64,000 bases of DNA. Source: Conchocele bisecta (taxonomy: Eukaryota > Mollusca > Bivalvia > Lucinida > Thyasiridae). Where the stretch lies: NCBI GenBank assembly GCA_029237695.1, contig CM055271.1, positions 38,312,462 through 38,376,461 on the forward strand. The letters run 5' to 3'. The stretch's first letter is position 1. Every line of letters begins with the position of its first letter. The position numbers and the translations under genes are program-made. Under the pieces are notes generated by a model. The model was not told where the DNA came from, made no database searches, and saw only the letters and a program-made list of their open reading frames with translations. Below, piece by piece: positions 1-64,000 of this stretch.

Positions 1-152
1 TAAATAGTTGTCCCGTATATCAACGTTCGACGTAATTGACATACCATATGACAGGTTCTATAAATAGTTTTTCATGTAAAAATAGCAGATCTTTGCAGGT
101 GCTAAATCATATGGCTTGCCTCAAATAAAAGTTAACATTGCAATCGTTTCAG

Positions 153-288
153 TTTTTTTCGAAGGACAAAGGGGCGGGGCTTGTAACGATAGAGCCGAAG
201 AACAGTTCCTACCTCGACACGATCGGGGAGGCGGAGACGGTAAGCTTCCGGGACATCCAGATCGTCAACGCCATGTACAGGTGCAACG
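153..288 (+). CDS. Astacin metalloprotease, C-terminal exon (gene 1, exon 1 in window)
   Basis: This exon encodes the last part of an astacin (M12A) zinc protease domain. It reads FFSKDKG, then EPKNSSYLDTIGEAETVSF, then RDIQIVNAMYRC. The SYLDTIG...SFRDIQ.VN..Y.C pattern is the usual end of astacin domains, and the final Cys forms the first disulfide of the fold. The acceptor is the pyrimidine-rich run ending CAG at 150-152. The donor is G|GTGAGT at 289. The exon enters in phase 0 and leaves in phase 1. The HExxHxxGxxH zinc site and Met-turn are absent and must lie upstream of the window, so catalytic competence cannot be judged. It is followed by a phase-1 EGF-like exon and sushi exons on the same strand, which is a common order in extracellular astacins. 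Confidence 0.85.
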
Positions 289-485
289 GTGAGTACATAA
301 TCGTTCCGCATGAGGGGTGTTCCAAAAGTAATTAAGAGGAATACAAGTCCTCATCCTCATCACATGTATATATTTCCTATTATGTAACATGTATGTTTGT
401 AACTAAAAAGAAAATAAATTAAAAAAAATGTGATGCAAGCAACCCGATCATAGCTGCGACTTTATTTAATAACATTTGCATTATA

Positions 486-701
486 CAGTGCAATCTCTCT
501 AAACCGGGCACCCTGTGAGGTCCCCAGGGTGTCTGCTTTAGAGAGGATCCATTGTAAATCAGGCATATGACCACTCCAAGACATATTGTTATGCTTTGCG
601 ATCAGGAACATACATTACCATCTGAGATACATAACAAAGCAACCCACAAAATTACCAATAAAAGCGATTTACAGGGCGTCCGGTTTAGAGAGGTTTTACT
701 G
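486..701. mobile_element. pogo/Tigger-type MITE
   Basis: A 216-bp element begins CAGTGCAATCTCTCTAAACC and ends with the inverted GGTTTAGAGAGGTTTTACTG. A TA dinucleotide flanks each end, matching the TA target duplication of pogo/Tigger elements. There is no coding capacity. It lies in the intron after the astacin exon. Confidence 0.75.
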
Positions 702-1144
702 TATTTAAGTATGACATGTATACATACAATGGTGTCTGCTAATTCTGCGCAAACAAATGTATACGTCATTAATATCCCCATATTCGGTCCAAATTGTCTG
801 AATATTCAACGCAGTTCAAACACGTCTGTGCAAGTAAAATGTCAACGTTCTGACAACTGTAAGTAACGTAAATTGTGTGATATATGACATCACATGCGTG
901 TTTGCAACGTCACATTTGTTTCTGCTAATGTTGACATCATGGCAGGTTAGTTTCTTAGTTGAAGTTAATTTAGTAAATAAGACAGCTATTCCATCAGCAG
1001 GGTCTGAGGATTTTACACATTTGACATTTACACATTTTACATATTGTGAATAACTTGTTGTCAAACTATCGTAATGTGATAAAATTGTGCCACAGTGTAG
1101 CAATTAATCAGGTTATTTATTCCAAAATCCACATATTTTATTAT

Positions 1145-1385
1145 GACGTACGCAAGGCTAAATTTGACATGTTCTGCGCAGAATTAGCCGAAATACAGTA
1201 ACAGCTTGTATTAATCTTGCCAAAATTATCAACGTTTATGAACATGTATTGGTAACGTAAACTCGCAATCAAGCAATTTGATTTGTCTGAGCCTGAACTG
1301 TAGTACAGCTCATGCTCAGCCAATCAAGCTGTTGGAGTTCAAGCACAATATTCAAGTATTTTGAAATACATGAATTTACAAAATA
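1145..1385 (-). repeat. Dispersed foldback-type repeat (CTTGATTGGCTGAGC family)
   Basis: The stretch contains a short palindromic core in which CAATCAAGC-type and GCTTGATTG-type arms surround a CAGCTCAGGCTCAG-like centre. Its flanks include TGCGCAGAATTAGCC. Related copies occur at 5195-5420, 32735-32940, 37337-37450 and 51390-51560. No coding potential is visible. The stretch 702-1144 holds only AT-rich intron. Confidence 0.55.
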
Positions 1386-1431
1386 TTGGCAAAATTAGCG
1401 CAGGTCGTAGTTACATGGTCGACTGTTGCAG

Positions 1432-1539
1432 CGGACTGCATAAAGAAGCCATGCCTCGAGGGCGCGTTTCTTGGCGAGGGCTGCGAGTGCTGGTGCCCCG
1501 GACAGGCGGGCGGCCCGGCCGTTTTATGTGACAGCCCAG
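1432..1539 (+). CDS. EGF-like exon of astacin gene (exon 2)
   Basis: This 108-bp exon has no start codon of its own. The acceptor is TGTTGCAG at 1424-1431 and the donor is CCCAG|GTATAT at 1540. Read in phase 1 it gives DCIKKPCLEGAFLGEGCECW followed by CPGQAGGP and AVLCDSP. The six cysteines in C-x4-C-x8-C-x-C-x-C...C spacing, with the GAFLGEGCEC core, match the compact EGF-like module that follows the protease domain in many invertebrate astacins. It is phase 1 at both ends, fits the astacin exon on its left and the sushi exons on its right, and is far richer in G+C than its surroundings. Confidence 0.8.
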
Positions 1540-1934
1540 GTATATAAGATGTGTTCGCGGGTGATGTCATAATAACGTGTATATAGTTAATAGCAGTATG
1601 GTGTCTTTTTATATGAAGTTTATCAGGCAATGCTAGTAAAGGAAACGGAAACGTGTCGAAATTCCGCGGTAGTTCTGTAATAGATTGTGTATACAATATT
1701 TACACCTTCTATAAATTCATAATGCAAACGCCGATTCGATATATTGCGTTTACATCCCAATACAATGCATTAGTCACACGTGACGTCGCGCGATGTTGTT
1801 AATTGATTCGCAACATCACTGTTCCAGAAATTGCGACAAAATGACTAAAAATATTATTGTTAATTGTAACGCCATATTTTGGTAATTACATTTTGAAACT
1901 ATCATAAAGTACAGTGTAAATATAAGTAAGAAAA

Positions 1935-2041
1935 CCATGGGCTGTTGCGTTTACTAGGGTGAGTAATACATTTGGTCCGTTTAAAGTTTGCGAGGAGTCC
2001 TTCGGACTGTGCACCCAAGTAAACGCAATAGCCCATGGTGT
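1935..2041. mobile_element. Short foldback MITE
   Basis: The arms ACCATGGGCTGTTGCGTTTA (1936-1955) and TAAACGCAATAGCCCATGGT (2021-2040) are near-perfect inverted repeats around about 65 bases of spacer. No ORF is present. Confidence 0.7.
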
Positions 2042-2310
2042 TATTCCTTAATTATGCATGTATACCTGACGTATTGCTACGGTTAATACCCGGTGACCCT
2101 ACAACACACTTACTGGTAATAATCATAATACATTAATACGTTATCTTACGTTACCATACACACCTATAAATGACAGACGATAATAAGTTGCTGGAGGTCA
2201 ATCGATAAGTCCAAAAATATGTAAACCAGGTGTATTATCATATCACAGCCTCGTGTTCGTGTATAATAAATACATGATGGAATACACGTGCATGCATGCC
2301 ACTATCAAGG

Positions 2311-2738
2311 TGCATGATCACGTGGTAATAACAACAACAACAACAGTGGCTGAAAGTGTTGAAATCTTGCCCACTCCAAAGTAAATATTATTTGATATTT
2401 TCCGTAATATGAAACGGATTTTGATGGAATATGGCGCAGCAAACGTGTATTCATGAGCTGCATTTGGTCGTCCTGGGAGTTCGGCTCAGACTTATGTCGT
2501 TTTTGCGAAGAATCTATTTCCGTGTCTACCGACACAGAAATCGATTCTTCGCAAAAGCTTCAGAAGATTGGGCCAAAGTACAGAGACCACCAAATGCAGC
2601 TTAACAAGACGCGTTTGATGCGCCGTATATCATCAAAATCCTTTACGTAATAGGGACAATATAAAAGAATACGTACTTTGAAACGGATGGATTCTGGAAG
2701 TTTCAGTACTTGTTGTTGTTGGTAGTACCACGTGATCA
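2311..2738. mobile_element. Palindromic MITE, copy 1
   Basis: The outer arms ATGATCACGTGGTAATAACA and GTACCACGTGATCAT are inverted, with CAACAACAACAA facing TTGTTGTTG. The centre is a hairpin with arms GCGAAGAATC... and ...GATTCTTCGC at about 2505-2556. The second copy at 56764-57203 shares the outer arms, the CATTTGGTGGTC segment and the central hairpin. The ORFs across it are by-products of the palindrome. Confidence 0.8.
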
Positions 2739-3017
2739 TACACCTTTACTACACTGGTTGCTGCTCGAAAGTAGACATTACAGTGAGTGGTTCAGTGGTA
2801 TCGAAGCCGCTGAATATCCACACTTTTGCAGAATGTTTGTTTATTCTATCTGGTCGAGAGTTCGAACCTCACAATACACATTACTTTGTGTTCTTTTTAT
2901 GGCTGGTTGGTGGAGAGGGAAATATGTGAAACGGCGAGGGTTATCACTATTGCTGTATGACCTCAATATGACATGATCGCTGAGAACATACATGCACTAC
3001 CAGATTCTTCATGTACT

Positions 3018-3994
3018 GCAGGTACAGAGTGGCCTGCGGTTCTCTTACCAGGCGAATTGCAATTCCTGGAGCTCAGGATTGCAATTCGCGTTCCCATTAA
3101 TTGCAATTGGACCGCAATCGGACTGCAATCATGTGACTGCGGTCCAAAGAGTTGGTTGCGGAATTTCAATACTTATAGCGCAGTTAGCGCTGCGTTCCGC
3201 TTTTAAATCCAGTTTACGCTCCTTTTTTTCTTTAAACAGCGAAAGAATGACCGCTTTACGCTGCGTTCGGCGGTCAAACCAGCGGACCGCTCTGCTTGAC
3301 CAATGCGGCAATAAAATCGAAATAGTTGATTTTTGCTGACGAAAAGATATATTTTCCTATCTGTATTTAGCTATTTAAAATCCAATAAAATATACATAAA
3401 TAGTAGAATTAGGTGTATATATACGCGTAACGCTAAGTTTTTATTGGACCGCAATCGGACTGCAATCATATGACTGCTTTCCAAAGAGTTGGTTGCGGAA
3501 TTGCAATACTTATAGCACAGTTAGCGCTGCGCTCCGCTTTTAATTGCAGTTTACGCTCCTTTTTTTCTTTAAACTGCGAAAGAATGACCGCTTTACGCTG
3601 CGCTCCGCGGTCAAACCAGCGGACCGCTCTGCTTGACCAATGCGGCAATACAATTGAAATAGTTGATTTTTTCTGACGAAAATATATATTTTCCTATCTG
3701 TATTTAGCCATTTAAAAATCCAATAAAATATACATAAATATTAGAATTATGTGTATATACGCGTAACGCTAAGTTTTTACCGCAAATAGCGAAATAATGA
3801 CCGCACAAACGGTATCGCGAAAGAATGACCGCACAAACTGGACCGCGAAAGAATAACCGCACAAACGGTGTCGCGAAAGAATGGCCGCAAAAACGGGACC
3901 GCGATTGGACCGCAATAAGACTGCAATTTCAGAGGGGACGAATTGCCATTCAAGGACCGCTGGATTGCAATTCTTGGTAAGAGAAGGCGGGAGT
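3018..3994. mobile_element. GCAATT-rich MITE with about 45-bp terminal inverted repeats, copy 1
   Basis: The left end reads GGCCTGCGGTTCTCTTACCA followed by GCGAATTGCAATTCC. The right end carries the inverse, ATTGCAATTCTTGGTAAGAG, then GGCGGGAGTGTA. The interior has two copies of a segment of about 340 bases (3105-3440 and 3445-3780). It ends in a short tandem array at about 3786-3905, with a unit near 28 bases and core GCGAAAGAATGACCGCACAA. A shorter copy without the internal duplication is at 50204-50805. Confidence 0.8.
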
Positions 3995-4149
3995 GTATGT
4001 CTCAGATCGACACAAATTCAATGTGTATTTAGTTATAAGTGAGACTAACTTTCTACATGTACAATATCTCATGCAGAAGTTAATTTAATTTGTAAGAGCA
4101 ACACATGCAAACAAACAAATAGATATATAATCAGATATAAACAAATAAA

Positions 4150-4240
4150 AATATATCTAGACTGTACGTATGAAATAAGATTCGAACTCACTACCGACAT
4201 CATTGATATCCATCGCACTAACCTCTCGACTACATAAAAT
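4150..4240 (-). mobile_element. tRNA-derived SINE remnant
   Basis: On the minus strand there is an A-box-like GAGAGGTTAGTGCGATGG and, about 30 bases on, a B-box-like GAGTTCGAATC. This is the internal pol III promoter layout of a tRNA-derived SINE. The acceptor-stem halves do not pair, so it is not a working tRNA. Confidence 0.5.
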
Positions 4241-4428
4241 TTGTTGACAAATCTCAAAATCACTATTGAAAGGAATGCAGACACGGGTATACATGTATTT
4301 ACCTGTCTCACCTATTCAGTGTATTGTTTATGACCGGTTTGTTTGTAAACAAGTAGCAAGTTATCGTCTGCGGACGACACCTTCATTCATAATTTCACTC
4401 AGTCTGACCTGGATATACTTAATTCCAG

Positions 4429-4635
4429 GCCAGTGCGGCCCGCCGGAAGTTGACACGGCGATATACAACGTGTACACGCCCGAGTGGAAACAAGTAGATG
4501 TTAACCGGGACAAGAAGTATCCACACGGTACCTGGCTGAAGGTCGACTTTAGCGATACGGGCTGCGGGGACGGGTTTGTCGAACTGGTTTGTGCGAATGG
4601 CTTCTGGTCTGATACGCTGCCGGAATGCCGCCTAG
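4429..4635 (+). CDS. Sushi/CCP domain exon (exon 3)
   Basis: This exon encodes one complement-control-protein (sushi) module. The acceptor is TTAATTCCAG ending at 4428 and the donor is CTAG|GTATTG after 4635. It is phase 1 at both ends. The protein begins QCGPPEVDTAIYN, passes through HGTWLKVDFSDTGCGDGF and VELVCANGFW, and ends DTLPECR. The four consensus cysteines (CGPP, SDTGC, ELVC, PEC) and the Trp before the last Cys are present, with one extra Cys (GCGDGF reads around the second position). The family mediates protein-protein contacts at the cell surface or in extracellular fluid. It is separated from the next sushi exon by only 185 bases. Confidence 0.88.
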
Positions 4636-4648
4636 GTATTGTATATGC

Positions 4649-4753
4649 CACAGTTAGATCACGGTTGATCCGCATGTACGAGGAGATAATCCGCGAGCTT
4701 TAGCGAGCGGATTATCGATCGTACATGCGGATGAACGTGACCTAACTGTGTTG
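4649..4753. mobile_element. Foldback MITE just after a splice donor
   Basis: The arms CACAGTTAGATCACG...GATCCGCATGTACGA and TCGTACATGCGGATG...CTAACTGTG are inverted around a GC-rich centre (GCGAGCTTTAGCGAGCGG). It starts 13 bases after the exon-3 boundary and fills much of this short intron. Confidence 0.8.
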
Positions 4754-4820
4754 TCACATTCTCATGTCCATACATTGCCCATGTGCTGTGAATACTTTAT
4801 GCATTTCTTTAATACCCAAG

Positions 4821-5063
4821 ATTGTATCCTGCCAAGCCGTGAGTACTACGGTGGACCGGAATTCTCGTATAATCTCGGCAACGAGACTCTCAAAGAGGGC
4901 GAGATTTTACCCGACAACACGACCGTGTCCGTAACATGCACCATCCCGACTCCGAAAGATTACGACCACTACACGGCTGAAGACGATGATGGCGGCACAC
5001 AGACACCGATCATGTGTCTTAACGGGACTTGGATTGGAGAATTCCCGCAAAATTGTACAGCAG
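4821..5063 (+). CDS. Sushi/CCP domain exon (exon 4)
   Basis: This second sushi module is phase 1 at both ends. The acceptor is AATACCCAAG ending at 4820 and the donor is CAG|GTTCGT at 5064. It reads DCILPSREYYGG, then NETLKEGEILPDNTTVSVTC, an acidic loop DYDHYTAEDDDGG, then PIMCLNGTWIG and FPQNCTA. Four cysteines and the NGTW motif before the final Cys fit the family. The loop between the second and third cysteines is longer than usual and acidic. Several N-glycosylation sequons (NET, NTT, NGT, NCT) suggest a secreted or extracellular protein. Confidence 0.88.
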
Positions 5064-5194
5064 GTTCGTATTTTCGTAGCATCTCAAATGATATCTAAAA
5101 TATTCAATATTCGTTTTATTTGCGTTGTTTTGTTATGTTTCCATTCTTGGCCCTCGTTTAATGAATATTTCGTTATTTGTAATTACGAGTTTGT

Positions 5195-5420
5195 TACACT
5201 ACACACTGCGCTAATCTTGCCATATTTGTCAATTTCTGTATTTAAGCTACTTGAATATTGTGCTTGAAATCAAGCAACTTGATTGGCTGAGCTTGAGATG
5301 TGTTACAGCTCAGGCTCAGACAATCAAATTGCTTGATTGCGAGTTGGCATTGACAATATATGTTTAGAAACGTTTATACTCTGGCCAAGATTAACGCAGA
5401 TGGTTGTGTATAATTATCGT
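5195..5420 (+). repeat. Dispersed foldback-type repeat (CTTGATTGGCTGAGC family)
   Basis: This copy runs from ACACTGCGCTAATCTTGCCA to AAGATTAACGCAGATGGTTG. A central palindrome pairs CTTGATTGGCTGAGC with GCTCAGACAATCAAAT. It is the same family as at 1145-1385, 32735-32940, 37337-37450 and 51390-51560. Confidence 0.65.
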
Positions 5421-5684
5421 TGACTATTTTTAACAAACGTGCGAAAACTTGGAGCATATGGGCAAAGATAAAACAACAAACACATGTTGAAGTATATACT
5501 TATGTAACAATATACTTAGTAAAAGTTGAACTTACACTTATAATATAGATGCTGATACTGATTTTACACACATTACCGATAATGTCAATATAGTGTATAT
5601 TTACTGGGCTATTAAATAAATTATCTTGGAATTAGATTTTGTAGAATGTTTATGAAAACATTATTCTTATAAAATATCCCATCT

Positions 5685-5980
5685 ACGGAGCCCCGCAGGG
5701 GACGTAGAATTTTTTTTTTTTTAATTCGTTCCTACGAATTAACAATTCGTTCCCTCAATTAAACAATTCGTTCGCACGAAATATCAATTCGTTCCCACGG
5801 GAACGAATTGTTATTTCATCGGAACGAATTGTTATATCGTGGGAACGAATTGTTAATTCGTGGGAACGAATTGTTAATTCGAGGGAATGAATTGTTAAAT
5901 TGAGGGAATGAATTGTAATTTCTTGGGAACGAATTAATAAAAAAAATCCATGTCCCCTGCGAGGCTCCGTACCCATCTAT
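5685..5980. repeat. Inverted-repeat element enclosing 21-22-bp tandem repeats
   Basis: The outer arms are TACGGAGCCCCGCAGGGGAC at the left and GTCCCCTGCGAGGCTCCGTA at the right. Between them is a tandem array of a unit of about 21 bases, itself palindromic, with core GGGAACGAATTGTTAATTCG. One minus-strand frame stays open through it and gives an artificial repeating peptide (ELTIRSH...). I do not treat it as a gene. Confidence 0.75.
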
Positions 5981-6464
5981 CATGCCGAAGAGAGATTAAA
6001 TAATTGTAAAATTCCGATTTAGTATAAGAATAGTTCTAGCAACCGGCGATTCATAATATCGACGACTCGACGAGTCAATTTCTTTTGCTTATTAGTATTT
6101 TTCTTCATACATTGTAAGCTTAATAATTCTGAGCCAATTTTAAAGACTATTGGAATTGAATATGTAAATCTCACCATCTACATCTCTTTGTCACTGTGAA
6201 CATCACAAACATGAGAAAATTGATGAATATTCCGCCAAACAAACAGAAAGATGAAAACAAGAAAATCACTTCCGCATACGATCGGAAATACTCGTTGATC
6301 TACGAACTCCCGAATGCCCGAAGGTGCATTTTCACATGGCGGGTCTCATATTATAGTCGGATAAATGGGGCCACCAATGCGCCACGTGGATACATTCATT
6401 CATTCATTCGGCTTATATTTCAGGGTGGGAATTGGCTCGCACACCTGAATAAATATTTGACATC

Positions 6465-6640
6465 TGCTGTTTCTTTTTATCCATTTTTATCATAAAAAAA
6501 CATGGTTTCACAGCACTTTAGAATCATTTCCAATGGAAATTATTCTAAAATGCAGACAAACCATGTTTTTCCTGAGAGAAGAGACAAAATATGACACTGC
6601 AGCAGACGACAATTTTCGTTTCCCGCATAGTGAGGGTTAA
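6465..6640. mobile_element. piggyBac-type MITE, 5'-truncated copy
   Basis: The right end reads ACGAC...CGCATAGTGAGGGTTAA, and a central hairpin pairs AAAACATGGTTT with AAACCATGTTTT. Complete copies of this family (36560-36772 and 51140-51353) begin TTAACCCT and end AGGGTTAA. That matches piggyBac-style ends with TTAA duplications. The left arm is missing here. Confidence 0.65.
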
Positions 6641-6689
6641 AGAGAAAGTAAACAGAAATATTAAACTTCAAAAGATGTTTTGTAAACTG

Positions 6690-6800
6690 AATTCTATTCT
6701 ATTCGGCTTATATTTAAGGGTGGGAATTGGCTCGAACACCTTCCATACCCGGATATTCATTTTTTCGATTCGGCTCATATTTAAGGGTGGGAATTGGCTT
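6690..6800 (+). repeat. Repeated SINE 3'-tail sequence
   Basis: GGCTTATATTTAAGGGTGGG and AATTGGCTCGAACACC-type sequence occurs twice in tandem here, again at 6409-6440 and 7975-8020, and in changed form at 35995-36035 and 46023-46060. At 35985-36276 the same tail belongs to a tRNA-derived SINE, so these are probably tails of decayed copies. Confidence 0.55.
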
Positions 6801-6882
6801 CCATACCCGGTCGCAGTAGATGTGACGTGGATACATACATTTGAACTGTTTACATACTTAGTGGCGCTGTTTTTTTTCTCAG

Positions 6883-7050
6883 GATGCAGTCATGACATTG
6901 CTAACGGTCACGTGATTAATGGATCATATTTGTTTGGCTACCACATATCATGTGACCGAGGATACGAGTTCACGCTCCAAGGCACGGTGACTGGGACGTT
7001 TAATTGTTATGACGGTGTTTGGGGTGCACCTAAGCCGGACTGCCAACCAA
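6883..7050 (+). CDS. Sushi/CCP domain exon (exon 5)
   Basis: This third complete sushi module is phase 1 at both ends. The acceptor is a long T-tract ending TTTCTCAG at 6882, and the donor is CCAA|GTAAGTG at 7051. It reads GCSHDIANGHVINGSYLFG, then YHISCDRGYEFTL, then FNCYDGVWGAPKPDCQP. This is close to the textbook sushi layout: C, then ang.ng.y..g...sC..Gy.l, then C.dG.W..p.P.C. It lies 1.8 kb after exon 4. The next candidate exon of the same gene is 22 kb away, across the virus-like block and many repeats. Confidence 0.9.
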
Positions 7051-7135
7051 GTAAGTGAAGCTACCTCAGTGCAAGGATGTTCAGGTCTCTCTATGTCTCT
7101 GCTCAGTGAGAACACAGTTTCTCATTTCACTCATT

Positions 7136-7389
7136 ATATGAGACACGCCATGTGATTTTGTACTTTCTGACATTTGCGTAATTTGATGAAGTACGTTTAC
7201 AACATTTTCCGTAAATGACGTCAAAAGATGACAATTTTTTTTAGTACATACGAAATTATTGTCCGCATGTACTCTGAACATTTTGTCAACTTTTCACTTT
7301 ATTTATGAAAAATATTGTACATTTTTAAACGTATTTAATGAAATTACGCAGATGACCGAAGGTACAAATCACATGGCGTGTCTCATATG
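7136..7389. mobile_element. Palindromic MITE (TATGAGAC family), copy 1
   Basis: The left end TATGAGACACGCCATGTGAT and right end ATCACATGGCGTGTCTCATA are inverted repeats. Further inside, GCGTAATTTGATGAA faces its partner near 7334-7352. The related copy at 38752-39002 keeps the same inner sequence. Confidence 0.8.
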
Positions 7390-7565
7390 TGGCTGTGATT
7401 GGAGAAATTGGGATTTGCGACCGGTGTAGCCTCTGACCAGCTAGCACAATCATGTGGTCTGATCGGGATTTGTAATGATATATATATATTGCTCGTTAGA
7501 AACATGATTGGCGTTTCTTTGATGGAATGGCGAACAACGCAATTCCTGACATGCACATGCTGATC

Positions 7566-7794
7566 CTGGGCTCGTTTCACAAAACTTCGTACGACTGTTT
7601 CACTGAATTTCGTACGACTAAAATATTCGTAAGTGCACATATAGGATCGTCTGAAAAATTCACTTGATAGATTTACATTTATTGAGCATATGCTGCAGCA
7701 TATGCAGTAAATGCTCAATAAATGTAAATCCAATAATTGTTTACAAGGAAACAGGGTTTTAGTCGTGCGAAGTTTAGTGAAATGGGCGCCTGGA
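7566..7794. mobile_element. Palindromic MITE (CGTTTCACTAAACTTCGTACGAC family), copy 1
   Basis: The arms GTTTCACAAAACTTCGTACG and its inverse near GTCGTGCGAAGTTTAGTGAA enclose an inner palindrome. There, TTTACATTTATTGAGCAT faces ATGCTCAATAAATGTAAA. Other copies are at 39936-40109 and 52490-52998, with a fragment at 56066-56130. Confidence 0.8.
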
Positions 7795-8339
7795 TTTTAC
7801 ATTGATTACAAAAAGCATTAGCCCAATTTCTGCAGTCACACTCATATAAACTTTTTTTTGTAAGTGATCATGGACCACGAGTGCGGTACTGTACATCATT
7901 AAAAAAGCGGGAGATATGACACAACTGTCCACAGATCACCAATAGTTAACCCAACCTTCATTCTGTCATTCTTTCAGCTTATATTTAAGGCTGGGAATTG
8001 GCTCGTACACGTTCCATGCACGGACGACATATAAGTCCAAAAAGGCCGAATTTTGAAGTGTTCTATGTGATATGTGTTGGTGAAAGGCGGACAGATGTGT
8101 ATAATCTGTTTACCCAACCCTCGTGTTTGCCATGTATGGAGAAATGACGTATCCGTTTCCTTTGACAAATCAAATCATGTTCTCGAACACACACGCACAT
8201 TCTCTGAATCTGTGTATCTGAAGTTTGGACTTTGGTTTAGTAGTACATTTGCAAGGAAGGTGAACAGTTTGTATGCACCCGGTCTCGGTAGAGCCGGAGG
8301 CATATATTGTTTGGACTATGTGTACGTGTTTCCGTGTGT

Positions 8340-8990
8340 CCGTGTGTCCGGCACATTAAGAAATTCGCCGGAGTTTCTCAATTATGTCATAACTTCTATA
8401 CCCCTTGAAAGATTGCTTCAATATTTTAACACAGTATACCTGTGGACAAATGCCACACAGGCATGGTGTCATTAACATGTCATTGTCCTTTTGACATTGA
8501 CCTTTTGACCTACACAACTTTGAACTTTTTCACACATTAAGAAGTGCGCCGGAGTTTCTCAATTCTGTCAAAACATTTATATCCCTTGATAGATTACTGC
8601 AATAGTTCAATACATCATACTTCTAGACAAATGCCACGCATCCATGCTGTCCTTAATATCTCATTGACCTTTTGACCTTCACAACTTTGAATTTTAATTC
8701 ATTCACATTAAGAACTTCGCCGGAGTTTTACAATTCTGTCATAATTCTGTATCTTGGTGGATTACTTTAATATTTCAGTGCTTCATACTTGAGGACGAAT
8801 GCCACACATCCATGCTGCCTTAATATGACCTTGACATTTTGATCTTCAAACTTTGAACTTTTTCACACATGTAGAAGTTCGCCGGAGTTTCTCAATTCTG
8901 TCATAACTTCAATATCCCTTGATAGATTACTTCAATAGTTTAATAAATCATACCTGTGGACAAGTGCCACACATCCTTGCCGCCCTTTAA
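8340..8990 (+). repeat. Tandem repeat of about 170 bp, array 1
   Basis: Four diverged units each contain CGCCGGAGTTTCTCAATTCT, then a CTTGAT.GATTACTTCAATA-like segment, GGACAAATGCCACACATCC and a TGACCTTTTGACCTTCACAA-like segment. The same unit recurs at 27205-27720, directly against the broken end of the ATPase fragment. No coding is seen. Confidence 0.8.
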
Positions 8991-9113
8991 ACAGACCACA
9001 TGTTGTTCTTATACAGTAAACGCCCATCGTTTTATTTCTTATATTTACATTACATTTTCGGATAGTTTTAAAAAATGTAACCAAATACGGCGTTTCCATT
9101 ATGAATTTAAGGA

Positions 9114-9226
9114 CAGTAGTAGTATATGGGAGTCAAAATGATACCACCTCTCTCTGTAAGCCCCCTGCTACGCGTGGTGCCTCCCATCAGGAGGTGGTAT
9201 AATGTTGGACTCCCATATACTACTTG
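9114..9226. repeat. Hairpin-forming inverted repeat
   Basis: GTAGTATATGGGAGTC with ATACCACCTC is matched by GAGGTGGTAT with GACTCCCATATACTAC. Together they make an imperfect foldback of about 110 bases. It marks the left border of the GC-richer virus-like region. Confidence 0.7.
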
Positions 9227-9356
9227 TTTTTTCCCCACTGTTCGCGCGGTATGGATGAGAAGAGTGGGAAATGTTTTTCAGCAACCACGAGACCATATAC
9301 TTCCTCGACTGGATGAGAAGTTATCAATGAGACGAGATGTCACCACCTCTCACAAC

Positions 9357-9701
9357 ATGTTAGAGATAAGCCCTCCCTATGTTATACTCAGTATATGTAA
9401 TCACACAATGGTTCTAGCTAATTGTGCGTGGTTGAAGACAGGTAGTCACGAGAGATGTCATCGTACCGGTATTTTCGAGTATTGCAAGCATCACCGGGCA
9501 TGTATGAGAAGAGAGTCCGTTTCGCCTCGCCCATGTCGGCATTGCGGGGTAGGGACCAGATCCGAGTCACTGAAATGTCCACCATGCGGTGGCACTCGCG
9601 CTACTCATCGACTGGTTAGCAAGGAATTACGTGCTCGCAAGTATTATCGTTTAGTAATAATTCAAATCAGAAAGTCAGTTAGAAACATAGAACCGATCTG
9701 A
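9357..9701 (+). CDS. Cysteine-rich zinc-binding-type ORF, possibly virus-like element derived
   Basis: The open frame extends left to 9126, but the part that looks coding runs from the ATG at 9357 (114 residues). Its centre has repeated metal-ligand pairs: CHRTGIFEYCKHH, then PRPCRHCGVGTRSESLKCPPCGG. That is C-x8-C-x2-H, then C-x2-C and C-x2-C, as in treble-clef or zinc-ribbon modules. The C-terminal tail is basic. Small zinc-ribbon proteins are common in virus-like and giant-virus elements. Its position between the foldback at 9114 and the capsid block suggests it belongs to that element, but this is inference. The reaction or partner is unknown. A truncated host zinc-finger ORF is an alternative. 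Confidence 0.45.
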   Translation: MLEISPPYVILSICNHTMVLANCAWLKTGSHERCHRTGIFEYCKHHRACMRRESVSPRPCRHCGVGTRSESLKCPPCGGTRATHRLVSKELRARKYYRLVIIQIRKSVRNIEPI

Positions 9702-9949
9702 TGTGTACTTTTGATAAGTCACGTAATATTATTTTGCTGAGGTTATTTGTCGGACATTGTCACTACACCACCGCTCGTTATATCGGCATTCGGCTGATTT
9801 CTGGCACAGTTTAAGGGCGGTCGGACAGGAACGCCGTTGTAATGCTGTTGTTTACCATAGCAGCAAGATGGCGGTCTCGTTTTTGTCTCGCCCGCGAAAG
9901 CGGAAAGCGAGACAAAGGTTTTTTTGTAAGGCTAGAAGCTAAAATGTTC

Positions 9950-10030
9950 TTGATCCAGCCTTTGCTCGAACTCACAACCTACGTCTCCGTAGCGCGGCTC
10001 CTTATTCCACACAGCCACCAAGGCAGTCAT
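9950..10030 (-). mobile_element. tRNA-derived SINE remnant
   Basis: The minus strand shows an A-box-like TGGCTGTGTGGAATAAGGAG and a B-box-like GTTGTGAGTTCGAGC about 30 bases later. It follows a GTCTCGCCCGCGAAAGCGG-type motif (9881-9905), seen in variant form at 17218-17260 and 29960-29985. It does not fold as a complete tRNA. Confidence 0.5.
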
Positions 10031-10299
10031 GAAACATAAACCTGAAGATAAATGCTACCTAGTGTTGTGCCATATCGATTAGCGAAATACTCGGCTGTTC
10101 ACAAACCAAACCTCCGCTGTCATGTATCCACCTTATCCGACCACCGCTTGCCTATATCGGTGGCACCCACAAACAAAAAATAAGCTGTTCATATCTAAAT
10201 GGGACACCTGTTTATATCAGCAGACGACAATGTTTCAATTACACGGGTTATAAACATGTGTGCATTTATAGCCGAGTGTATTTCGAGGTTTCGTGTATA

Positions 10300-10525
10300 C
10301 TTTTAATTTTAAACCACATGCGACAAAGTATCGTGTCTCTCTATATATATATGACAATAACTCGCTGGTGTATTACACAGCTTTAAGCGATATGTAACCA
10401 CGGCGGTGTACTTGTTTCATGTATTGGTTTAATTTTAAACCACATGCTACAAAGTATCGAGTCGCTATATATATATGACGGAAACTCACTGGTGTGTGTT
10501 ACACATCTTTAGCGGTATGGTGGCC
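10300..10525 (+). repeat. Tandem duplication of about 126 bp
   Basis: The unit with AATTTTAAACCACATG, ACAAAGTATCG, TATATATATATGAC and CTCGCTGGTGTGT occurs twice, starting near 10302 and 10428. The surrounding 9705-10560 interval is otherwise AT-rich and without a recognisable gene. Confidence 0.7.
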
Positions 10526-10816
10526 AGTGGGTGACATAATCACGGGAGACTAACGGGGACCCGAACAAGTTTTATGTTCTGTATGCCGGCGCCGACGGAA
10601 CTGCTGGACTGTATGGTGGATGGATCTCCTGCCGCTGCAGACACGCGAATAAGCATATCACGTCCCGAGAATTTTTCTCTCGTCGGCCCTCCCTTCCATG
10701 ACGAGTTTGTTTACGTCTTCGTCCGCGTGAATTTGTGGTCGGGCCTGGGACCGGATCGCGCCCTTTAACTCCTGGTACCTGGCCATCTCTTCGGCGACCA
10801 GTTTGAACTCGCTATC

Positions 10817-11395
10817 TTATATATCGTTGTCGGCTATCGCTTTCGACACGATAACGTCGATACTGTTTTTCTTAGACCTCGCGAGAACCGCTATTCGGTC
10901 GTGTTTTCAACTCTTGGCCTCGAGCTTGCTGGCCACGAGTCTGCTCGCCATGCAAAGCAGGCATGCCCCTGCCGCGACCGCACTCAAGGTCACCGCGATC
11001 GGCGCGGCGACGACTGTTGACAATAAAAACACACTCCCCATCCCGCTCACAACGAAAGTTGAGGCTAGCGTGGTGTTCACCCCATCGACCACATTGACTG
11101 CCCGCCTATATTTCTTTGCATGACCCGTCCGCGTCTCTACCTTATGCTTGAGAATCTGTTGTATCTCGACGATCCTGGTCATCCTAAAGGATGAACCCCG
11201 CTCCTCGGCCCAAACTGCTATTACGGGTTTTGCAGCTCGCAATCGCTGTACGTGTACAAGCGCCGTAGCCGCCTCTGTGCGAGCCTGCGCTATCCTTCCC
11301 TCCTGTCGTCTCATTGTCGCTTCATCGTTGCTGGCTGCGCCCGCGACGGGAACATCCTGTTCTATGCTGTAACTACCTGTGCCGTATATGCTCAT
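10817..11395 (-). pseudogene. Two-helix membrane protein of the virus-like element, broken
   Basis: The frame from 11395 runs 162 residues to a TGA at 10907. It then continues coherently past that stop to a TAA at 10817, and further coding-like sequence goes on to about 10570 with more breaks. The middle part, from VVDGVNTTLASTFVVSGMG onward, has two adjacent hydrophobic stretches (about residues 100-150) rich in Gly, Ala and Val. Alpha-helical charged segments flank them on both sides. I believe similar proteins accompany capsid genes in Polinton-like elements of invertebrates, but I cannot name a family. It is the most distal gene of the minus-strand cluster. Two in-frame stops make it a pseudogene unless they are sequencing errors. 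Confidence 0.55.
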
Positions 11396-11417
11396 GATTA
11401 ATATGTAAATATATATA

Positions 11418-12137
11418 TTATGTTTTATCGGTTATTTCGAGATCGATCGAAATCGGGTAATCGTTCTTTAACTCTCGCGCTTTATCATCTAAAATAGAGA
11501 TATTCAATTCGTGGATGTGACCATATTCCAAACGTTTCATCTCGGGGGTTGGAAAGTCTAAGGTCAGGGTCTCACCATGGAAACAGTCGCTGTCGTGCAC
11601 GACCTTAAGGAGAGTGCTGGGGGCTCCGTCTAATGTGTTGTACGATGTGTTCAGCTGACCCAGGTGCACCCTGAGAGTTTTCGTGAAGGCGAACCCCACT
11701 GGATCGTTGCCGTCGTGCTCGCCAGGGTCAAACCATCCCTTATTGTCAGAAGGGTATGTTGTTTTAAATCCTAACTGTAAGGTCAACGTCGGTGTGACCC
11801 TTATACGGGTGGCGCGCTCGACGGTCAATGTTGCGAGTCCTGTGGCTTTCGAGATTGCGAGACTGGCTCTACCATCAAGCTCCGACGCTACAAACGCTTG
11901 GAGATCTCTGAAACCCCAAAGAACAGGAGGTAGTTTGACACCTACCGGTGGTCCGTTCTCCATGTAACCGAACCATTCGTACTCCCCCACGTTTCGCCAG
12001 CCGACCGTGAACGTGATTGATCTGAGGCCGGCCCGCCGTTTCCCGCAGCAGTTGTCGATCGAATTCTGAAGTACACAATCCTCCCTTTGAACATTGGTGA
12101 GCATAGCAAACATGCTAATATATTTCATGGATACCAA
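11418..12137 (-). CDS. Penton-like minor capsid protein candidate of virus-like element
   Basis: This intact 239-residue frame has no stops. A better start than the first Met may be residue 12 (MLTNVQRED). The sequence looks beta-rich, with alternating hydrophobic strands such as RIRVTPTLTLQLGFK and HIHELNISILDDKARELKND near the C-terminus. A VKLPPVLWGFRDLQAFV segment precedes. Beta-rich proteins of about 200-250 residues with an LPPG-like motif, an LGF motif and a closing I.I.DD.G strand pair are typical penton/minor-capsid companions in Polinton and adintovirus-type elements. It overlaps the upstream ORF by 23 bases and is followed 22 bases later by the next minus-strand gene, so one transcription unit is likely. 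The assignment rests on pattern and neighbourhood, not on an alignment. Confidence 0.55.
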   Translation of the reverse strand: MVSMKYISMFAMLTNVQREDCVLQNSIDNCCGKRRAGLRSITFTVGWRNVGEYEWFGYMENGPPVGVKLPPVLWGFRDLQAFVASELDGRASLAISKATGLATLTVERATRIRVTPTLTLQLGFKTTYPSDNKGWFDPGEHDGNDPVGFAFTKTLRVHLGQLNTSYNTLDGAPSTLLKVVHDSDCFHGETLTLDFPTPEMKRLEYGHIHELNISILDDKARELKNDYPISIDLEITDKT

Positions 12138-12555
12138 TGCGCTTGGCTTTAATAATGATGCAAAGTACCTGGTCGACGGGGTCTACGCCGCTAAGGCATG
12201 CGCTCCCCGGCTGGTGCACCCCACTATCCAAGTTCGCTGCGGAACATGCTTTCAAACCAACTTCCTCGACATCTTTGAACAATATCGGCTGCCCAAGATT
12301 ACTACCATGGAGGCCGTGAACGGGTGGAAAGCAACACCGATGTATTTTTGGCAGAATCAGCGCGGTGAATAGTAGGAGATTGACGATCGCGACGATTAAA
12401 GCCCAAGCATTCTCGGCGAGCCATCCGGCCGTTTTAGATAATATAGATAGCAAGAAGGAGATGAGACCCCCAATCAACCCAGGCAGCGCGGCAGCCGCCT
12501 TTCCTGCTAATTTAGCCAGGAGACTGGCGAGGGCTTTTGGTTGCTTTTTACCCAC
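12115..12555 (-). CDS. Small amphipathic/hydrophobic protein (pX/pVI-like candidate), probably frameshifted tail
   Basis: Residues 1-15 are basic (MGKKQPKALASLLAKLAG). Residues 15-65 are a nearly unbroken hydrophobic run including ALPGLIGGLISFLLSILSK and AWALIVAIVNLLLF. This fits the small membrane-active virion peptides found beside capsid genes in Polinton, adintovirus and adenovirus-like elements. The remaining 75 residues are ordinary and Cys-rich and may be out of the ancestral frame. The start is clear because the Lys-rich N-terminus begins at the first Met. It lies between the coiled-coil gene and the penton-like gene. Confidence 0.5.
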   Translation of the reverse strand: MGKKQPKALASLLAKLAGKAAAALPGLIGGLISFLLSILSKTAGWLAENAWALIVAIVNLLLFTALILPKIHRCCFPPVHGLHGSNLGQPILFKDVEEVGLKACSAANLDSGVHQPGSACLSGVDPVDQVLCIIIKAKRIGIHEIY

Positions 12556-12661
12556 TCCGGTGCGGGTGCTGGCGCTGGTGCAGCCGCCGCACCACCACCA
12601 CCACCCGTGATAGCTAGAACTAGGGTCGATATAGTCATGCAGAGAGCTGTGAGGATGCTGA

Positions 12662-13279
12662 CTATTGTGACGCCCTGCTCTCTGTCAGAGTGCGAAGACG
12701 CTCACCAAGTGTCGTGTCCTCGTGCAGGACCCCCGAGATTGTTTCGTGGATCCGACTTATTTGCGCACGGAGCGCCTCACGTATGGTCGAGGCAGCCTCC
12801 AATCGAGCTTCTCTTTCATCTCGCAACGACCGCAGTCGTTCGGTGATCCGCTCGATAGATTCTCTAGCGTCACGGGCTTCCTCCAGTTTTCTTTCTTCTA
12901 GCGCGATATGTTCATCCAGCGCCGTAAGTTTGGAGAGGTTAAGGACCAGTTCGCCCCGGACTGTTTGCATAGCCTCATCGAGGCCAGGTAGTTCGCGAAG
13001 GCTCAACGGTGGGTGATCCATCACGCTGAGTATCTCGTTTTCGCTAATCTCCATTGTGCGAATAGCGTCGGTGTCTGCCCGAGGGACCTCGCTGATCTCG
13101 GCCGTTGCTATCGCGGCGGCCGTCTTCGCCATTGTTTCGTCGGTAGACTGTAGGGTGTGTACAGCACAGGCCGGCATAATTGTTTTACCAGGCTTCCAAT
13201 CTGGGAAGACTAGTTCGCCCCTTATGATGTGACCATTTCCGGCAATGGTGCTCAGCGCTGGGGGTTTTCCGGTCCTCAT
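12662..13279 (-). CDS. Coiled-coil protein of the virus-like element
   Basis: This 205-residue frame is free of stops. Residues 1-45 include a GNGHIIRGELVFPDW segment with beta character. Residues 95-205 are strongly charged and helical, with heptad-like Leu/Ile spacing (LSKLTALDEHIALEERKLEE and ERITERLRSLRDEREARLEA), which predicts a long coiled coil. It is the first gene of the minus-strand cluster, with its start about 280 bases from the divergent capsid start. A structural or scaffolding role is plausible from position only. I do not recognise a named family. Confidence 0.5.
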   Translation of the reverse strand: MRTGKPPALSTIAGNGHIIRGELVFPDWKPGKTIMPACAVHTLQSTDETMAKTAAAIATAEISEVPRADTDAIRTMEISENEILSVMDHPPLSLRELPGLDEAMQTVRGELVLNLSKLTALDEHIALEERKLEEARDARESIERITERLRSLRDEREARLEAASTIREALRAQISRIHETISGVLHEDTTLGERLRTLTESRASQ

Positions 13280-13556
13280 CTTGACGATTGGGACATTTTA
13301 TGCTTTTTGTCGTAACCTACCGGACAGATCCAATTCGAACTCGGAGTAGTCGCGGCCGACAGATGGGACCGCACCTTTTTCAGCCAAATTGTTGTAATAC
13401 CCATCTACAGATGCCGGCTGGCATCTCTATGAAGGGCATTTCGTCATCGTCGGCGCTCTTATAATCGAGGTAATCATCTCGGTTGCCCGTAGTGAGATCG
13501 AATTCACCGATGTATTGAACAAAAAACCACACGCGTTTAATAGTTTCATCGAAACT

Positions 13557-14811
13557 ATGTCTTCGAGTCAATACGGGCGCAAATTCAATGCATACCGCAG
13601 ACTGCGGGAGCCCCTCGGTGCGAAAGGTGTGAGACAGAGCGTCGTTATTACGAACAACCCATCGACGATCGACCAGAATCAGCAGCTCTTGGCCAGCTTC
13701 CCCAACCTCGAAGTTAACAACGTCATTGTGCCGGGGACTGTTCGCCTCGCTTTCACTATTTCGCTGACGTCGACAGACGCGGCCGAACCGCCGTTCAGAA
13801 GCTGGGTCGCGCCATCGTCAAGAAGACCATGATAAAGATTTCTGGTAATGAGGTGATGTCGATCGACGACAGCGACGTCTACCATTGTTACCAAGACCTG
13901 TGAAAGACGGCACAAGAGCGCGAAAATGCGGTATATCAGGGTATTGACACCAGCCGAAATAGGAACGTAACCAGACTTAGAATCGGGTGTGGTGATAAGG
14001 TAGATAACGTCGTGAGAGACAACGCGATCGCGGCCGCTTACGACAACTGCTTCTACATCCCGCTCGACTTTAAGTTGCTGGAGAGCCACATGCCCTACTA
14101 TCATAACGCTTTGGCCGACCGCCTCGAATACGAACTAACGTTCAACGTCTACGACCGAGTTCTCATAGCCACTGACATGGCATCGACGTATTCGATCGAC
14201 AATATTTCGCTGGAGAACGACATGGTCACGATGCCCGAACTCGCGCGATTGACCAGAACCCAGTACGCCGGGCGAGTTGCCATCCTTTACGACCGAGTTC
14301 TTCGCCATTGCAAGATGACGAAAGACAAAAGCGAGACATTGTGGAATATTAATGTTAACCTCCCCGCCCGCTCGATGAAAGGCATACTGGGGTGCTGTTC
14401 GAGGAGGCTCGGTTCGCGCTTGGGGCTAGAAAAACCGACAAATTGTATAACCCCAAACTCACAAAGGTCGAGGTGACGATTGAGGGAGTCCCCAATCTGT
14501 TCTACAGCCAGGGCATTCGCGCACTCCAGCAGTGGAACGAAGTCAAAAAACAGTTTGCTACCGGCTCTAAGCTCGCCCCTGAGGTTGCCGCGGTTTCCAA
14601 AGACCTGCAGCTCTCGGACGTCTCCCTCGCAGAGTTCCTGACTTCCAAGTACGCGCTATGGCTAGACATGCGAACCAGCGACGACGACCAACGGCACGGT
14701 AGTGGACGCCAAGTTGAGAACGCCAGCGAGGGTGTGACGATCCAGATAACCAAAGAGGCGGACGGCAACGGTGCATTAAACGTGTACATATATATGGGCC
14801 GCGCTCTGTGA
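13557..14811 (+). pseudogene. Major-capsid-like gene of a Polinton/adintovirus-type element, frameshifted
   Basis: The coding signal runs through all three plus frames in turn. Frame one is 13557 to about 13780, and the next is about 13780 to 14390. That second part has an in-frame TGA near 13900 where the context wants a Trp codon. The third is about 14390 to 14811. Recognisable stretches include NNPSTIDQNQQLLASFPNLE and VPGTVRLAF in the first part, HNALADRLEYELTFNVYDRV in the second and VEVTIEGVPNLFYSQGIRAL and NASEGVTIQI in the third. Length, beta-rich character and neighbours fit a double-jelly-roll capsid protein. Two frameshifts and one stop disable it here. The frame also ends inside the element's terminal repeat. 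An upstream in-frame ATG at 13515 exists, but the conserved-looking sequence starts at 13557. Confidence 0.6.
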
Positions 14812-14830
14812 AAACCGGCCTTAATGACAA
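14787..14830 (-). repeat. Terminal motif of the virus-like element (right end)
   Basis: Read on the minus strand it is TTGTCATTAAGGCCGG, then TTTTCACAGAG and CGCGGC...CATATATATG. The same sequence, with few differences, stands on the plus strand at 26649-26690 directly before the ATPase gene. It is therefore a good candidate for the element's terminal inverted repeat. Confidence 0.75.
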
Positions 14831-14879
14831 CGTCATGAAAGCCATGAAAATGACGTCGCAAAGTTACGCTTGAAACCAC

Positions 14880-16200
14880 AGGTGACGGGAAAAAAAATCA
14901 CATGACGGTGTATATATATATAGATATTAAAGGTTAGCAACGAACTTTACGAAGTGAAAGACGTGGCTTTTAAAAATCTGTTAATATGATAGAAATTGGT
15001 ACCTTACTATTCCGTTTGATGTTTAATATTTGTGAAAATACACCAGTCCGGGTCTCGGTGCCGTTTACTGGGTGTAAGAGTACCTTGCGCCTGTGGTACA
15101 GCACTAGATTTGTAACCTAGTCCTCCCCGGAAAAAAGTCGTCGTTATCGAGGGTCCCTGAATTGTTGCTCAAATTTCCCATTATCGAGTATTTGTAGACG
15201 TTCAACACGTCGACATTTATAATGTTACATTTAAACCGATTTTGTATACGCCCACAGTGAAGTACACATCCTGGTATGCTCGCTATGCTTCTTACTTGTG
15301 GACAAAATCCGATTGTTATCTTTCTTCATCAGAAAATTCAATCGACCTATTTTACAACGGCCATTTTTGTTGGAGAGAGATGCTGCGGCCTGATTGGCTA
15401 AAAATCGCGAAAGGAAAATATTACAAATGTATGATTTAAAATTTATTTTTTTAAGTTACAGTGTCTACTGATATTTAAGTTTATTTTTAATAAATTTTAT
15501 TAATCATTTTAATACTAAATAGTATTTAATAATACACCAAGTTACAGTTTACCATATATGGTCATTGTGGTTGTTGTTGTAGATTTAAGAGTAAACAAAC
15601 CGGGGTCTCATTGACTGCAAGTGCATGCTAAAATGCGCTATTTTCATATTGCTACCTAACTACTGTATATTTTTGCATTTTTTACTTTAAATTATTTTCA
15701 CAATTTGAAATCTACATTCCTTTGTGCTAAACAAAACAGAGAATTACACCGTGTACAGTACTACGTAAGTTTATCGGATAACTTTCCAGGTTGTGTCAAC
15801 GCATGGTTACTTGAATAGTTCTGTGGGTGGGGTATTGATCTGGGAACGTTTCTGTCACAACAGTCGCCGAGCCATAATAATTTGATTTGTGTATCGATTT
15901 GATAAATATACTGTTTTGGGGTATTTTATACAGCGGATCTAACATGTTTGGTGATTTTTATGGTATTTATTAATAGACTACTAACTTTATAAGTAACTAC
16001 GCTAAGCCGAGTTTCTTATGCAATCAGTACATCATAATGAGTTTAATAGTAAATATCATGTTAAGTAATCAGTTATTTAAGATCCTATTTATTGTATAAT
16101 ATAATCATAGAAACATACTGAAGCTGTACTGATCAATTAACTGAATGTTTTCTATAGCCTAGTTTCTTACACTAACTAGTACATATTTGACCTGTATGGA
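14880..16200. other. AT-rich stretch without genes
   Basis: I see no gene in this interval. At 15128-15175 a short sequence (AAAAAGTCGTCGTTATCGAG...GTCCCTGA) is the inverse of 23338-23372, marking a small dispersed repeat. Confidence 0.5.
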
Positions 16201-16204
16201 AAGG

Positions 16205-16555
16205 GGGTTGGGGGAGGAGAATCTCAAAATCCGAACTGAATATTTACAGAAAAATTAGTACCATAACCTGGTCTGGTGCCAGATCATCACCATACTAGAA
16301 TCACTAGAATCACTTAGCCACACTCCCTAAAAGTAATAGGATTAGTAATAATCTTTCTATCTTTATAATAGGTGACATCTCTGAAGCAACAATAAAGCCG
16401 AAAATAAACTGTACCGGAGGGCCAAATTAGGGAGATTCTGGCAAGGATGAATACCATCGTTAAATTTACCCTATGCATGCTCTTGACAAGCCGCCCACTC
16501 CAGACAACAAATTGTCGATACAATGCGTTCAGAAATATGATAGCAATCAATTTTT
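16205..16555. repeat. Dispersed repeat (ACTTGGCCCCCTCCC family)
   Basis: This shares the order AATCCGAACTGAATATTTACA, TGGTGCCAGATC, AATCACTTAGCC and AGTAATAGGATTAGTAATAA with copies at 19500-19705, 24930-25160, 49655-49805 and 51780-51960. The copies at 19600 and 49680 are nearly identical, so the family was active fairly recently. Confidence 0.65.
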
Positions 16556-16867
16556 ATTACTCCCCTTTCATCACCTGCTGTACAATGTAACATTCAAATG
16601 TATCCGAGATTCAGCTTGGCTTTTATTTAGAAGACACCACTAGATGTTAATTTTCCTATACCCTGTGACTAACAAACATTGCCGATCCAGATAAGGCACA
16701 TGGACCCTTTCAACACTAAATAACTGGAACAGATTTTGATATGTTAATTTACCGATCTAATTGTCACTAAATGATTTTCAGACTAGTCCATTATGACAAG
16801 AATTCCGCCACGGAACCGGTGTCGCGCCTGCCGAGGCATTTGACCGTGAACATTAGTAAATAGATTA

Positions 16868-17200
16868 CCTTGACCTTCAAAATTTGGATGTGGGGGTGTG
16901 TGCGTAATGAAGCATCATCCCTAGACAAACTTGATGTGAAATATTATCAATGTCTGGCAAGGGGTTAAAGAGATATTGTGAAAAAACAATAACTTTAACG
17001 CATTTCTGTTACAAAACCGGTGAACATTACCAGGAAATAAATGACCTTGACCTTCAAAATTTGGATGTGGGGGTGTGCGTAATGAAGCATCATCCCTAGA
17101 CAAACATTGATGTGAAATATTATCAATGTCTGGCAAGGGGTTAAAGAGATATTGTGAAAAATAAATAACTTCAACGCATTTGCCTTACAAAAAAACCGGA
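16868..17200 (+). repeat. Tandem duplication of about 177 bp
   Basis: The unit CCTTGACCTTCAAAATTTGG ... GGCAAGGGGTTAAAGAGATA ... TTAACGCATTT occurs twice in succession. A TCGCGCCTCTGCTAAAGCAG hairpin-like motif follows at 17230-17262. Confidence 0.8.
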
Positions 17201-17689
17201 CGACGACGGAAAAAGCGCCCACTATAGTCGCGCCTCTGCTAAAGCAGGCGCGACAAAAAGGGGTTGTTTTTTTCTTCTCCAAAACATATGAAAATTACTT
17301 GTAAAAAGTGCATATATATCCTGATGAGTTGACTGGTCGCAAGCCGGCTCATCTGCATTTACACTGTTTGCAAATTCCACTATAGAGGTACATGTATGTT
17401 ATGTTGAAAGGATTATGCTTGTTACAATAACATTGCTATGACCTGGTGATAAACTTCAACCAATTATATCAACTGCCATCCATCACATTGCACACTGGCC
17501 TCCTAAATTGACAATATGTAACACAGTCCTGCAGAGGACCATCTGAGCAGATGGGTATGAAGCTAGAGCTTCGTTGTAATTACATAATTAATATAGCATG
17601 AAGTGCATGTACGGTACATACCATATTTATTCTCGTAAACATACATGGGATGTGCAACGTTTGAAATAAAAAACAATTCAGCAGAGCTG

Positions 17690-17890
17690 CAGATAAGCTG
17701 CGTATTTGCGTAAACAACCAATTAAAATTGCCAAAAACCCAATTGAAATCAGAAGTAGCAAGTATCAAAAAGCAATAACAAATTTGTGGTACCTTTATCA
17801 TGCTACAGAAAACAATAAAGACCACAAATATAGCATATTTTTCTTACTTTCCATGAAAACACATCTTGGTATTTCATTAGTAATGAAATG
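17690..17890. repeat. Dispersed repeat (AAAACCCAATTG family)
   Basis: The segment GCTGCAGATAAGCTGCGTAT ... CACATCTTGGTATTTC recurs at 31868-32110, and its other end (ATACCCAATTGCTT ... TCCTTATCTGGA) is at 29210-29335 and 32164-32246. The pairing with ATGAAATGCCAAGACATG gives a local palindrome. Confidence 0.65.
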
Positions 17891-18109
17891 CCAAGACATG
17901 TTTTCATTTTGTGTTTCCTTCGACCTCAAATCATGTTCTCAGACACACCCTCTGAATTGCGAGACAATCACCTTCACTACAGCCTACTTCCAGAAATTAA
18001 TTTGCCTATATCTGTACCATATTTTAATCCCGATTGGCTTTGTTTGTTTTATGAAAAATTGTGTGTGAAATGTAAGGAAATGTTTATTTAACCAGATGAC
18101 CTGATTATC

Positions 18110-18240
18110 TTGAAATAATGCCCTCGTGATTGGGTCCTACTGCTAAATAAACTTGGTTCGCTAAGCTCACTCGTTTATTTAGCGTAAGGACACACTCACT
18201 CACGCATTATTTCACAATAATCAGTTTACCTGGCTAAATA
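18110..18240. mobile_element. Small foldback element
   Basis: CTGATTATCTTGAAATAATG faces CATTATTTCACAATAATCAG, and a central pair TAAATAAAC/GTTTATTTA surrounds CGCTAAGC. Confidence 0.65.
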
Positions 18241-18664
18241 AACGATATGTGTTGCATACTAGAATTTGTAAATATTGAACAGTAATGATTTGCTGGTGGT
18301 TGATCTCAGTACAAGCTGTGAATAAAAGCCTGGGTTACTGTCTGTTTTGTGTAAACCTGTTTATTTCTGAGGGCTACATGAACACTGAAAAAAAGTAGTT
18401 TTTTTTGTTTATATTTCTTTTCAGCAAATTTTCAGCAAGAGTCAACCATTGACTTTACCATACAAAAAAAATGCTTAATACCCTCCCGTAATTTAACATT
18501 GGCTAAAATGTTGAATATCGGAAAAAAAACCTCATGTAAAAGAATGCTCATTTATTAATTTTGCCAAATATTAATAATCGTGAAATAATATTATTTTTTC
18601 AATATATAGGGTAGGTGAAATAAATTGTTTGGTTTTGTCAAACAGATAGTACCGGTAGTACCCT

Positions 18665-19216
18665 TCATCTGGGTGGTGCAAATTTTCGATGTAACCACTT
18701 GGTCAAGTTGCATTCGTCACAACAAATCCGGTCCATATCAACATTATTAACATGGTAACATTTAGCACACAAGCTGATGTCTAGTTACTTCTGGTACTGT
18801 GTGGTCATTTTTGGAGCTGAAACATGAACCTCTTTCCTGTGTTCCATCTTCTTTTTGATATTCATAGAATCCATTATATCTCTGGTGAATTGCTCGAGGA
18901 AGACAAGCACTGGTGTATTTTTCAATATGACATGAAACAAGTCAGTTAGTACACAAACTTTCACCACAATATTATCCATGCACCATTGAACATTATCATT
19001 TATATTGTCATGGTTGAATCTGGTATATGTATTCAAGTTTAATATCACTGAAGAGAGAAGTGAAACATTGATAGATGTATGCTGCTTAGCATCACTTTCT
19101 AAAGTGTCCAACTCATGATATTCAACCACTATTTCTCTTACTGCCTCATCTACTTCTCATCAGTTGGCACATCGCTGTCTTGTTCATCATTTACTTTACA
19201 TGTGTCACTTTCTGAC
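18665..19216 (-). pseudogene. Unrecognised gene with PHD-like zinc pattern, broken
   Basis: On the minus strand an acceptor-like ATATTTTCAG precedes 19216. The following frame gives SESDTCKVNDEQDSDVP, shifts by one base near 19155, and then runs to a TAA at 18785. The main part contains HTSINVSLLSSVILNLNTYT and NDNVQWCMDNIVVKVCVLTD. In the same frame beyond the TAA comes SLCAKCYHVNNVDMDRICCD followed by ECNLTKWLHRKF, then TGA at 18665. C-x2-C, then CCDEC-x4-W-x-H, is the front half of a PHD finger. One frameshift and one internal stop argue for a pseudogene or a broken transposon gene. I do not recognise the N-terminal part. A relation to the plus-strand PHD-type gene 3 kb to the right is possible but untested. 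Confidence 0.45.
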
Positions 19217-19499
19217 CTGAAAATATAATAATTAAAAGTGTATTATTATAACAGTAGATTTCTGAGTATTTGCCAAGGTCATGTTAATGGCAGCATGAGT
19301 ATGTTCCAAATGCTTACATGTATCAAGTGTGTGCAAATAATGAAGCAATCATCATGTAATATTAAAGCTGGGGTCCCATATGCCAGGTTATAATATAGCG
19401 ATACAGATATTTCTGTATATTGAATATTCTGTAGATATGTTTGTTTGGTCATTTATGGCCAGATCAATGGGTTTAGTACTAAATCCCATATATTACCTG

Positions 19500-19945
19500 T
19501 ACATGTACAAATGGGGGAAAATCCCTAAATCGGAACTGAATATTTACAATAAAAATTCTATATATTCAGCCCTGAAATCAAAATAATCCTGAACTGATGC
19601 CAGGTCCTCGCCACACCAGAATCACTTGGCCCCCTCCCAAAAGCAGTAGGATCAGTAATAATCTTACTAATTTTATAATGGGCAATAACCCAATTCAACT
19701 CCCAGGTAATTCTGTAGATATGACATTTTCTGGCAAAACAAACATTCATTCACCATTGCCCCACATATTGATTGGCATTATTATACATTTTATATCAGAT
19801 GTAAATTTCCACACTGATATCAGGGGCGATAACTGTGTTTCCTTAAAATGCTAACAGACATTACAGTATTTACTATTTATTCTCTGTATGTACTTTATAA
19901 TCTGTCGAAAATATGATTTTTTCAAGCGACACATTTAATTAGTAT
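19500..19945. repeat. Two dispersed repeats end to end
   Basis: The left part (to 19705) is the ACTTGGCCCCCTCCC family and nearly matches 49655-49805, including GGGCAATAACCCAATTCAAC. The right part (from about 19718) is the inverse portion of the GCCCACTCAGTAGGCACA family. It carries TTTTCTGGCAAAACAAACAT and GATATCAGGGGCGATAACTG and matches 39345-39580 and 48600-48790. Confidence 0.7.
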
Positions 19946-19961
19946 AAATAATTAAACTAGA

Positions 19962-20575
19962 AATGTGGCCTGTCGGCACACGAATGCCCCCGCTGGCAGC
20001 CAAATAAAACGAGGCATATTTGATTATAAGCCATTTACCCGAGCGTTAAGGTTTTGAACGCACCTTGACCCTGGGCTTAGTGGGGGCGGGACGAATGTGG
20101 ATTTGTCACAGGGCGGTAGAGGACCATTGTAGCAATGCGTGTGTGAAATGTGAAGCAGATCCGAGCAAGGAAACACAAATTATAAGCCATTTAACTGAAT
20201 GTTAAGGTTTCAAACGCACCAAGTCTGTGATTAGCGGGGGCAGGACGAATGTGGATTTGTCACAGGGCGGTAGAGGACCATTGGAGCAATGCGTGTGTGA
20301 AAGTTAGTGTAGGATTGAGAAACGCGCACGTAGATTTGTCCCAAAGTGGCAAGTAAACAATTAAAGTGGAAAAGGTGAAGGTCAAAGGTGAAGGTCGAAG
20401 TAATGGGTGGTGGAGTGTGTAAGGCATGTTCATATGTATCATGTGTATACATATTTAAGCGATTGGCAAAAGTATTGAGAAGTTATTGTAGGATTGAGAA
20501 ACGTGCACGTAGATTTGTCCCAAAGTGCTAAGTAAACATTTAAAAACTTAACAGCCCATCGTTTTATTATTTACG
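19962..20575 (-). mobile_element. Helitron-like non-autonomous element (candidate)
   Basis: Read on the minus strand, the end at 19962-19996 is GGCATTCGTGTGCCGACAGG followed by CCACATTTCTAG and T. That is a short hairpin (GGCA/TGCC) followed by CTAG before a T, the signature of a Helitron 3' end. The interior has a duplicated block of about 155 bases (GGACGAATGTGGATTTGTCA, 20090-20300) and a duplicated GAGAAACGCGCACGTAGATT. The same terminal sequence stands at 27719-27757. Confidence 0.45.
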
Positions 20576-20585
20576 ACAATTTAAA

Positions 20586-21070
20586 GTTGGGGTCTCATAT
20601 GTTCGGCTTTCATCGGTATAACTACATATGAATAACAAGGCTTATAACTTTGGTCGGACACGGCCTCGTATCTTAACAAAATAAAATGTTTAAAATTGTA
20701 ATTGCCTATGCATTCTATGTATTTCTGCAGGATAATGATAATTCTTAAATGAACATATGAACTTTCCACTACAATATTGACATTAGAGCCCTAAACACAT
20801 TATTTCAGTTGTTATGATACGAGGTAGTGTCAGACTTAGGATAATCGGCTGTAATTTGATGTTCTTTGCATGATTATGTTCCAACTATGCTATTTCAGCA
20901 AGATAACAATACTTCTCAAATGAAAATGTGTATTTTCCGCCAAAATATTTAAATTATCGTTAATAAAATCGTGAAATTTGTTATGATACGAGGTCGTGTC
21001 CGACCAAAGTTATGAGCCTTGTTTTTCATACATGTATGTAGTTATACCGATGAAAGCTGAAATACGCCAA
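20586..21070. mobile_element. Long foldback element
   Basis: Arms of about 85 bases at 20586-20672 and 20984-21070 are inverted (TTATAACTTTGGTCGGACAC facing GTGTCCGACCAAAGTTATGA). About 310 bases of unrelated sequence lie between them. No protein is encoded. Confidence 0.8.
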
Positions 21071-21099
21071 ATGCCTGTGCCATATGTAAGGCACTCCAT

Positions 21100-21330
21100 T
21101 TTCTTTATAGGAATTAAATAAGTGTATAATAGTGTAACTATTCCACCAGTTTGAAAATGACGAGTGTCGTCATACATAATACAGACATAATCATTTGGTA
21201 ATCTTTACTAACAGTGACGCGTGTTTGTATAATGTATATGGTTATTTTGCTATGCCAATGAGGCAGGAAATTTCAAAAAGTTGATTTGCACAACTATTAG
21301 CCATATGTTATGCATGATTCGCTTTGTTTT
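21100..21330 (+). repeat. Dispersed repeat (GCCCACTCAGTAGGCACA family)
   Basis: TATAGGAATTAAATAAGTGT, CTATTCCACCAGTTTG and a CATATGCAAATGAGGCA-like end match copies at 39660-39800, 47840-48060 and 48060-48290. Confidence 0.65.
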
Positions 21331-21537
21331 ATAAAGTATGTGTTTTACTATTTCATCTGTCTTTTATATTTTCTGTATCCGTGAGCTGTGATTTTCTGAG
21401 CTATTAATAGTTATGTACTCAGAACAAGATGTGATGTACCCGCTACTAATCCACAATGAAGGTTACATCACTATATAGAGATAGATAGCCGTGCCAGACT
21501 GCGAAAGAAGAACAAATGTTTTCTTTGTGTGTGAGTC

Positions 21538-21580
21538 ACACTGTGTGTGTGTGTGGTGGTGGAATATGTGTGTGTCATCA
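21538..21580 (+). repeat. GT-rich microsatellite
   Basis: A short run of TGTGTGTGTGTG interrupted by GGTGGTGG, then TGTGTGTG. Confidence 0.7.
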
Positions 21581-22362
21581 GTAAATTAAATAAAAGGGCG
21601 TTTCCTTATGTAAATGTTGCTTTTATGATCTGGGGGCTGGGAGATGGGCGGTAGTTATATTCAGATAACTGCACCAATGATACAATAATCTTTCCATGCT
21701 TACCGAATCGTAAACACAACCAGTCAACACAGCCTCAGTCACAGCAGGCGATGCCTGTAGTGCAGGTCAGTGCGGCCTTCTTCCCTTCTTTTCCCGCTCA
21801 TGAAAGAAGTGTTTAACAGAAAATGGTTTTCCGCTGACCGCCGACATAAATGTTATGACCAGTCACGGCAGCAAACGCTTCCAATTATCGTAAGTTCATT
21901 ATCGTCGAACTGCCAGAAATCGGTCACTGCCTGTTTCCGGTCGGCCCCGGAGATTTAAAAAAAAATGCTTATTTTTTACGACAACACTGGTTGCGCGCGC
22001 ACCACATTGTTTACGCTGACTACCGAGCTGTCAAAGTTGTTTGCTGCATGAAAATAGGAGATTAGAAAGGTAATAACTGTTATAAAATCATGCCAAGTCC
22101 TAATTTAATGCATTTTCACTATAACCGAAAGTTCCCATTCATAAAATACCAAAAAAACCCTCAAAATAACAAGTTTATCAAATTTTTCATTCACCGTCTG
22201 CTAAAATGGATTATTTTCCAGGGCCCACGCACTTGCCAAGCGGTGTCAATCTACAGGTGTTGGCCAAAAGTGAGAGACAATTTATGCAGTTGAGTTATCA
22301 AATTATTTTTTTTCACCGATGATTTAGGCATATGTGTGAATGAGATATGCTTTTATGCATAG

Positions 22363-22548
22363 GTAAGAGGCACAGTCCGGACAAACAAAAGAGGCCATAC
22401 ATCATTTTAGTCACTTGGGGTGAATGTGAAAAATGCAAACGGTGGGTCCATTTGGCATTTTGTACACCAGTGAGAGTAATTAGGCGTGGGGACACATTTT
22501 TGTGCCCACACTGTGATGCTGCCATCGCTCCAACCCAGGACCAAGTAC
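22363..22548 (+). CDS. PHD-finger-type exon (gene 2, first recognised exon)
   Basis: The exon encodes RPYIILVTWGECEKCKRWVH, then LAFCTPVRVIRRGDTF and LCPHCDAA. The order C-x2-C-x3-W-x-H-x3-C, about 14 residues, then C-x2-C matches the second half of a PHD finger, which binds zinc and often reads histone tails. The first Cys pair is not in this exon and may lie upstream. The acceptor is TTATGCATAG ending at 22362 and the best donor is TAC|GTGAGT after 22548, giving phase 1. The next two exons continue in matching phase. It sits inside the large intron of gene 1 on the same strand, so it is either a nested gene or evidence that the sushi exons belong to two genes. Confidence 0.6.
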
Positions 22549-22723
22549 GTGAGTATACATTGTAAATAAGTTAAATCAGTTATTTGAAGTTAATTTGAGT
22601 TACATTTACAGTAATTTTACTTTTCCAAAGACTTAATAAAGTTTCATTGTGAATGTGTGTTATTTTGGGCATATCCTGTAGATGTCGCAAAATTGACTGA
22701 AAACCGGTTGTGAATTTCTGCAG

Positions 22724-22776
22724 TATTGGAAAGTGGGTCACCGGTGTTCACAGATGATTACTGGACATATTTCAAG
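22724..22776 (+). CDS. Gene 2, second exon
   Basis: A short exon has acceptor AATTTCTGCAG and donor TTCAAG|GTAATC. It enters in phase 1 as the previous donor requires and reads LESGSPVFTDDYWTYFK, ending in phase 0. The sequence has no known motif. The phase match on both sides is the evidence that it is real. Confidence 0.5.
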
Positions 22777-23182
22777 GTAATCTTTGTTAAAGTTACAGTT
22801 TTATAACAATGAAATGTTGTATTATAAGTGTGTATAACATTAATTTCATGACATGTCTTTTAATTAAGAATTATGTTGATAAACATGCTAGGTGACCGAT
22901 TTCTGGCAGTTCCAGGCTACATTTTAACTTGTGATGTTCCCGCGATCTAGCAACATATACGGCTCACTTGATTTACAATTTCAAACTGCCGGTTTACTCC
23001 GTGGGTCGGGCGCGAGTGTTACCGATACATATTAATTTTAAAAATGAAAAATTGTATTTATTTTTTACTTGGTTTCAGCCAAATACATTTTTATATTGCA
23101 TCTTTGTTACAATTTATTTCTAGAACGAACTCTAATACGCAATCCGCTACGAACAACACAACACTTGCTTACTTGATTTAAG

Positions 23183-23314
23183 GACATTCCACCTCAAATC
23201 GTGGATGTCAGTAAAACAAGTGTACCATACACTGCGATTCGGTCGCTCATCAACAGCAGCCAACCAGAACACGACTTACAATTCACTGCGGATTGGTCTC
23301 CATGCCAGCAGTAA
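23183..23314 (+). CDS. Gene 2, last exon
   Basis: After a TTGATTTAAG acceptor this exon starts in phase 0, as the previous donor requires. It reads DIPPQIVDVSKTSVPYTAIR, then SLINSSQPEHDLQFTADWSP and CQQ before a TAA at 23312. A GTAAGC donor overlaps the stop, so the exon could splice on instead. No domain is recognised. The upstream PHD-type exon suggests a chromatin or transposon-derived protein. Confidence 0.5.
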   Translation, partial: DIPPQIVDVSKTSVPYTAIRSLINSSQPEHDLQFTADWSPCQQ

Positions 23315-23763
23315 GCATATTCTATTTTTGTAAATCAGGGCAAATCAGGGACCGTCGATAACGACGACTTTTTTTAGGCCTGATGGGTTGACAAAACTTA
23401 CCTGTATCGCAAGCACAGGACATTTTTTAACACGGTAAACGGCTCTGTGACGCTGATTAATGTATTTTTTAACAATAATCAACGTAAATTGTTACAGTCA
23501 GGTGACGATTTCTATAATTTCAAAGGATTTTAATAGCCTGTTGATTTACCTGTTGCGCACCTTGTATCTTATACAAATAACAACAGACTATCAGATTAGT
23601 TGTTCCCATCACCTGTGCTTGAAACCAACGTCACGTCGGATTTTGACACTTGAAATAGTTGCGTCATATTTGCAATAAGTTGACGTTGTCCTATATATAA
23701 CCGTACGCTTTACTATGTGTGGCTCACAAACATTTTAATGCTGGATACGCGTAGCAGAATGTT

Positions 23764-23911
23764 ACAGTTGTTTCCATAGTGGTTCAGACAGTTGTTTCCA
23801 TAGTGGTTCAGACAGTTGTTTACATAGTGGTTCAGACAGTTGTTTCCATAGTGGTTCAGACAGTTGTTTCCATAGTGGTTCAGACAGTTGTTCCATAGTG
23901 GTTCAGACAGT
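23764..23911 (+). repeat. 24-bp minisatellite
   Basis: About six copies of CAGTTGTTTCCATAGTGGTT plus CAGA, with few substitutions and one single-base deletion. The open minus frame across it (repeating NHYGNNCL) is an artefact of the repeat. Confidence 0.9.
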
Positions 23912-24829
23912 TGTCTGTTGTTTCGGTTTCCTTCAAGGAAACACGTAGTGATTTTGTCGAATTTTGTTTCATATATGGACGACCTTTGAAACCAAATAAC
24001 CATACAACCGGTAATTTTTAGATAACACCATCACATAATCAGTATTATGTAACAAATAGAACTGGGCACAGGGCTTAATTCGTTTAATTTACTGTTTCGC
24101 CTGTCGAATGTTTCAAACGTCAACATAAAAATACGATTTGGAATTTTTCAGAAAAATAAGCGTATCACAGATGTATAATTATGGTAGTGTCAAAATATAC
24201 GCTGTTCCTGGCATATCGCATCATGGTGACGCTGGGCCAAACATGTTTTAGTATTTAGTGTGTTGGTATTGTGTCACATGCATATCTACTGCGACACAAT
24301 AATCATGGTTATATCAGATTATTGTAATACAAAATTGTATCCACCAAGGACTTAGCCTACTGATTTCTATATGTTATACCGCTTACGTGTTCGGTGTCAC
24401 GTAATATTTAGCGACTTTCAAAAATATCGCATTGAATCAGCCGTATGATTGCCGTTTGATAACAATGTAAATATTCTTTAAAATGACCACTTGTAAATAT
24501 GGTTATGTTTAGTAATTTTACTAGTATATTTGCAATCATTGCAGGCACTGATGCACAGGTCTCCAACATTTACACATTTAAGAAGTCCTACTTTGCCAGA
24601 TTGTTGTTACTTTTTCTTTCATTGTACTACATTGTACTAAATAATGCACGTCTGTGTGCTTTGTTTGTTATCAAAGGGCCGTTCTAGTCGGAGGTGTGTA
24701 AATAATATAAAACAAAAGCACATGCACACCTTAAACGCGTCTAAACTCAAATGAGCCGCTTCGAACAATAGTCGCAGGGTGTGGAGCGTCATTTCAACAA
24801 AATCAATGTTGTGATCGGGACAAATTTAG

Positions 24830-25245
24830 TCTGTTTGTTTGTTTGTTTATTGGTGTGTAACGGCCTATCAACAGCTAAGGTCATGTAAGGCCGGGCAAAC
24901 GGGTTCGATCCCATTTTGACCTGTTGCATTGGGGGGAAAATCCGAAAATCAGAACGGAATATTTACATCGAGAACAAATATATTCAGCCCTGAAATTAGA
25001 ATATCCTAACCTGGTGATAGGTCCATACCACACCAAAGTCACTTGGCCCCTTCCCCATAAACTAGGATTACGAATATCGTAATACTCACATAAAGGGTAT
25101 AACCAGATTCAACTGTCACATACAAAATGTCAAAGACGTATGTGAGGGCCAAACCAGGTCTCCAATCGGGATTCCGGTAAGACTGAACCCCGATCGTTAT
25201 TTTACCCATCGCGTGCTCCCACCTGCCACCCACAAATTTAGTGTG
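24830..25245. repeat. Dispersed composite repeat
   Basis: GTTTGTTTATTGGTGTGTAA, AACAGCTAAGGTCATGTAAG and a GGGTTCGATCCC box open this repeat, which then runs into the ACTTGGCCCCTTCCC family. The same order is at 51700-51960. The segment GAGGGCCAAACCAGG...ACCCACAAA at 25143-25238 recurs at 50930-51025. Confidence 0.65.
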
Positions 25246-25311
25246 TAAATCACTGACTGTGTTATAGTGTGCAGTTATGCAAGATACATGTACGTACGCC
25301 ATGGTGCTTTT

Positions 25312-25600
25312 CAGGGGTGGATCCAGGATTTCAGGTTAGGGTGGGGCGGGGGCGGGACTTCTTAATTGAAATTGTTTACTATACTTTCGAACTAGCACCG
25401 TTTGTTCATCGACCCAGTGGAGCTAGGGAGACTGCTAGGTGGGTCCGGCGGTATGCCCTCCGGAATATGTTTGATATTTACACCCCATTTTGCTGCGTTA
25501 TGGCGCATTTTAGAGCAAAAATACCTTTACTCGCCAAATTATAGGGGTGGTGGGAGGGGGTGGGGGGGGGGGCGCCGGGGTTTCCCCTACGTGAATCCGA
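25312..25600. other. Repeat-like G-rich stretch
   Basis: It begins GGGGTGGATCCAGGATTTCA, a sequence that looks like a transposon end, and contains a G-tract at 25548-25580 that could form a quadruplex. No gene is seen from 23320 to 26640. Confidence 0.35.
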
Positions 25601-26648
25601 CATTGTTTTTAGCATGGCTGTTTCTTTGCTTACAGATGCGCTGAATGTACTTTTTCTGAAACACAACAAAACTAAATTGCACATTTCATTTTCAAATTAA
25701 TTATTCCCGTCGACAGAATATACTGCCGATATTTTTATCGGGACATGTAACAATTATACAACCATGTATGTTACATCTCCACATTTTCCCGGCAGTGGCG
25801 GTGGTGCCAGTCTGGAAAGTGTGGGTCAGTGCAGCATTTTCCCATATACCTTCTACCTGCTAGTACGGGGAATGAACAGTCGATTTTCAGTTTGTTTAAA
25901 AATGCCCGTGGGTGTCCGACTACCCTCTAGACCCCATCGGACGCTGAAGTCATTGATATGTGCAGCCATAGGCCTATCCAAATTCTGGTAATTCATTTCT
26001 ACATAAATAAAATGCATTTGTTTCAATCACCGATACGATGTGCATATAATTTACAATTTTCAACACCAGGAATGCCGTTTAGTTTTTGGTCTTTGGTGAC
26101 GTATTGCCTAAATCAATAAATGACGTCACAATTAACTGTAAATGACGCCAATTCTTAAATAAATACATTGTATCTTTCTGACGACACACGTATATCACTC
26201 TATTATGGCGATGGTGGCAAATTACGAAGCCACAGGTCGGCTAATTATAGATTTAAAATCGATAGTTGTGCGTGTGTTTTGTTCACTACATGTACATATC
26301 ATAGTTTTATTCTGATGAATGTTTGATAGTATACATACTAACACTTGTAGATACATTTAGTCAATTAGTGCAACTTATCAGCAAATACAGTTTACAGCAA
26401 GCACCGTCAATGAGTCTATGAACACTCATTTCTACAGTAGGCTGTTGAGTTGCATTGTACAAACGTCGCCGTTTCAATAACTTCAGTTTCTCGATGGCGT
26501 TACGTTTTTTTTTCGTGCGTGATTCACATGGTGCTACAAAAAGTGAGATAAAACAAAAACTATTAAACATAATTGCATTTTCTTTTCAGAATATTGTTTT
26601 TGAAAGGTGTCCGCATCAAAAAATGTAAACAAATGCAAATTGAAAATT

Positions 26649-26690
26649 TTGTCATTAAGGCCGGTTTTCACAGAGTGCGGCACATATATA
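26649..26690 (+). repeat. Terminal motif of the virus-like element (left end)
   Basis: TTGTCATTAAGGCCGG, then TTTTCACAGAG and TGCGGCACATATATA. It is the inverse of 14787-14830 and lies 28 bases before the ATPase start codon. Confidence 0.75.
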
Positions 26691-26718
26691 ATCACAGATG
26701 CGTAACTCAACATCGAAG

Positions 26719-27195
26719 ATGGCCGATACGTCTCAGCACTCTACTAAAAAACCTCTGGGTTTTACGAAGGATGCCCACTCTGCCATAATATGTGGGCGGA
26801 CAGAATGTGGAAAAACGGTTTTCATCCTAGACTTGCTCGAGGGCTCCTAACGCGATGCCTTTCGACACATTGTGATCCTGTGTCCCACTGTGCGGTACGA
26901 CAAGACTTATCAGCGGCGCCCGTGGATATGGACCGACCCTGAGGTATACGTCGTTGACCCCGGCGACAGGCTTCACGATTGGCTGCGTGGCTTCTACGAG
27001 ACTGTTCGGCCAAGGCGGCGATGACCAAAAAGAAGGACATGCTCTCCGAGCTCGCATTTTCTGGCCGCCATGCGGGGCAAAGCGTATGGATCTCCACTCA
27101 GAAGTACAACGCCGTCCGCAAGGACCTGCGAGAGCAAACGAAATGGGTCGCATTCTTCCACTGCAAATACCAAGACTCATTCGATGACTGTTTTC
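26719..27195 (+). pseudogene. FtsK/HerA-type packaging ATPase, truncated and broken
   Basis: The start ATG gives MADTSQHSTKKPLGFTKDAH, followed by a Walker A motif, GRTECGKT, about 30 residues in. There is a TAA at 26848, then about 55 more residues in the same frame. The signal then moves to another frame near 27010. That later frame carries SVWISTQKYNAVRKDLREQT, which fits the sensor region after Walker B in A32-like packaging ATPases of Polintons and large DNA viruses. The C-terminal part is missing, because the frame runs into the 170-bp tandem repeat at about 27205. One stop, one frameshift and truncation make it non-functional. It belongs with the capsid block at 9.1-14.8 kb by its shared terminal motif. 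Confidence 0.7.
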
Positions 27196-27204
27196 GAGAG
27201 AACG

Positions 27205-27762
27205 ACGTTATCTCATCCCTTGATATATTACTTCAATATTCCAATACATAATACTTGTGGACAAATACCACACACCCATGCCTCCCTTAGTATGACCTTG
27301 ACCATTTGACATTCACAACTTTGAACTTTTTATTCACATTAAGAACTTCACCGGAGTTTCTCAATTCTGTCATAACTTCTACATCCCTTGGTGGATTACT
27401 TTAATATTTCAATACATCATACTTGAGAACAAACGCCACACATACATGCTGCCCTTAATATGACTTTGGCCGTGTGACCTTCACAAAATCAAACTTGTTC
27501 ACACATTAATAAGTTCGCAGGAGTTACTCTTTTCCTGTCATAACTTCTATATCCCTTGATGGATTACTTTAATATTTCAATATATCATACTTGTGGACAA
27601 ATGCGACACATCCACACTGCCCTTAATATGACCTTGACCGTTTGACCTATATAAATGTGTTTGTGAATACTTATCACTTTGGTTAAATAACTTTGCCACA
27701 GTTTCTCCAATCTGCTACCGGCGGCATTCGTGTGCCGACAGGCTACATTTCTTGCTGTACTT
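27205..27762 (+). repeat. Tandem repeat of about 168 bp, array 2, with Helitron-like end
   Basis: Diverged copies of the unit seen at 8340-8990 (CGGAGTTTCTCAATTCTGTC, GGACAAATGCCACACATCC-like) are followed by GGCATTCGTGTGCCGACAGG and CTACATTTCTTG. That ending is the same as the Helitron-like end at 19962, with CTTG instead of CTAG. Confidence 0.7.
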
Positions 27763-27764
27763 GC

Positions 27765-29205
27765 ATCAACTTTTATATCTGCTTTATATGGTTAACAGCA
27801 AACAATTGCCTCATTTGCCAACAATATTGCTTTTTTATATTCATTGCCTAATATGAAGACGTCATATCTTAGACACGGTTAGAAGCCCGATTTTTCAACC
27901 ATGTGAAGTACATCCAAACATGTGTATCTACAATGATTTCACAAGCCTCACCTTTTAGCAATTGTCGTTGTCGTTCCCTGCCGTTGGTGTGGTCGCAACA
28001 GAAGACGGGACAGGGCTTTGTATCGTGTGTTATATCGACCTGTATTATAAATAGGATACCGAACTTGGAAAAGCACGTGTTATTCTCCTTGGTACAACAT
28101 CCGGGTCGTCAACAGGGTTACAATTAACAGAGTGTGTCGGTTTGAACAATGCAACGTGACGTCAAATACACATTTCTACATGATTGCCGTTGTTTGACAT
28201 CGCTCACAGTCGTGCTCAAACGTACAGCGCGTGCTTTTTATACGCCCGTTTGAAAACGCGGACGGGCCTGCACAGCTTGTCCACGCAATAACTATAGGTC
28301 TACTTGACGGATTGTAACCAAATTCGGCGTACAAGTTTATCACGGCGAGACAAAGAAGCATATTGATTTTAAAAAAAACGGGACGTGTTATGTATTCACC
28401 TTTTTCACCGTTAGGTGTGTTCCGGGTACTAACTGATGTGGGATGATACCGATTGTTCTGCATCGTACACAGGTAGTTGGGACGATATGTATTGTATCAC
28501 AACGTCACTGGCTGAACCCAATACATGCGTAAAACTCCTTTATGGGTATAAAAAATCTATGTTTTTCTAGATTGTTGTCTTGTTTCTCATCCAAAGTATA
28601 TGGTGTGACCACTCATGTCTCATCGAGACGGTTCAAATGGTGGTCACATTACATATTTTCGACATAAAATAGGAAAAATATTATACATTTCCGTGATCGT
28701 GATGTATCTTCTGCTGATAATTGGTTCACCGTTAATGATATCGGCCGTATGGTCACTCACGTAGTGGATAGTTCAGTCCCCTGCAGTACTAGTCAGTAGT
28801 AAACAGTGTGGATCAGTAAACAGATTCATTATGAATCGTAATAAAAAAATTGAGACTGAAATTCAAATAAAGGGTGAATGATCGTAAACATGGAATAGTT
28901 AATCCTGGTTGGCCAGCATCCGCCTACATAGCCACTAAGGTACATTGGTATGGCTTTCCGCTCTGTATATATAATTTGTTGGGATAGGTTTACGTTATGT
29001 TAACTTCGGAGTTGTGTAAAGTGATTCAAAAATCATGAAGGTGGATATTACGTTTCATGTTTTACAGAACAGTAAGTAAGATTTGAAACTACCGTTTTGC
29101 ATGTGCCAGATCATTAGAAGATGTATGATTAGCTTTAGGAAATTTTGTCTCCACATGAGTATAAAAATGTGGAGCTTCACAAGATGATTGTAAAGTGATC
29201 TATTT
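27765..29205. other. Intron or intergenic stretch without genes
   Basis: I see no gene here. A small inverted pair (GTGACCACTCATGTCTCATC ... GGTGGTCAC) lies at 28604-28648 and resembles 35575-35600. Confidence 0.4.
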
Positions 29206-29209
29206 TACA

Positions 29210-29335
29210 CAATCAAAATTTTTAAATACCCAATTGCTTCAGAAATGATGGAGTGACAATACTCAATTACTAATTCCTTATCTGGAGCCCCCCTGCATAC
29301 GCTCATTTTTTCCTGTCTCAGCCACATATAACAAT
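29210..29335 (-). repeat. Dispersed repeat fragment (AAAACCCAATTG family)
   Basis: AAATACCCAATTGCTTCAGA ... CCTTATCTGGAGC matches 32164-32246. It ends about a dozen bases before the next exon's acceptor. Confidence 0.65.
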
Positions 29336-29347
29336 TTTCTATTACAG

Positions 29348-29686
29348 AATCCTGTAGGATTCCCGGGTACACATACGGGCTGGGTGTACTAGTAATCCTG
29401 AAAGACCGTGAAACTGTACGTCTGTCAGAAAACCGTGAGATACGACACAATGATACGGTGACACAGCTGTGCCCAGCGGGGCATTTTCCATCAGACAGGG
29501 TAGTGAGGTGTGACCTAGGGACATGGACGACTGCCGGGTGGACATCCCAAGGCGGGACCGAAGAAAGCATGGATATAGAAGAGGACAAGGAGATTGGGAG
29601 TTATGATGAAGGCGCGGTGGCAGATGGTATGGAGATAGAAATGGAGGATACGAAACTTGGAAATGTGTCATTCAGCGAGTTATCAG
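29348..29686 (+). CDS. Sushi domain, first part, with acidic insert (exon 6)
   Basis: This 339-bp exon has acceptor TTTCTATTACAG ending at 29347 and donor ATCAG|GTAGCC at 29687, phase 1 at both ends. It begins SCRIPGYTYGLGVLV, continues DTVTQLCPAGHFPSDRVVRC and DLGTWTTAG. That supplies three of the four sushi cysteines and the conserved Trp. Instead of closing with P-x-C, it runs into about 50 residues rich in Glu and Asp (MDIEEDKEIGSYDEG and MEIEMEDTKLG). The closing Cys appears in the next phase-matched exon (FPVC at the end of 32599-32691). If the donor is not used the frame stops at 29722-29724. Confidence 0.65.
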
Positions 29687-29957
29687 GTAGCCAGCTGTTT
29701 TCTATTATGGGCATGATGAGATAAGCCATGCGAATTTGTCAAAAGTTGACGAGATTTTTGAAGATAATCCCGCATTGCTATGATAATTTCGTCAGCTTTC
29801 GACGTCCGTTATAGAAGATATCACGGTTTCTGTAAATATATGTTCATCATAACTAGCACATCTTCTGAGGTACAAAGTGTCTTGTATCATAATTATCTCT
29901 ATGTAATCTGATCTCAATGGATGTGATAATGTAATACATTCAGTATAATTTTTGTAT

Positions 29958-30270
29958 CGAGCCCGCTTGTGGAAAGCGAGACATAGTGATCACAATGACG
30001 TCAGGGTGTCCGTGAGTCCGTCCGTGCGTGCGTCCGTGCCGTGCGTCCGTCCGTGCGTCCGTGCGTGCGTCCGTCCGTCCGAAATCTGCGTTAAAGTTTT
30101 TAAATACCTTATATCTCTGCAGTACTAAGTCACATTGAATCGAAACTTCATATGCTTATTAGTCATCATCCATATATTCACTACGTGTCTCACTCATGTG
30201 GCCCCTGTGCCCAAGGTCAAGGTCAAATGCCTCGGCGGGCTCGGCATGCAGGCCGCGGCCATCTGGTTTA
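29958..30270 (+). repeat. Dispersed repeat with CGTCCGTG simple repeat
   Basis: CGAGCCCGCTTGTGGAAAGC and GAGACATAGTGATCACAATG open it. A CGTCCGTG/CGTGCGTC simple repeat covers 30008-30080. The end AAATGCCTCGGCGGGCTCGG ... GCGGCCATCTGG recurs at 47165-47535 and 48985-49215. Confidence 0.7.
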
Positions 30271-30279
30271 ATTTAATAA

Positions 30280-30745
30280 ATTCATCCTTAAATTGAATAT
30301 TTCTCCCTCAAAGTGTACTTAGCAAGATAAATATATTTCGCAATATTGATGACATAGGCTACAGTTATAGAAAATATCACGGTTTCTGAGGTGCACATTG
30401 TCTTGTCTCATAATTATGTCTATGTAATCAGTAGCCGATTTCATCAAAATTGCAAATTATACTTATCTAGCTAAGTATACGTTGAGGGAGTAATCATTTA
30501 TTTTTCCCGAAATGCATTATTTCATATAGAACTAACGACTGCATTATATTTGATGAGTATTAGTATGCAGAATTATTATACTGAATTGATTACATTATCA
30601 CAGCCAAATTAGCTGTGATAATGTAATAAATTCAGTATAATAACAATTAATAAATGTATCCTTAAATTGAAAATTTCTCCCTCAAAGTATACTTTGCTAG
30701 ATAAGTATAATTTGCCATGTTGGTGAAATAGGCTACTGATATGAA
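30280..30745. mobile_element. Palindromic MITE, copy 1
   Basis: The centre pairs TTACATTATCACAGCCAAAT with AGCTGTGATAATGTAAT. The outer arms ATATTTCTCCCTCAAAGTGT and its partners occur on both sides. The second copy is at 56380-56640. Confidence 0.75.
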
Positions 30746-31131
30746 CGTTTGTATAAAGGGTCGTCTTCGGTATTTCGTCATTGACATTTGTAACATAACG
30801 CACCAGTCCCCGCATGCAATCAGTGGTCGTCGGTGGCAGCGGTTAGGCATTTGCATACCATCACCATAACCATACCCTTCGTATTCAAACGGCATCATTT
30901 ATCACCCTAATACACAGCTCGGCAAAAATAACGTATTTAAAGTGGCCCATATAGTCTTCGGACTGGTGACCACTATAAACAATCTGACCCAGTAGTAGCA
31001 GTCGGTATTTCGTCGATGTCGTATCCGCTTTTGACAGACTTACATCTAGTCCGAGTTCAAAACCAATTGAAATCGTGTTCGAATTCTGCTTTCGCAATAT
31101 GCGTGTTACAACACAGTTGTACAATCCATAT

Positions 31132-31352
31132 TACTGTCTGTTCCATGTTTTGCTGCCGACGAACATTTGGCTATTAAACACATTAAATCTAAAAAATATT
31201 TAAAAGTAAGTACTTTTTCATCAATAACAAAAATCCACCCATAGGAAAATGTTTTGGTGAGGGTAATTCTTTTGTTATTGATGAAAAAGTACTTAATTTT
31301 AAATATTGTTTAAATAAAGTGCGTCGGCAGCAAAACGTGGAACAGACAGTAG
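31132..31352. mobile_element. Palindromic MITE (ACTGTCTGTTCC family), copy 1
   Basis: It begins ACTGTCTGTTCCATGTTTTG and ends CAAAACGTGGAACAGACAGT. The middle pairs AAGTACTTTTTCATCAATAA with TTATTGATGAAAAAGTACTT. It is the compact member of a family also at 33850-34350, 34829-35356, 36860-37340 and 51960-52375. Confidence 0.85.
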
Positions 31353-31867
31353 TTGACGCCATATTGTTATCCAGCGTGTTTTTGTTGCTATTGCCAGTCA
31401 TTGTGAATTTTTAAATCATGATTGTGATACTTCTTGTCGTTTTATTGATGTTTAGTTTCGGTTTTAGCTCATAATAATGCGTTTTTAATTTCTTTTTGAT
31501 CTTATGGCGGCCATCTTGGACACTGGCGGCCATCTTGGACACGTACACTACATGTGCACCGTGACCATAAACATGCCTTACTCGTGGTCGTGGCTGGATA
31601 CATGTACATGGGGCTTATGGAATATGTAGCCGGTGTAGCTGCTCATTGGCCAGTGTACGGCTGTTTATTAACGCGCATAGATATGCTGAGACGGCTACAG
31701 CTATTAGATATCGTCATCGGTAGATGCTAGTATGTTATATCCCGGGGTATCTGTACTTTCTCGCAGAAACAAAAATTTCATGAGTTGTTGAAGTAGTTAA
31801 GGAAATGTAACTGGAAACGTGTAAGAAAAGCAATTGACGTACTAAATGTACATGTATACATACCCAG

Positions 31868-32246
31868 AGCTCCAGATAAGCAGCGTATTTGCTTAAATAC
31901 CCAATTAAAATTGTCAAAAACCCAATTGGAACCAGAAGTAGCGAGTATCGAAAAGCAATAAAACATTGATTGTACCTTTATCATGCTGCAGGAAACAATA
32001 AAAAGACCACAAATATAGCATATGTTTCTTATTTTCCACGAAAACACATCTTGGTATTCCAAGGAGACAATTCTAATGAAATACCAAGACAAATTTCCAT
32101 TTCGAAGCAAACTATTCAATAATTGCTGCCTGTTGATGTGTAAACAGTAGTGTGATTTTATTTTACCCAATTAAAATTTTGAAATACCCAATTGCTTTAG
32201 AAAGGATGGAGTGACAATACTCAATTACTCATTCCTTATCTGGAAC
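31868..32246 (-). repeat. Dispersed repeat, most complete copy (AAAACCCAATTG family)
   Basis: It joins the segment found at 17690-17890 (CAGATAAGCAGCGTATTTGC ... CTTGGTATTCC) to the segment found at 29210-29335 (AAATACCCAATTGCTTTAGA ... CCTTATCTGGAACG). Confidence 0.7.
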
Positions 32247-32427
32247 GCTGTATACCCACTGTGTATATTTCATTCATCCCGTCAACACAGTGCGTATCTG
32301 CCGTGAAACACGGTGCCGTGAAATTTTTTGATATCCTGTTAATACGACCTAATCACTGCGTATGAGTATGTGCTGTGGCTGGGGTTATTATTTTTGCATT
32401 TTAAAGCCATTTGCAGGTGTTGACGGG

Positions 32428-32579
32428 ATAAATAGAATAGTAGGTTAGTGCCGTGAATGGGAAAAATATCTGGCGCGGCACGGAAACGGGCTGTGCTCGG
32501 CTGAGCCTCGACCATCCCGTTTCCTAAGCCTTGCCATATATGTTTCCCATTCACGACACTAACCTACTATTCTCTATAT
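32428..32579. mobile_element. Palindromic MITE directly upstream of an exon
   Basis: GATAAATAGAATAGTAGGTT faces AACCTACTATTC with matching inner arms (GTGCCGTGAATGGGAAA against TTTCCCATTCACGACAC). The core GGAAACGGGCTGTGCTCGGC resembles the core at 33480-33540. Its right end lies about 20 bases before exon 7. Confidence 0.8.
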
Positions 32580-32598
32580 TCGGACGATTTGGATGCAG

Positions 32599-32691
32599 GA
32601 GGCGGGGTTATTGAAGACGACAGCGGAATAGTAGACACCAATCATACAGACGGGATGCCAGGACCCGGAGATTTCCCCGTCTGTCGAGAAG
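32599..32691 (+). CDS. Sushi domain, closing part with acidic linker (exon 7)
   Basis: This 93-bp exon has acceptor GGATGCAG ending at 32598 and donor GAAG|GTAAAT at 32692, phase 1 at both ends. It reads GGVIEDDSGIVDTNHTDG, then MPGPGDFPVCRE. The FPVC ending fits the last Cys of a sushi domain, which exon 6 lacks. The acceptor has only a weak pyrimidine tract, so this exon needs transcript support. Confidence 0.5.
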
Positions 32692-33421
32692 GTAAATACT
32701 CGGAATATAATCTATGAAAACTGGATATACACTAACGACTGAGCTAATCTTGACAAACTTTGTAAAATTATTTATTTCACGATACGTAAATATTGTGCTT
32801 GAAATCAATCAGCTTCATTAGCTGAGCTGTGCTTTGAAACTCTTTAAATTTAGTTATCAACGCATATTTATATTGTAGCAAACCAAAAGTCGCATATCAG
32901 ATGTAAATCGGAATAAGTTACGTTTATCAAGGTTTAAAACATTGCAATGTCAATTAAGAACGGTACGACGTCATGACGTTACATGCGTTTACGTCAGCGG
33001 TGCTGTGCGCGTCCGCTGGCACCAAGCAGGCCGAGAAAATAATCCAGTATACAAATGGTTTTAAATATGGTATAAATAAAACACTATGATACCAATAGTG
33101 TTAGAGAATATAAAATATTTTCCACTCGTGTGTATATTTTTTCACATTTGCAAACTCAACAAGCTTCGTTTGCTATTTATCAGGTAACCTGCCCTGTATT
33201 GACCGAATACGTACTGACTGATAACATATTGTTGTATCAGGCATTGACCTGATATAAACATCCGGGTTACAACGAAGTGAAAACTGACGATCCATTGGTC
33301 TGATGACGTCACGTGACGTTCCCGAATGACGTCAGCGTAATGACGCAACGTAAACAAGTCCGCGTTCTGTCCATATAATACGACGTCATCTAATATCATT
33401 TTCGAGCATAGAACGTTACCT

Positions 33422-33760
33422 GATAAATAGAATACCAGGCTAGTGTATTTTGATATCAAGTTTATCAGGCTCGGCTCGGAAACGGTTGGAATTCCTCAAC
33501 AAGCCTCGGAATTCCTACGCGTTTCCTAGCCTTGCCTGATAAACTTGATATCAAAATACACTAGCCTGGTATTCTATATACATCGATACATGTGATATAC
33601 ATGTATTATTGTATACGTACTTTCGGAAACAGTTGGAATTCCTCGGCAAGCCTCGGAATTCCTACGCGTTTCCTAGCCTTGCCTGATAAACTTGATGTCT
33701 ATCTACATCGATACATGTGATATGCATGTATTAATGTACACGTACTTTCGTTTCCCATTG
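33422..33760. mobile_element. Palindromic MITE with partial tandem duplication
   Basis: GATAAATAGAATACCAGGCT faces AGCCTGGTATTCTATATA across 33422-33580, with inner arms TGATATCAAGTTTATCAGGC against GCCTGATAAACTTGATATCA. The right half plus flank (CATCGATACATGTGATATAC ... GTACTTTCG) is repeated at 33622-33760. Confidence 0.8.
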
Positions 33761-33849
33761 AAACACAATGCAACGCAAGAGGTCAATAGTTTTCCATGTT
33801 GACGTCTCGTGAGTTCATATTGGTCAGTGCTTCACCTGGCAAATTATAC

Positions 33850-34350
33850 TCTGTTTCACGAAAGCTGCCCAAATTTTGCGGCCATATAAACAATTCAAAA
33901 AACTATATTTTTTTTCGATAATATTAAATTAAAGGAAAATTTAAGTATGAGCCTTCTTTTTATTTCGTGAAATTTGGTAAAATATTGATTTTATTGCGGA
34001 AAAAACAATTTCCCCATGTTAAATCCCTATGTCTATGGGGATTTAACATGGGGATTTTTGTTTAGAATTTCAGAAATACTGGACAGATTTTTAAAATTTA
34101 ATATTTGTTTTCTTAGATCATTTCCAAGCTATCTAGCTAGGTTTCGTTTTTTGACTCCTCCCACAACTCCTCTACCACTTTTTCCCCCTTGTTAAATTCC
34201 CATAGAGAAAATCATTTTTCGTAATAAAACCAATATTTGACAAAATTTCACGAAATAAAAAAAGGCTCATTCTCATTATCAAAAAAAATATTGTTTTTGC
34301 ATTGTCTATATAGCCGTATAATTTGGGCAGGTTTCGTGAAACAGACAGTA
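33850..34350. mobile_element. Palindromic MITE (ACTGTCTGTTCC-related)
   Basis: CTGTTTCACGAAAGCTGCCC faces GGGCAGGTTTCGTGAAACAG. The inside repeats the CCCATGTTAAATCCCTATG / GGGGATTTAACATGGGGATT palindrome found in related copies. Confidence 0.75.
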
Positions 34351-34448
34351 GTTCCTTCTAAATCACCACCAATTTGTTTTATTTTATTTTTAGTTTGCAT
34401 ATTTTTGGAAGCGCATACAAATTGCGAATGGTGTACGTATGTAATAGA

Positions 34449-34597
34449 AAGGTTATTTGAGTTGTATGCGGATATATGCCACTCGTTCCGACGCGCAACG
34501 ATATTGCGCGACGTTTGGAGCGCAATATCATTGCGCGGCGGAACGAGTGGCATACATTGTATATACACATAAAAATCAAATAACCTATTATTATACA
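34449..34597. mobile_element. Foldback MITE
   Basis: GAAAGGTTATTTGA faces TCAAATAACCTATT, and GCCACTCGTTCCGACGCGCA faces its inverse GCGGCGGAACGAGTGGC around a GCGCAATAT core. It is a near-complete hairpin of about 150 bases. Confidence 0.8.
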
Positions 34598-34828
34598 TGT
34601 ATATTTTCTAAACTATAGGTATATTCTATATGGCTGTGACTGAAGAAATGTATCCAGATCAATCTGTGCGTTCGCACAGTCTGAGCAGGATATGCGCTGA
34701 TCGTCAATGAAAAGTCTTATAACACGCAATATAGATGGTTACCACGATAGGGGAGTGTGCTATTTGATCAGGAGCTACACTGGTCATACAACTCATAAGC
34801 CCCACTTTCCCAGTCACAGCCACATACA

Positions 34829-35356
34829 TTTACTGTCTGTTCCACGTTTTTTTGCCGACGAACATTTTGGCTATTAAACACATTAAATCTAAAAAATATT
34901 TTAAAAGTAAGTACTTTTTCATCAATAACAAAAAAGTTACCCTCCCCAAAAGAAATTTGTTTCACGAAATTCCATCAAATATTGATTTTATTGCGAAAAA
35001 ACAATTTTTCTATGGGAATTTAACATGGGGAGTCAATTTCCATTTTTTTTGGAAATTGACTCCAAAACCTGACGAGATAGTTTGAAAATGATGTAATTAA
35101 GAAAACGAAAGTTAGATTTTGAAAATCGGTCCACAAATATTTGTTTTTCTTTTTAGCCCCCATGTTAAATTCCCATAGGTACATCTTTTTTTCGCAATAA
35201 AATCAATATTTGATAGAATTTCATCAAATAATTTTTTTGGGGGAGGGTGACTTTTTTCTTATTGGTAAAAAAGTATTTACTTTTAAATATGTTTTAGATT
35301 TAATGTGTTTAACAGCCAAAAGTTCGTCGGCAGCAAAACGTGGAACAGACAGTATA
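34829..35356. mobile_element. Palindromic MITE (ACTGTCTGTTCC family), long copy
   Basis: It begins ACTGTCTGTTCCACGTTTTT and ends CAAAACGTGGAACAGACAGT. The arms include AAGTACTTTTTCATCAATAA and its inverse, and the middle contains the AATTTAACATGGGGAGTCAA sequence shared with 52010-52040. Confidence 0.8.
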
Positions 35357-35984
35357 ATTTCATATTGTACTACTAAGCGAACTAGATTTGCTAGTAAGCA
35401 TGGGCTTATGTAATACCCCTAGGTGAACCCTGACCTCAGAATTTGTGACCTTGACATAGACATGAATAAAACATTACCTACTATGTTGACCCATTACTTG
35501 CTGAGGCTACACAGTCCTTAATACGAAAAATAACAACAATTCTCTTAGCGGAAGTATGTATATGTTGTGACCACTCATTTGAACCGTCTCGCCGAGGGCC
35601 CAATCTTGAGAGCCCGATTTTGAAACGCCATTTCCTGCATTCTCAGCAAGTTTGAGGATGATAATATGTGCTTTATTACGTAAATATTGAGGGGGCTAGG
35701 CCTCTCCCAACTTCCGCCGCCCCTGTATGCCCCAATGTCATACAAGAATCTAACTAGAGATCGTGTGTATAAAAAAGAAAACTTTCAATTTACACAAATT
35801 TCCAATTGATGTAAAAAAGTCTTACAAACTGTTTGACACAAGAAAATGACTAAGTGTTTCAGCACCATTTCGAGGTCACAAAGGTCAATGTCATGTCATG
35901 GTGCGAGGGGATCACACATGGTCAGGTGAATGAACTGTTCAAATATCACAGTAATCCTTCAAGTAATATTGAATATACTACATG

Positions 35985-36276
35985 AAACTTTTCTTTAGCT
36001 TATATTTAACGGCGGCACTGGCTTTAGGACCTTGCATGCCGTCTCCCAAGAATGGGAGAAAGAACGGAGGTAGAGATTTTTTGAGAGAAGCCGGTAATTC
36101 GTATTTACAGAGCAACTACGAATTATCGGTACCCATTTACAGCTGGGTGAACTGGAGCAGTGTGGATAAAGTGTCTTGCTCAAGGACACAACGCACGCCG
36201 CTAGTCAGGCTCGAACCCACGACCTTTGGATCAGTGGTCCGACACACTAACCATTACGCCACGGCGCTCCACTTAC
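35985..36276 (-). mobile_element. tRNA-derived SINE
   Basis: Read on the minus strand, the head carries GTGGCGTAATGGTTAGTGTG (A box) and GGTCGTGGGTTCGAGCC (B box) at 36275-36205. A body containing CTTGAGCAAGACACTTTATC and CACCCAGCTGTAAATGGGTA follows, then a tail ending AAATATAAGC near 35995. A tRNA-like head, conserved-type centre and unrelated tail are the classic SINE structure. The head lies about 40 bases upstream of exon 8. Confidence 0.85.
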
Positions 36277-36315
36277 ATGAAACTGTTACAAACTGACTTA
36301 TATGGTTTATTTCAG

Positions 36316-36495
36316 TCACGTGCCCTACTACACCCCCCGTGACCCGAGTCTCGTATTACCCGGAGAAACAAAAGTACATGTACGGAGACAAAGTGATCGT
36401 GAATAAGTGTCAGGGAACATTGGAGTTCATTGGTCAACACGAAATCCGTTGCCAAGGAAACGGCACGTGGTCCGGAGCTGCCACCTGTTGGAAAT
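36316..36495 (+). CDS. Sushi/CCP domain exon (exon 8)
   Basis: This complete sushi module is phase 1 at both ends. The acceptor is GGTTTATTTCAG ending at 36315 and the donor is GAAAT|GTAAGT at 36496. It reads TCPTTPPVTRVSYYPEKQKY, then MYGDKVIVNKCQGTLEF and HEIRCQGNGTWSGAATCWK. The four cysteines and the GNGTWSG motif fit the family closely. A sequon (NGT) is present. It lies 3.6 kb after exon 7 and 1.5 kb before the last exon. Confidence 0.88.
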
Positions 36496-36559
36496 GTAAG
36501 TTGGGTAGTGAAGGAACTCTTGTCAATACAGGAAGTGTTTCTCATGGAAATGTCTAGTT

Positions 36560-36772
36560 TTAACCCTCACTACGCGCGAGACAAAAATTGTCGTCTGCTG
36601 TTTTTAATTTTTGCCTAAATTCTTAACAAAAAAACCTGTTTTGACAGCACTTGAGAATCGTCTCCAGTGGAGACGATTCTCATGCGCTGCCAGAACAGTT
36701 TTTTATCGATAAATATTGAAAATAAAACATTTCCAGCAGACGACAAAATTAATTCAGCGTAGTAAGGGTTAA
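36560..36772. mobile_element. piggyBac-type MITE, complete copy
   Basis: It begins TTAACCCTCACTACGCGCGA and ends GCGTAGTAAGGGTTAA, so TTAA stands at both ends. Inside, AAAAACCTGTTTTGACAGCA faces TGCCAGAACAGTTTTTT around a perfect hairpin (GAGAATCGTCTCCA/TGGAGACGATTCTC). Confidence 0.8.
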
Positions 36773-36859
36773 ACAATTAACATTCAACTTTTCTAATTTA
36801 TTGGAATTCACCAGCCCGGAAAATGACCTGTGTATACCGTTTGTTTGTCACGGTTTGTT

Positions 36860-37340
36860 TTTTTCAGCTATTAAACATGATAAATGCACATGTAAGTACA
36901 TTTCTCATCAATCGTATAAAAATCCCCCTCCCCAAATTGTGTTATTTGCTGAAAATTCATCGAATATTGGAATTCAATCAAATATTAATTTTATCGCGAA
37001 AAAATCAAACAGTTTTGCATGGAAATTTAACGTGGGGCAAACATGAGCTGGGCGGTGACCAAGAGGGACGAAAAACGACAAACGAAAACTGTTTTGAAAG
37101 TCGCTCCTAAATCTGGCAACATAGCTTGGAAATGATGTAACTAAAAAACAAATGTGACATTTTGAACATCGGTCGACAAATTTCAAAAGTATTAAGCCCC
37201 CATGTTGAGATCGTATAGATTTGACGAAATTTGGCCAAATAAACACATTGTGGAGGGTGATTTACGAATAAATATCTAAAGTTGGATATTTTAATATGTT
37301 TGTGATGGCCAAAAGTAGGTTGGCAGCACAATCTGTGCTG
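36860..37340. mobile_element. Decayed palindromic MITE (ACTGTCTGTTCC family)
   Basis: AGCTATTAAACATGATAAAT, TTTCTCATCAATCG and AAATTTAACGTGGGG on the left answer CCCCATGTTG, GATATTTTAATATGTTTGTG and AGTAGGTTGGCAGCACAA on the right, as in the better copies. The stretch 37340-37450 then continues with a fragment of the CTTGATTGGCTGAGC family. Confidence 0.6.
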
Positions 37341-37919
37341 TGTTACAGTTCAGGCTCAGACAGTAAAATTGTTTGATTACCTGTTGGCATGGCCAATACA
37401 TTTTCAGGAACTTTGATACTATGAAAAAGATTAACGCAGACGGTTGTGTAATACTTAATAATTATAGTTCACATATAGCAGCTTAAATAAATTAATTTCA
37501 TAGCGAGCGCAAGCGATGATTAATTTAATAGATATTGACGAAAGCGTCGCAATATGCGATTAATTCAGACGAAATGCTCTCCTTTCATTGGTCGAGAAAC
37601 TAGGGCAACTAATAAGTATTATTATATGACTAAGTATTTCAGTCATTCTCATTGGCCGAAACACGGCTAGATGAGTATCTACAAATTGAATGTAGACCTT
37701 TGAACGGTTTGTTTACACGAATATGCACTCTCTGACCACGACACCGGTCGGATATGTGTTTATTCGTAAAAACAACATATTGTTCAACTCCTTAGAGCGC
37801 ATGCGTATTACTGGCACATGTAATTGTTATTGTGTTTATACTGTATAATGACTATTCCTGATTTTCTGAATATTTTCTGAATATTCGTGGTAAGAGTCAT
37901 GCAATAAAACAATTATAGT

Positions 37920-37996
37920 ATTTTGAGTCGGTGTACATGAGATTTAGTGACCTTCGAAAAGTCCAGGTCCGTAAATCTCATGTACACCAACTCAAA
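37920..37996. repeat. Short hairpin upstream of the last exon
   Basis: TTTTGAGTCGGTGTACATGA faces TCATGTACACCAACTCAAA, with GATTTA facing TAAATC inside. It ends about 45 bases before exon 9. Confidence 0.75.
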
Positions 37997-38040
37997 TACA
38001 ATAAGTGTATATTATTGTATAGCTGGTCCTATTGTTGCAG

Positions 38041-38189
38041 TTTGTCAGGGTGGCAAGATAGAACAGATTCAGCTACAGAACACATGGATTCGGGCCAAGG
38101 GAGACACATTCAATATCGCCTCCTTCGGCAGATGTAAAAACAAGTGTCGTCGCTATAAAAAGTATAATTATATGTTTGGGAATGTTTGA
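38041..38189 (+). CDS. C-terminal exon of gene 1 (exon 9)
   Basis: After the acceptor CCTATTGTTGCAG the frame enters in phase 1, as exon 8 requires. It reads VCQGGKIEQIQLQNTWIRAK, then GDTFNIASFGRCKNKC, a basic tail RRYKKYNY and a TGA at 38187. There are three cysteines. I do not recognise a domain, and it is not a standard sushi. The lysine/arginine cluster after the last Cys could bind acidic partners, but that is speculation. No AATAAA lies close behind the stop. Confidence 0.6.
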
Positions 38190-38574
38190 CTATGAAAAAT
38201 GTTAATTTCTCGAGAATCGAAATGTTGGCATCTCATGTAAAATTTTCTTCTCACCATCTTCTTCCGGTTGTCAGATTGGTTTCGGACAAATTATTGGGAG
38301 ATTAATTACGGAATGATTAAAGATCTTTATTTATGGTAAGTCGCCTATTTAATTTTATTGTTATGATCTTGAATTTGGTGATGATAATTTATAATATTTT
38401 ATAAAGATGGAGTAAATAATTTGTTTGTGGTTTCTGTTGGTTACGTCTATTTGATTGGTTAATTTTCTGCGAGTCTGTCGGGAATGAAAACTTTTATGTC
38501 TTACCGGCACAGGTTGATTCGAGTCCGAGAATGATATTCGAAATGTGATATTCACCTCGAGGTGAAATTTGTAA

Positions 38575-38670
38575 TAGTTAGATCATAAAATTGCAAGTGT
38601 ATTTGATTTAAACGAGGCCGTAAGGCCGTGTTTAAATCAAATGCACGTGCAATTTTATGATCTAACTATT
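38575..38670. mobile_element. Near-perfect foldback element
   Basis: AATAGTTAGATCATAAAATT faces AATTTTATGATCTAACTATT, and TTTGATTTAAAC faces GTTTAAATCAAA around a GAGGCCGTAAGGCC centre. Confidence 0.85.
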
Positions 38671-38751
38671 TATGACATAACGTTTACCCACGGCTGGACA
38701 TGATCGAACCTTATAATTGCAACCTTATAATCATGATCGAACCTTATAATT

Positions 38752-39002
38752 GAGACATCCCAGGTGATGTTTTACCGTCGGACATCTGCGTAATTTCATT
38801 AACTAAGTTTACAAAATTTACAATATTTTTCATAAATAAAGTCAAAAGTTGACAAAATGTTCAGAGTAATTCCGCATGTACTCTGAAAACTGTGTCAACT
38901 TTTGCGGCATTTAGGGAAAATATGGTAAATTTTGTAAACGTATTTCATGAAATTACGCAGATGTCCGAAGGTACAAAATCACATGGCCTGTCTCATATGA
39001 GA
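38752..39002. mobile_element. Palindromic MITE (TATGAGAC family), copy 2
   Basis: The order GACATCTGCGTAATTTCATT, GTCAAAAGTTGACAAA, TGTCAACTTTTG and ACGCAGATGTCCGAAGGTAC, ending ATCACATGGCCTGTCTCATA, matches 7136-7389. Confidence 0.8.
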
Positions 39003-39239
39003 CCTGCGTTAATAATTATGCCTATCGATTACCATTACCATTGATATTTTCTATATAACGTAATATAACCGTCTACCACACAGTTTGCTATTCTCCGTTA
39101 CTTAACCTATTTTCCCATAACCTGCACACAATTTGCTCTGAATAATCACTAATGAAAATATAGGGTTAATTATTGTTAAAAATGATAAACTCAATTTCCT
39201 GTCAGCGGTTGGAATTGAAACCGCCCCACATGACAAACA

Positions 39240-39800
39240 TGTTCCGGCATATGCTTGAAAATGGCGTAAATGATACATTAAAGGTACATCATCTACATGC
39301 CCACTCAGTAGGCACAAAATGTTCTTTATATAAGAGACATCATCAGAAACATTTTCTGGCAAAATAAACATTCATTCACCATTACCCCACGTATTGATTA
39401 GCATTATTATACATTTTATATCAGACGTAAATTTCCACACTGATATCAGGGGCGATAACCGTGTCTCATTAAAACGTTAACGGACATTACTATTTATTAT
39501 CTGTATTTATGTTTTGATGTGCAATGATCATACTTTATAATCTGTCGAAAATTTTACTTTTTCAGATGACGCATTTAATTAGAATAAATAATTAAAATAT
39601 ATCATGCCTGATTTGCATATGAAAATAGCCTAATACCACCGGGAGTTACTATCATTAAAATATGTATTACTAACTATTTATATCTGTATAGTGGGCACTC
39701 GCAATTTCCTAAAACTGGTCGAATAGTGACACAATTATACATTTATTTAATTCCTATAAAGAACATGTTGTGCCTACTGAGTGGGCATGTGCCTTTAACA
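39240..39800. repeat. Dispersed inverted repeat (GCCCACTCAGTAGGCACA family)
   Basis: ATGCCCACTCAGTAGGCACA at about 39297 faces TGTGCCTACTGAGTGGGCAT at about 39769. Between are TTTCTGGCAAAATAAACATT, GATATCAGGGGCGATAACCG and CTAACTATTTATATC. Other copies are at 19718-19945, 21100-21330 and 47830-48840. Confidence 0.75.
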
Positions 39801-39935
39801 TGCCTGTGAAGTAGATTAGTACACCAATTGACCGGTTTCTGCAAACAAAGAGTGTCTATGGCATACACCATCTGCATTATGTTTTTTACTGTGCTACTTT
39901 CATGTACCACACCGTGCATGAATATATGGGTCCCG

Positions 39936-40109
39936 TTTCACTAAACTACGTAATACTAAAATGTTAGTGAGTGCAAAATTATGATAGTCTGTATATTCAC
40001 ATTAACACTGTTTTCTTGTAAACACTTATTGGATTTACATTTATTGAGCATAGGCTGCATTCTTAAGAACATTTTAGTCGTACGAAGATTAGTGAAACGG
40101 GCCCCTGGT
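39936..40109. mobile_element. Palindromic MITE (CGTTTCACTAAACTTCGTACGAC family), copy 2
   Basis: CCCGTTTCACTAAACTACGT faces TCGTACGAAGATTAGTGAAA and CGGGCCCC. The inner part has TTTACATTTATTGAGCATAG. Confidence 0.75.
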
Positions 40110-40342
40110 GATTTAGTGTCGCTAAGCCTGCAGCACCAGTGGCTTCATTGTTTCAGATTCGTGTGCCGTGCCATAACGTTCGGTCTTGACTTCAGACGCG
40201 GTTGGAAATGCATATTGCATACCCAAGATCCGGATTCAAACCCGAGACTGTTGGGCGTCAAGCCAAAGTGGACTGTAGTGTACAGACATTGCACAGAACA
40301 ATCATAATACAGTCTACTCTCATTACCTTAATCTGTCTTAAG

Positions 40343-40735
40343 TCAAACTACTGATAGCTGAAAGACAAAAATGCATGGTCCCCAGTACATGTTTTCCCCT
40401 TTAATATATCTCATTAAATCATACCGTTTCACAACACCCACTAAACCTTCATAACATCCGCCCATCCAGGGAGCTAACTCCACAATAAACGTCCATTGTA
40501 TTCTTTCATTTGCTACGTTTGTCATTACGTCAGAATCGGTAACTATTGTTTTCAATATTTTGTCAATAGTGTCACTTGCTACTTTAAACTGTGATGCATT
40601 GTCACTAATGACCGTCGTTGGTTTACGATAACGAGCGATGAACCTCCTTAAGACCAGCATAAACTGTTCACTGGACATATCTTGCATTAGTTCCAAATGA
40701 ATGGCTCTAGTCACTAAACAATTAGGTAAATCCAC
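40343..40735 (-). pseudogene. BEL/Pao integrase core, fragment
   Basis: The frame begins at LVTRAIHLELMQDMSSEQF, continues FIARYRKPTTVISDNASQFK (the second catalytic Asp) and reaches APWMGGCYEGLVG, where the third catalytic acid of BEL integrases normally stands in an APWWGGFWERLVG-type motif. The first catalytic Asp lies before this piece. After RYIKGENMYWGP it leaves the family pattern. A CCGGTCAGTA triplication at 40748-40775 interrupts the upstream part. Confidence 0.75.
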
Positions 40736-40908
40736 ACCTTTTTCGTACCGGTCAGTACCGGTCAGTACCGGTCAGTGTTTTGATATACAATGTTCTAATC
40801 CGGTTTTGGTGAACGGTGGAGATTCCGTTACACGATCCTTTGGCAAAGGTGGCATCTCGGGCATTGTGTATGGTCCACCTTCATGACGCCGACAGATGTT
40901 GCAGGCTT

Positions 40909-41539
40909 TCAGAACTGTCTTAACTGACTGGCGTCCCTGTGGTATCCAGTATTTCTGTCTGACACTACAATACCGGCGTGTAACTTTATTCTGTGATATT
41001 TGTCTATCATGAGATTGGTAAATTGATCATGTTTTGGTAATAGTATTGGATGTTTGGCGGTGTCAGTAATGTCAGCATTATCTAGCCTACCCTGGCACCG
41101 CATGATACCTTTAGCGTCCAAATGTAAACCGAATTGCGATTTCAAATGGTGATGTTTGTCACTGATAATTGCGTTAATGACGTCGGAATAATATATTCTT
41201 TGAATACTCGACACCCAGAGTGTCAGCATTTGTGATCTCCGTTGCAGTTATTGGACCGTTCATGTGACATTTTCTCTTCAATTTCCCGATAAATCTCATA
41301 GCTAGTGCTGTAACTCTTAGCAGTCTGATAACAGACGAGAACTCATTACAGTTCATCTCGAACGGTGGTGAGGTGTCATTTTCGACTTCAGTTTTGATAT
41401 TCGGCGTTTCATTCGCCAGCAGTTCAGCTTCGTTCATGAACTGAGATTTGTTAATTTCTTTCTGAATGTTATCCGGTATTTGTATGTGCTCATCCACATC
41501 GACACCACTTACTGGCCATTCGGTTTCGGGGAGTAACAA
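40909..41539 (-). pseudogene. BEL/Pao RNase H-to-integrase zinc region, fragment
   Basis: Two overlapping frames cover this part. The first (41539-41174) holds SVIRLLRVTALAMRFIGKLK, the linker before the integrase. The second (41229-40909) holds GIMRCQGRLDNADI, KHPILLPKHDQFTNLMIDKY and HRIKLHAG, the start of the integrase zinc-binding region (H-x3-H type). The following Cys pair is in another frame. Confidence 0.65.
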
Positions 41540-42519
41540 CCATGAAGGTCCATGTCACCATGATGTCATGTCATTCAATTCGCTAGTATCAGTCCCCCTG
41601 CTAGCAACATCCGCATGATTTTCCTTCGTCGATACGTAACAGAATGTTTTATTATCATGACGTTTGATCTCATCTATTCAATTCTGCACAAATGTAGATA
41701 GTTTCTTATCACTCTTAATCAACACATCTGGTTCCTATCAGAACTGCTAGTAATTCCAGCCTTGGGATCGTCACGTCATTAACTGGTGCAACACGCGTCT
41801 TCGCAAATATCAGATAAATTTTGCTTATCTTGCCATTGGACTGGTGTAAATACTCTGCTGTTGCATATGCCTTCTTAGAAGCGTCGCAGAAATATAATAG
41901 TTTGTAGGAAACATGTCCATCCAGTCCAATGTATCGCGGAAGCTGAATATCTGGGATTGTTGTAAGGTTGTGATTAATGCCACTCCATATGCTTTGATAT
42001 TCGTCACTTACGGGTTAATCCCAATCAATTTTCTTAGACCACAATGTTTGAAGGAACACCTTTCCCTTTAGCGTTACTGGACAAAATAGGCCCAAATGAT
42101 CATATACCGATGCGATTTGAGACAACGCTTCTCTCTTCGTGACATGCTGTAGTGGGTACACTTTACGCGAGCGACACAGCGATAATGTGTCTTCATTTAC
42201 ATTCCATCAGTGCCCTAATACTTTTATTTATTCTCCATGCGGTTGATCATAGACAGGTATTTCACGTAATACCTCTTGACTATTTGAAATCCAGTCACGT
42301 ATGTTCATAGATGCATCTTTAAATATTGTCTTCGACTCGGTGTATATCTCGGTAGCTTTCATTATAGAATCAGTTCCACTATCATGTTATCAACATATAT
42401 ATATCCGTTCTTATCTTGTCAGAGACTTCGGTACCAACAGTTCGGAGATGATGCTCGAGTGTCGCTCCGAGTAGAAACGGACTGGAGACTATTCCGAATG
42501 GGACCCAACATAATCTGAG
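41540..42519 (-). pseudogene. BEL/Pao reverse transcriptase C-terminal part, heavily decayed
   Basis: Short frames with BEL-like sequence occur, for example around 41825-42007 (AYGVALITTLQQSQI), but none is long and stops are frequent. The region sits between the RT N-terminus and the integrase, which fixes its identity by position. Confidence 0.5.
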
Positions 42520-43119
42520 TTATTGAACGTTGTTTGGATGTATGCTGGACACATTGCAGTCCTTAAGCCATACAAACCTAATTACATCCCGTTCGCTGGA
42601 CTGCAGGCCTAGTTGCAGAAATGCCTTTTCTATATATGCAACCAACGCAATTTCATTCAATCGAAATTTAAGTAACAAGCCACTTAGATCTTGCAACAGA
42701 ACAGGTCCACGATACAGACATTCATTCAAACTGTTGTTTCTTTTCTTCGTTTTTGCCGTTGCATCATACACTATTCTGACCTTTGTGGTACTATTTGTTG
42801 GGTTAATCACAGGATGGTGTGGGATATAGTGTTTGAGCACATTTTCAGTGTCATTTTCCACCTTATCTATAACACCAAGTTTCAGTTGTTCTTGAATTGT
42901 TGCGTTGTATTCGTTCATAAGAACTGGGTTGGTTTTCAATTTTGCTACCAGGGACTTCAAGCGTCCAAACGCTAACTCGCGATTTACAGGTAGCTCCGGT
43001 AATTTATCCTTCCATGGCCATGTAACGTAATACCTTCCGTCATTGTACGTCATTTTCTCATCAAATTGATGTAATGACTGGTCATCGCCGAGATCTTTAG
43101 CTGTTTCTGATATACCCAA
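42520..43119 (-). pseudogene. BEL/Pao reverse transcriptase N-terminal part
   Basis: This 199-residue frame starts before DGRYYVTWPWKDKLPELP. It includes HYIPHHPVINPTNSTTKVRI and VYDATAKTKKRNNSLNECLY, GPVLLQDLSGLLLKFR and YIEKAFLQLGL, all typical of BEL/Pao RT. In motif A the catalytic Asp expected before IEKAF is Tyr (codon TAT instead of GAT), so this copy could not polymerise even without its other breaks. It ends in SSIHPNNVQ shortly before the next motif. Confidence 0.8.
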
Positions 43120-43131
43120 ATATTCTAAATT

Positions 43132-43782
43132 TCAGAAGTCTTCCAAGTCAAGTATTTTGGGTACAGATTGATCAACACTACAGAATAAACTAGTTTCCCT
43201 TTCAATGTTATTTCCATATGTGAGTATCAACATGCTCGATTCCGTGACATCTGGATTGTCCGATGTATTAGTACGGCCAGTCAAAATCCATCCAAACTTG
43301 GAACCTAACAAGTATAATCCAGGTTGGATTTCCACCCTTTGCGCCAGGATAACGTCCAAATAATAATCGTTTCCTAACAACAATTCTAAGTTTGATGTTT
43401 CCGTTTCTAACGGTAGTGTGTCTGCCAATTCAACTGATCTGAATAGATATTTCCAGTTTTCAGTAGAGGTAAACCTGACCGGCTGTCTGTGAATAGTGCC
43501 GGTAATACTTGGTACGACATTAGCCGTTACATTCAACAATTCTCCATCCTTTTGTTTCATGGCTATTTTTTTCGTTGGTGTTTTAATAACCTTAAGTGTG
43601 CTTGAGCCAAATGTGACCAACGTTATTTCTTGAGATTCTCCCAGAGTCAAGTTGAGTTTATGTGCCAATGACTCCGTGATGTATGTTCTTTGGCTTCCAG
43701 AGTCCATCAACACTCTTATTTCGGTATTTTCATTAGTTTCTGGGTTCACAATTTCTGTCAATGCTGTCTGTATTAACACCAT
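43132..43782 (-). pseudogene. BEL/Pao aspartic protease region
   Basis: The frame contains EIRVLMDSGSQRTYITESLA, the D-S-G active site of a retroviral-type protease. Then come LTLGESQEITLVTFGSS and a later GNDYYLDVILAQRVEIQPGL and GWILTGRTN, as in the peptidase A17 region of BEL elements. It ends at a stop 13 bases before the RT frame. Confidence 0.8.
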
Positions 43783-43866
43783 TTCTCTGGCTGAGATGAG
43801 AACATTCTCCGTTGGTGGCTCCTCTCTATGTTCAGTAAATAGTTCTTCAACTAAATGTGCACTTTC

Positions 43867-44256
43867 TCAATTCGATTCAGCAAATTTAGATGGGCATAGA
43901 CTTCGATGATGGTGAGCTGTCTGTTTACAATATACGCACACTTTCTTTGACCTACAATCACCCACTCGGTGTCCTGGTCTTAGGTAAAGAAAACAATATC
44001 CCTTGAGTTTCTGTTTTCTGGCGGTTAACGTTCCATACACCTTACACTCATCACTCCAGTGGCTACCTTCACAATAACGAAAGGAGTCCCCGTACCGGGT
44101 CTGCAATCGTGGCTCTGTAGGTGCTGCAAATAATGCCTCTGTGGAGTGTCTATGTGAATGACCTGTATCACTGATAACTTTATTCACATTCGAGTTAGTC
44201 TCTTTATTTGTATGTCGTTCCGCTCTTTCCCTAGCACAGATATAGTCATTTAACAT
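43867..44256 (-). pseudogene. BEL/Pao Gag, zinc-knuckle part
   Basis: CEGSHWSDECKVYGTLTARK and FLYLRPGHRVGDCRSKKVCV, then YCKQTAHHHRSLCPSK, give the closely spaced CCHC-type knuckles of BEL Gag. One usual Cys before FLYLR is shifted. Knuckles bind the packaged RNA. Confidence 0.75.
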
Positions 44257-44573
44257 CCTTCTCAGTCCATTTGTTTTCGGTTCCTTCGTTCATTTCGAGC
44301 TGTACATGGGAATCCGTAGGGTAGGTAACTTAGACGTAATTATGGAGATACAGACGTTTTGGTTGACTTCTTGCCCCATGGATTCAAGACTACAAATGTG
44401 GTTTTCCAGTTTGTCATGCAATTCTCGAAGGCCATGTGTTCTGTTACTCGCGGGTACAAGATTAATCAGTTTAGTACAGTTTGTTCATCTCCGTACCTTT
44501 CCTTCAGCAGTCCAACTGCCACATGGTAATTCTCATTGGACAGGTTAAGCCCGGAAATTACACATTTCGCATC

Positions 44574-44843
44574 TCACGTTAATTTGCTTATCAAGTAATT
44601 GAACTTTTCAATGTTGGACAAATCCCTATTTGTATGTACTGTTGATTCAAAGGCATCCCAGAATTCCGACCATTTCAATTTATCTCCGGAGTACGAGACA
44701 AGTTCAAATTGAGGGAGCTTCGTTGACGTTCCTCTATCATGTTCCCCTTTGTGAATGAAATGATAAGTTGCATCTTGCCTTTCCATCTGTTTGTGTTGAA
44801 ACATCAGGATTTGTTGTATTTGTTGTTGCATCTTAAGCTGCAA
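44574..44843 (-). pseudogene. BEL/Pao Gag, central part (DUF1759-like)
   Basis: TKLPQFELVSYSGDKLKWSE followed by FWDAFESTVHTNRDLSNIEK and FNYLISKLT is the hallmark LP.l.lp.FsGd...W..Fwd.F...vh.n..ls...Kf.yL segment of BEL-type Gag. A stop and frame break precede the zinc knuckles. Confidence 0.85.
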
Positions 44844-44997
44844 CTAAGACATTTGTTCTACGTTAATTGCCATTCCTTCAGATGTTTCCTCATTAGTACG
44901 TTCACTTTGACGTTTTTTCCTACTACATGTAATTGATTCTTCTACAGAAATCAGGTCATGTATGCAATCAGATATATTGTCGCATAGGGCACCATCT

Positions 44998-45267
44998 TCA
45001 TCGAAAAATTCGTTCAATATGTTCCGTGGTTTCTGCTAACTCTAGAGCCATTATAAGTCCACCTCTAGTTATTGCCAGTTTATCACAGAACTCTTTCAAC
45101 CAATGGTTGCTTGCTTTTAACTTCTTCAGATAATCATGGTATTCATTATCATCATCAGGTAATTTTCCTGCACTGACTAACTCACGCTCTAGAATAGTTC
45201 TGTATCTGGTTCTCGTTGCCTTTGGTCCCGTTACTGACAAAGTGAACTGTTTTGTGTGACTAGGCAC
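44998..45267 (-). pseudogene. BEL/Pao Gag N-terminus
   Basis: This 89-residue helical frame includes TRTRYRTILERELVSAGKLP and EYHDYLKKLKASNHWLKEF, in the position and style of BEL Gag N-termini. It breaks before the central Gag part. Confidence 0.6.
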
Positions 45268-45279
45268 ACAAGTGGCAAC

Positions 45280-46160
45280 TCAGATACTGTAATATTTCCG
45301 TGTTCCTTGTATCCAGTTATGGTTTACCCTTTTAGCAAAGCATTACGGTCACAAAGGACTGTATAGCGCAACACACGTGTATTTGTTCTTATATTCATGT
45401 ATAAACTTTTCCCCTTAACGTATATCCGCCTAGCGGGACCAAATGTGTGTGTGGCGGTTATACGGCCAGTTTCATCACAAAGATAGGGAATACAGTCATA
45501 ACTTTATTAAACATGTATTGGTGAATCAGAATTTGTTTGTTTCTTGCAATTCCTATTTCTCTCAATCGTTTGTTGAGCTTAACTCGATAACCGACAAGGC
45601 AATCCATGCCAGGTTTCAAGACACTTTGATATTCCTTAATCCTGCACTTGAATGCGAACAAATCATGTACTTATAATTAACAAATCCTACACTTGAATGC
45701 GGACAAATCATGTACTTAGTATTAACAAATCCTACACTTGAATGAGAACAAATTAGACAGTTGACATCAATACCGGCAAGGCAATCCCCGCCAGGTATCG
45801 ATCAGAATCTTTGATGTCCACTTAAATCCGACACTTGAAAGTCTACAAATTTAACTTGGCGCTTTAACTAATCCGATAGTTTTATATTAAGTAATCCAAT
45901 ACACACTTTGAATAATTCACAGGCACTTACGTAATCCATGAAATAGCTTTAAACCGAATTAGTGATCCATCATAATTGTTTGTCCCTAGGTAAAAATGTA
46001 AAAAAAAGTTGTAAATGCTTTGATTTATCGACGGCACTGGCTCGATTACCTTGCATGTCGGGATCGACTATTTAAGTCCCCATCCGATATAGCAGAGGGG
46101 CAAGCGCCCATAAAATGAATTATGTTCAACCCGAGAGAGCAAAAGCAACGACTACCTTAA
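45280..46160. repeat. Region beyond the retrotransposon 5' end, with 52-bp tandem repeat
   Basis: Around 45645-45760 the unit AATCCTACACTTGAATGCGG and ACAAATCATGTACTTA occurs about three times. TACCGGCAAGGCAATCC-like sequence occurs at 45590 and 45773. It may contain an LTR remnant, but no paired copy is seen. A SINE-tail-like sequence lies at 46023-46060. Confidence 0.45.
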
Positions 46161-47160
46161 ATTAATGCATTATATCATCCTGAACACGAATCCGGTGTCG
46201 GTCAATCAAATCAGGTGGGACAAGGTCATTTTTGGGGTCATTAAGTGCACATGGGTCAAATGAGTGCAAAGTTCACTCTATTTTGATAATACAATATGTA
46301 CTTACATAATATTACGGAACACTCCGATAAAGTATGTTTTATTGGTGAGTATTGTTTTATGGGGCATATACAAAGCAATTCGGTTTTACTCGGACGCCTC
46401 TATCATTGAGAGTATCAACATATTCAATATGGCCGCCAAGCATCAATGTTTAGCCTGAAATGTGTACTTATTTGATGAATGAAAACAAATACGCACTTGT
46501 ATCTTGATCAGACGGACGCAGAAAACCCTTTGGATACCAAGAATTAATTGTAAACATAGATGGAGGCTATCAAATCCATATGAATTCAAGATGGACGCCA
46601 ACTATTCATCAAGATCAGGCAGCAGTATATGCACTGTGGTGGACATTGGTACTAAGCTAGATATGAACATATTAGTTTGATTTTCATCTGAGATACGATA
46701 TTACAAATATAGATAAATATGTATGTTCTTCTTAAAGAGCGTGCGTGTTTAATTTAATATGGCCGCCATATTTTCCAAAAACTAGAAAGTTATTGAATAT
46801 AATGTTTACTTTTGCTTTACTTATGTATACTACTGCATTCTGTTAGGCGGTTACATCAGTAAGTTGGACACACTTGATTTTGAAGTCATTTGTAATTGTG
46901 TTTATTCAAAATGGTCGCCTCATTTAGGCTATTTTAACATAGTGTGGTACTGGCAATTGCGCGTTTCTTTTCATTTACTTCGGCCATGTTAGTATGTATT
47001 ACAGTTTCTATTTCCGCGAATATTCGTACATTCACAAGTGGATATACCCATATGCATACACTAAATACTTATTTAATTCCCATAAAGAATATTTTGAGTG
47101 GGCATGCACCTTTAAAACGGGGTTGGACATAGTCTGCACATTGACGTCCATCCATAGTTT
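46160..47160. other. Intergenic stretch without genes
   Basis: Only short frames are present. Several ATGGCCGCC-like motifs (46428, 46760, 46912) are shared in style with 53280-53760 and suggest an old dispersed repeat. Confidence 0.4.
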
Positions 47161-47164
47161 TTTC

Positions 47165-47560
47165 CCGAGCCTGCTTGCGGAAAGCGAGACATATTGATCA
47201 CAATCACGTCCGTGCATTCGTCCATACGTGTGTCCCACTCATGCGGCCCCTGTGCCCCAAGGTCAAATGACTTTGAAATGTGTGTGAAAGTTTTTACATA
47301 CCTTATTATATCTCCACAACACTTACTCAGATTTGCTTCTGACTTCAAATAATTCTTTATTATCATCCGTATTTTCATTCTACCCATGAGACTCACATGC
47401 CCAAGATCAAGGTCAAATGACTTTCAAATTTGCGTTAAAGCTTTTACATACCTTAATTCAAACTTCAAATATACTCCGAGACTATCAAATGCCTCGGTGG
47501 GCTCGATATGCGGGCCGCGGCCATTTGGTTTTTATTTACCGTAGGTTAAAGTTTTTAAGA
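47165..47560 (+). repeat. Dispersed repeat (GAAAGCGAGACATATTGATC family)
   Basis: It opens CCCGAGCCTGCTTGCGGAAA, contains CATGCGGCCCCTGTGCCCCA, and closes AAATGCCTCGGTGGGCTCGA and GCGGCCATTTGG. It is the same family as 29958-30270 and 48835-49220. A further partial copy is at 47600-47810. Confidence 0.7.
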
Positions 47561-47829
47561 ACACTATATCTCGGAAATAGCTTCGCCAATTCACTCGAAG
47601 CTTCACATGTGTGTTTATCATCATCCATATTTTCATTCTATACTCAAACCATGCGGCCCCTGTGCCCAATGTCAAGGTCAAATAACTTTGAAATTTACCT
47701 CGAAGTTTTTGACGCGCCTGCTTGTGGACAGTGCGATATAGTTGTCACATTGGCCTACATACGTACGTACGTCCATATGCACGTCACTTCGTGCGTCCGG
47801 TTAAAGTTCTTTGGATTTTTTTGGATTTA

Positions 47830-48840
47830 GGTCAAATTGTTTAAAGGTACTTGCCCACTCAGTAGGCACACAATGTATTTTTCATAGGAATTAAATAAGT
47901 GTATAATTGTGTCACTATTCCACCAGTTCTAAAAATTACGAGTGCCCGCTACACAGATAATCATTTAGTAATATTTATTTTACTGATAGTGACTCGCGGT
48001 GGTATCAAGCTATTTTCATATGCAAATGAGGCATGATATTTTTTAATTATTTATACTGATTAAAGGTACATACCCACTCAGTAGGCACAAAATGTTATTT
48101 GTAGGAATTAAATAAGTGTATAATTTTGTCACTATTCCACCAGTTCTAAACATTACGAGTGCCAATTATACGGATATAATCATTTAGTAATGTTTATTTC
48201 ACTGATAGTGACTCGCGGTGGTATCAGGCTATTTTCATAGGCAAATGGGGCATGATATTTTTTAATTAATTCTGCTAATTAAATGTGTCCACTGAAAAAA
48301 ATAATATTTTCGACAAATTATTAAGTGTGATCATTGCACATCAAAAAATAAATACAGATAAATAAATTGTAATGTCCGGTAACATTTTAAGGAAACGAGG
48401 TTATCGCCCCTGATATGTATAATAATGCCAATAAATACGTGTATTAATGGTGAATTAATGTTTATTTTGCATGAAAATGTCTCCGATGATGTATCCGACA
48501 TAACAAACTTTGTGTCTACTGAGTGGGCATGTACCTTTAAATGTGTGACCTGAAAAAATAATATTTGCCACAGATTATAAAGTATGGTCATTGCAAATCA
48601 AAAACATAATACAGAGAATAAATAGCAATGTTCGTTAACATTTTAAGGAAACACGGTTATCGCCCCTGATATCAGTGTGGAAATTTACGCCTGATATAAA
48701 ATGTATAATAATGCCAATCAATACATGAACGTGGGGTAATGGTGAATGAATGTTTATTTTGCCAGAAAATGTCTTAGATGATGTATCTGATATAAAGAAT
48801 ATTTTGTGGTTACTGACTGGGCATGTACCTTTAAGAACAC
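47830..48840. repeat. Cluster of GCCCACTCAGTAGGCACA-family repeats
   Basis: Four partial copies lie head to tail or inverted. TTGCCCACTCAGTAGGCACA-type starts stand at about 47850 and 48071, and inverse ends (CTACTGAGTGGGCATGTACC) at about 48517 and 48817. Each has the CTATTCCACCAGTTCTAAA or GGTTATCGCCCCTGATAT segment. Their similarity suggests recent local duplication. Confidence 0.75.
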
Positions 48841-49225
48841 TATATCTCTGAAACCGCTTCACCAATTCACTCGAAACTTCACATACTGTGCATTTATCAC
48901 CCACATTTTCATTATATGCCCAACGCGTGCGTCCCCTGTGCCCAATGTCACGGTCAAATTACTTTGAAATGTCCATTAAAGTTGTTGTTCGGCCCGCTTG
49001 CAGACAGCACGATATTGTCGGCACATTGGCGTGCATTCAGGATAAAGTTTTTGGTTAAAGTGTTTTTTTGGTTAAAGTTTTTCGGTATACTATCAAAGCC
49101 TCGGCAGGTGCGGCATGTTTTTACGTCAACGGGCTAAAGCTTTTTTGCAATACATTTTTGTTTGTACTATCGAATGCCTCGGCGGGTGCGACATGCAGGC
49201 CACGGCCATCTAGTTACATTTGTAT
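48840..49225 (+). repeat. Dispersed repeat (CCTCGGCGGGTGCGACATGC family)
   Basis: ACACTATATCTCTGAAACCG, GTGCGTCCCCTGTGCCCAAT and GAATGCCTCGGCGGGTGCGA with GGCCACGGCCATCTAG follow the order seen at 47540-47720 and 30200-30260. Confidence 0.65.
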
Positions 49226-49229
49226 TATG

Positions 49230-49650
49230 GCATGCGATTTGATCAGTCGGCCATCGCACCATGACTAGTACAGCATCTTATCAGTAGGGCCACCAAACCA
49301 TGCACGGCTTAGCACCTGATCACCGGCTATCACACAATGCCCAGTATAGCATCTGATCACCAGCTATTGCACCATGCCCAGTATAGCACCTGATTCCTGG
49401 TTATCGGACCATGTATGCCCAGTGTAGCACCTGATCACCGGCTATCTCACCATGCCTAGTATAGCACCTGATCACCGGCTATCGCACCATGCCCAGTATA
49501 GCACCTGATCATCGGCTATCTCACCATGCCCAGTATAGCACCTGATCACCAGCTATCGCTCCATGCCGAGTATATCATCTGATCACCGGCTATCGCACCA
49601 TGCCCAGTATAGCACCTGATCACCGGCTATCGCTCCATGCCGAGAATATA
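49230..49650 (+). repeat. 37-bp satellite array
   Basis: About eleven copies of a 37-base unit with core CTGATCACCGGCTATCGCAC and CATGCCCAGTATAGCAC. The first copies are more diverged. No ORF of note. Confidence 0.9.
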
Positions 49651-49654
49651 AAAA

Positions 49655-49803
49655 AAATATATTCAACCCTGAAATCAGAATAATCCTGATCTGATGCCAG
49701 GTCCTCGCCACGCCAGAATCACTTGGCCCCCTCCCAAAAGCAGTAGGATCAGTAATAATCTTACTACTTTATAATGGGCAATAACCCAATTCAACTCCCA
49801 GGT
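49655..49803 (+). repeat. Dispersed repeat (ACTTGGCCCCCTCCC family), young copy
   Basis: ATATTCAACCCTGAAATCAG through GGGCAATAACCCAATTCAAC is almost identical to 19558-19705 and stops exactly where the next foldback begins. Confidence 0.75.
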
Positions 49804-50910
49804 AAAGGTGGTGTCTCACTGGGCTGCGACTGTTGGCGACAAAATGCGAACGGCATTCGCGAGGGAGTTTCCAAAATGTCTCGAAACGTTCGCAGGGGTT
49901 CTCAATTTCCTCGCGTGAGTCGCAGAGCCTCGGTCTCGTGTCGATTGAATTTTGAACATGTCGCTAAAGGCTCGCGACTAGTTGGAGACACACAATTGCG
50001 AGAAAATACGCAAATTAGAGAACATTTTCACTTGGAATCACACGGAATTGGTACTTACGGCACATTCGCGTATGTCGCACGAATGTCGCACGAACTCCCG
50101 GCGATATTTGGGCCAAAATTCGCCGGGAGTTCGCATACATGTCGCGTGAATGTCGCTCGCAATTTGTCGCCAACAGTCGCAGCCCAGTGTTATACTACAG
50201 AGTGGCCTGCGGTTCTCTTACCAGGCGAATTGCAATTCCTGGAGCGCAGGATTCGCGTTCCCATTAATTGCAATTGGACCGCAATCGGACTGCAATCATG
50301 TGACTGCAGTCCAAAGAGTTGGTTGCGGAATTACAATACTTATAGCGCAGTTAGCGCTGCGCTGCGCTTTTAATTGCAGTTTACGCTCCTTTTTTTTTTA
50401 ATCTGCGAAAGAATGACCGCTTTACGCTGCACCCGGCGGTCAAACCAGCGGACCGCTCTGCTTGATCAATGCGGCAATAACATCAAAACATTTGATTTTT
50501 TTCTGACGAAAAGTTATATTTTCCTGTCTGTATTTAGCCATTTAAAATCCAATAAAATATACATAAATAGTAGAATTAGATGTATATATACGCGTAACGC
50601 TAAGTTTTTACAGCAAATAGCGAAAGAATGACCGCACAAACGGTATCGCGAAAGAATGACCACACAAACTGGTCCGCGAAAGAATGACCGCACAAACGGG
50701 ACCGCGATTGGACCGCAATTAGACTGCAATTTCAGAGGGGACGAATTGCAATTCAAGGACCGCTGGATTGCAATTCTTGGTAAGAGAATCGCAGGCGGGA
50801 GTGTAGCTTAATTTAAATTGTCGCTAATTCGCTTATTTTCTCGCAATTTTGTGTCTCAAACTGGTCGCGAGCTGTCGCAGCCCAGTAAGATACCACCTTT
50901 ACAAAAGAGC
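49804..50910. mobile_element. Foldback MITE carrying a nested MITE
   Basis: The left end AAAGGTGGTGTCTCACTGGG plus CTGCGACTG is matched inverted by GTCGCAGCCCAGT at 50177-50189 and again by GCTGTCGCAGCCCAGTAAGA and TACCACCTTT at 50872-50900. The interior is rich in GTCGC/GCGAC. A separate MITE sits at 50204-50805. Confidence 0.8.
50204..50805. mobile_element. GCAATT-rich MITE, copy 2 (nested)
   Basis: It begins AGAGTGGCCTGCGGTTCTCT and ends TTGGTAAGAGAATCGCAGGC plus GGGAGTGTA. It is closely similar to 3018-3994 but lacks the internal duplication there. The GCGAAAGAATGACCGCACAA short array is at 50619-50706. Confidence 0.85.
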
Positions 50911-51139
50911 CAAATATAAAAACGTACCTGAGGGCCAAACCAGGGAAATCGTGATTCCTATAAGGAGGAATCCCTACCGTTAATTTACGCCGTCGCGTTC
51001 GCCCGACCAACCACCCACCTGGTGTTCGGGTTAGAGATTTTCCACTGTAATTCCAGTCGCATTCAGTCCAATTCTCATTTGACTTTTCTAACGACAGCAC
51101 ATCAGCGTGTTCGGTCCGCGAAAAACGTCCCTCGGCATG

Positions 51140-51353
51140 TTAACCCTTAACAGGCGGGAAACGGAAATGTTGCCTGCTGTTGTTTCATATTTTTGTATTC
51201 TTTCTCAGTAAAACCATGCTTTTACAGCACATTAGAATAATTTACATTGGAAATGATTCTAAAGTATTGTCAAAGCATGTTTTTCGTGAGCATAATCGTA
51301 AATAAAACATAAACAGCAGACGAGAAAATGTAATTTAGCAATGTAAGGGTTAA
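51140..51353. mobile_element. piggyBac-type MITE, complete copy 2
   Basis: It begins TTAACCCTTAACAGGCGGGA and ends CAATGTAAGGGTTAA. The central hairpin ACCATGCTTTTACAGCACAT...CAAAGCATG matches 36560-36772 and 6465-6640. Confidence 0.8.
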
Positions 51354-51699
51354 TGCTAGATGCGGCCATACGTCGAAACTTCTATATTACACTATCGCCT
51401 GAGTTAAACTTGCCATTATTTGTAAATTTCTGTATTTCTAAAAGTGGAATATTATGCTTGAAATCAAGCAGCTCGATTGGCTTAGCCTGAGCTGGGGAGG
51501 TTATCAAGACTCGCTATTCATGTGACATCAATTTATACGTAGAAAGCCGAATCCAAGTTTGTCAGCTGCTGTTTTATTATCAATTTTAATGTGGGTTTAT
51601 TTTTCTACAAAATATAACGTGCTTTGACGGCGCATGATAATTGCCTCAAATGATGACGACTTGAAGACGATTCTCATATTCTGCCAATACATTATTTTG

Positions 51700-51960
51700 T
51701 TTGTTTGTTTGTTTATTGGTGTTTAATGGGCTATCAACAGCTAAGGTCATGTAAGGCCGGGCAAACTGGTTCGATCCCGTTTTAACCGGCTGCATTGGGA
51801 GGAGGTGCCAAAATCATCACGGAATATTTGCATCGCGAAATTAGAATAACCTGACTTGGTGCCAGGTCTATACCATACCAAATCCACTTGGCCCCTTCCC
51901 CTAAAATAGGATTAAGAATAATCGCAATACTCACATAAGATATTCAGCTGTCACATACAA
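51700..51960 (+). repeat. Dispersed composite repeat, copy 2
   Basis: GTTTGTTTGTTTATTGGTGT, AACAGCTAAGGTCATGTAAG and CTGGTTCGATCCCG, then the CCACTTGGCCCCTTCCCCTA family. It is the same composite as 24830-25160. Confidence 0.7.
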
Positions 51961-52375
51961 TATTCCAAAAATTTGCCTTTTTGGTTATTATTGAATGTGT
52001 TCTTTTACTATGGGAATTTAACATGGTGGGTCAATTTCAAAAACTTTTTTGTGAATTGACTCCGAAACCTGGCGAGATAGCTTGAAAATGATGTAATTAA
52101 GAAAATCAAAATTTATATTTTGAAAATCGGTCCACAAATAAAAAGAAAATTTAAAAAAAAATCTATGTTTAGCCCCCACGTTAAATTCCCATAGGAAAAT
52201 CGTTTTTTCGCAATAAAATCAATATTTGATGGAATTTCATGAAATAAAAACTTTTTGGGGAGGGTGACTTTTTTGTTATTGATGAAAAAGTACTTACTTT
52301 AAATATTTTTTAGATTTAATATGTTTAATAGCCAAAAGTTCATTGGCACAAAAACGTGGAACAGACAGTAGTAAA
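51960..52375. mobile_element. MITE (ACTGTCTGTTCC family), right half
   Basis: GGGAATTTAACATGGTGGGT, TGACTCCGAAACCTGGCGAG and GTTATTGATGAAAAAGTACT, ending AAAACGTGGAACAGACAGTA, match 34829-35356. The left terminal arm is missing. Confidence 0.75.
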
Positions 52376-52489
52376 GTATATTTCCGTTGTCAATTTGTAT
52401 CGTATTTTGCGAATAAACCGAACATTGTACATTTGTCTACACGCGTACATATTAATTCTGATTAACTCTCTGGATTTCTCGATACCTGG

Positions 52490-53176
52490 CGGCCGTTTCA
52501 CTAAACTTCGTACGACTAAAATGTTCGTAAGTGCAAATTTAGGATCGTCTGGAAATATCACTTGATGGATTTACATTTATTGAGCATAGGCTGCAAATGC
52601 AGCCTATGCTCAATAAATGTAAATCCAACAATTGTTTACAAGAAAACTTGTTAATGAGAAATTTACATACTATCATAAGTTTGCACTTACGAACATTTTA
52701 GTCCAACAATATGTGTCATTCCGGGAATGGCCAACACCTACATGTACGTAATACATGTGTCTCATGACGTTACTAGAACGCGGCATTACGTCAGCAGACC
52801 AGTTCACAACGGTCGCACTGACATTTTGAAATTGATGCGCATGATGAGGCACCTACTTCCCGCGAAGCAGCCTATGATCAATAAATGTAAATCCAACAAT
52901 TGTTTACCAGAAAACTTGTTAGTGAGAAATCTACAGACTATCATAAGTTTGCACTTACGAACATTTTAGTCGTACGAAGATTAGTGAAACGGACCCCGGT
53001 ACACTATCGCCTACACTAATCCTACCACTATCATTCCGGTGCCAAGTCAATACCTACATGTACTTAATACATGTGTCTCATGACGTTAATAGAACGCGGC
53101 ATTACGTCACCATACCAGTTCACAACAGTCGCACAGAAATTTTGAAATTGATGCGGAGGATGAGGCACCTACTTAC
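52490..53176. repeat. Palindromic MITE (copy 3) within a duplication of about 310 bp
   Basis: CCGTTTCACTAAACTTCGTA begins a MITE as at 7566. Its right half occurs twice (52600-52710 and 52866-52998), each time followed or preceded by a block with TACATGTACGTAATACATGT and GAACGCGGCATTACGTCA (52710-52866 and 53027-53176). The MITE right arm and its flank were duplicated together. Confidence 0.7.
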
Positions 53177-53179
53177 AAA

Positions 53180-54530
53180 AAAATAAGGCAAAGCTGATTT
53201 GTTGTCAGAAAATGACCAAAATATAATTTATAGTAACAACATATCAAAACTCCTCATGGGTCCCACTGGAGCTTAATTCAGAAATCAATATGGCGTCCAA
53301 AATGGCAGCCAACATGATAAAAATCATAACAAGAGCAAAACCCACTAACTAAATCAAGAAAACAAATATGCCGAAACAGAATATAACTAACGAATCATAA
53401 TATTCCAAATTGTGAATAGTAATGCAATCAAAATGGCGTCCAAGATGGCCGCCAACATCTCTTAACTCTCAAAACTGAGCAAACAGGCGGAACATTTGCA
53501 ATAACTATATTCGAATGTAATATTGTGGTTATTAGGAGACTATGCAACATATTTAATACATATTATGGTATGTAAAATGATATTCAATATGGCTACCAAA
53601 TTGCGAGAAAGGTATAAAATACATGTATATAACATTCAACCTAATTCCTTTATTTGAATTTGTTATATGGATCAATAGGAGAGACTTGAACAGCGCAATA
53701 CATTTACTGCATAGTTCATTTATTATATTATGCAAACTGATGATATTCAAGATGGCCACCCATTACGCAAACATTGTATTAGCGAACGTACCTCACTATA
53801 CCCCCAGTTAGCTATGTAAACAGAGGGTATGATGAGGTACCCGCGCAATAGGTAATGCGGTCAAATAGGTCACGATGCAGTGACTATTTTCGATCAATAA
53901 CTTATGTTGTAAGCGATTGTAATGTGTATTTTCAATATTTATATTATTAAAATGTATCATATCGATACCCCTTTAAGTAATATTTGTATATTTTAAATGT
54001 ATTGATGTTCTCATGAAGCGCATGAATATAAGTATTAATTAATCCAGATTATATTGAGGCAAATCACACAGCCTTAAAACATAGTGCTGGAGTATAAACC
54101 ATAGTATCGTATATTATTCATAAGTATATCACTATTAAACATTAATTACAATATGTATGCATATTATTAAAACAATTGATGCTACCTTTGTTTCGCTATA
54201 TGTGATATTTATAACAAAATATTTTTTTTATTCGTCCGCGTACGGATTTCTGTCACGCAAAGCGCCATTTTCAGTTCATATTTTGACCTGTGCATATGAA
54301 CCGGACTAAGTTTAAACAGCGCTCGATTCCGTCCAATTCAAATTTCTCTGCAGAATGTTCAGACCAACAACATAAGTAATGCTGCTAAATAAAGTGTTAA
54401 CGGCTGAAACATGGTCATCACTAAAATGGAGAAACCACAGTCGTATTATTGAAAAATAAGATTTAAGAGACCTCATGGGGGACGCCATTAATCCAGTGTA
54501 AACAATAGACCGTGTGATCCCATTCCCTGA
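53180..54530. other. AT-rich intergenic stretch without genes
   Basis: No gene or clear transposon is seen. ATGGCGTCCAAGATGGCCGC-type motifs recur at 53290, 53430 and 53745. Confidence 0.45.
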
Positions 54531-54639
54531 GTAGCCGCCGCTTAAAAATCAAAAATCAAAATCAAAAATCACAAAAACTCAGAAATGTGTTACTTAATGT
54601 TTAGAGATGGAATTTCAATACGTAATGTGGCAAATTTAG

Positions 54640-55305
54640 TAAATCTCGTTAGTACCGAGTGTGGCCACCATTTGCATGAATGTATGCAATGATCCTACGC
54701 CGCATCGACGTGACGTAACGCAATACTAGTGCGTTGGGCAAATTCCTCCATTCCCGTTGTAACGCCCGTGTAAGATCGCGAACATTGTCAATCTGATGGT
54801 TAGCTCGTGCTTTGCGGCCCAGCTCATCCCATATGTGCTAAATGGGATTGAGATCCGGGGAGACCGCGGGCCATGGCATGACGTCGACGTTGTTTTGCTG
54901 TGAGTATTGAGTGGTGACCCTGGCTACGTGAGGGCGGGAATTGTCGTGCATCAATATCACACCAGGACCATGCTGACGGATAAATGGTAAGGCATGTGCA
55001 TTTAGCACATCTGCAACATAACGTTGTGCATTGATGTTGCCCTGTACAACAACCAAATCTGTCTTTGGTTTTCCATGATTCCCACCCCGAACCATTACGC
55101 TCCCTCCCCCAAACCTGTTCTTCTCAACAATGCAACAATCGGTGAATCTTTCATTTTTACGCCTGTATACCCGTAATCTTCCGTCAGCATGACTAACTGT
55201 GAACCGAGATTCATCGGTGAACAAAACTCGGTTCCAGTCAGCCCTTCTCCAGTTCAGATGACGTCGCGCCCATAACAGTCTGGCAGCACGGTGACGTTGG
55301 GTCAT
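54640..55305 (-). pseudogene. Tc1-like transposase, catalytic (DDE) part
   Basis: The frame starts MTQRHRAARLLWARRHLNWR. The first catalytic Asp is in VLFTDESRF and the second in VILMHDNSRPH. The sequence continues to PWPAVSPDLNPI, and there the codon for the third catalytic residue, expected Glu in PIEHIWDELGR, is TAG (54838-54840) instead of GAG. Exactly 34 residues lie between the second Asp and that position, so it was a DD34E enzyme. The same frame continues HIWDELGRKARANHQIDNVR through to about 54640 without other breaks. Confidence 0.85.
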
Positions 55306-55339
55306 TATCTGACCAGTGTACGGGCGGCGTGCCCGGATT

Positions 55340-55667
55340 GGTTGGGCGTTACGACGTTTTTACTTAACCGGTTGCGAATGGTCTGCCCTGAGACACCGTA
55401 TCGCCTAGCAGTGACTGTGGCTGCCAATCGACGTTGACGTAAATGCGTCAACGTAAATGTAACGATCGGCTCTAGCCGTCGTTACACGAGGCCTACCAGG
55501 TCGCTGCCGGTCGTGAACAGCCCCAGTCTGCTGGTACCGGGCTGCAAGACGATCAATCGTCTTCCGACAGCAACCAAACCGAGGCGCGACCGCCCTGGCG
55601 GGGCCATCCACCCGCAAGCATCCCAATTGCCTGATTTCGCTCGTTTTCGGAAAGAAAGCCGTGGCAT
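55340..55667 (-). pseudogene. Tc1-like transposase, N-terminal helix-turn-helix part, frameshifted
   Basis: MPRLSFRKRA opens one frame (55667). The signal then moves to a second frame giving APRFGCCRKTIDRLAARYQQ and TGAVHDRQRPGRPRVTTARA, the paired-type DNA-binding helices and linker of Tc1 transposases. The following RRLAATVTARRYGVSGQTI-type segment is interrupted again by a short duplication (ACGTAAATG) near 55436-55462. Confidence 0.75.
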
Positions 55668-56065
55668 ATCGAAAACAGTGAAAAATTAAAAAAGTTTTTT
55701 AATTTTCCGAATAGCCCCTATCGCATGAATGGTACGACATGAACTGAATCACCTAATCGATGACAAGTATAGCGTGCACGTGCAAAAAGTGGAAATCAAC
55801 GTTCCGGTCACTGGCCGCTATGTAAACCGTGTGTATCGGCTAAACTCTACACGATCGTATTCTGAACATCGCCACGGTTTAAAATACATGTACTTTGAAC
55901 ATGTGGTACATACATAGACAGAGCTACACCGGCTATAAAACAGGGACGTTTCTAGTTTTGTTGAGTATATATGAAATATTGCATTTCAGGAAAAATAAAT
56001 GATTACTCCATCAAAGTATAATTTGCTAGAAAAGTATACATTGTAAATCCATGTATTGAAATTTC

Positions 56066-56131
56066 CAGACGATCATAAAGTTGCACTTACGAACATTTTA
56101 GTCGTACGAAGTGTAGTGAAACGGCCCTTGG
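56066..56131. mobile_element. MITE fragment (CGTTTCACTAAACTTCGTACGAC family)
   Basis: AAGTTGCACTTACGAACATT and TTAGTCGTACGAAGTGTAGT with GAAACGGCCC form a right arm only. Confidence 0.7.
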
Positions 56132-56379
56132 GAGTCCGATATATTATCTTTCGAATGCCCCAGTCAAACCTGCCGCCCACTGCTGTAAACTAAATAACGT
56201 TTACATCAAATCAAACTAAAGGTATATTTATATTTGAAAAGCTGTGAAGGCCCTTTAAATTATGTGCACCACAATTAGCGCAATATAACAACAACAGACA
56301 TAATCATGAATAGTATTCGCTATTCACACAATTCCTACAGTTCCCATGTCTGAAAACATGAACAGGATAGTCTTACACC

Positions 56380-56640
56380 ATCAGTAGTCTATTTCACCAA
56401 CATTGCAAAGTATAATTTTCTAGCAAAGTATATTTTGAGAGAGAAATTTTCAATTTTAGGATAGATTTATTAATTTGTATTATACTGAATGTATTACATT
56501 ATCACAGCCATTTTGGCTGTGATAATGTGATAAATTCAGTATAATAATTCTGCATACTTTTAATCATCAAATATATGCAGTCGTTAGTTCTATATGAAAA
56601 GTATACTTTGCAATGTTGGTGAACTCAGCTACAGATATAC
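56380..56640. mobile_element. Palindromic MITE, copy 2 of the 30280 family
   Basis: TACATTATCACAGCCATTTT faces GGCTGTGATAATGTGATAAA, and the outer arms carry GCAAAGTATAATTTTCTAGC and TATACTTTGCAATGTTGGTG. Confidence 0.75.
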
Positions 56641-56763
56641 ATGTATCGGATGGATGAAAAAAAACGTCGGACAAAACAAACCAATTCCCTTAATATCTCA
56701 CAAACTATCATATAATAATTCAGGATAATTACTGCATACCATTGTCTCTCAATGTGCATCTCT

Positions 56764-57203
56764 CACGTGGTTACAACAACACTAACAATTGCTGAAACTT
56801 CCAGAAGCGCCTCCGATTCCAGGTACGTATTCCAGGTACGTATTTTGTTATATTGTCCTTATTATGTAACGGATTTTATGAAATATGGCGCATCAAACGT
56901 GTCTTGTTAAGCTGCATTTGGTGGTCATGGTACTTTGGACTAATCTTCTGCTGTTTTTGCGAAGAATCGATATCCGTGTTTATTGTCAATACTGACAGAG
57001 AAATCGATTCTTCGCAAAACGACATAAGTATGTGCCGAAGCCCAGAGACCACCAAATACAAGTCATGAAGACGCTTTGCTGCGCCTTATTTTATTTAAAT
57101 CCGTTGCATATTAAGCAAAATATCAAATAATATTTATAGTAGAGTTGGCGGGCTTTCAACACTTTCAGACAGTGTTGTTGTTGTGGTAACCACGTGATCA
57201 TGC
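56764..57203. mobile_element. Palindromic MITE, copy 2 of the 2311 family
   Basis: CACGTGGTTACAACAACA faces TGTTGTTGTTGTGGTAACCA and CGTG. The centre TTTTTGCGAAGAATCGATAT faces AATCGATTCTTCGCAAAA. Confidence 0.8.
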
Positions 57204-57559
57204 ACATTGTCTCTGAATCTGAAGGTGTCATGTTTATTGTTGTAACATTACCTCTGTGACGCTAAAATAAAAGCAATCATGATAAAAAAAAAATGAAAAT
57301 GCCAGATTTCATTAAATACTAACACAAGAGTGCCGTAAGTCACAAAATACGCCCGTCGACGATGGGTCAGACAGCGAAGATGCAGAAATTTGAAGCTGTC
57401 ACCAAGGCAAGAAACATTAATGAGAATTTGAAACTCGATAGCATTATTTCTTCTTCTCGTTGTGCTAATATACTAATACATGTATACTAATTCAGGTACA
57501 GATGTGTAAAGTAGAAATTATATAGTATTGTAAACAAAAATGTATAAAAAATGGATATG

Positions 57560-58035
57560 TTAAAAAGGTTATATTTTTGTTAAGAAATAATTTTTCGCCA
57601 TAAAAACACGAAGGAGCACATCTTGAATATGTGCGGAAGACGTATTCAGATCAAATGACGGTACGGTTTCAGAGGAGTTGTGTACACAAACTCTGTATCC
57701 TACATAGCAGTGTATACAACAATGTAGAAAATAATGGCTAAGTTAAAAAGGTGATATTTTTGATAAAACATATTTTTTCGGCATAAAAACATCAAGGTGC
57801 ACATCTTAACTATGTGTTAAAGACGTGAGTATAGTTTCAGAACGATTGACTGAACGGTTTCAGAGGAGTTGTGTACACAAATTATGTACCCTATATAAAA
57901 TTGAATGCAAGAATGTAGAAAAAATGGTGAAGTTAAAAAGGTGATATTTTTGTTAAAAAAATATATTTGTTCGGCATAAAAACACCAAGGTGCACATCGA
58001 TTGGCTGAATGGTTTCAGAGGAATTGTGTACACAA
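57560..58035 (+). repeat. Tandem repeat of about 186 bp, about 2.5 copies
   Basis: The unit AAAAAGGTGATATTTTTGTT, CGGCATAAAAACACCAAGGT, ACGGTTTCAGAGGAGTTGTG and TACACAAACTATGTA starts near 57565, 57750 and 57940. The last copy is cut by a short internal deletion and runs straight into the 58-bp array. Confidence 0.8.
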
Positions 58036-58041
58036 ACTATG

Positions 58042-61000
58042 CAGTTTTTCTGTCCGCCGCCCGCCTCGCGGTAAAACATAATACGTACATGTACATGTAC
58101 AGTTTTTCTGTCCGCCGCCCGCCTCGCGATAAAACATAATAAGTACATGTACATGTACAGTTTTTCTGTCCGCCGCCCGCCTTCGCGGTTTTTAACACAT
58201 AATACGTACATGTTTTTACATGTACCAGTTTTTTTTGTCCGCCCGCCCGCCTCGCGGGTAAAATAACATAATAAAGTAATGTACATGTACAGTTTTTCTG
58301 TCCGCGCCGCCTCGCGGGGAAAAACAATAATAAGTAACATGGACAGTTTTTTTACAGTTTTTCTGTCCGCCGCCCGCCTCGCGGTAAAACATAATATAAG
58401 TACTTGTTAAAAACATGTAACAGTTTTCTGTCGCCGCCCGCTGCTGGTAAAAACATAATAAGTAATTGTACATGTACAGTTTTTCTGTCCGCCGCCCGCC
58501 TCGCAGGTTTTAAAAACATAATACGTTTTTACATGTACCTTGTACAGTTTTTCTGTCCCCGCCGCCCGCCTCGCGGTAAAACAAAAACCAAATAATACGT
58601 TAACATGTACAATGTACAGTTTTTCTGTCGGCGCCCGCCCTTCGCGGGGTAAAACATATTACGTTTTTTTTACATGTACCATGTACCGTTTTTTGTCCCG
58701 CCGCCCGCCACCGCGGTAAATCATAATACGTACATGGACATGTAAAAACAGTTTTTCTGTCCGCCGCCCGCCTCGCGGTTAAAACATAATTCGTAACAAT
58801 GTTACATGTACAGTTTTTTATTCAGTTCCGCCGCCCCCGCCCTCCGCCGGTAAAAACATAAGTACCATGTACCATTTACAGTTTTTCTGGTCCGCCGCCC
58901 GCCTCTGCGGTTTTGGCAAAACAAAGTTAAAACTAATACGTTACATGTACATGTACAGTTTTTCTGTCCAGCGCCCAGCCTGCGGAAAACTAATAAGTAA
59001 AACATGTAACTGTTCATTTTTTCTGTCCGCCGCCCGCCTCGCGGTAAAACATTCGATTATAAGTATCATGTACATGTTTTTACAGTTGTTTTTCCTGTCC
59101 GCCCTGCCCGCCTCGCGGTATAACATAATAAGTACATGTACATGGTTAAACAGTTTTCTGTCCGCCGCCCGCCTCGCTGGGTTTGTAAGATAAAACATAA
59201 TAAGTAACCTGTACATGTACAGTTTTTTCTGTCCGCCGCCCGCCTCGCGGTTTAAAACATTTTTAATACGTACATGTTCCTGTACCAGTTTTTCCCTTCC
59301 CGCCGCCCCGCCCTCGCGGTAAAAACATAATACGTACATTTACATGGTAAAAACAGTTTTTCTGTCCGCCGCCGCCTCGCGGTTAAAACATATACATGTT
59401 ACATGTACATGTACAGTTTTTTCTGTTCCGCCGCCCGCCTCGCGGTAAAACAATAAAGTACCAATGTACCCATGTTCAGGTTTTTCTGTCCGCCGGCCGC
59501 CTCGCGGTAAAAACATAAATAAGTACATGTTACAATGTAAGTTTTTCTGTCCGCCGCCCGCTCGCGGTTTTGGTTAAAAATAATAAGTACATGTAAATTT
59601 ACAGTTTTTTTGTCCGCGCCGCCCGCCTCGCGGTTATAACCATTATAAGTAAATGTACCCTTGTACCCGTTTTCCCCTGTCCGGCCGCCCGGCCTCGCGG
59701 GAAAACCATAATACGTACATGTACATTGTTACAGTTTTTTCTGTCCGCCGCCCGCCTCGCGGTATAATTAAAACCATAATACGTACCATGGACTGTACCC
59801 AGTTTTTCCTGTCCGCCCGGCCCCGCCTGCGGTTTTTAAAAAACATAATAGTACTGTACATTGTACAGTTTTTCTGTCCGCCGCCCGCCTCGCGGTTTTT
59901 AAAACATAATTCGTTTTTACATGTCCCTTGTACAGTTTTTTGTCCGCCCCGCCCGCCTCGCGGGTAAAACATATTCGTAAACTTGGTTAAACATGTAACA
60001 GTTTTATCTGTCCGCCGCCGACCTCGCGGTTTAAAACATAATATATACTTGTACATGTACAGGTTTTTTTCTGTCGCCGCCGCCTAGCGGTTTAAAACCC
60101 ATAATACGTAACCATGTAATGTACCCAGTTTGTTTCCTGTCCGCCGGCCCTGCCTCGCGGTTTAAAACATAATAACGTACAGGTAATGTACAAGTTTTTC
60201 TGTCCGCCGCCACAGCCCTTTTTCCGCGGTAAACATAATACGTACCTTGTCCCATGTTCCAAGTTTTTCCCTGTCCGCGCCGCCTCCGCCTGGTTAAAAA
60301 CATAATAGAGTAACATGGTAAAACAATGTACAGTTTTTAAGGTCGCCGCCCGCCTCGCGGGTGTAGTAGTTTAAAACAATAATACGTACATGTACATGTT
60401 TTTTACAGTTTTTTGTCCGCGCCGCCTAGCGGTGTAAAACTTAATCCCCCGTACATGTACATGGTTAAAACAGTTTTTCTGTCGCGGCCCGCTCGGCGGA
60501 ATGTAAAACATATAAGTAACATGTATGTACAGATGTACAGTTTTTTTCTGTCCGCCGCCCGCCTCGCGGTAAACATAATACGTACCATGTACAATGTACA
60601 GTTTTTCCCTGGCCGCCCGCCCGCCTCCGGTAAAACAACTCAGTACATGGTAAAAACATGTAACAGATTGTAACCGTTTTTCTGTCCGGCCGCCCGCCTC
60701 GCGGTAAAACAATAATAAGTACATGTCATGTTACAGATGTACAGTTTTTCTGTCCGCGCCCGCCTCGCGGTAAACCTAATAGTACATGTACATGGTAAAA
60801 ACAGTTTTCTGGTCCGAACGCCCGCCTCGCGGTAAAAAAACATAATAAGGTACAATGTACATGTCAGATGTTTACGTTTTTCCTTGTACGCCGCCCGCCT
60901 TTTTTCGCGGTAAATTATATACGTTCCCATGTACCCTGTACCCAGTTTTCCCTGTCCGGCGCCGCCTCGCGGTAAAACCATATCCGTACATGATTACTTG

Positions 61001-64000
61001 TACAGTTTTTCTGTCGCCGCCCGCCTCGCGGTAAAACATATTACGTACATGTTTTTTTACATGTACCAGTTTTTCCCTGTCGCCGCCGCCTCGCGGTAAA
61101 AAAAAAAAACATATTCGTACATTGTTCATGTACAGTTGTTTCTGTCCGCCGACCGCCTCGCGGGTAAAACATATTAGTCAGTGTACATGTTTTTACAAGT
61201 TTTTCCAGTCCGCGCCCGCCTCACGGTTAAAACCCATAATACGGTACCATGTACATGTACAGTTTTTTCTGTCCGCCGCTCCGCCTCGCGGTTAAAATCT
61301 TAAACATTAATACGTATGGGTACTGTCAGTGTTTCTGTCGCCGCCCGGCCTCGCGTGTTAAAAACATAATACGTACATTTTTGTACATGTCCCAGGTTTT
61401 TTTTCCTGTCCGCCGCCCCGCCTCGCGGTTTGTAAAACATAATACGTACCCCATGTCCATGAGACCAGTTTTTTGTGCCGGCCGGCCCGGCCTCGCCGGT
61501 AAAACATAATAAGTACATGTACATTTGTTACAGTTTTTCTGCCGTAAGTACATGTCCATGTTACCAGTTTTTCCCTGTCCGCCGCCCGTCGCGGTAAAAC
61601 TACTACGTAAAAACAAATGTACATGTGTAAGTTTTTTTCTGTCGCCGCCCCCGCTCGCGGTTAAAACATAATACGTACATGTTACTGTACCAGTTTTTTT
61701 TTTTTCTGTCCGCCGCCCGCCTCGCGGTAAAAACATAATAAGTAACATGTACATGTACGTTTTTCCTGTCCGCGCCGCCTCGCGGTATTTGTTTTTTAAA
61801 ACCTTATTACGTACATGACATGTCCACAGTTTTTTGTCCCGCCCCGCCTCCCCGCCTCGCGGTAAAACATATACGTAAAACATGTAATGTTAACAGTTTT
61901 TTGTCCGCCGCCCGCCTCGCGGTAAAACATAATATAGTACATGTTTTTTTACCATTGTACCAGAGGTACAGTTTTTCCTGTCCCCGCCGCCGCCTCGCCG
62001 GGTTTAAAACATAACTACGTACATGTACATGTAGTTTTTCTGTCCGCCGCCCGCCTCGCGGTTAAAAACATAATAAGTATCATGTTTTTTTTACATGTAC
62101 CAGTTTTTCTGTCGTCGCCCGCCTCGCGGTAAAAACATAATAAGTACCCATGTATCTGTAAGATGGTACAGTTTTTTTCGTCGGCCGCGCCGCCTCGCGG
62201 TAAAAAATAATAAAGTAATGTACAAATGTACAGATGTACAGTTTTTCTGTGTCCGCCGCCCCCTTCGCGGTTTATAAACATAATAAGTACATTTTTTTTT
62301 TTGTTACCTGTACCAGGTTTTGCCTGTCCGCCGCCCGCCTGCGGTTTTTAAAACCATAATAAGTACCATGTACATGTACAGGATGTAAAACAAAAGTTTT
62401 TTCTGGTCCGCGCCCGCCTCGCGTTAAAATACATAATACGTACATGTACATGTACAGTTTTTTGTTTTCCTTGTCCCCGCCGCCCCGCCTCCGCGGGTTT
62501 AAAAACCATTATTACGTACAGGTGTTAAAAGTAATGTACAGTTTTCGTCCGCCCGCCCGCTCGCGGTAAAACATAATACGTACATTGTAATGTACAAGTT
62601 TTTCTTTCCGCGCTCCGCCTCGGCGGTAAAACATAATACGTTTTTTACATGTACCATGTACCAGTTTTTTCCCCCCCTGTCGCCGGCGCCGCTTCGCGGT
62701 TAAAAATACATTAATGTACATGTACAGGTACAGTTTTTCAGTCGCGCCCCCGCCTCACGGTTTTAAAACATTATAGTACATGTTTTTACATGTACCAGTT
62801 TTTCCCTGTCCCGCCCGCCCGCTCGCGGTTTTAAAACATAATACGTTCCATGGTAAAACAAAAGGTAACAGTTTTTCCTGTCCGCCGCACCCGCCTCGCG
62901 GTAAAACATAATAGCGTACATTTGGTACAATGTTTTTACCAGTTTTTCTGTCCGCGCCCGCTCGCGGTTTAAAACCATAATAGTACCCATGTACCAGTAC
63001 AGTTTTTTCTGGTCCGCGCAAAAACCCCCCCCCCGCTCGGGGTAAAACATAATAAGTACATGTAACTTGTACAGTTTTTCTGTCCGTAAGTACATGTACA
63101 TGTTTTTACAGTTTTTCTGTCCGCCGCCCGCCCTCGCGGGTTAAACATAATACGTACATGGTAAAACATGTAACAGGTGTTCTGTCCGCCGCCCGCTCGC
63201 GGGTAATAAAAACATAATACGTACATGTACTTGTTATACTGTTTTTCTGTCCGCCGCCTCCCCGCTCGCGGTATTGTGAAACATAATAGTTTTTACATGT
63301 ACCATGTACAGTTTTTTGTCGCCGCCCGCTCCGCCGGTAAAAACATAATAGTAATGTAATGTACAGGTTTTTCTGTCGCCGCCCCCCGCCTCGCTGGGTA
63401 AAATATAATTTTAGGTAAAAACATAAATACGTACATGTAACATGTACAGTTTTTTCTGTCCGCCGCCCCCGTCCGCCTCGGCGCCCCCCCCCCCGGTAAA
63501 ACATAATAAGTACATGTACATGTTACAGTTTTTCTGTCCGGCGCCCGCCTCGCGGTTTTTAAAACATATTACGTAACCCATGTACCATGTACAGTTTTTC
63601 TGGGTTCCGGGGGGGGGGGGCCGCCCGCCTCGCGGTTTTGTTAAAAACATAATCGTACATGTACATGTTACAGTTTTTCTGTCCGCGCCCGCACGCCTCG
63701 CGGTCAAAAACATATAGAGTTTTTAACATGTACCATGTCCAGATGTACCCAGTTTTTCCTGTCCAGCCGGCCTCGCGGTAAAACCCATAAAAAAATACGT
63801 AAACATGTACATTGTACAGTTTTTCTGTCCGCCGCCGCCTCGCGGTTAAAACATAATAAGTTTTTACCAGGTACATGTACCCAGTTTTTTTTTCCTGTCC
63901 CCGCCGCACGCCTCGCGGGTTAAAATCATAATAAAGTTACAATGTAAACTTGTACAGTTTTTCTGTCCGCCGCCCCGCCTGCGGTTTTTTTAAAACAATA
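58042..64000 (+). repeat. 58-bp satellite array, about 100 units, running off the window
   Basis: The first units repeat with a period of exactly 58 (58042, 58100). The unit is CAGTTTTTCTGTCCGCCGCC, then CGCCTCGCGGTAAAACATAA, then TACGTACATGTACATGTA. It joins a GC-rich core with CpG sites to a self-complementary TACATGTACATGTA block. Later units carry many one- and two-base insertions and deletions, mostly in homopolymers, and odd inserted TTTTT or AAAAA runs inside ACATG. Substitutions are comparatively few. The many open frames here are artefacts of the repeat. Confidence 0.92.

What the first reader, a model, noticed from the sequence alone, without database searches (positions are those of the whole stretch)
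10560..14830. Compact virus-like capsid block in a host intron
Within 4.3 kb stand a capsid-like gene and, diverging from it, genes for a coiled-coil protein, a hydrophobic virion-type peptide, a beta-rich penton-like protein and a two-helix membrane protein. The neighbours are AT-rich, and this block is clearly richer in G+C. The set and sizes fit the structural module of Polinton/adintovirus-like elements. Polymerase, integrase and protease genes are not present in this block. Three of the minus-strand frames are still open while the capsid gene is broken, so decay may be recent or partly due to sequencing error.
Basis: partly seen in the sequence, partly recalled or inferred. Interest (0 to 1): 0.75.

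Follow-up and report, generated by a model that had tools for sequence, protein, structure and literature searches.

The report
Broken copy of a Polinton-type endogenous virus
This stretch of animal DNA holds a decayed copy of a virus-like jumping element (a Polinton, also called Maverick), one of many in the same genome, that lost genes through deletions and was split when another element landed in its capsid gene; it is a well-documented example of a known kind.

Summary
The core reading is right: the block is a decayed Polinton/Maverick copy. Its capsid gene has 406 homologues (best E 1.8e-63), and a model of one relative ranks double-jelly-roll-lineage capsids first. The penton-like gene has 150 scored places in the same 1.89-Gb genome. 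Five sister copies share one gene order; four carry polymerase-B and integrase homologues. Three of four tested have AGTAGT terminal repeats at both ends, one with a perfect 6-bp target duplication.

Details change. The element starts at 9118, not 10560. The 14787-14830 'boundary motif' is the terminal repeat of another, 11.9-kb element that landed in the 3' end of the capsid gene; the capsid tail and ATPase-like remnants resume at 26684-27211 and stop at a tandem repeat. Two of the four minus-strand 'genes' are partly artefacts of internal deletions. Structural rearrangements, not sequencing error alone, broke this copy.

Penton fold unconfirmed, protease not found, insert unclassified, intron untested. 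High-copy Mavericks are already tabulated in a clam. New member of a known kind.

The parts
9118..9308 (.). Left terminal repeat of the element, starting AGTAGTATAT; the first ~107 bp are also an imperfect inverted repeat
   Evidence: 85.7% over 189 bp to the end of sister copy 3 (L038), the only such end in the window
9126..9701 (+). Open frame (191 aa) over the terminal repeat and Cys-rich subterminal region; coding status unknown
   Evidence: Matches in 4 of 5 sister copies and at 9429-9569 to L001 (E 4e-7)
10515..11193 (-). Remainder of the 200-aa two-transmembrane gene and 3' flank
   Evidence: blastn to sister copies, e.g. L035 823-1512
11192..11395 (-). First 68 residues of a ~170-aa beta-rich gene, fused in the window to the previous part by a ~390-bp deletion
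11421..12137 (-). Penton-like gene, open
   Evidence: 150 scored places in the genome; 17 database homologues via an alignment; dN/dS 0.15-0.34 against sisters
12121..12369 (+). N-terminal remnant of a ~450-aa gene with a C-terminal hydrophobic stretch; most of it is deleted here
12361..12555 (-). Hydrophobic protein, residues 1-65 (the real part of the 146-aa frame)
   Evidence: dN/dS 0.24-0.60
12665..13279 (-). 205-aa protein, coiled-coil-like by eye, fast evolving
   Evidence: homologue at the same place in 5 of 5 sister copies; dN/dS 0.48-0.71 from the window copy but 0.79-1.32 from L034
13557..14795 (+). Major capsid protein gene, broken: two frame changes, an in-frame stop, 3' end severed
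14790..14795 (.). Left copy of the 6-bp target duplication of the insert; right copy at 26684-26689 (exact placement ambiguous in the TA run)
   Evidence: empty site in four sister capsid genes
14796..26683 (.). Inserted 11.9-kb element, inverted repeats 14796-14830 and 26649-26683, G+C 37.3%, no transposase found
26684..26747 (+). Severed tail of the capsid gene, with a further in-frame stop
   Evidence: E 1.6e-4 to P0001 residues 314-333
26704..27211 (+). Packaging-ATPase-like remnants (P-loop-like motif), frames broken
   Evidence: 63% over 62 aa to L001, whose frame weakly matches Pox_A32 (E 0.0015, below cut-off); 5 of 5 sister copies have at least part next to the capsid gene
27214..27648 (.). 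~168-bp tandem repeat that begins where the element ends

Best explanation
A dead, rearranged copy of a high-copy Polinton/Maverick family in a 1.89-Gb animal genome. Fuller members carry a type-B DNA polymerase, an rve integrase and a virion gene set (double-jelly-roll capsid, penton-like protein, ATPase-like protein, several small proteins), and end in AGTAGT inverted repeats. The window copy begins at 9118, lost ~390 bp and ~0.85-1.2 kb internally, received an 11.9-kb inverted-repeat element in the 3' end of its capsid gene, and lost everything beyond the ATPase, where a tandem repeat now begins. Shown: family, left end, deletions, insertion, truncation. Inferred: order of events; replication by the own polymerase, integration by the own integrase and virion formation in active members (from knowledge of Polintons); penton function; a role of the tandem repeat in the truncation.
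For: Capsid homologues 406 of 727 candidates; 22 of 45 aligned sequences reach Pfam Capsid_N at E 0.1 or better, best 1.2e-4; fold match; 150 scored penton places; one gene order in 5 of 5 sister copies; polymerase B E 5.6e-10 in L034 and integrase E 9.4e-9 in L039 above cut-off, homologues of both in 4 of 5 copies; AGTAGT inverted repeats at both ends in 3 of 4 tested copies, 6-bp duplication CATGCG in one; insertion with empty site in four sisters; deletion junctions.
Confidence: 0.94

Rival explanations
1. A compact capsid-only element, complete within 10560-14830 and bounded by the 14787-14830 motif.
For: G+C falls at 14830 and rises only near 10 kb; the motif is a real inverted-repeat end.
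Against: The motif pairs with 26649-26690 and lies in the capsid coding region; capsid tail and ATPase follow beyond it. Sister copies extend to polymerase and integrase.
Confidence: 0.01
2. The penton-like gene of this copy, or the block, is kept by the host for a new use (domesticated).
For: The penton-like frame is open although the copy is dead; pairwise dN/dS 0.15-0.34.
Against: Pairwise values reflect selection in the family, not on this copy; 20 of 30 sister frames examined, drawn from the best-scoring, are open as well. The rest of the copy is broken. No expression data.
Confidence: 0.03
3. Most of the breakage is sequencing or assembly error in a nearly intact copy.
For: Small frame changes in the capsid gene would fit read errors; irregular tandem arrays lie at 58-63 kb.
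Against: Two internal deletions, an 11.9-kb insert with target duplication and a truncation are structural events. DNA identity to the sister copies compared is about 71-91% by block.
Confidence: 0.02

Closest known systems
Polintons/Mavericks (PMC4028283, outline and section 3 part 1 read; PMC8097293, passages and section 7 read)
   Same: Double-jelly-roll capsid, penton-like gene, packaging-ATPase-like gene, type-B polymerase and integrase in sister copies; (AGT)2 ends, 6-bp duplication in one copy; 12.8-15.8 kb against 12.7-24.6 kb reported for intact vertebrate Mavericks
   Different: Capsid and penton-like genes lie on opposite strands with three genes between them; in the vertebrate elements described the integrase, minor capsid, PW, major capsid and protease genes form one module. 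No protease recognised. The window copy is a fragment.
Adintoviruses (PMC11071296, passages and section 16 read)
   Same: Animal-associated; a hexon with penton, coiled-coil ('Cah') and hydrophobic membrane-active ('Macc') gene classes resembles this gene set
   Different: The defining features (PolB with OTU-like domain, recognisable reference hexon, integrase chromodomain) were not tested
Mavericks of the clam Mercenaria mercenaria (PMC8905726, passages read)
   Same: A table passage lists Maverick with 1.69, 7091 and 31,368,848, which I read as percent, copies and bases of a 1.86-Gb genome
   Different: The species of the window is not known to me; no sequence comparison was made
Virophages such as mavirus
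   Different: Host is an animal and the copies are TIR-ended genome residents; no helper-virus link was examined

Membership tests
Polinton/Maverick | Major capsid protein with double-jelly-roll fold | tested here: met
[quoted passage not shown]
   Met in sister copies: DNA_pol_B_2 E 5.6e-10 in L034; homologues in 4 of 5 copies. Absent from the window. Protein priming not tested.
Polinton/Maverick | Retroviral-type (rve) integrase | tested here: met
   Met in sister copies: rve E 9.4e-9 in L039 (above cut-off), 9.8e-7 in L034 (below); homologues in 4 of 5 copies, none in the window.
[quoted passage not shown]
   AGTAGT inverted repeats at both ends in 3 of 4 tested copies; duplication 6 bp in one, 5 bp in one, none in one. 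Fifth copy not tested. The window keeps the left end only.
Polinton/Maverick | Single-jelly-roll penton protein | tested here: inconclusive
   Penton-like gene in 5 of 5 copies, but model pLDDT 32 and no credible PDB profile match.
Polinton/Maverick | FtsK/A32-type packaging ATPase | tested here: inconclusive
   P-loop-like remnants next to the capsid gene; relative matches Pox_A32 at E 0.0015, below cut-off; window piece FtsK E 0.13.
Polinton/Maverick | Adenovirus-like cysteine protease | tested here: inconclusive
   No Pfam match in ten sister frames scanned and no PDB match for two of them; not all frames were scanned.
Adintovirus | Hexon recognisable by BLASTp from adintovirus references | not testable with these tools
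   No adintovirus reference was at hand; the defining paper is not held.
Adintovirus | PolB with N-terminal OTU-like domain; integrase with C-terminal chromodomain | not tested
   No such match was listed for the polymerase and two integrase frames, but those frames may be incomplete; no targeted search was made.

The most novel reading that the evidence does not exclude
The family is a recently active, virus-like lineage still spreading in this animal, with an unusual virion-gene layout (capsid and penton-like genes on opposite strands with three unrecognised genes between them) and a penton type with no recognised relative among solved structures.
Probability: 0.2. Interest if true: 0.5.

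Novelty: new member of a known kind. Interest (0 to 1): 0.3.

Why it matters
It shows how a Polinton fossil can mislead: deletions fuse neighbouring genes into new-looking open frames, and a nested element supplies a false boundary. The sister copies give a shared gene order with several unrecognised virion-type genes, useful for annotating Polintons in invertebrates. The phenomenon itself, many Maverick copies in an animal genome, is known.

Tried and rejected
Pfam and PHROGs gave no convincing match for eight window frames. IMG/VR scans found no relative: penton, two capsid pieces (15, 16), capsid alignment (30), coiled-coil (57), two-helix frame (58), penton alignment (107). The capsid alignment found one locus in bacterial and archaeal genomes (L001). 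A single-sequence penton search found nothing at E 0.01 among 319 candidates; only the alignment of genome copies found 17 relatives among 7207 candidates. PDB sequence searches with capsid pieces and the capsid alignment found nothing relevant. The BFVD fold search with the weak capsid model gave mixed hits, 2 of 137 with E 0.001 or better, both uncharacterised viral proteins. L001 frames that I took for polymerase by eye were not confirmed by Pfam and found no match in the sister stretches.

Spliced-copy idea: the two internal gaps do not have GT-AG ends; the junctions share 2 bp and 0 bp with the sisters' flanks, which fits ordinary deletion (my reading). Ginger2 origin of the 11.9-kb insert: an AT-rich target fits passages of PMC2836005, but those elements make 4- or 5-bp duplications and here it is 6 bp; no transposase was found in 19 frames of 75 aa or more, 1 of 19 matching any Pfam family at E 0.01 (DUF7211, 0.0022). 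Left unclassified.

Papers seen: PMC4028283 outline and section 3 part 1; PMC11071296 passages and section 16; PMC8097293 passages and section 7; PMC2836005, PMC8905726 and PMC10294476 passages only. The adintovirus paper asked for is not held. Paper searches.

Full report
Observation. Between 10560 and 14830 the window has four long minus-strand frames and a plus-strand gene split over three frames. These exceed chance: the longest minus frame was reached in 3 of 500 dinucleotide shuffles, the fourth in 0 of 500, and the third-longest capsid frame in 0 of 500. G+C is 52.6% here against 37.5% at 28-40 kb.

The boundary motif. The capsid tail lies at 26684-26747, followed by ATPase-like remnants to 27211. 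Positions 14789-14830 pair in inverted orientation with 26649-26690, 95% over 42 bp. Four sister capsid genes run through this point without a break, and the window's two flanks share a 6-bp duplication, ATATAT. An 11.9-kb element with inverted repeats therefore inserted into the capsid gene. Its G+C of 37.3% explains why the block seemed to end at 14830. No transposase was found in 19 of its frames.

The family. The window lies in a genome of 1.89 Gb in 1196 contigs. The penton-like protein has 150 scored places there, its own included, from 12,537 first-look candidates; only the best candidates are scored, so neither number is a census. I fetched ten 10-kb stretches around five sister copies and four further out. 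The five share one order. In the penton direction it is: 172-aa frame (-), ATPase-like (-), capsid (-), coiled-coil-like (+), hydrophobic (+), a ~450-aa gene (-), penton-like (+), ~170-aa beta-rich (+), 200-aa two-transmembrane (+). A Cys-rich region (-) follows in four of the five. Further out are a polymerase B (E 5.6e-10, L034) and an integrase (E 9.4e-9, L039; 9.8e-7, L034); homologues of both are in four of the five copies and none is in the window.

Ends. I tested both ends in four copies: three have inverted repeats starting AGTAGTATAT at both ends; one of these has an exact 6-bp duplication, CATGCG, one a 5-bp match and one none (duplications read by me from the printed flanks). In the fourth the right end was seen but not the left; the fifth was not tested. 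From the coordinates the three are about 15.8, 12.8 and 14.7 kb long. (AGT)2 ends, 6-bp duplications and 12.7-24.6 kb are reported for intact vertebrate Mavericks (PMC8097293). The window copy starts at 9118 with the same end, 85.7% identical over 189 bp.

Which frames are genes. In 26 of 29 sister loci both halves of the window's 'two-helix' frame are found; in 25 of these they lie about 0.26-0.5 kb apart (L007 is the exception), because they belong to two genes. In 17 of 29 both halves of the 'hydrophobic' frame are found, in all 17 about 0.84-1.2 kb apart; the second half is antisense to the ~450-aa gene. The junctions look like plain deletions. Pairwise dN/dS: penton-like gene 0.15-0.34 in 10 comparisons; hydrophobic residues 1-65 0.24-0.60 in 6; capsid piece 0.20-0.77 in 8; coiled-coil 0.48-0.71 in 7 from the window but 0.79-1.32 in 6 from L034, so its coding status rests mainly on its conserved place. 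Control frames: the antisense half, taken from L034, 1.2-3.5 in 4 of 5 and 0.39 in the fifth; a frame antisense to the penton 0.28-0.67 in 6. Single values are therefore not decisive.

Penton-like protein. An alignment of 21 genome copies found 17 homologues among 7207 candidates, best E 2.2e-69. Of 30 sister frames examined, drawn from the best-scoring places and one neighbour, 20 are open from residue 9 or earlier to 237 or later. The fold could not be shown: single-sequence model pLDDT 32, best PDB profile match E 0.62 to an unrelated protein, none with the wider alignment. The name rests on size, composition and place. [quoted passage not shown] here three genes lie between, and it is on the other strand.

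Outside relative. One contig in an archaeal MAG (L001, 4.6 kb, probably misbinned) carries a capsid 3' end, then the same ATPase-like and 125-aa frames. It revealed the jump to 26.7 kb.

Verdict. A rearranged fossil of a Polinton/Maverick family. How active members would work is inferred from the family: copying by their own polymerase, packaging into a double-jelly-roll capsid, integration by their integrase. The window copy has lost the polymerase and integrase genes and cannot do this. High-copy Mavericks are already tabulated in a clam genome (PMC8905726) and said to be present in all mollusc genomes analysed in PMC10294476. Hence new member of a known kind, interest 0.3. Open: penton fold, protease, identity of the 11.9-kb insert, recent activity, and whether the copy sits in an intron.

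Noticed in passing
14796-26683: An 11.9-kb element with ~36-bp inverted repeats and a 6-bp target duplication but no recognisable transposase; its superfamily is unclear.
   Followed up: partly
8352-9015 and 27214-27648: The same ~167-bp tandem repeat family (82% alike) lies just outside both ends of the virus-like element; recombination between such arrays could have removed its right end.
   Followed up: partly
40346-44289 (-): Decayed retroelement frames: aspartyl-protease-type (DUF1758, E 1.1e-9) and a weak rve match; BEL/Pao-like by eye.
   Followed up: no
54841-55359 (-): DDE_3 transposase fragment (E 1.3e-7), Tc1-like by eye.
   Followed up: no
58042-63600: A long irregular tandem array with units of about 63-65 bp and many indels; possibly assembled from noisy reads.
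   Followed up: no
L041:8578-9276 and L045 from about 2830 on: Further family copies beside sister copies; the penton-like gene in L041 is only 63% identical, so there are several subfamilies.
   Followed up: partly
L001:1-4602: A contig filed under a Diapherotrites archaeon MAG carries Polinton-type capsid and ATPase-like frames; probably eukaryotic contamination of the bin.
   Followed up: partly
6876-7046 (+): Weak Sushi (CCP) match, E 0.022, with similar Cys-rich stretches by eye at 4431-5056; a possible host gene near the element.
   Followed up: partly
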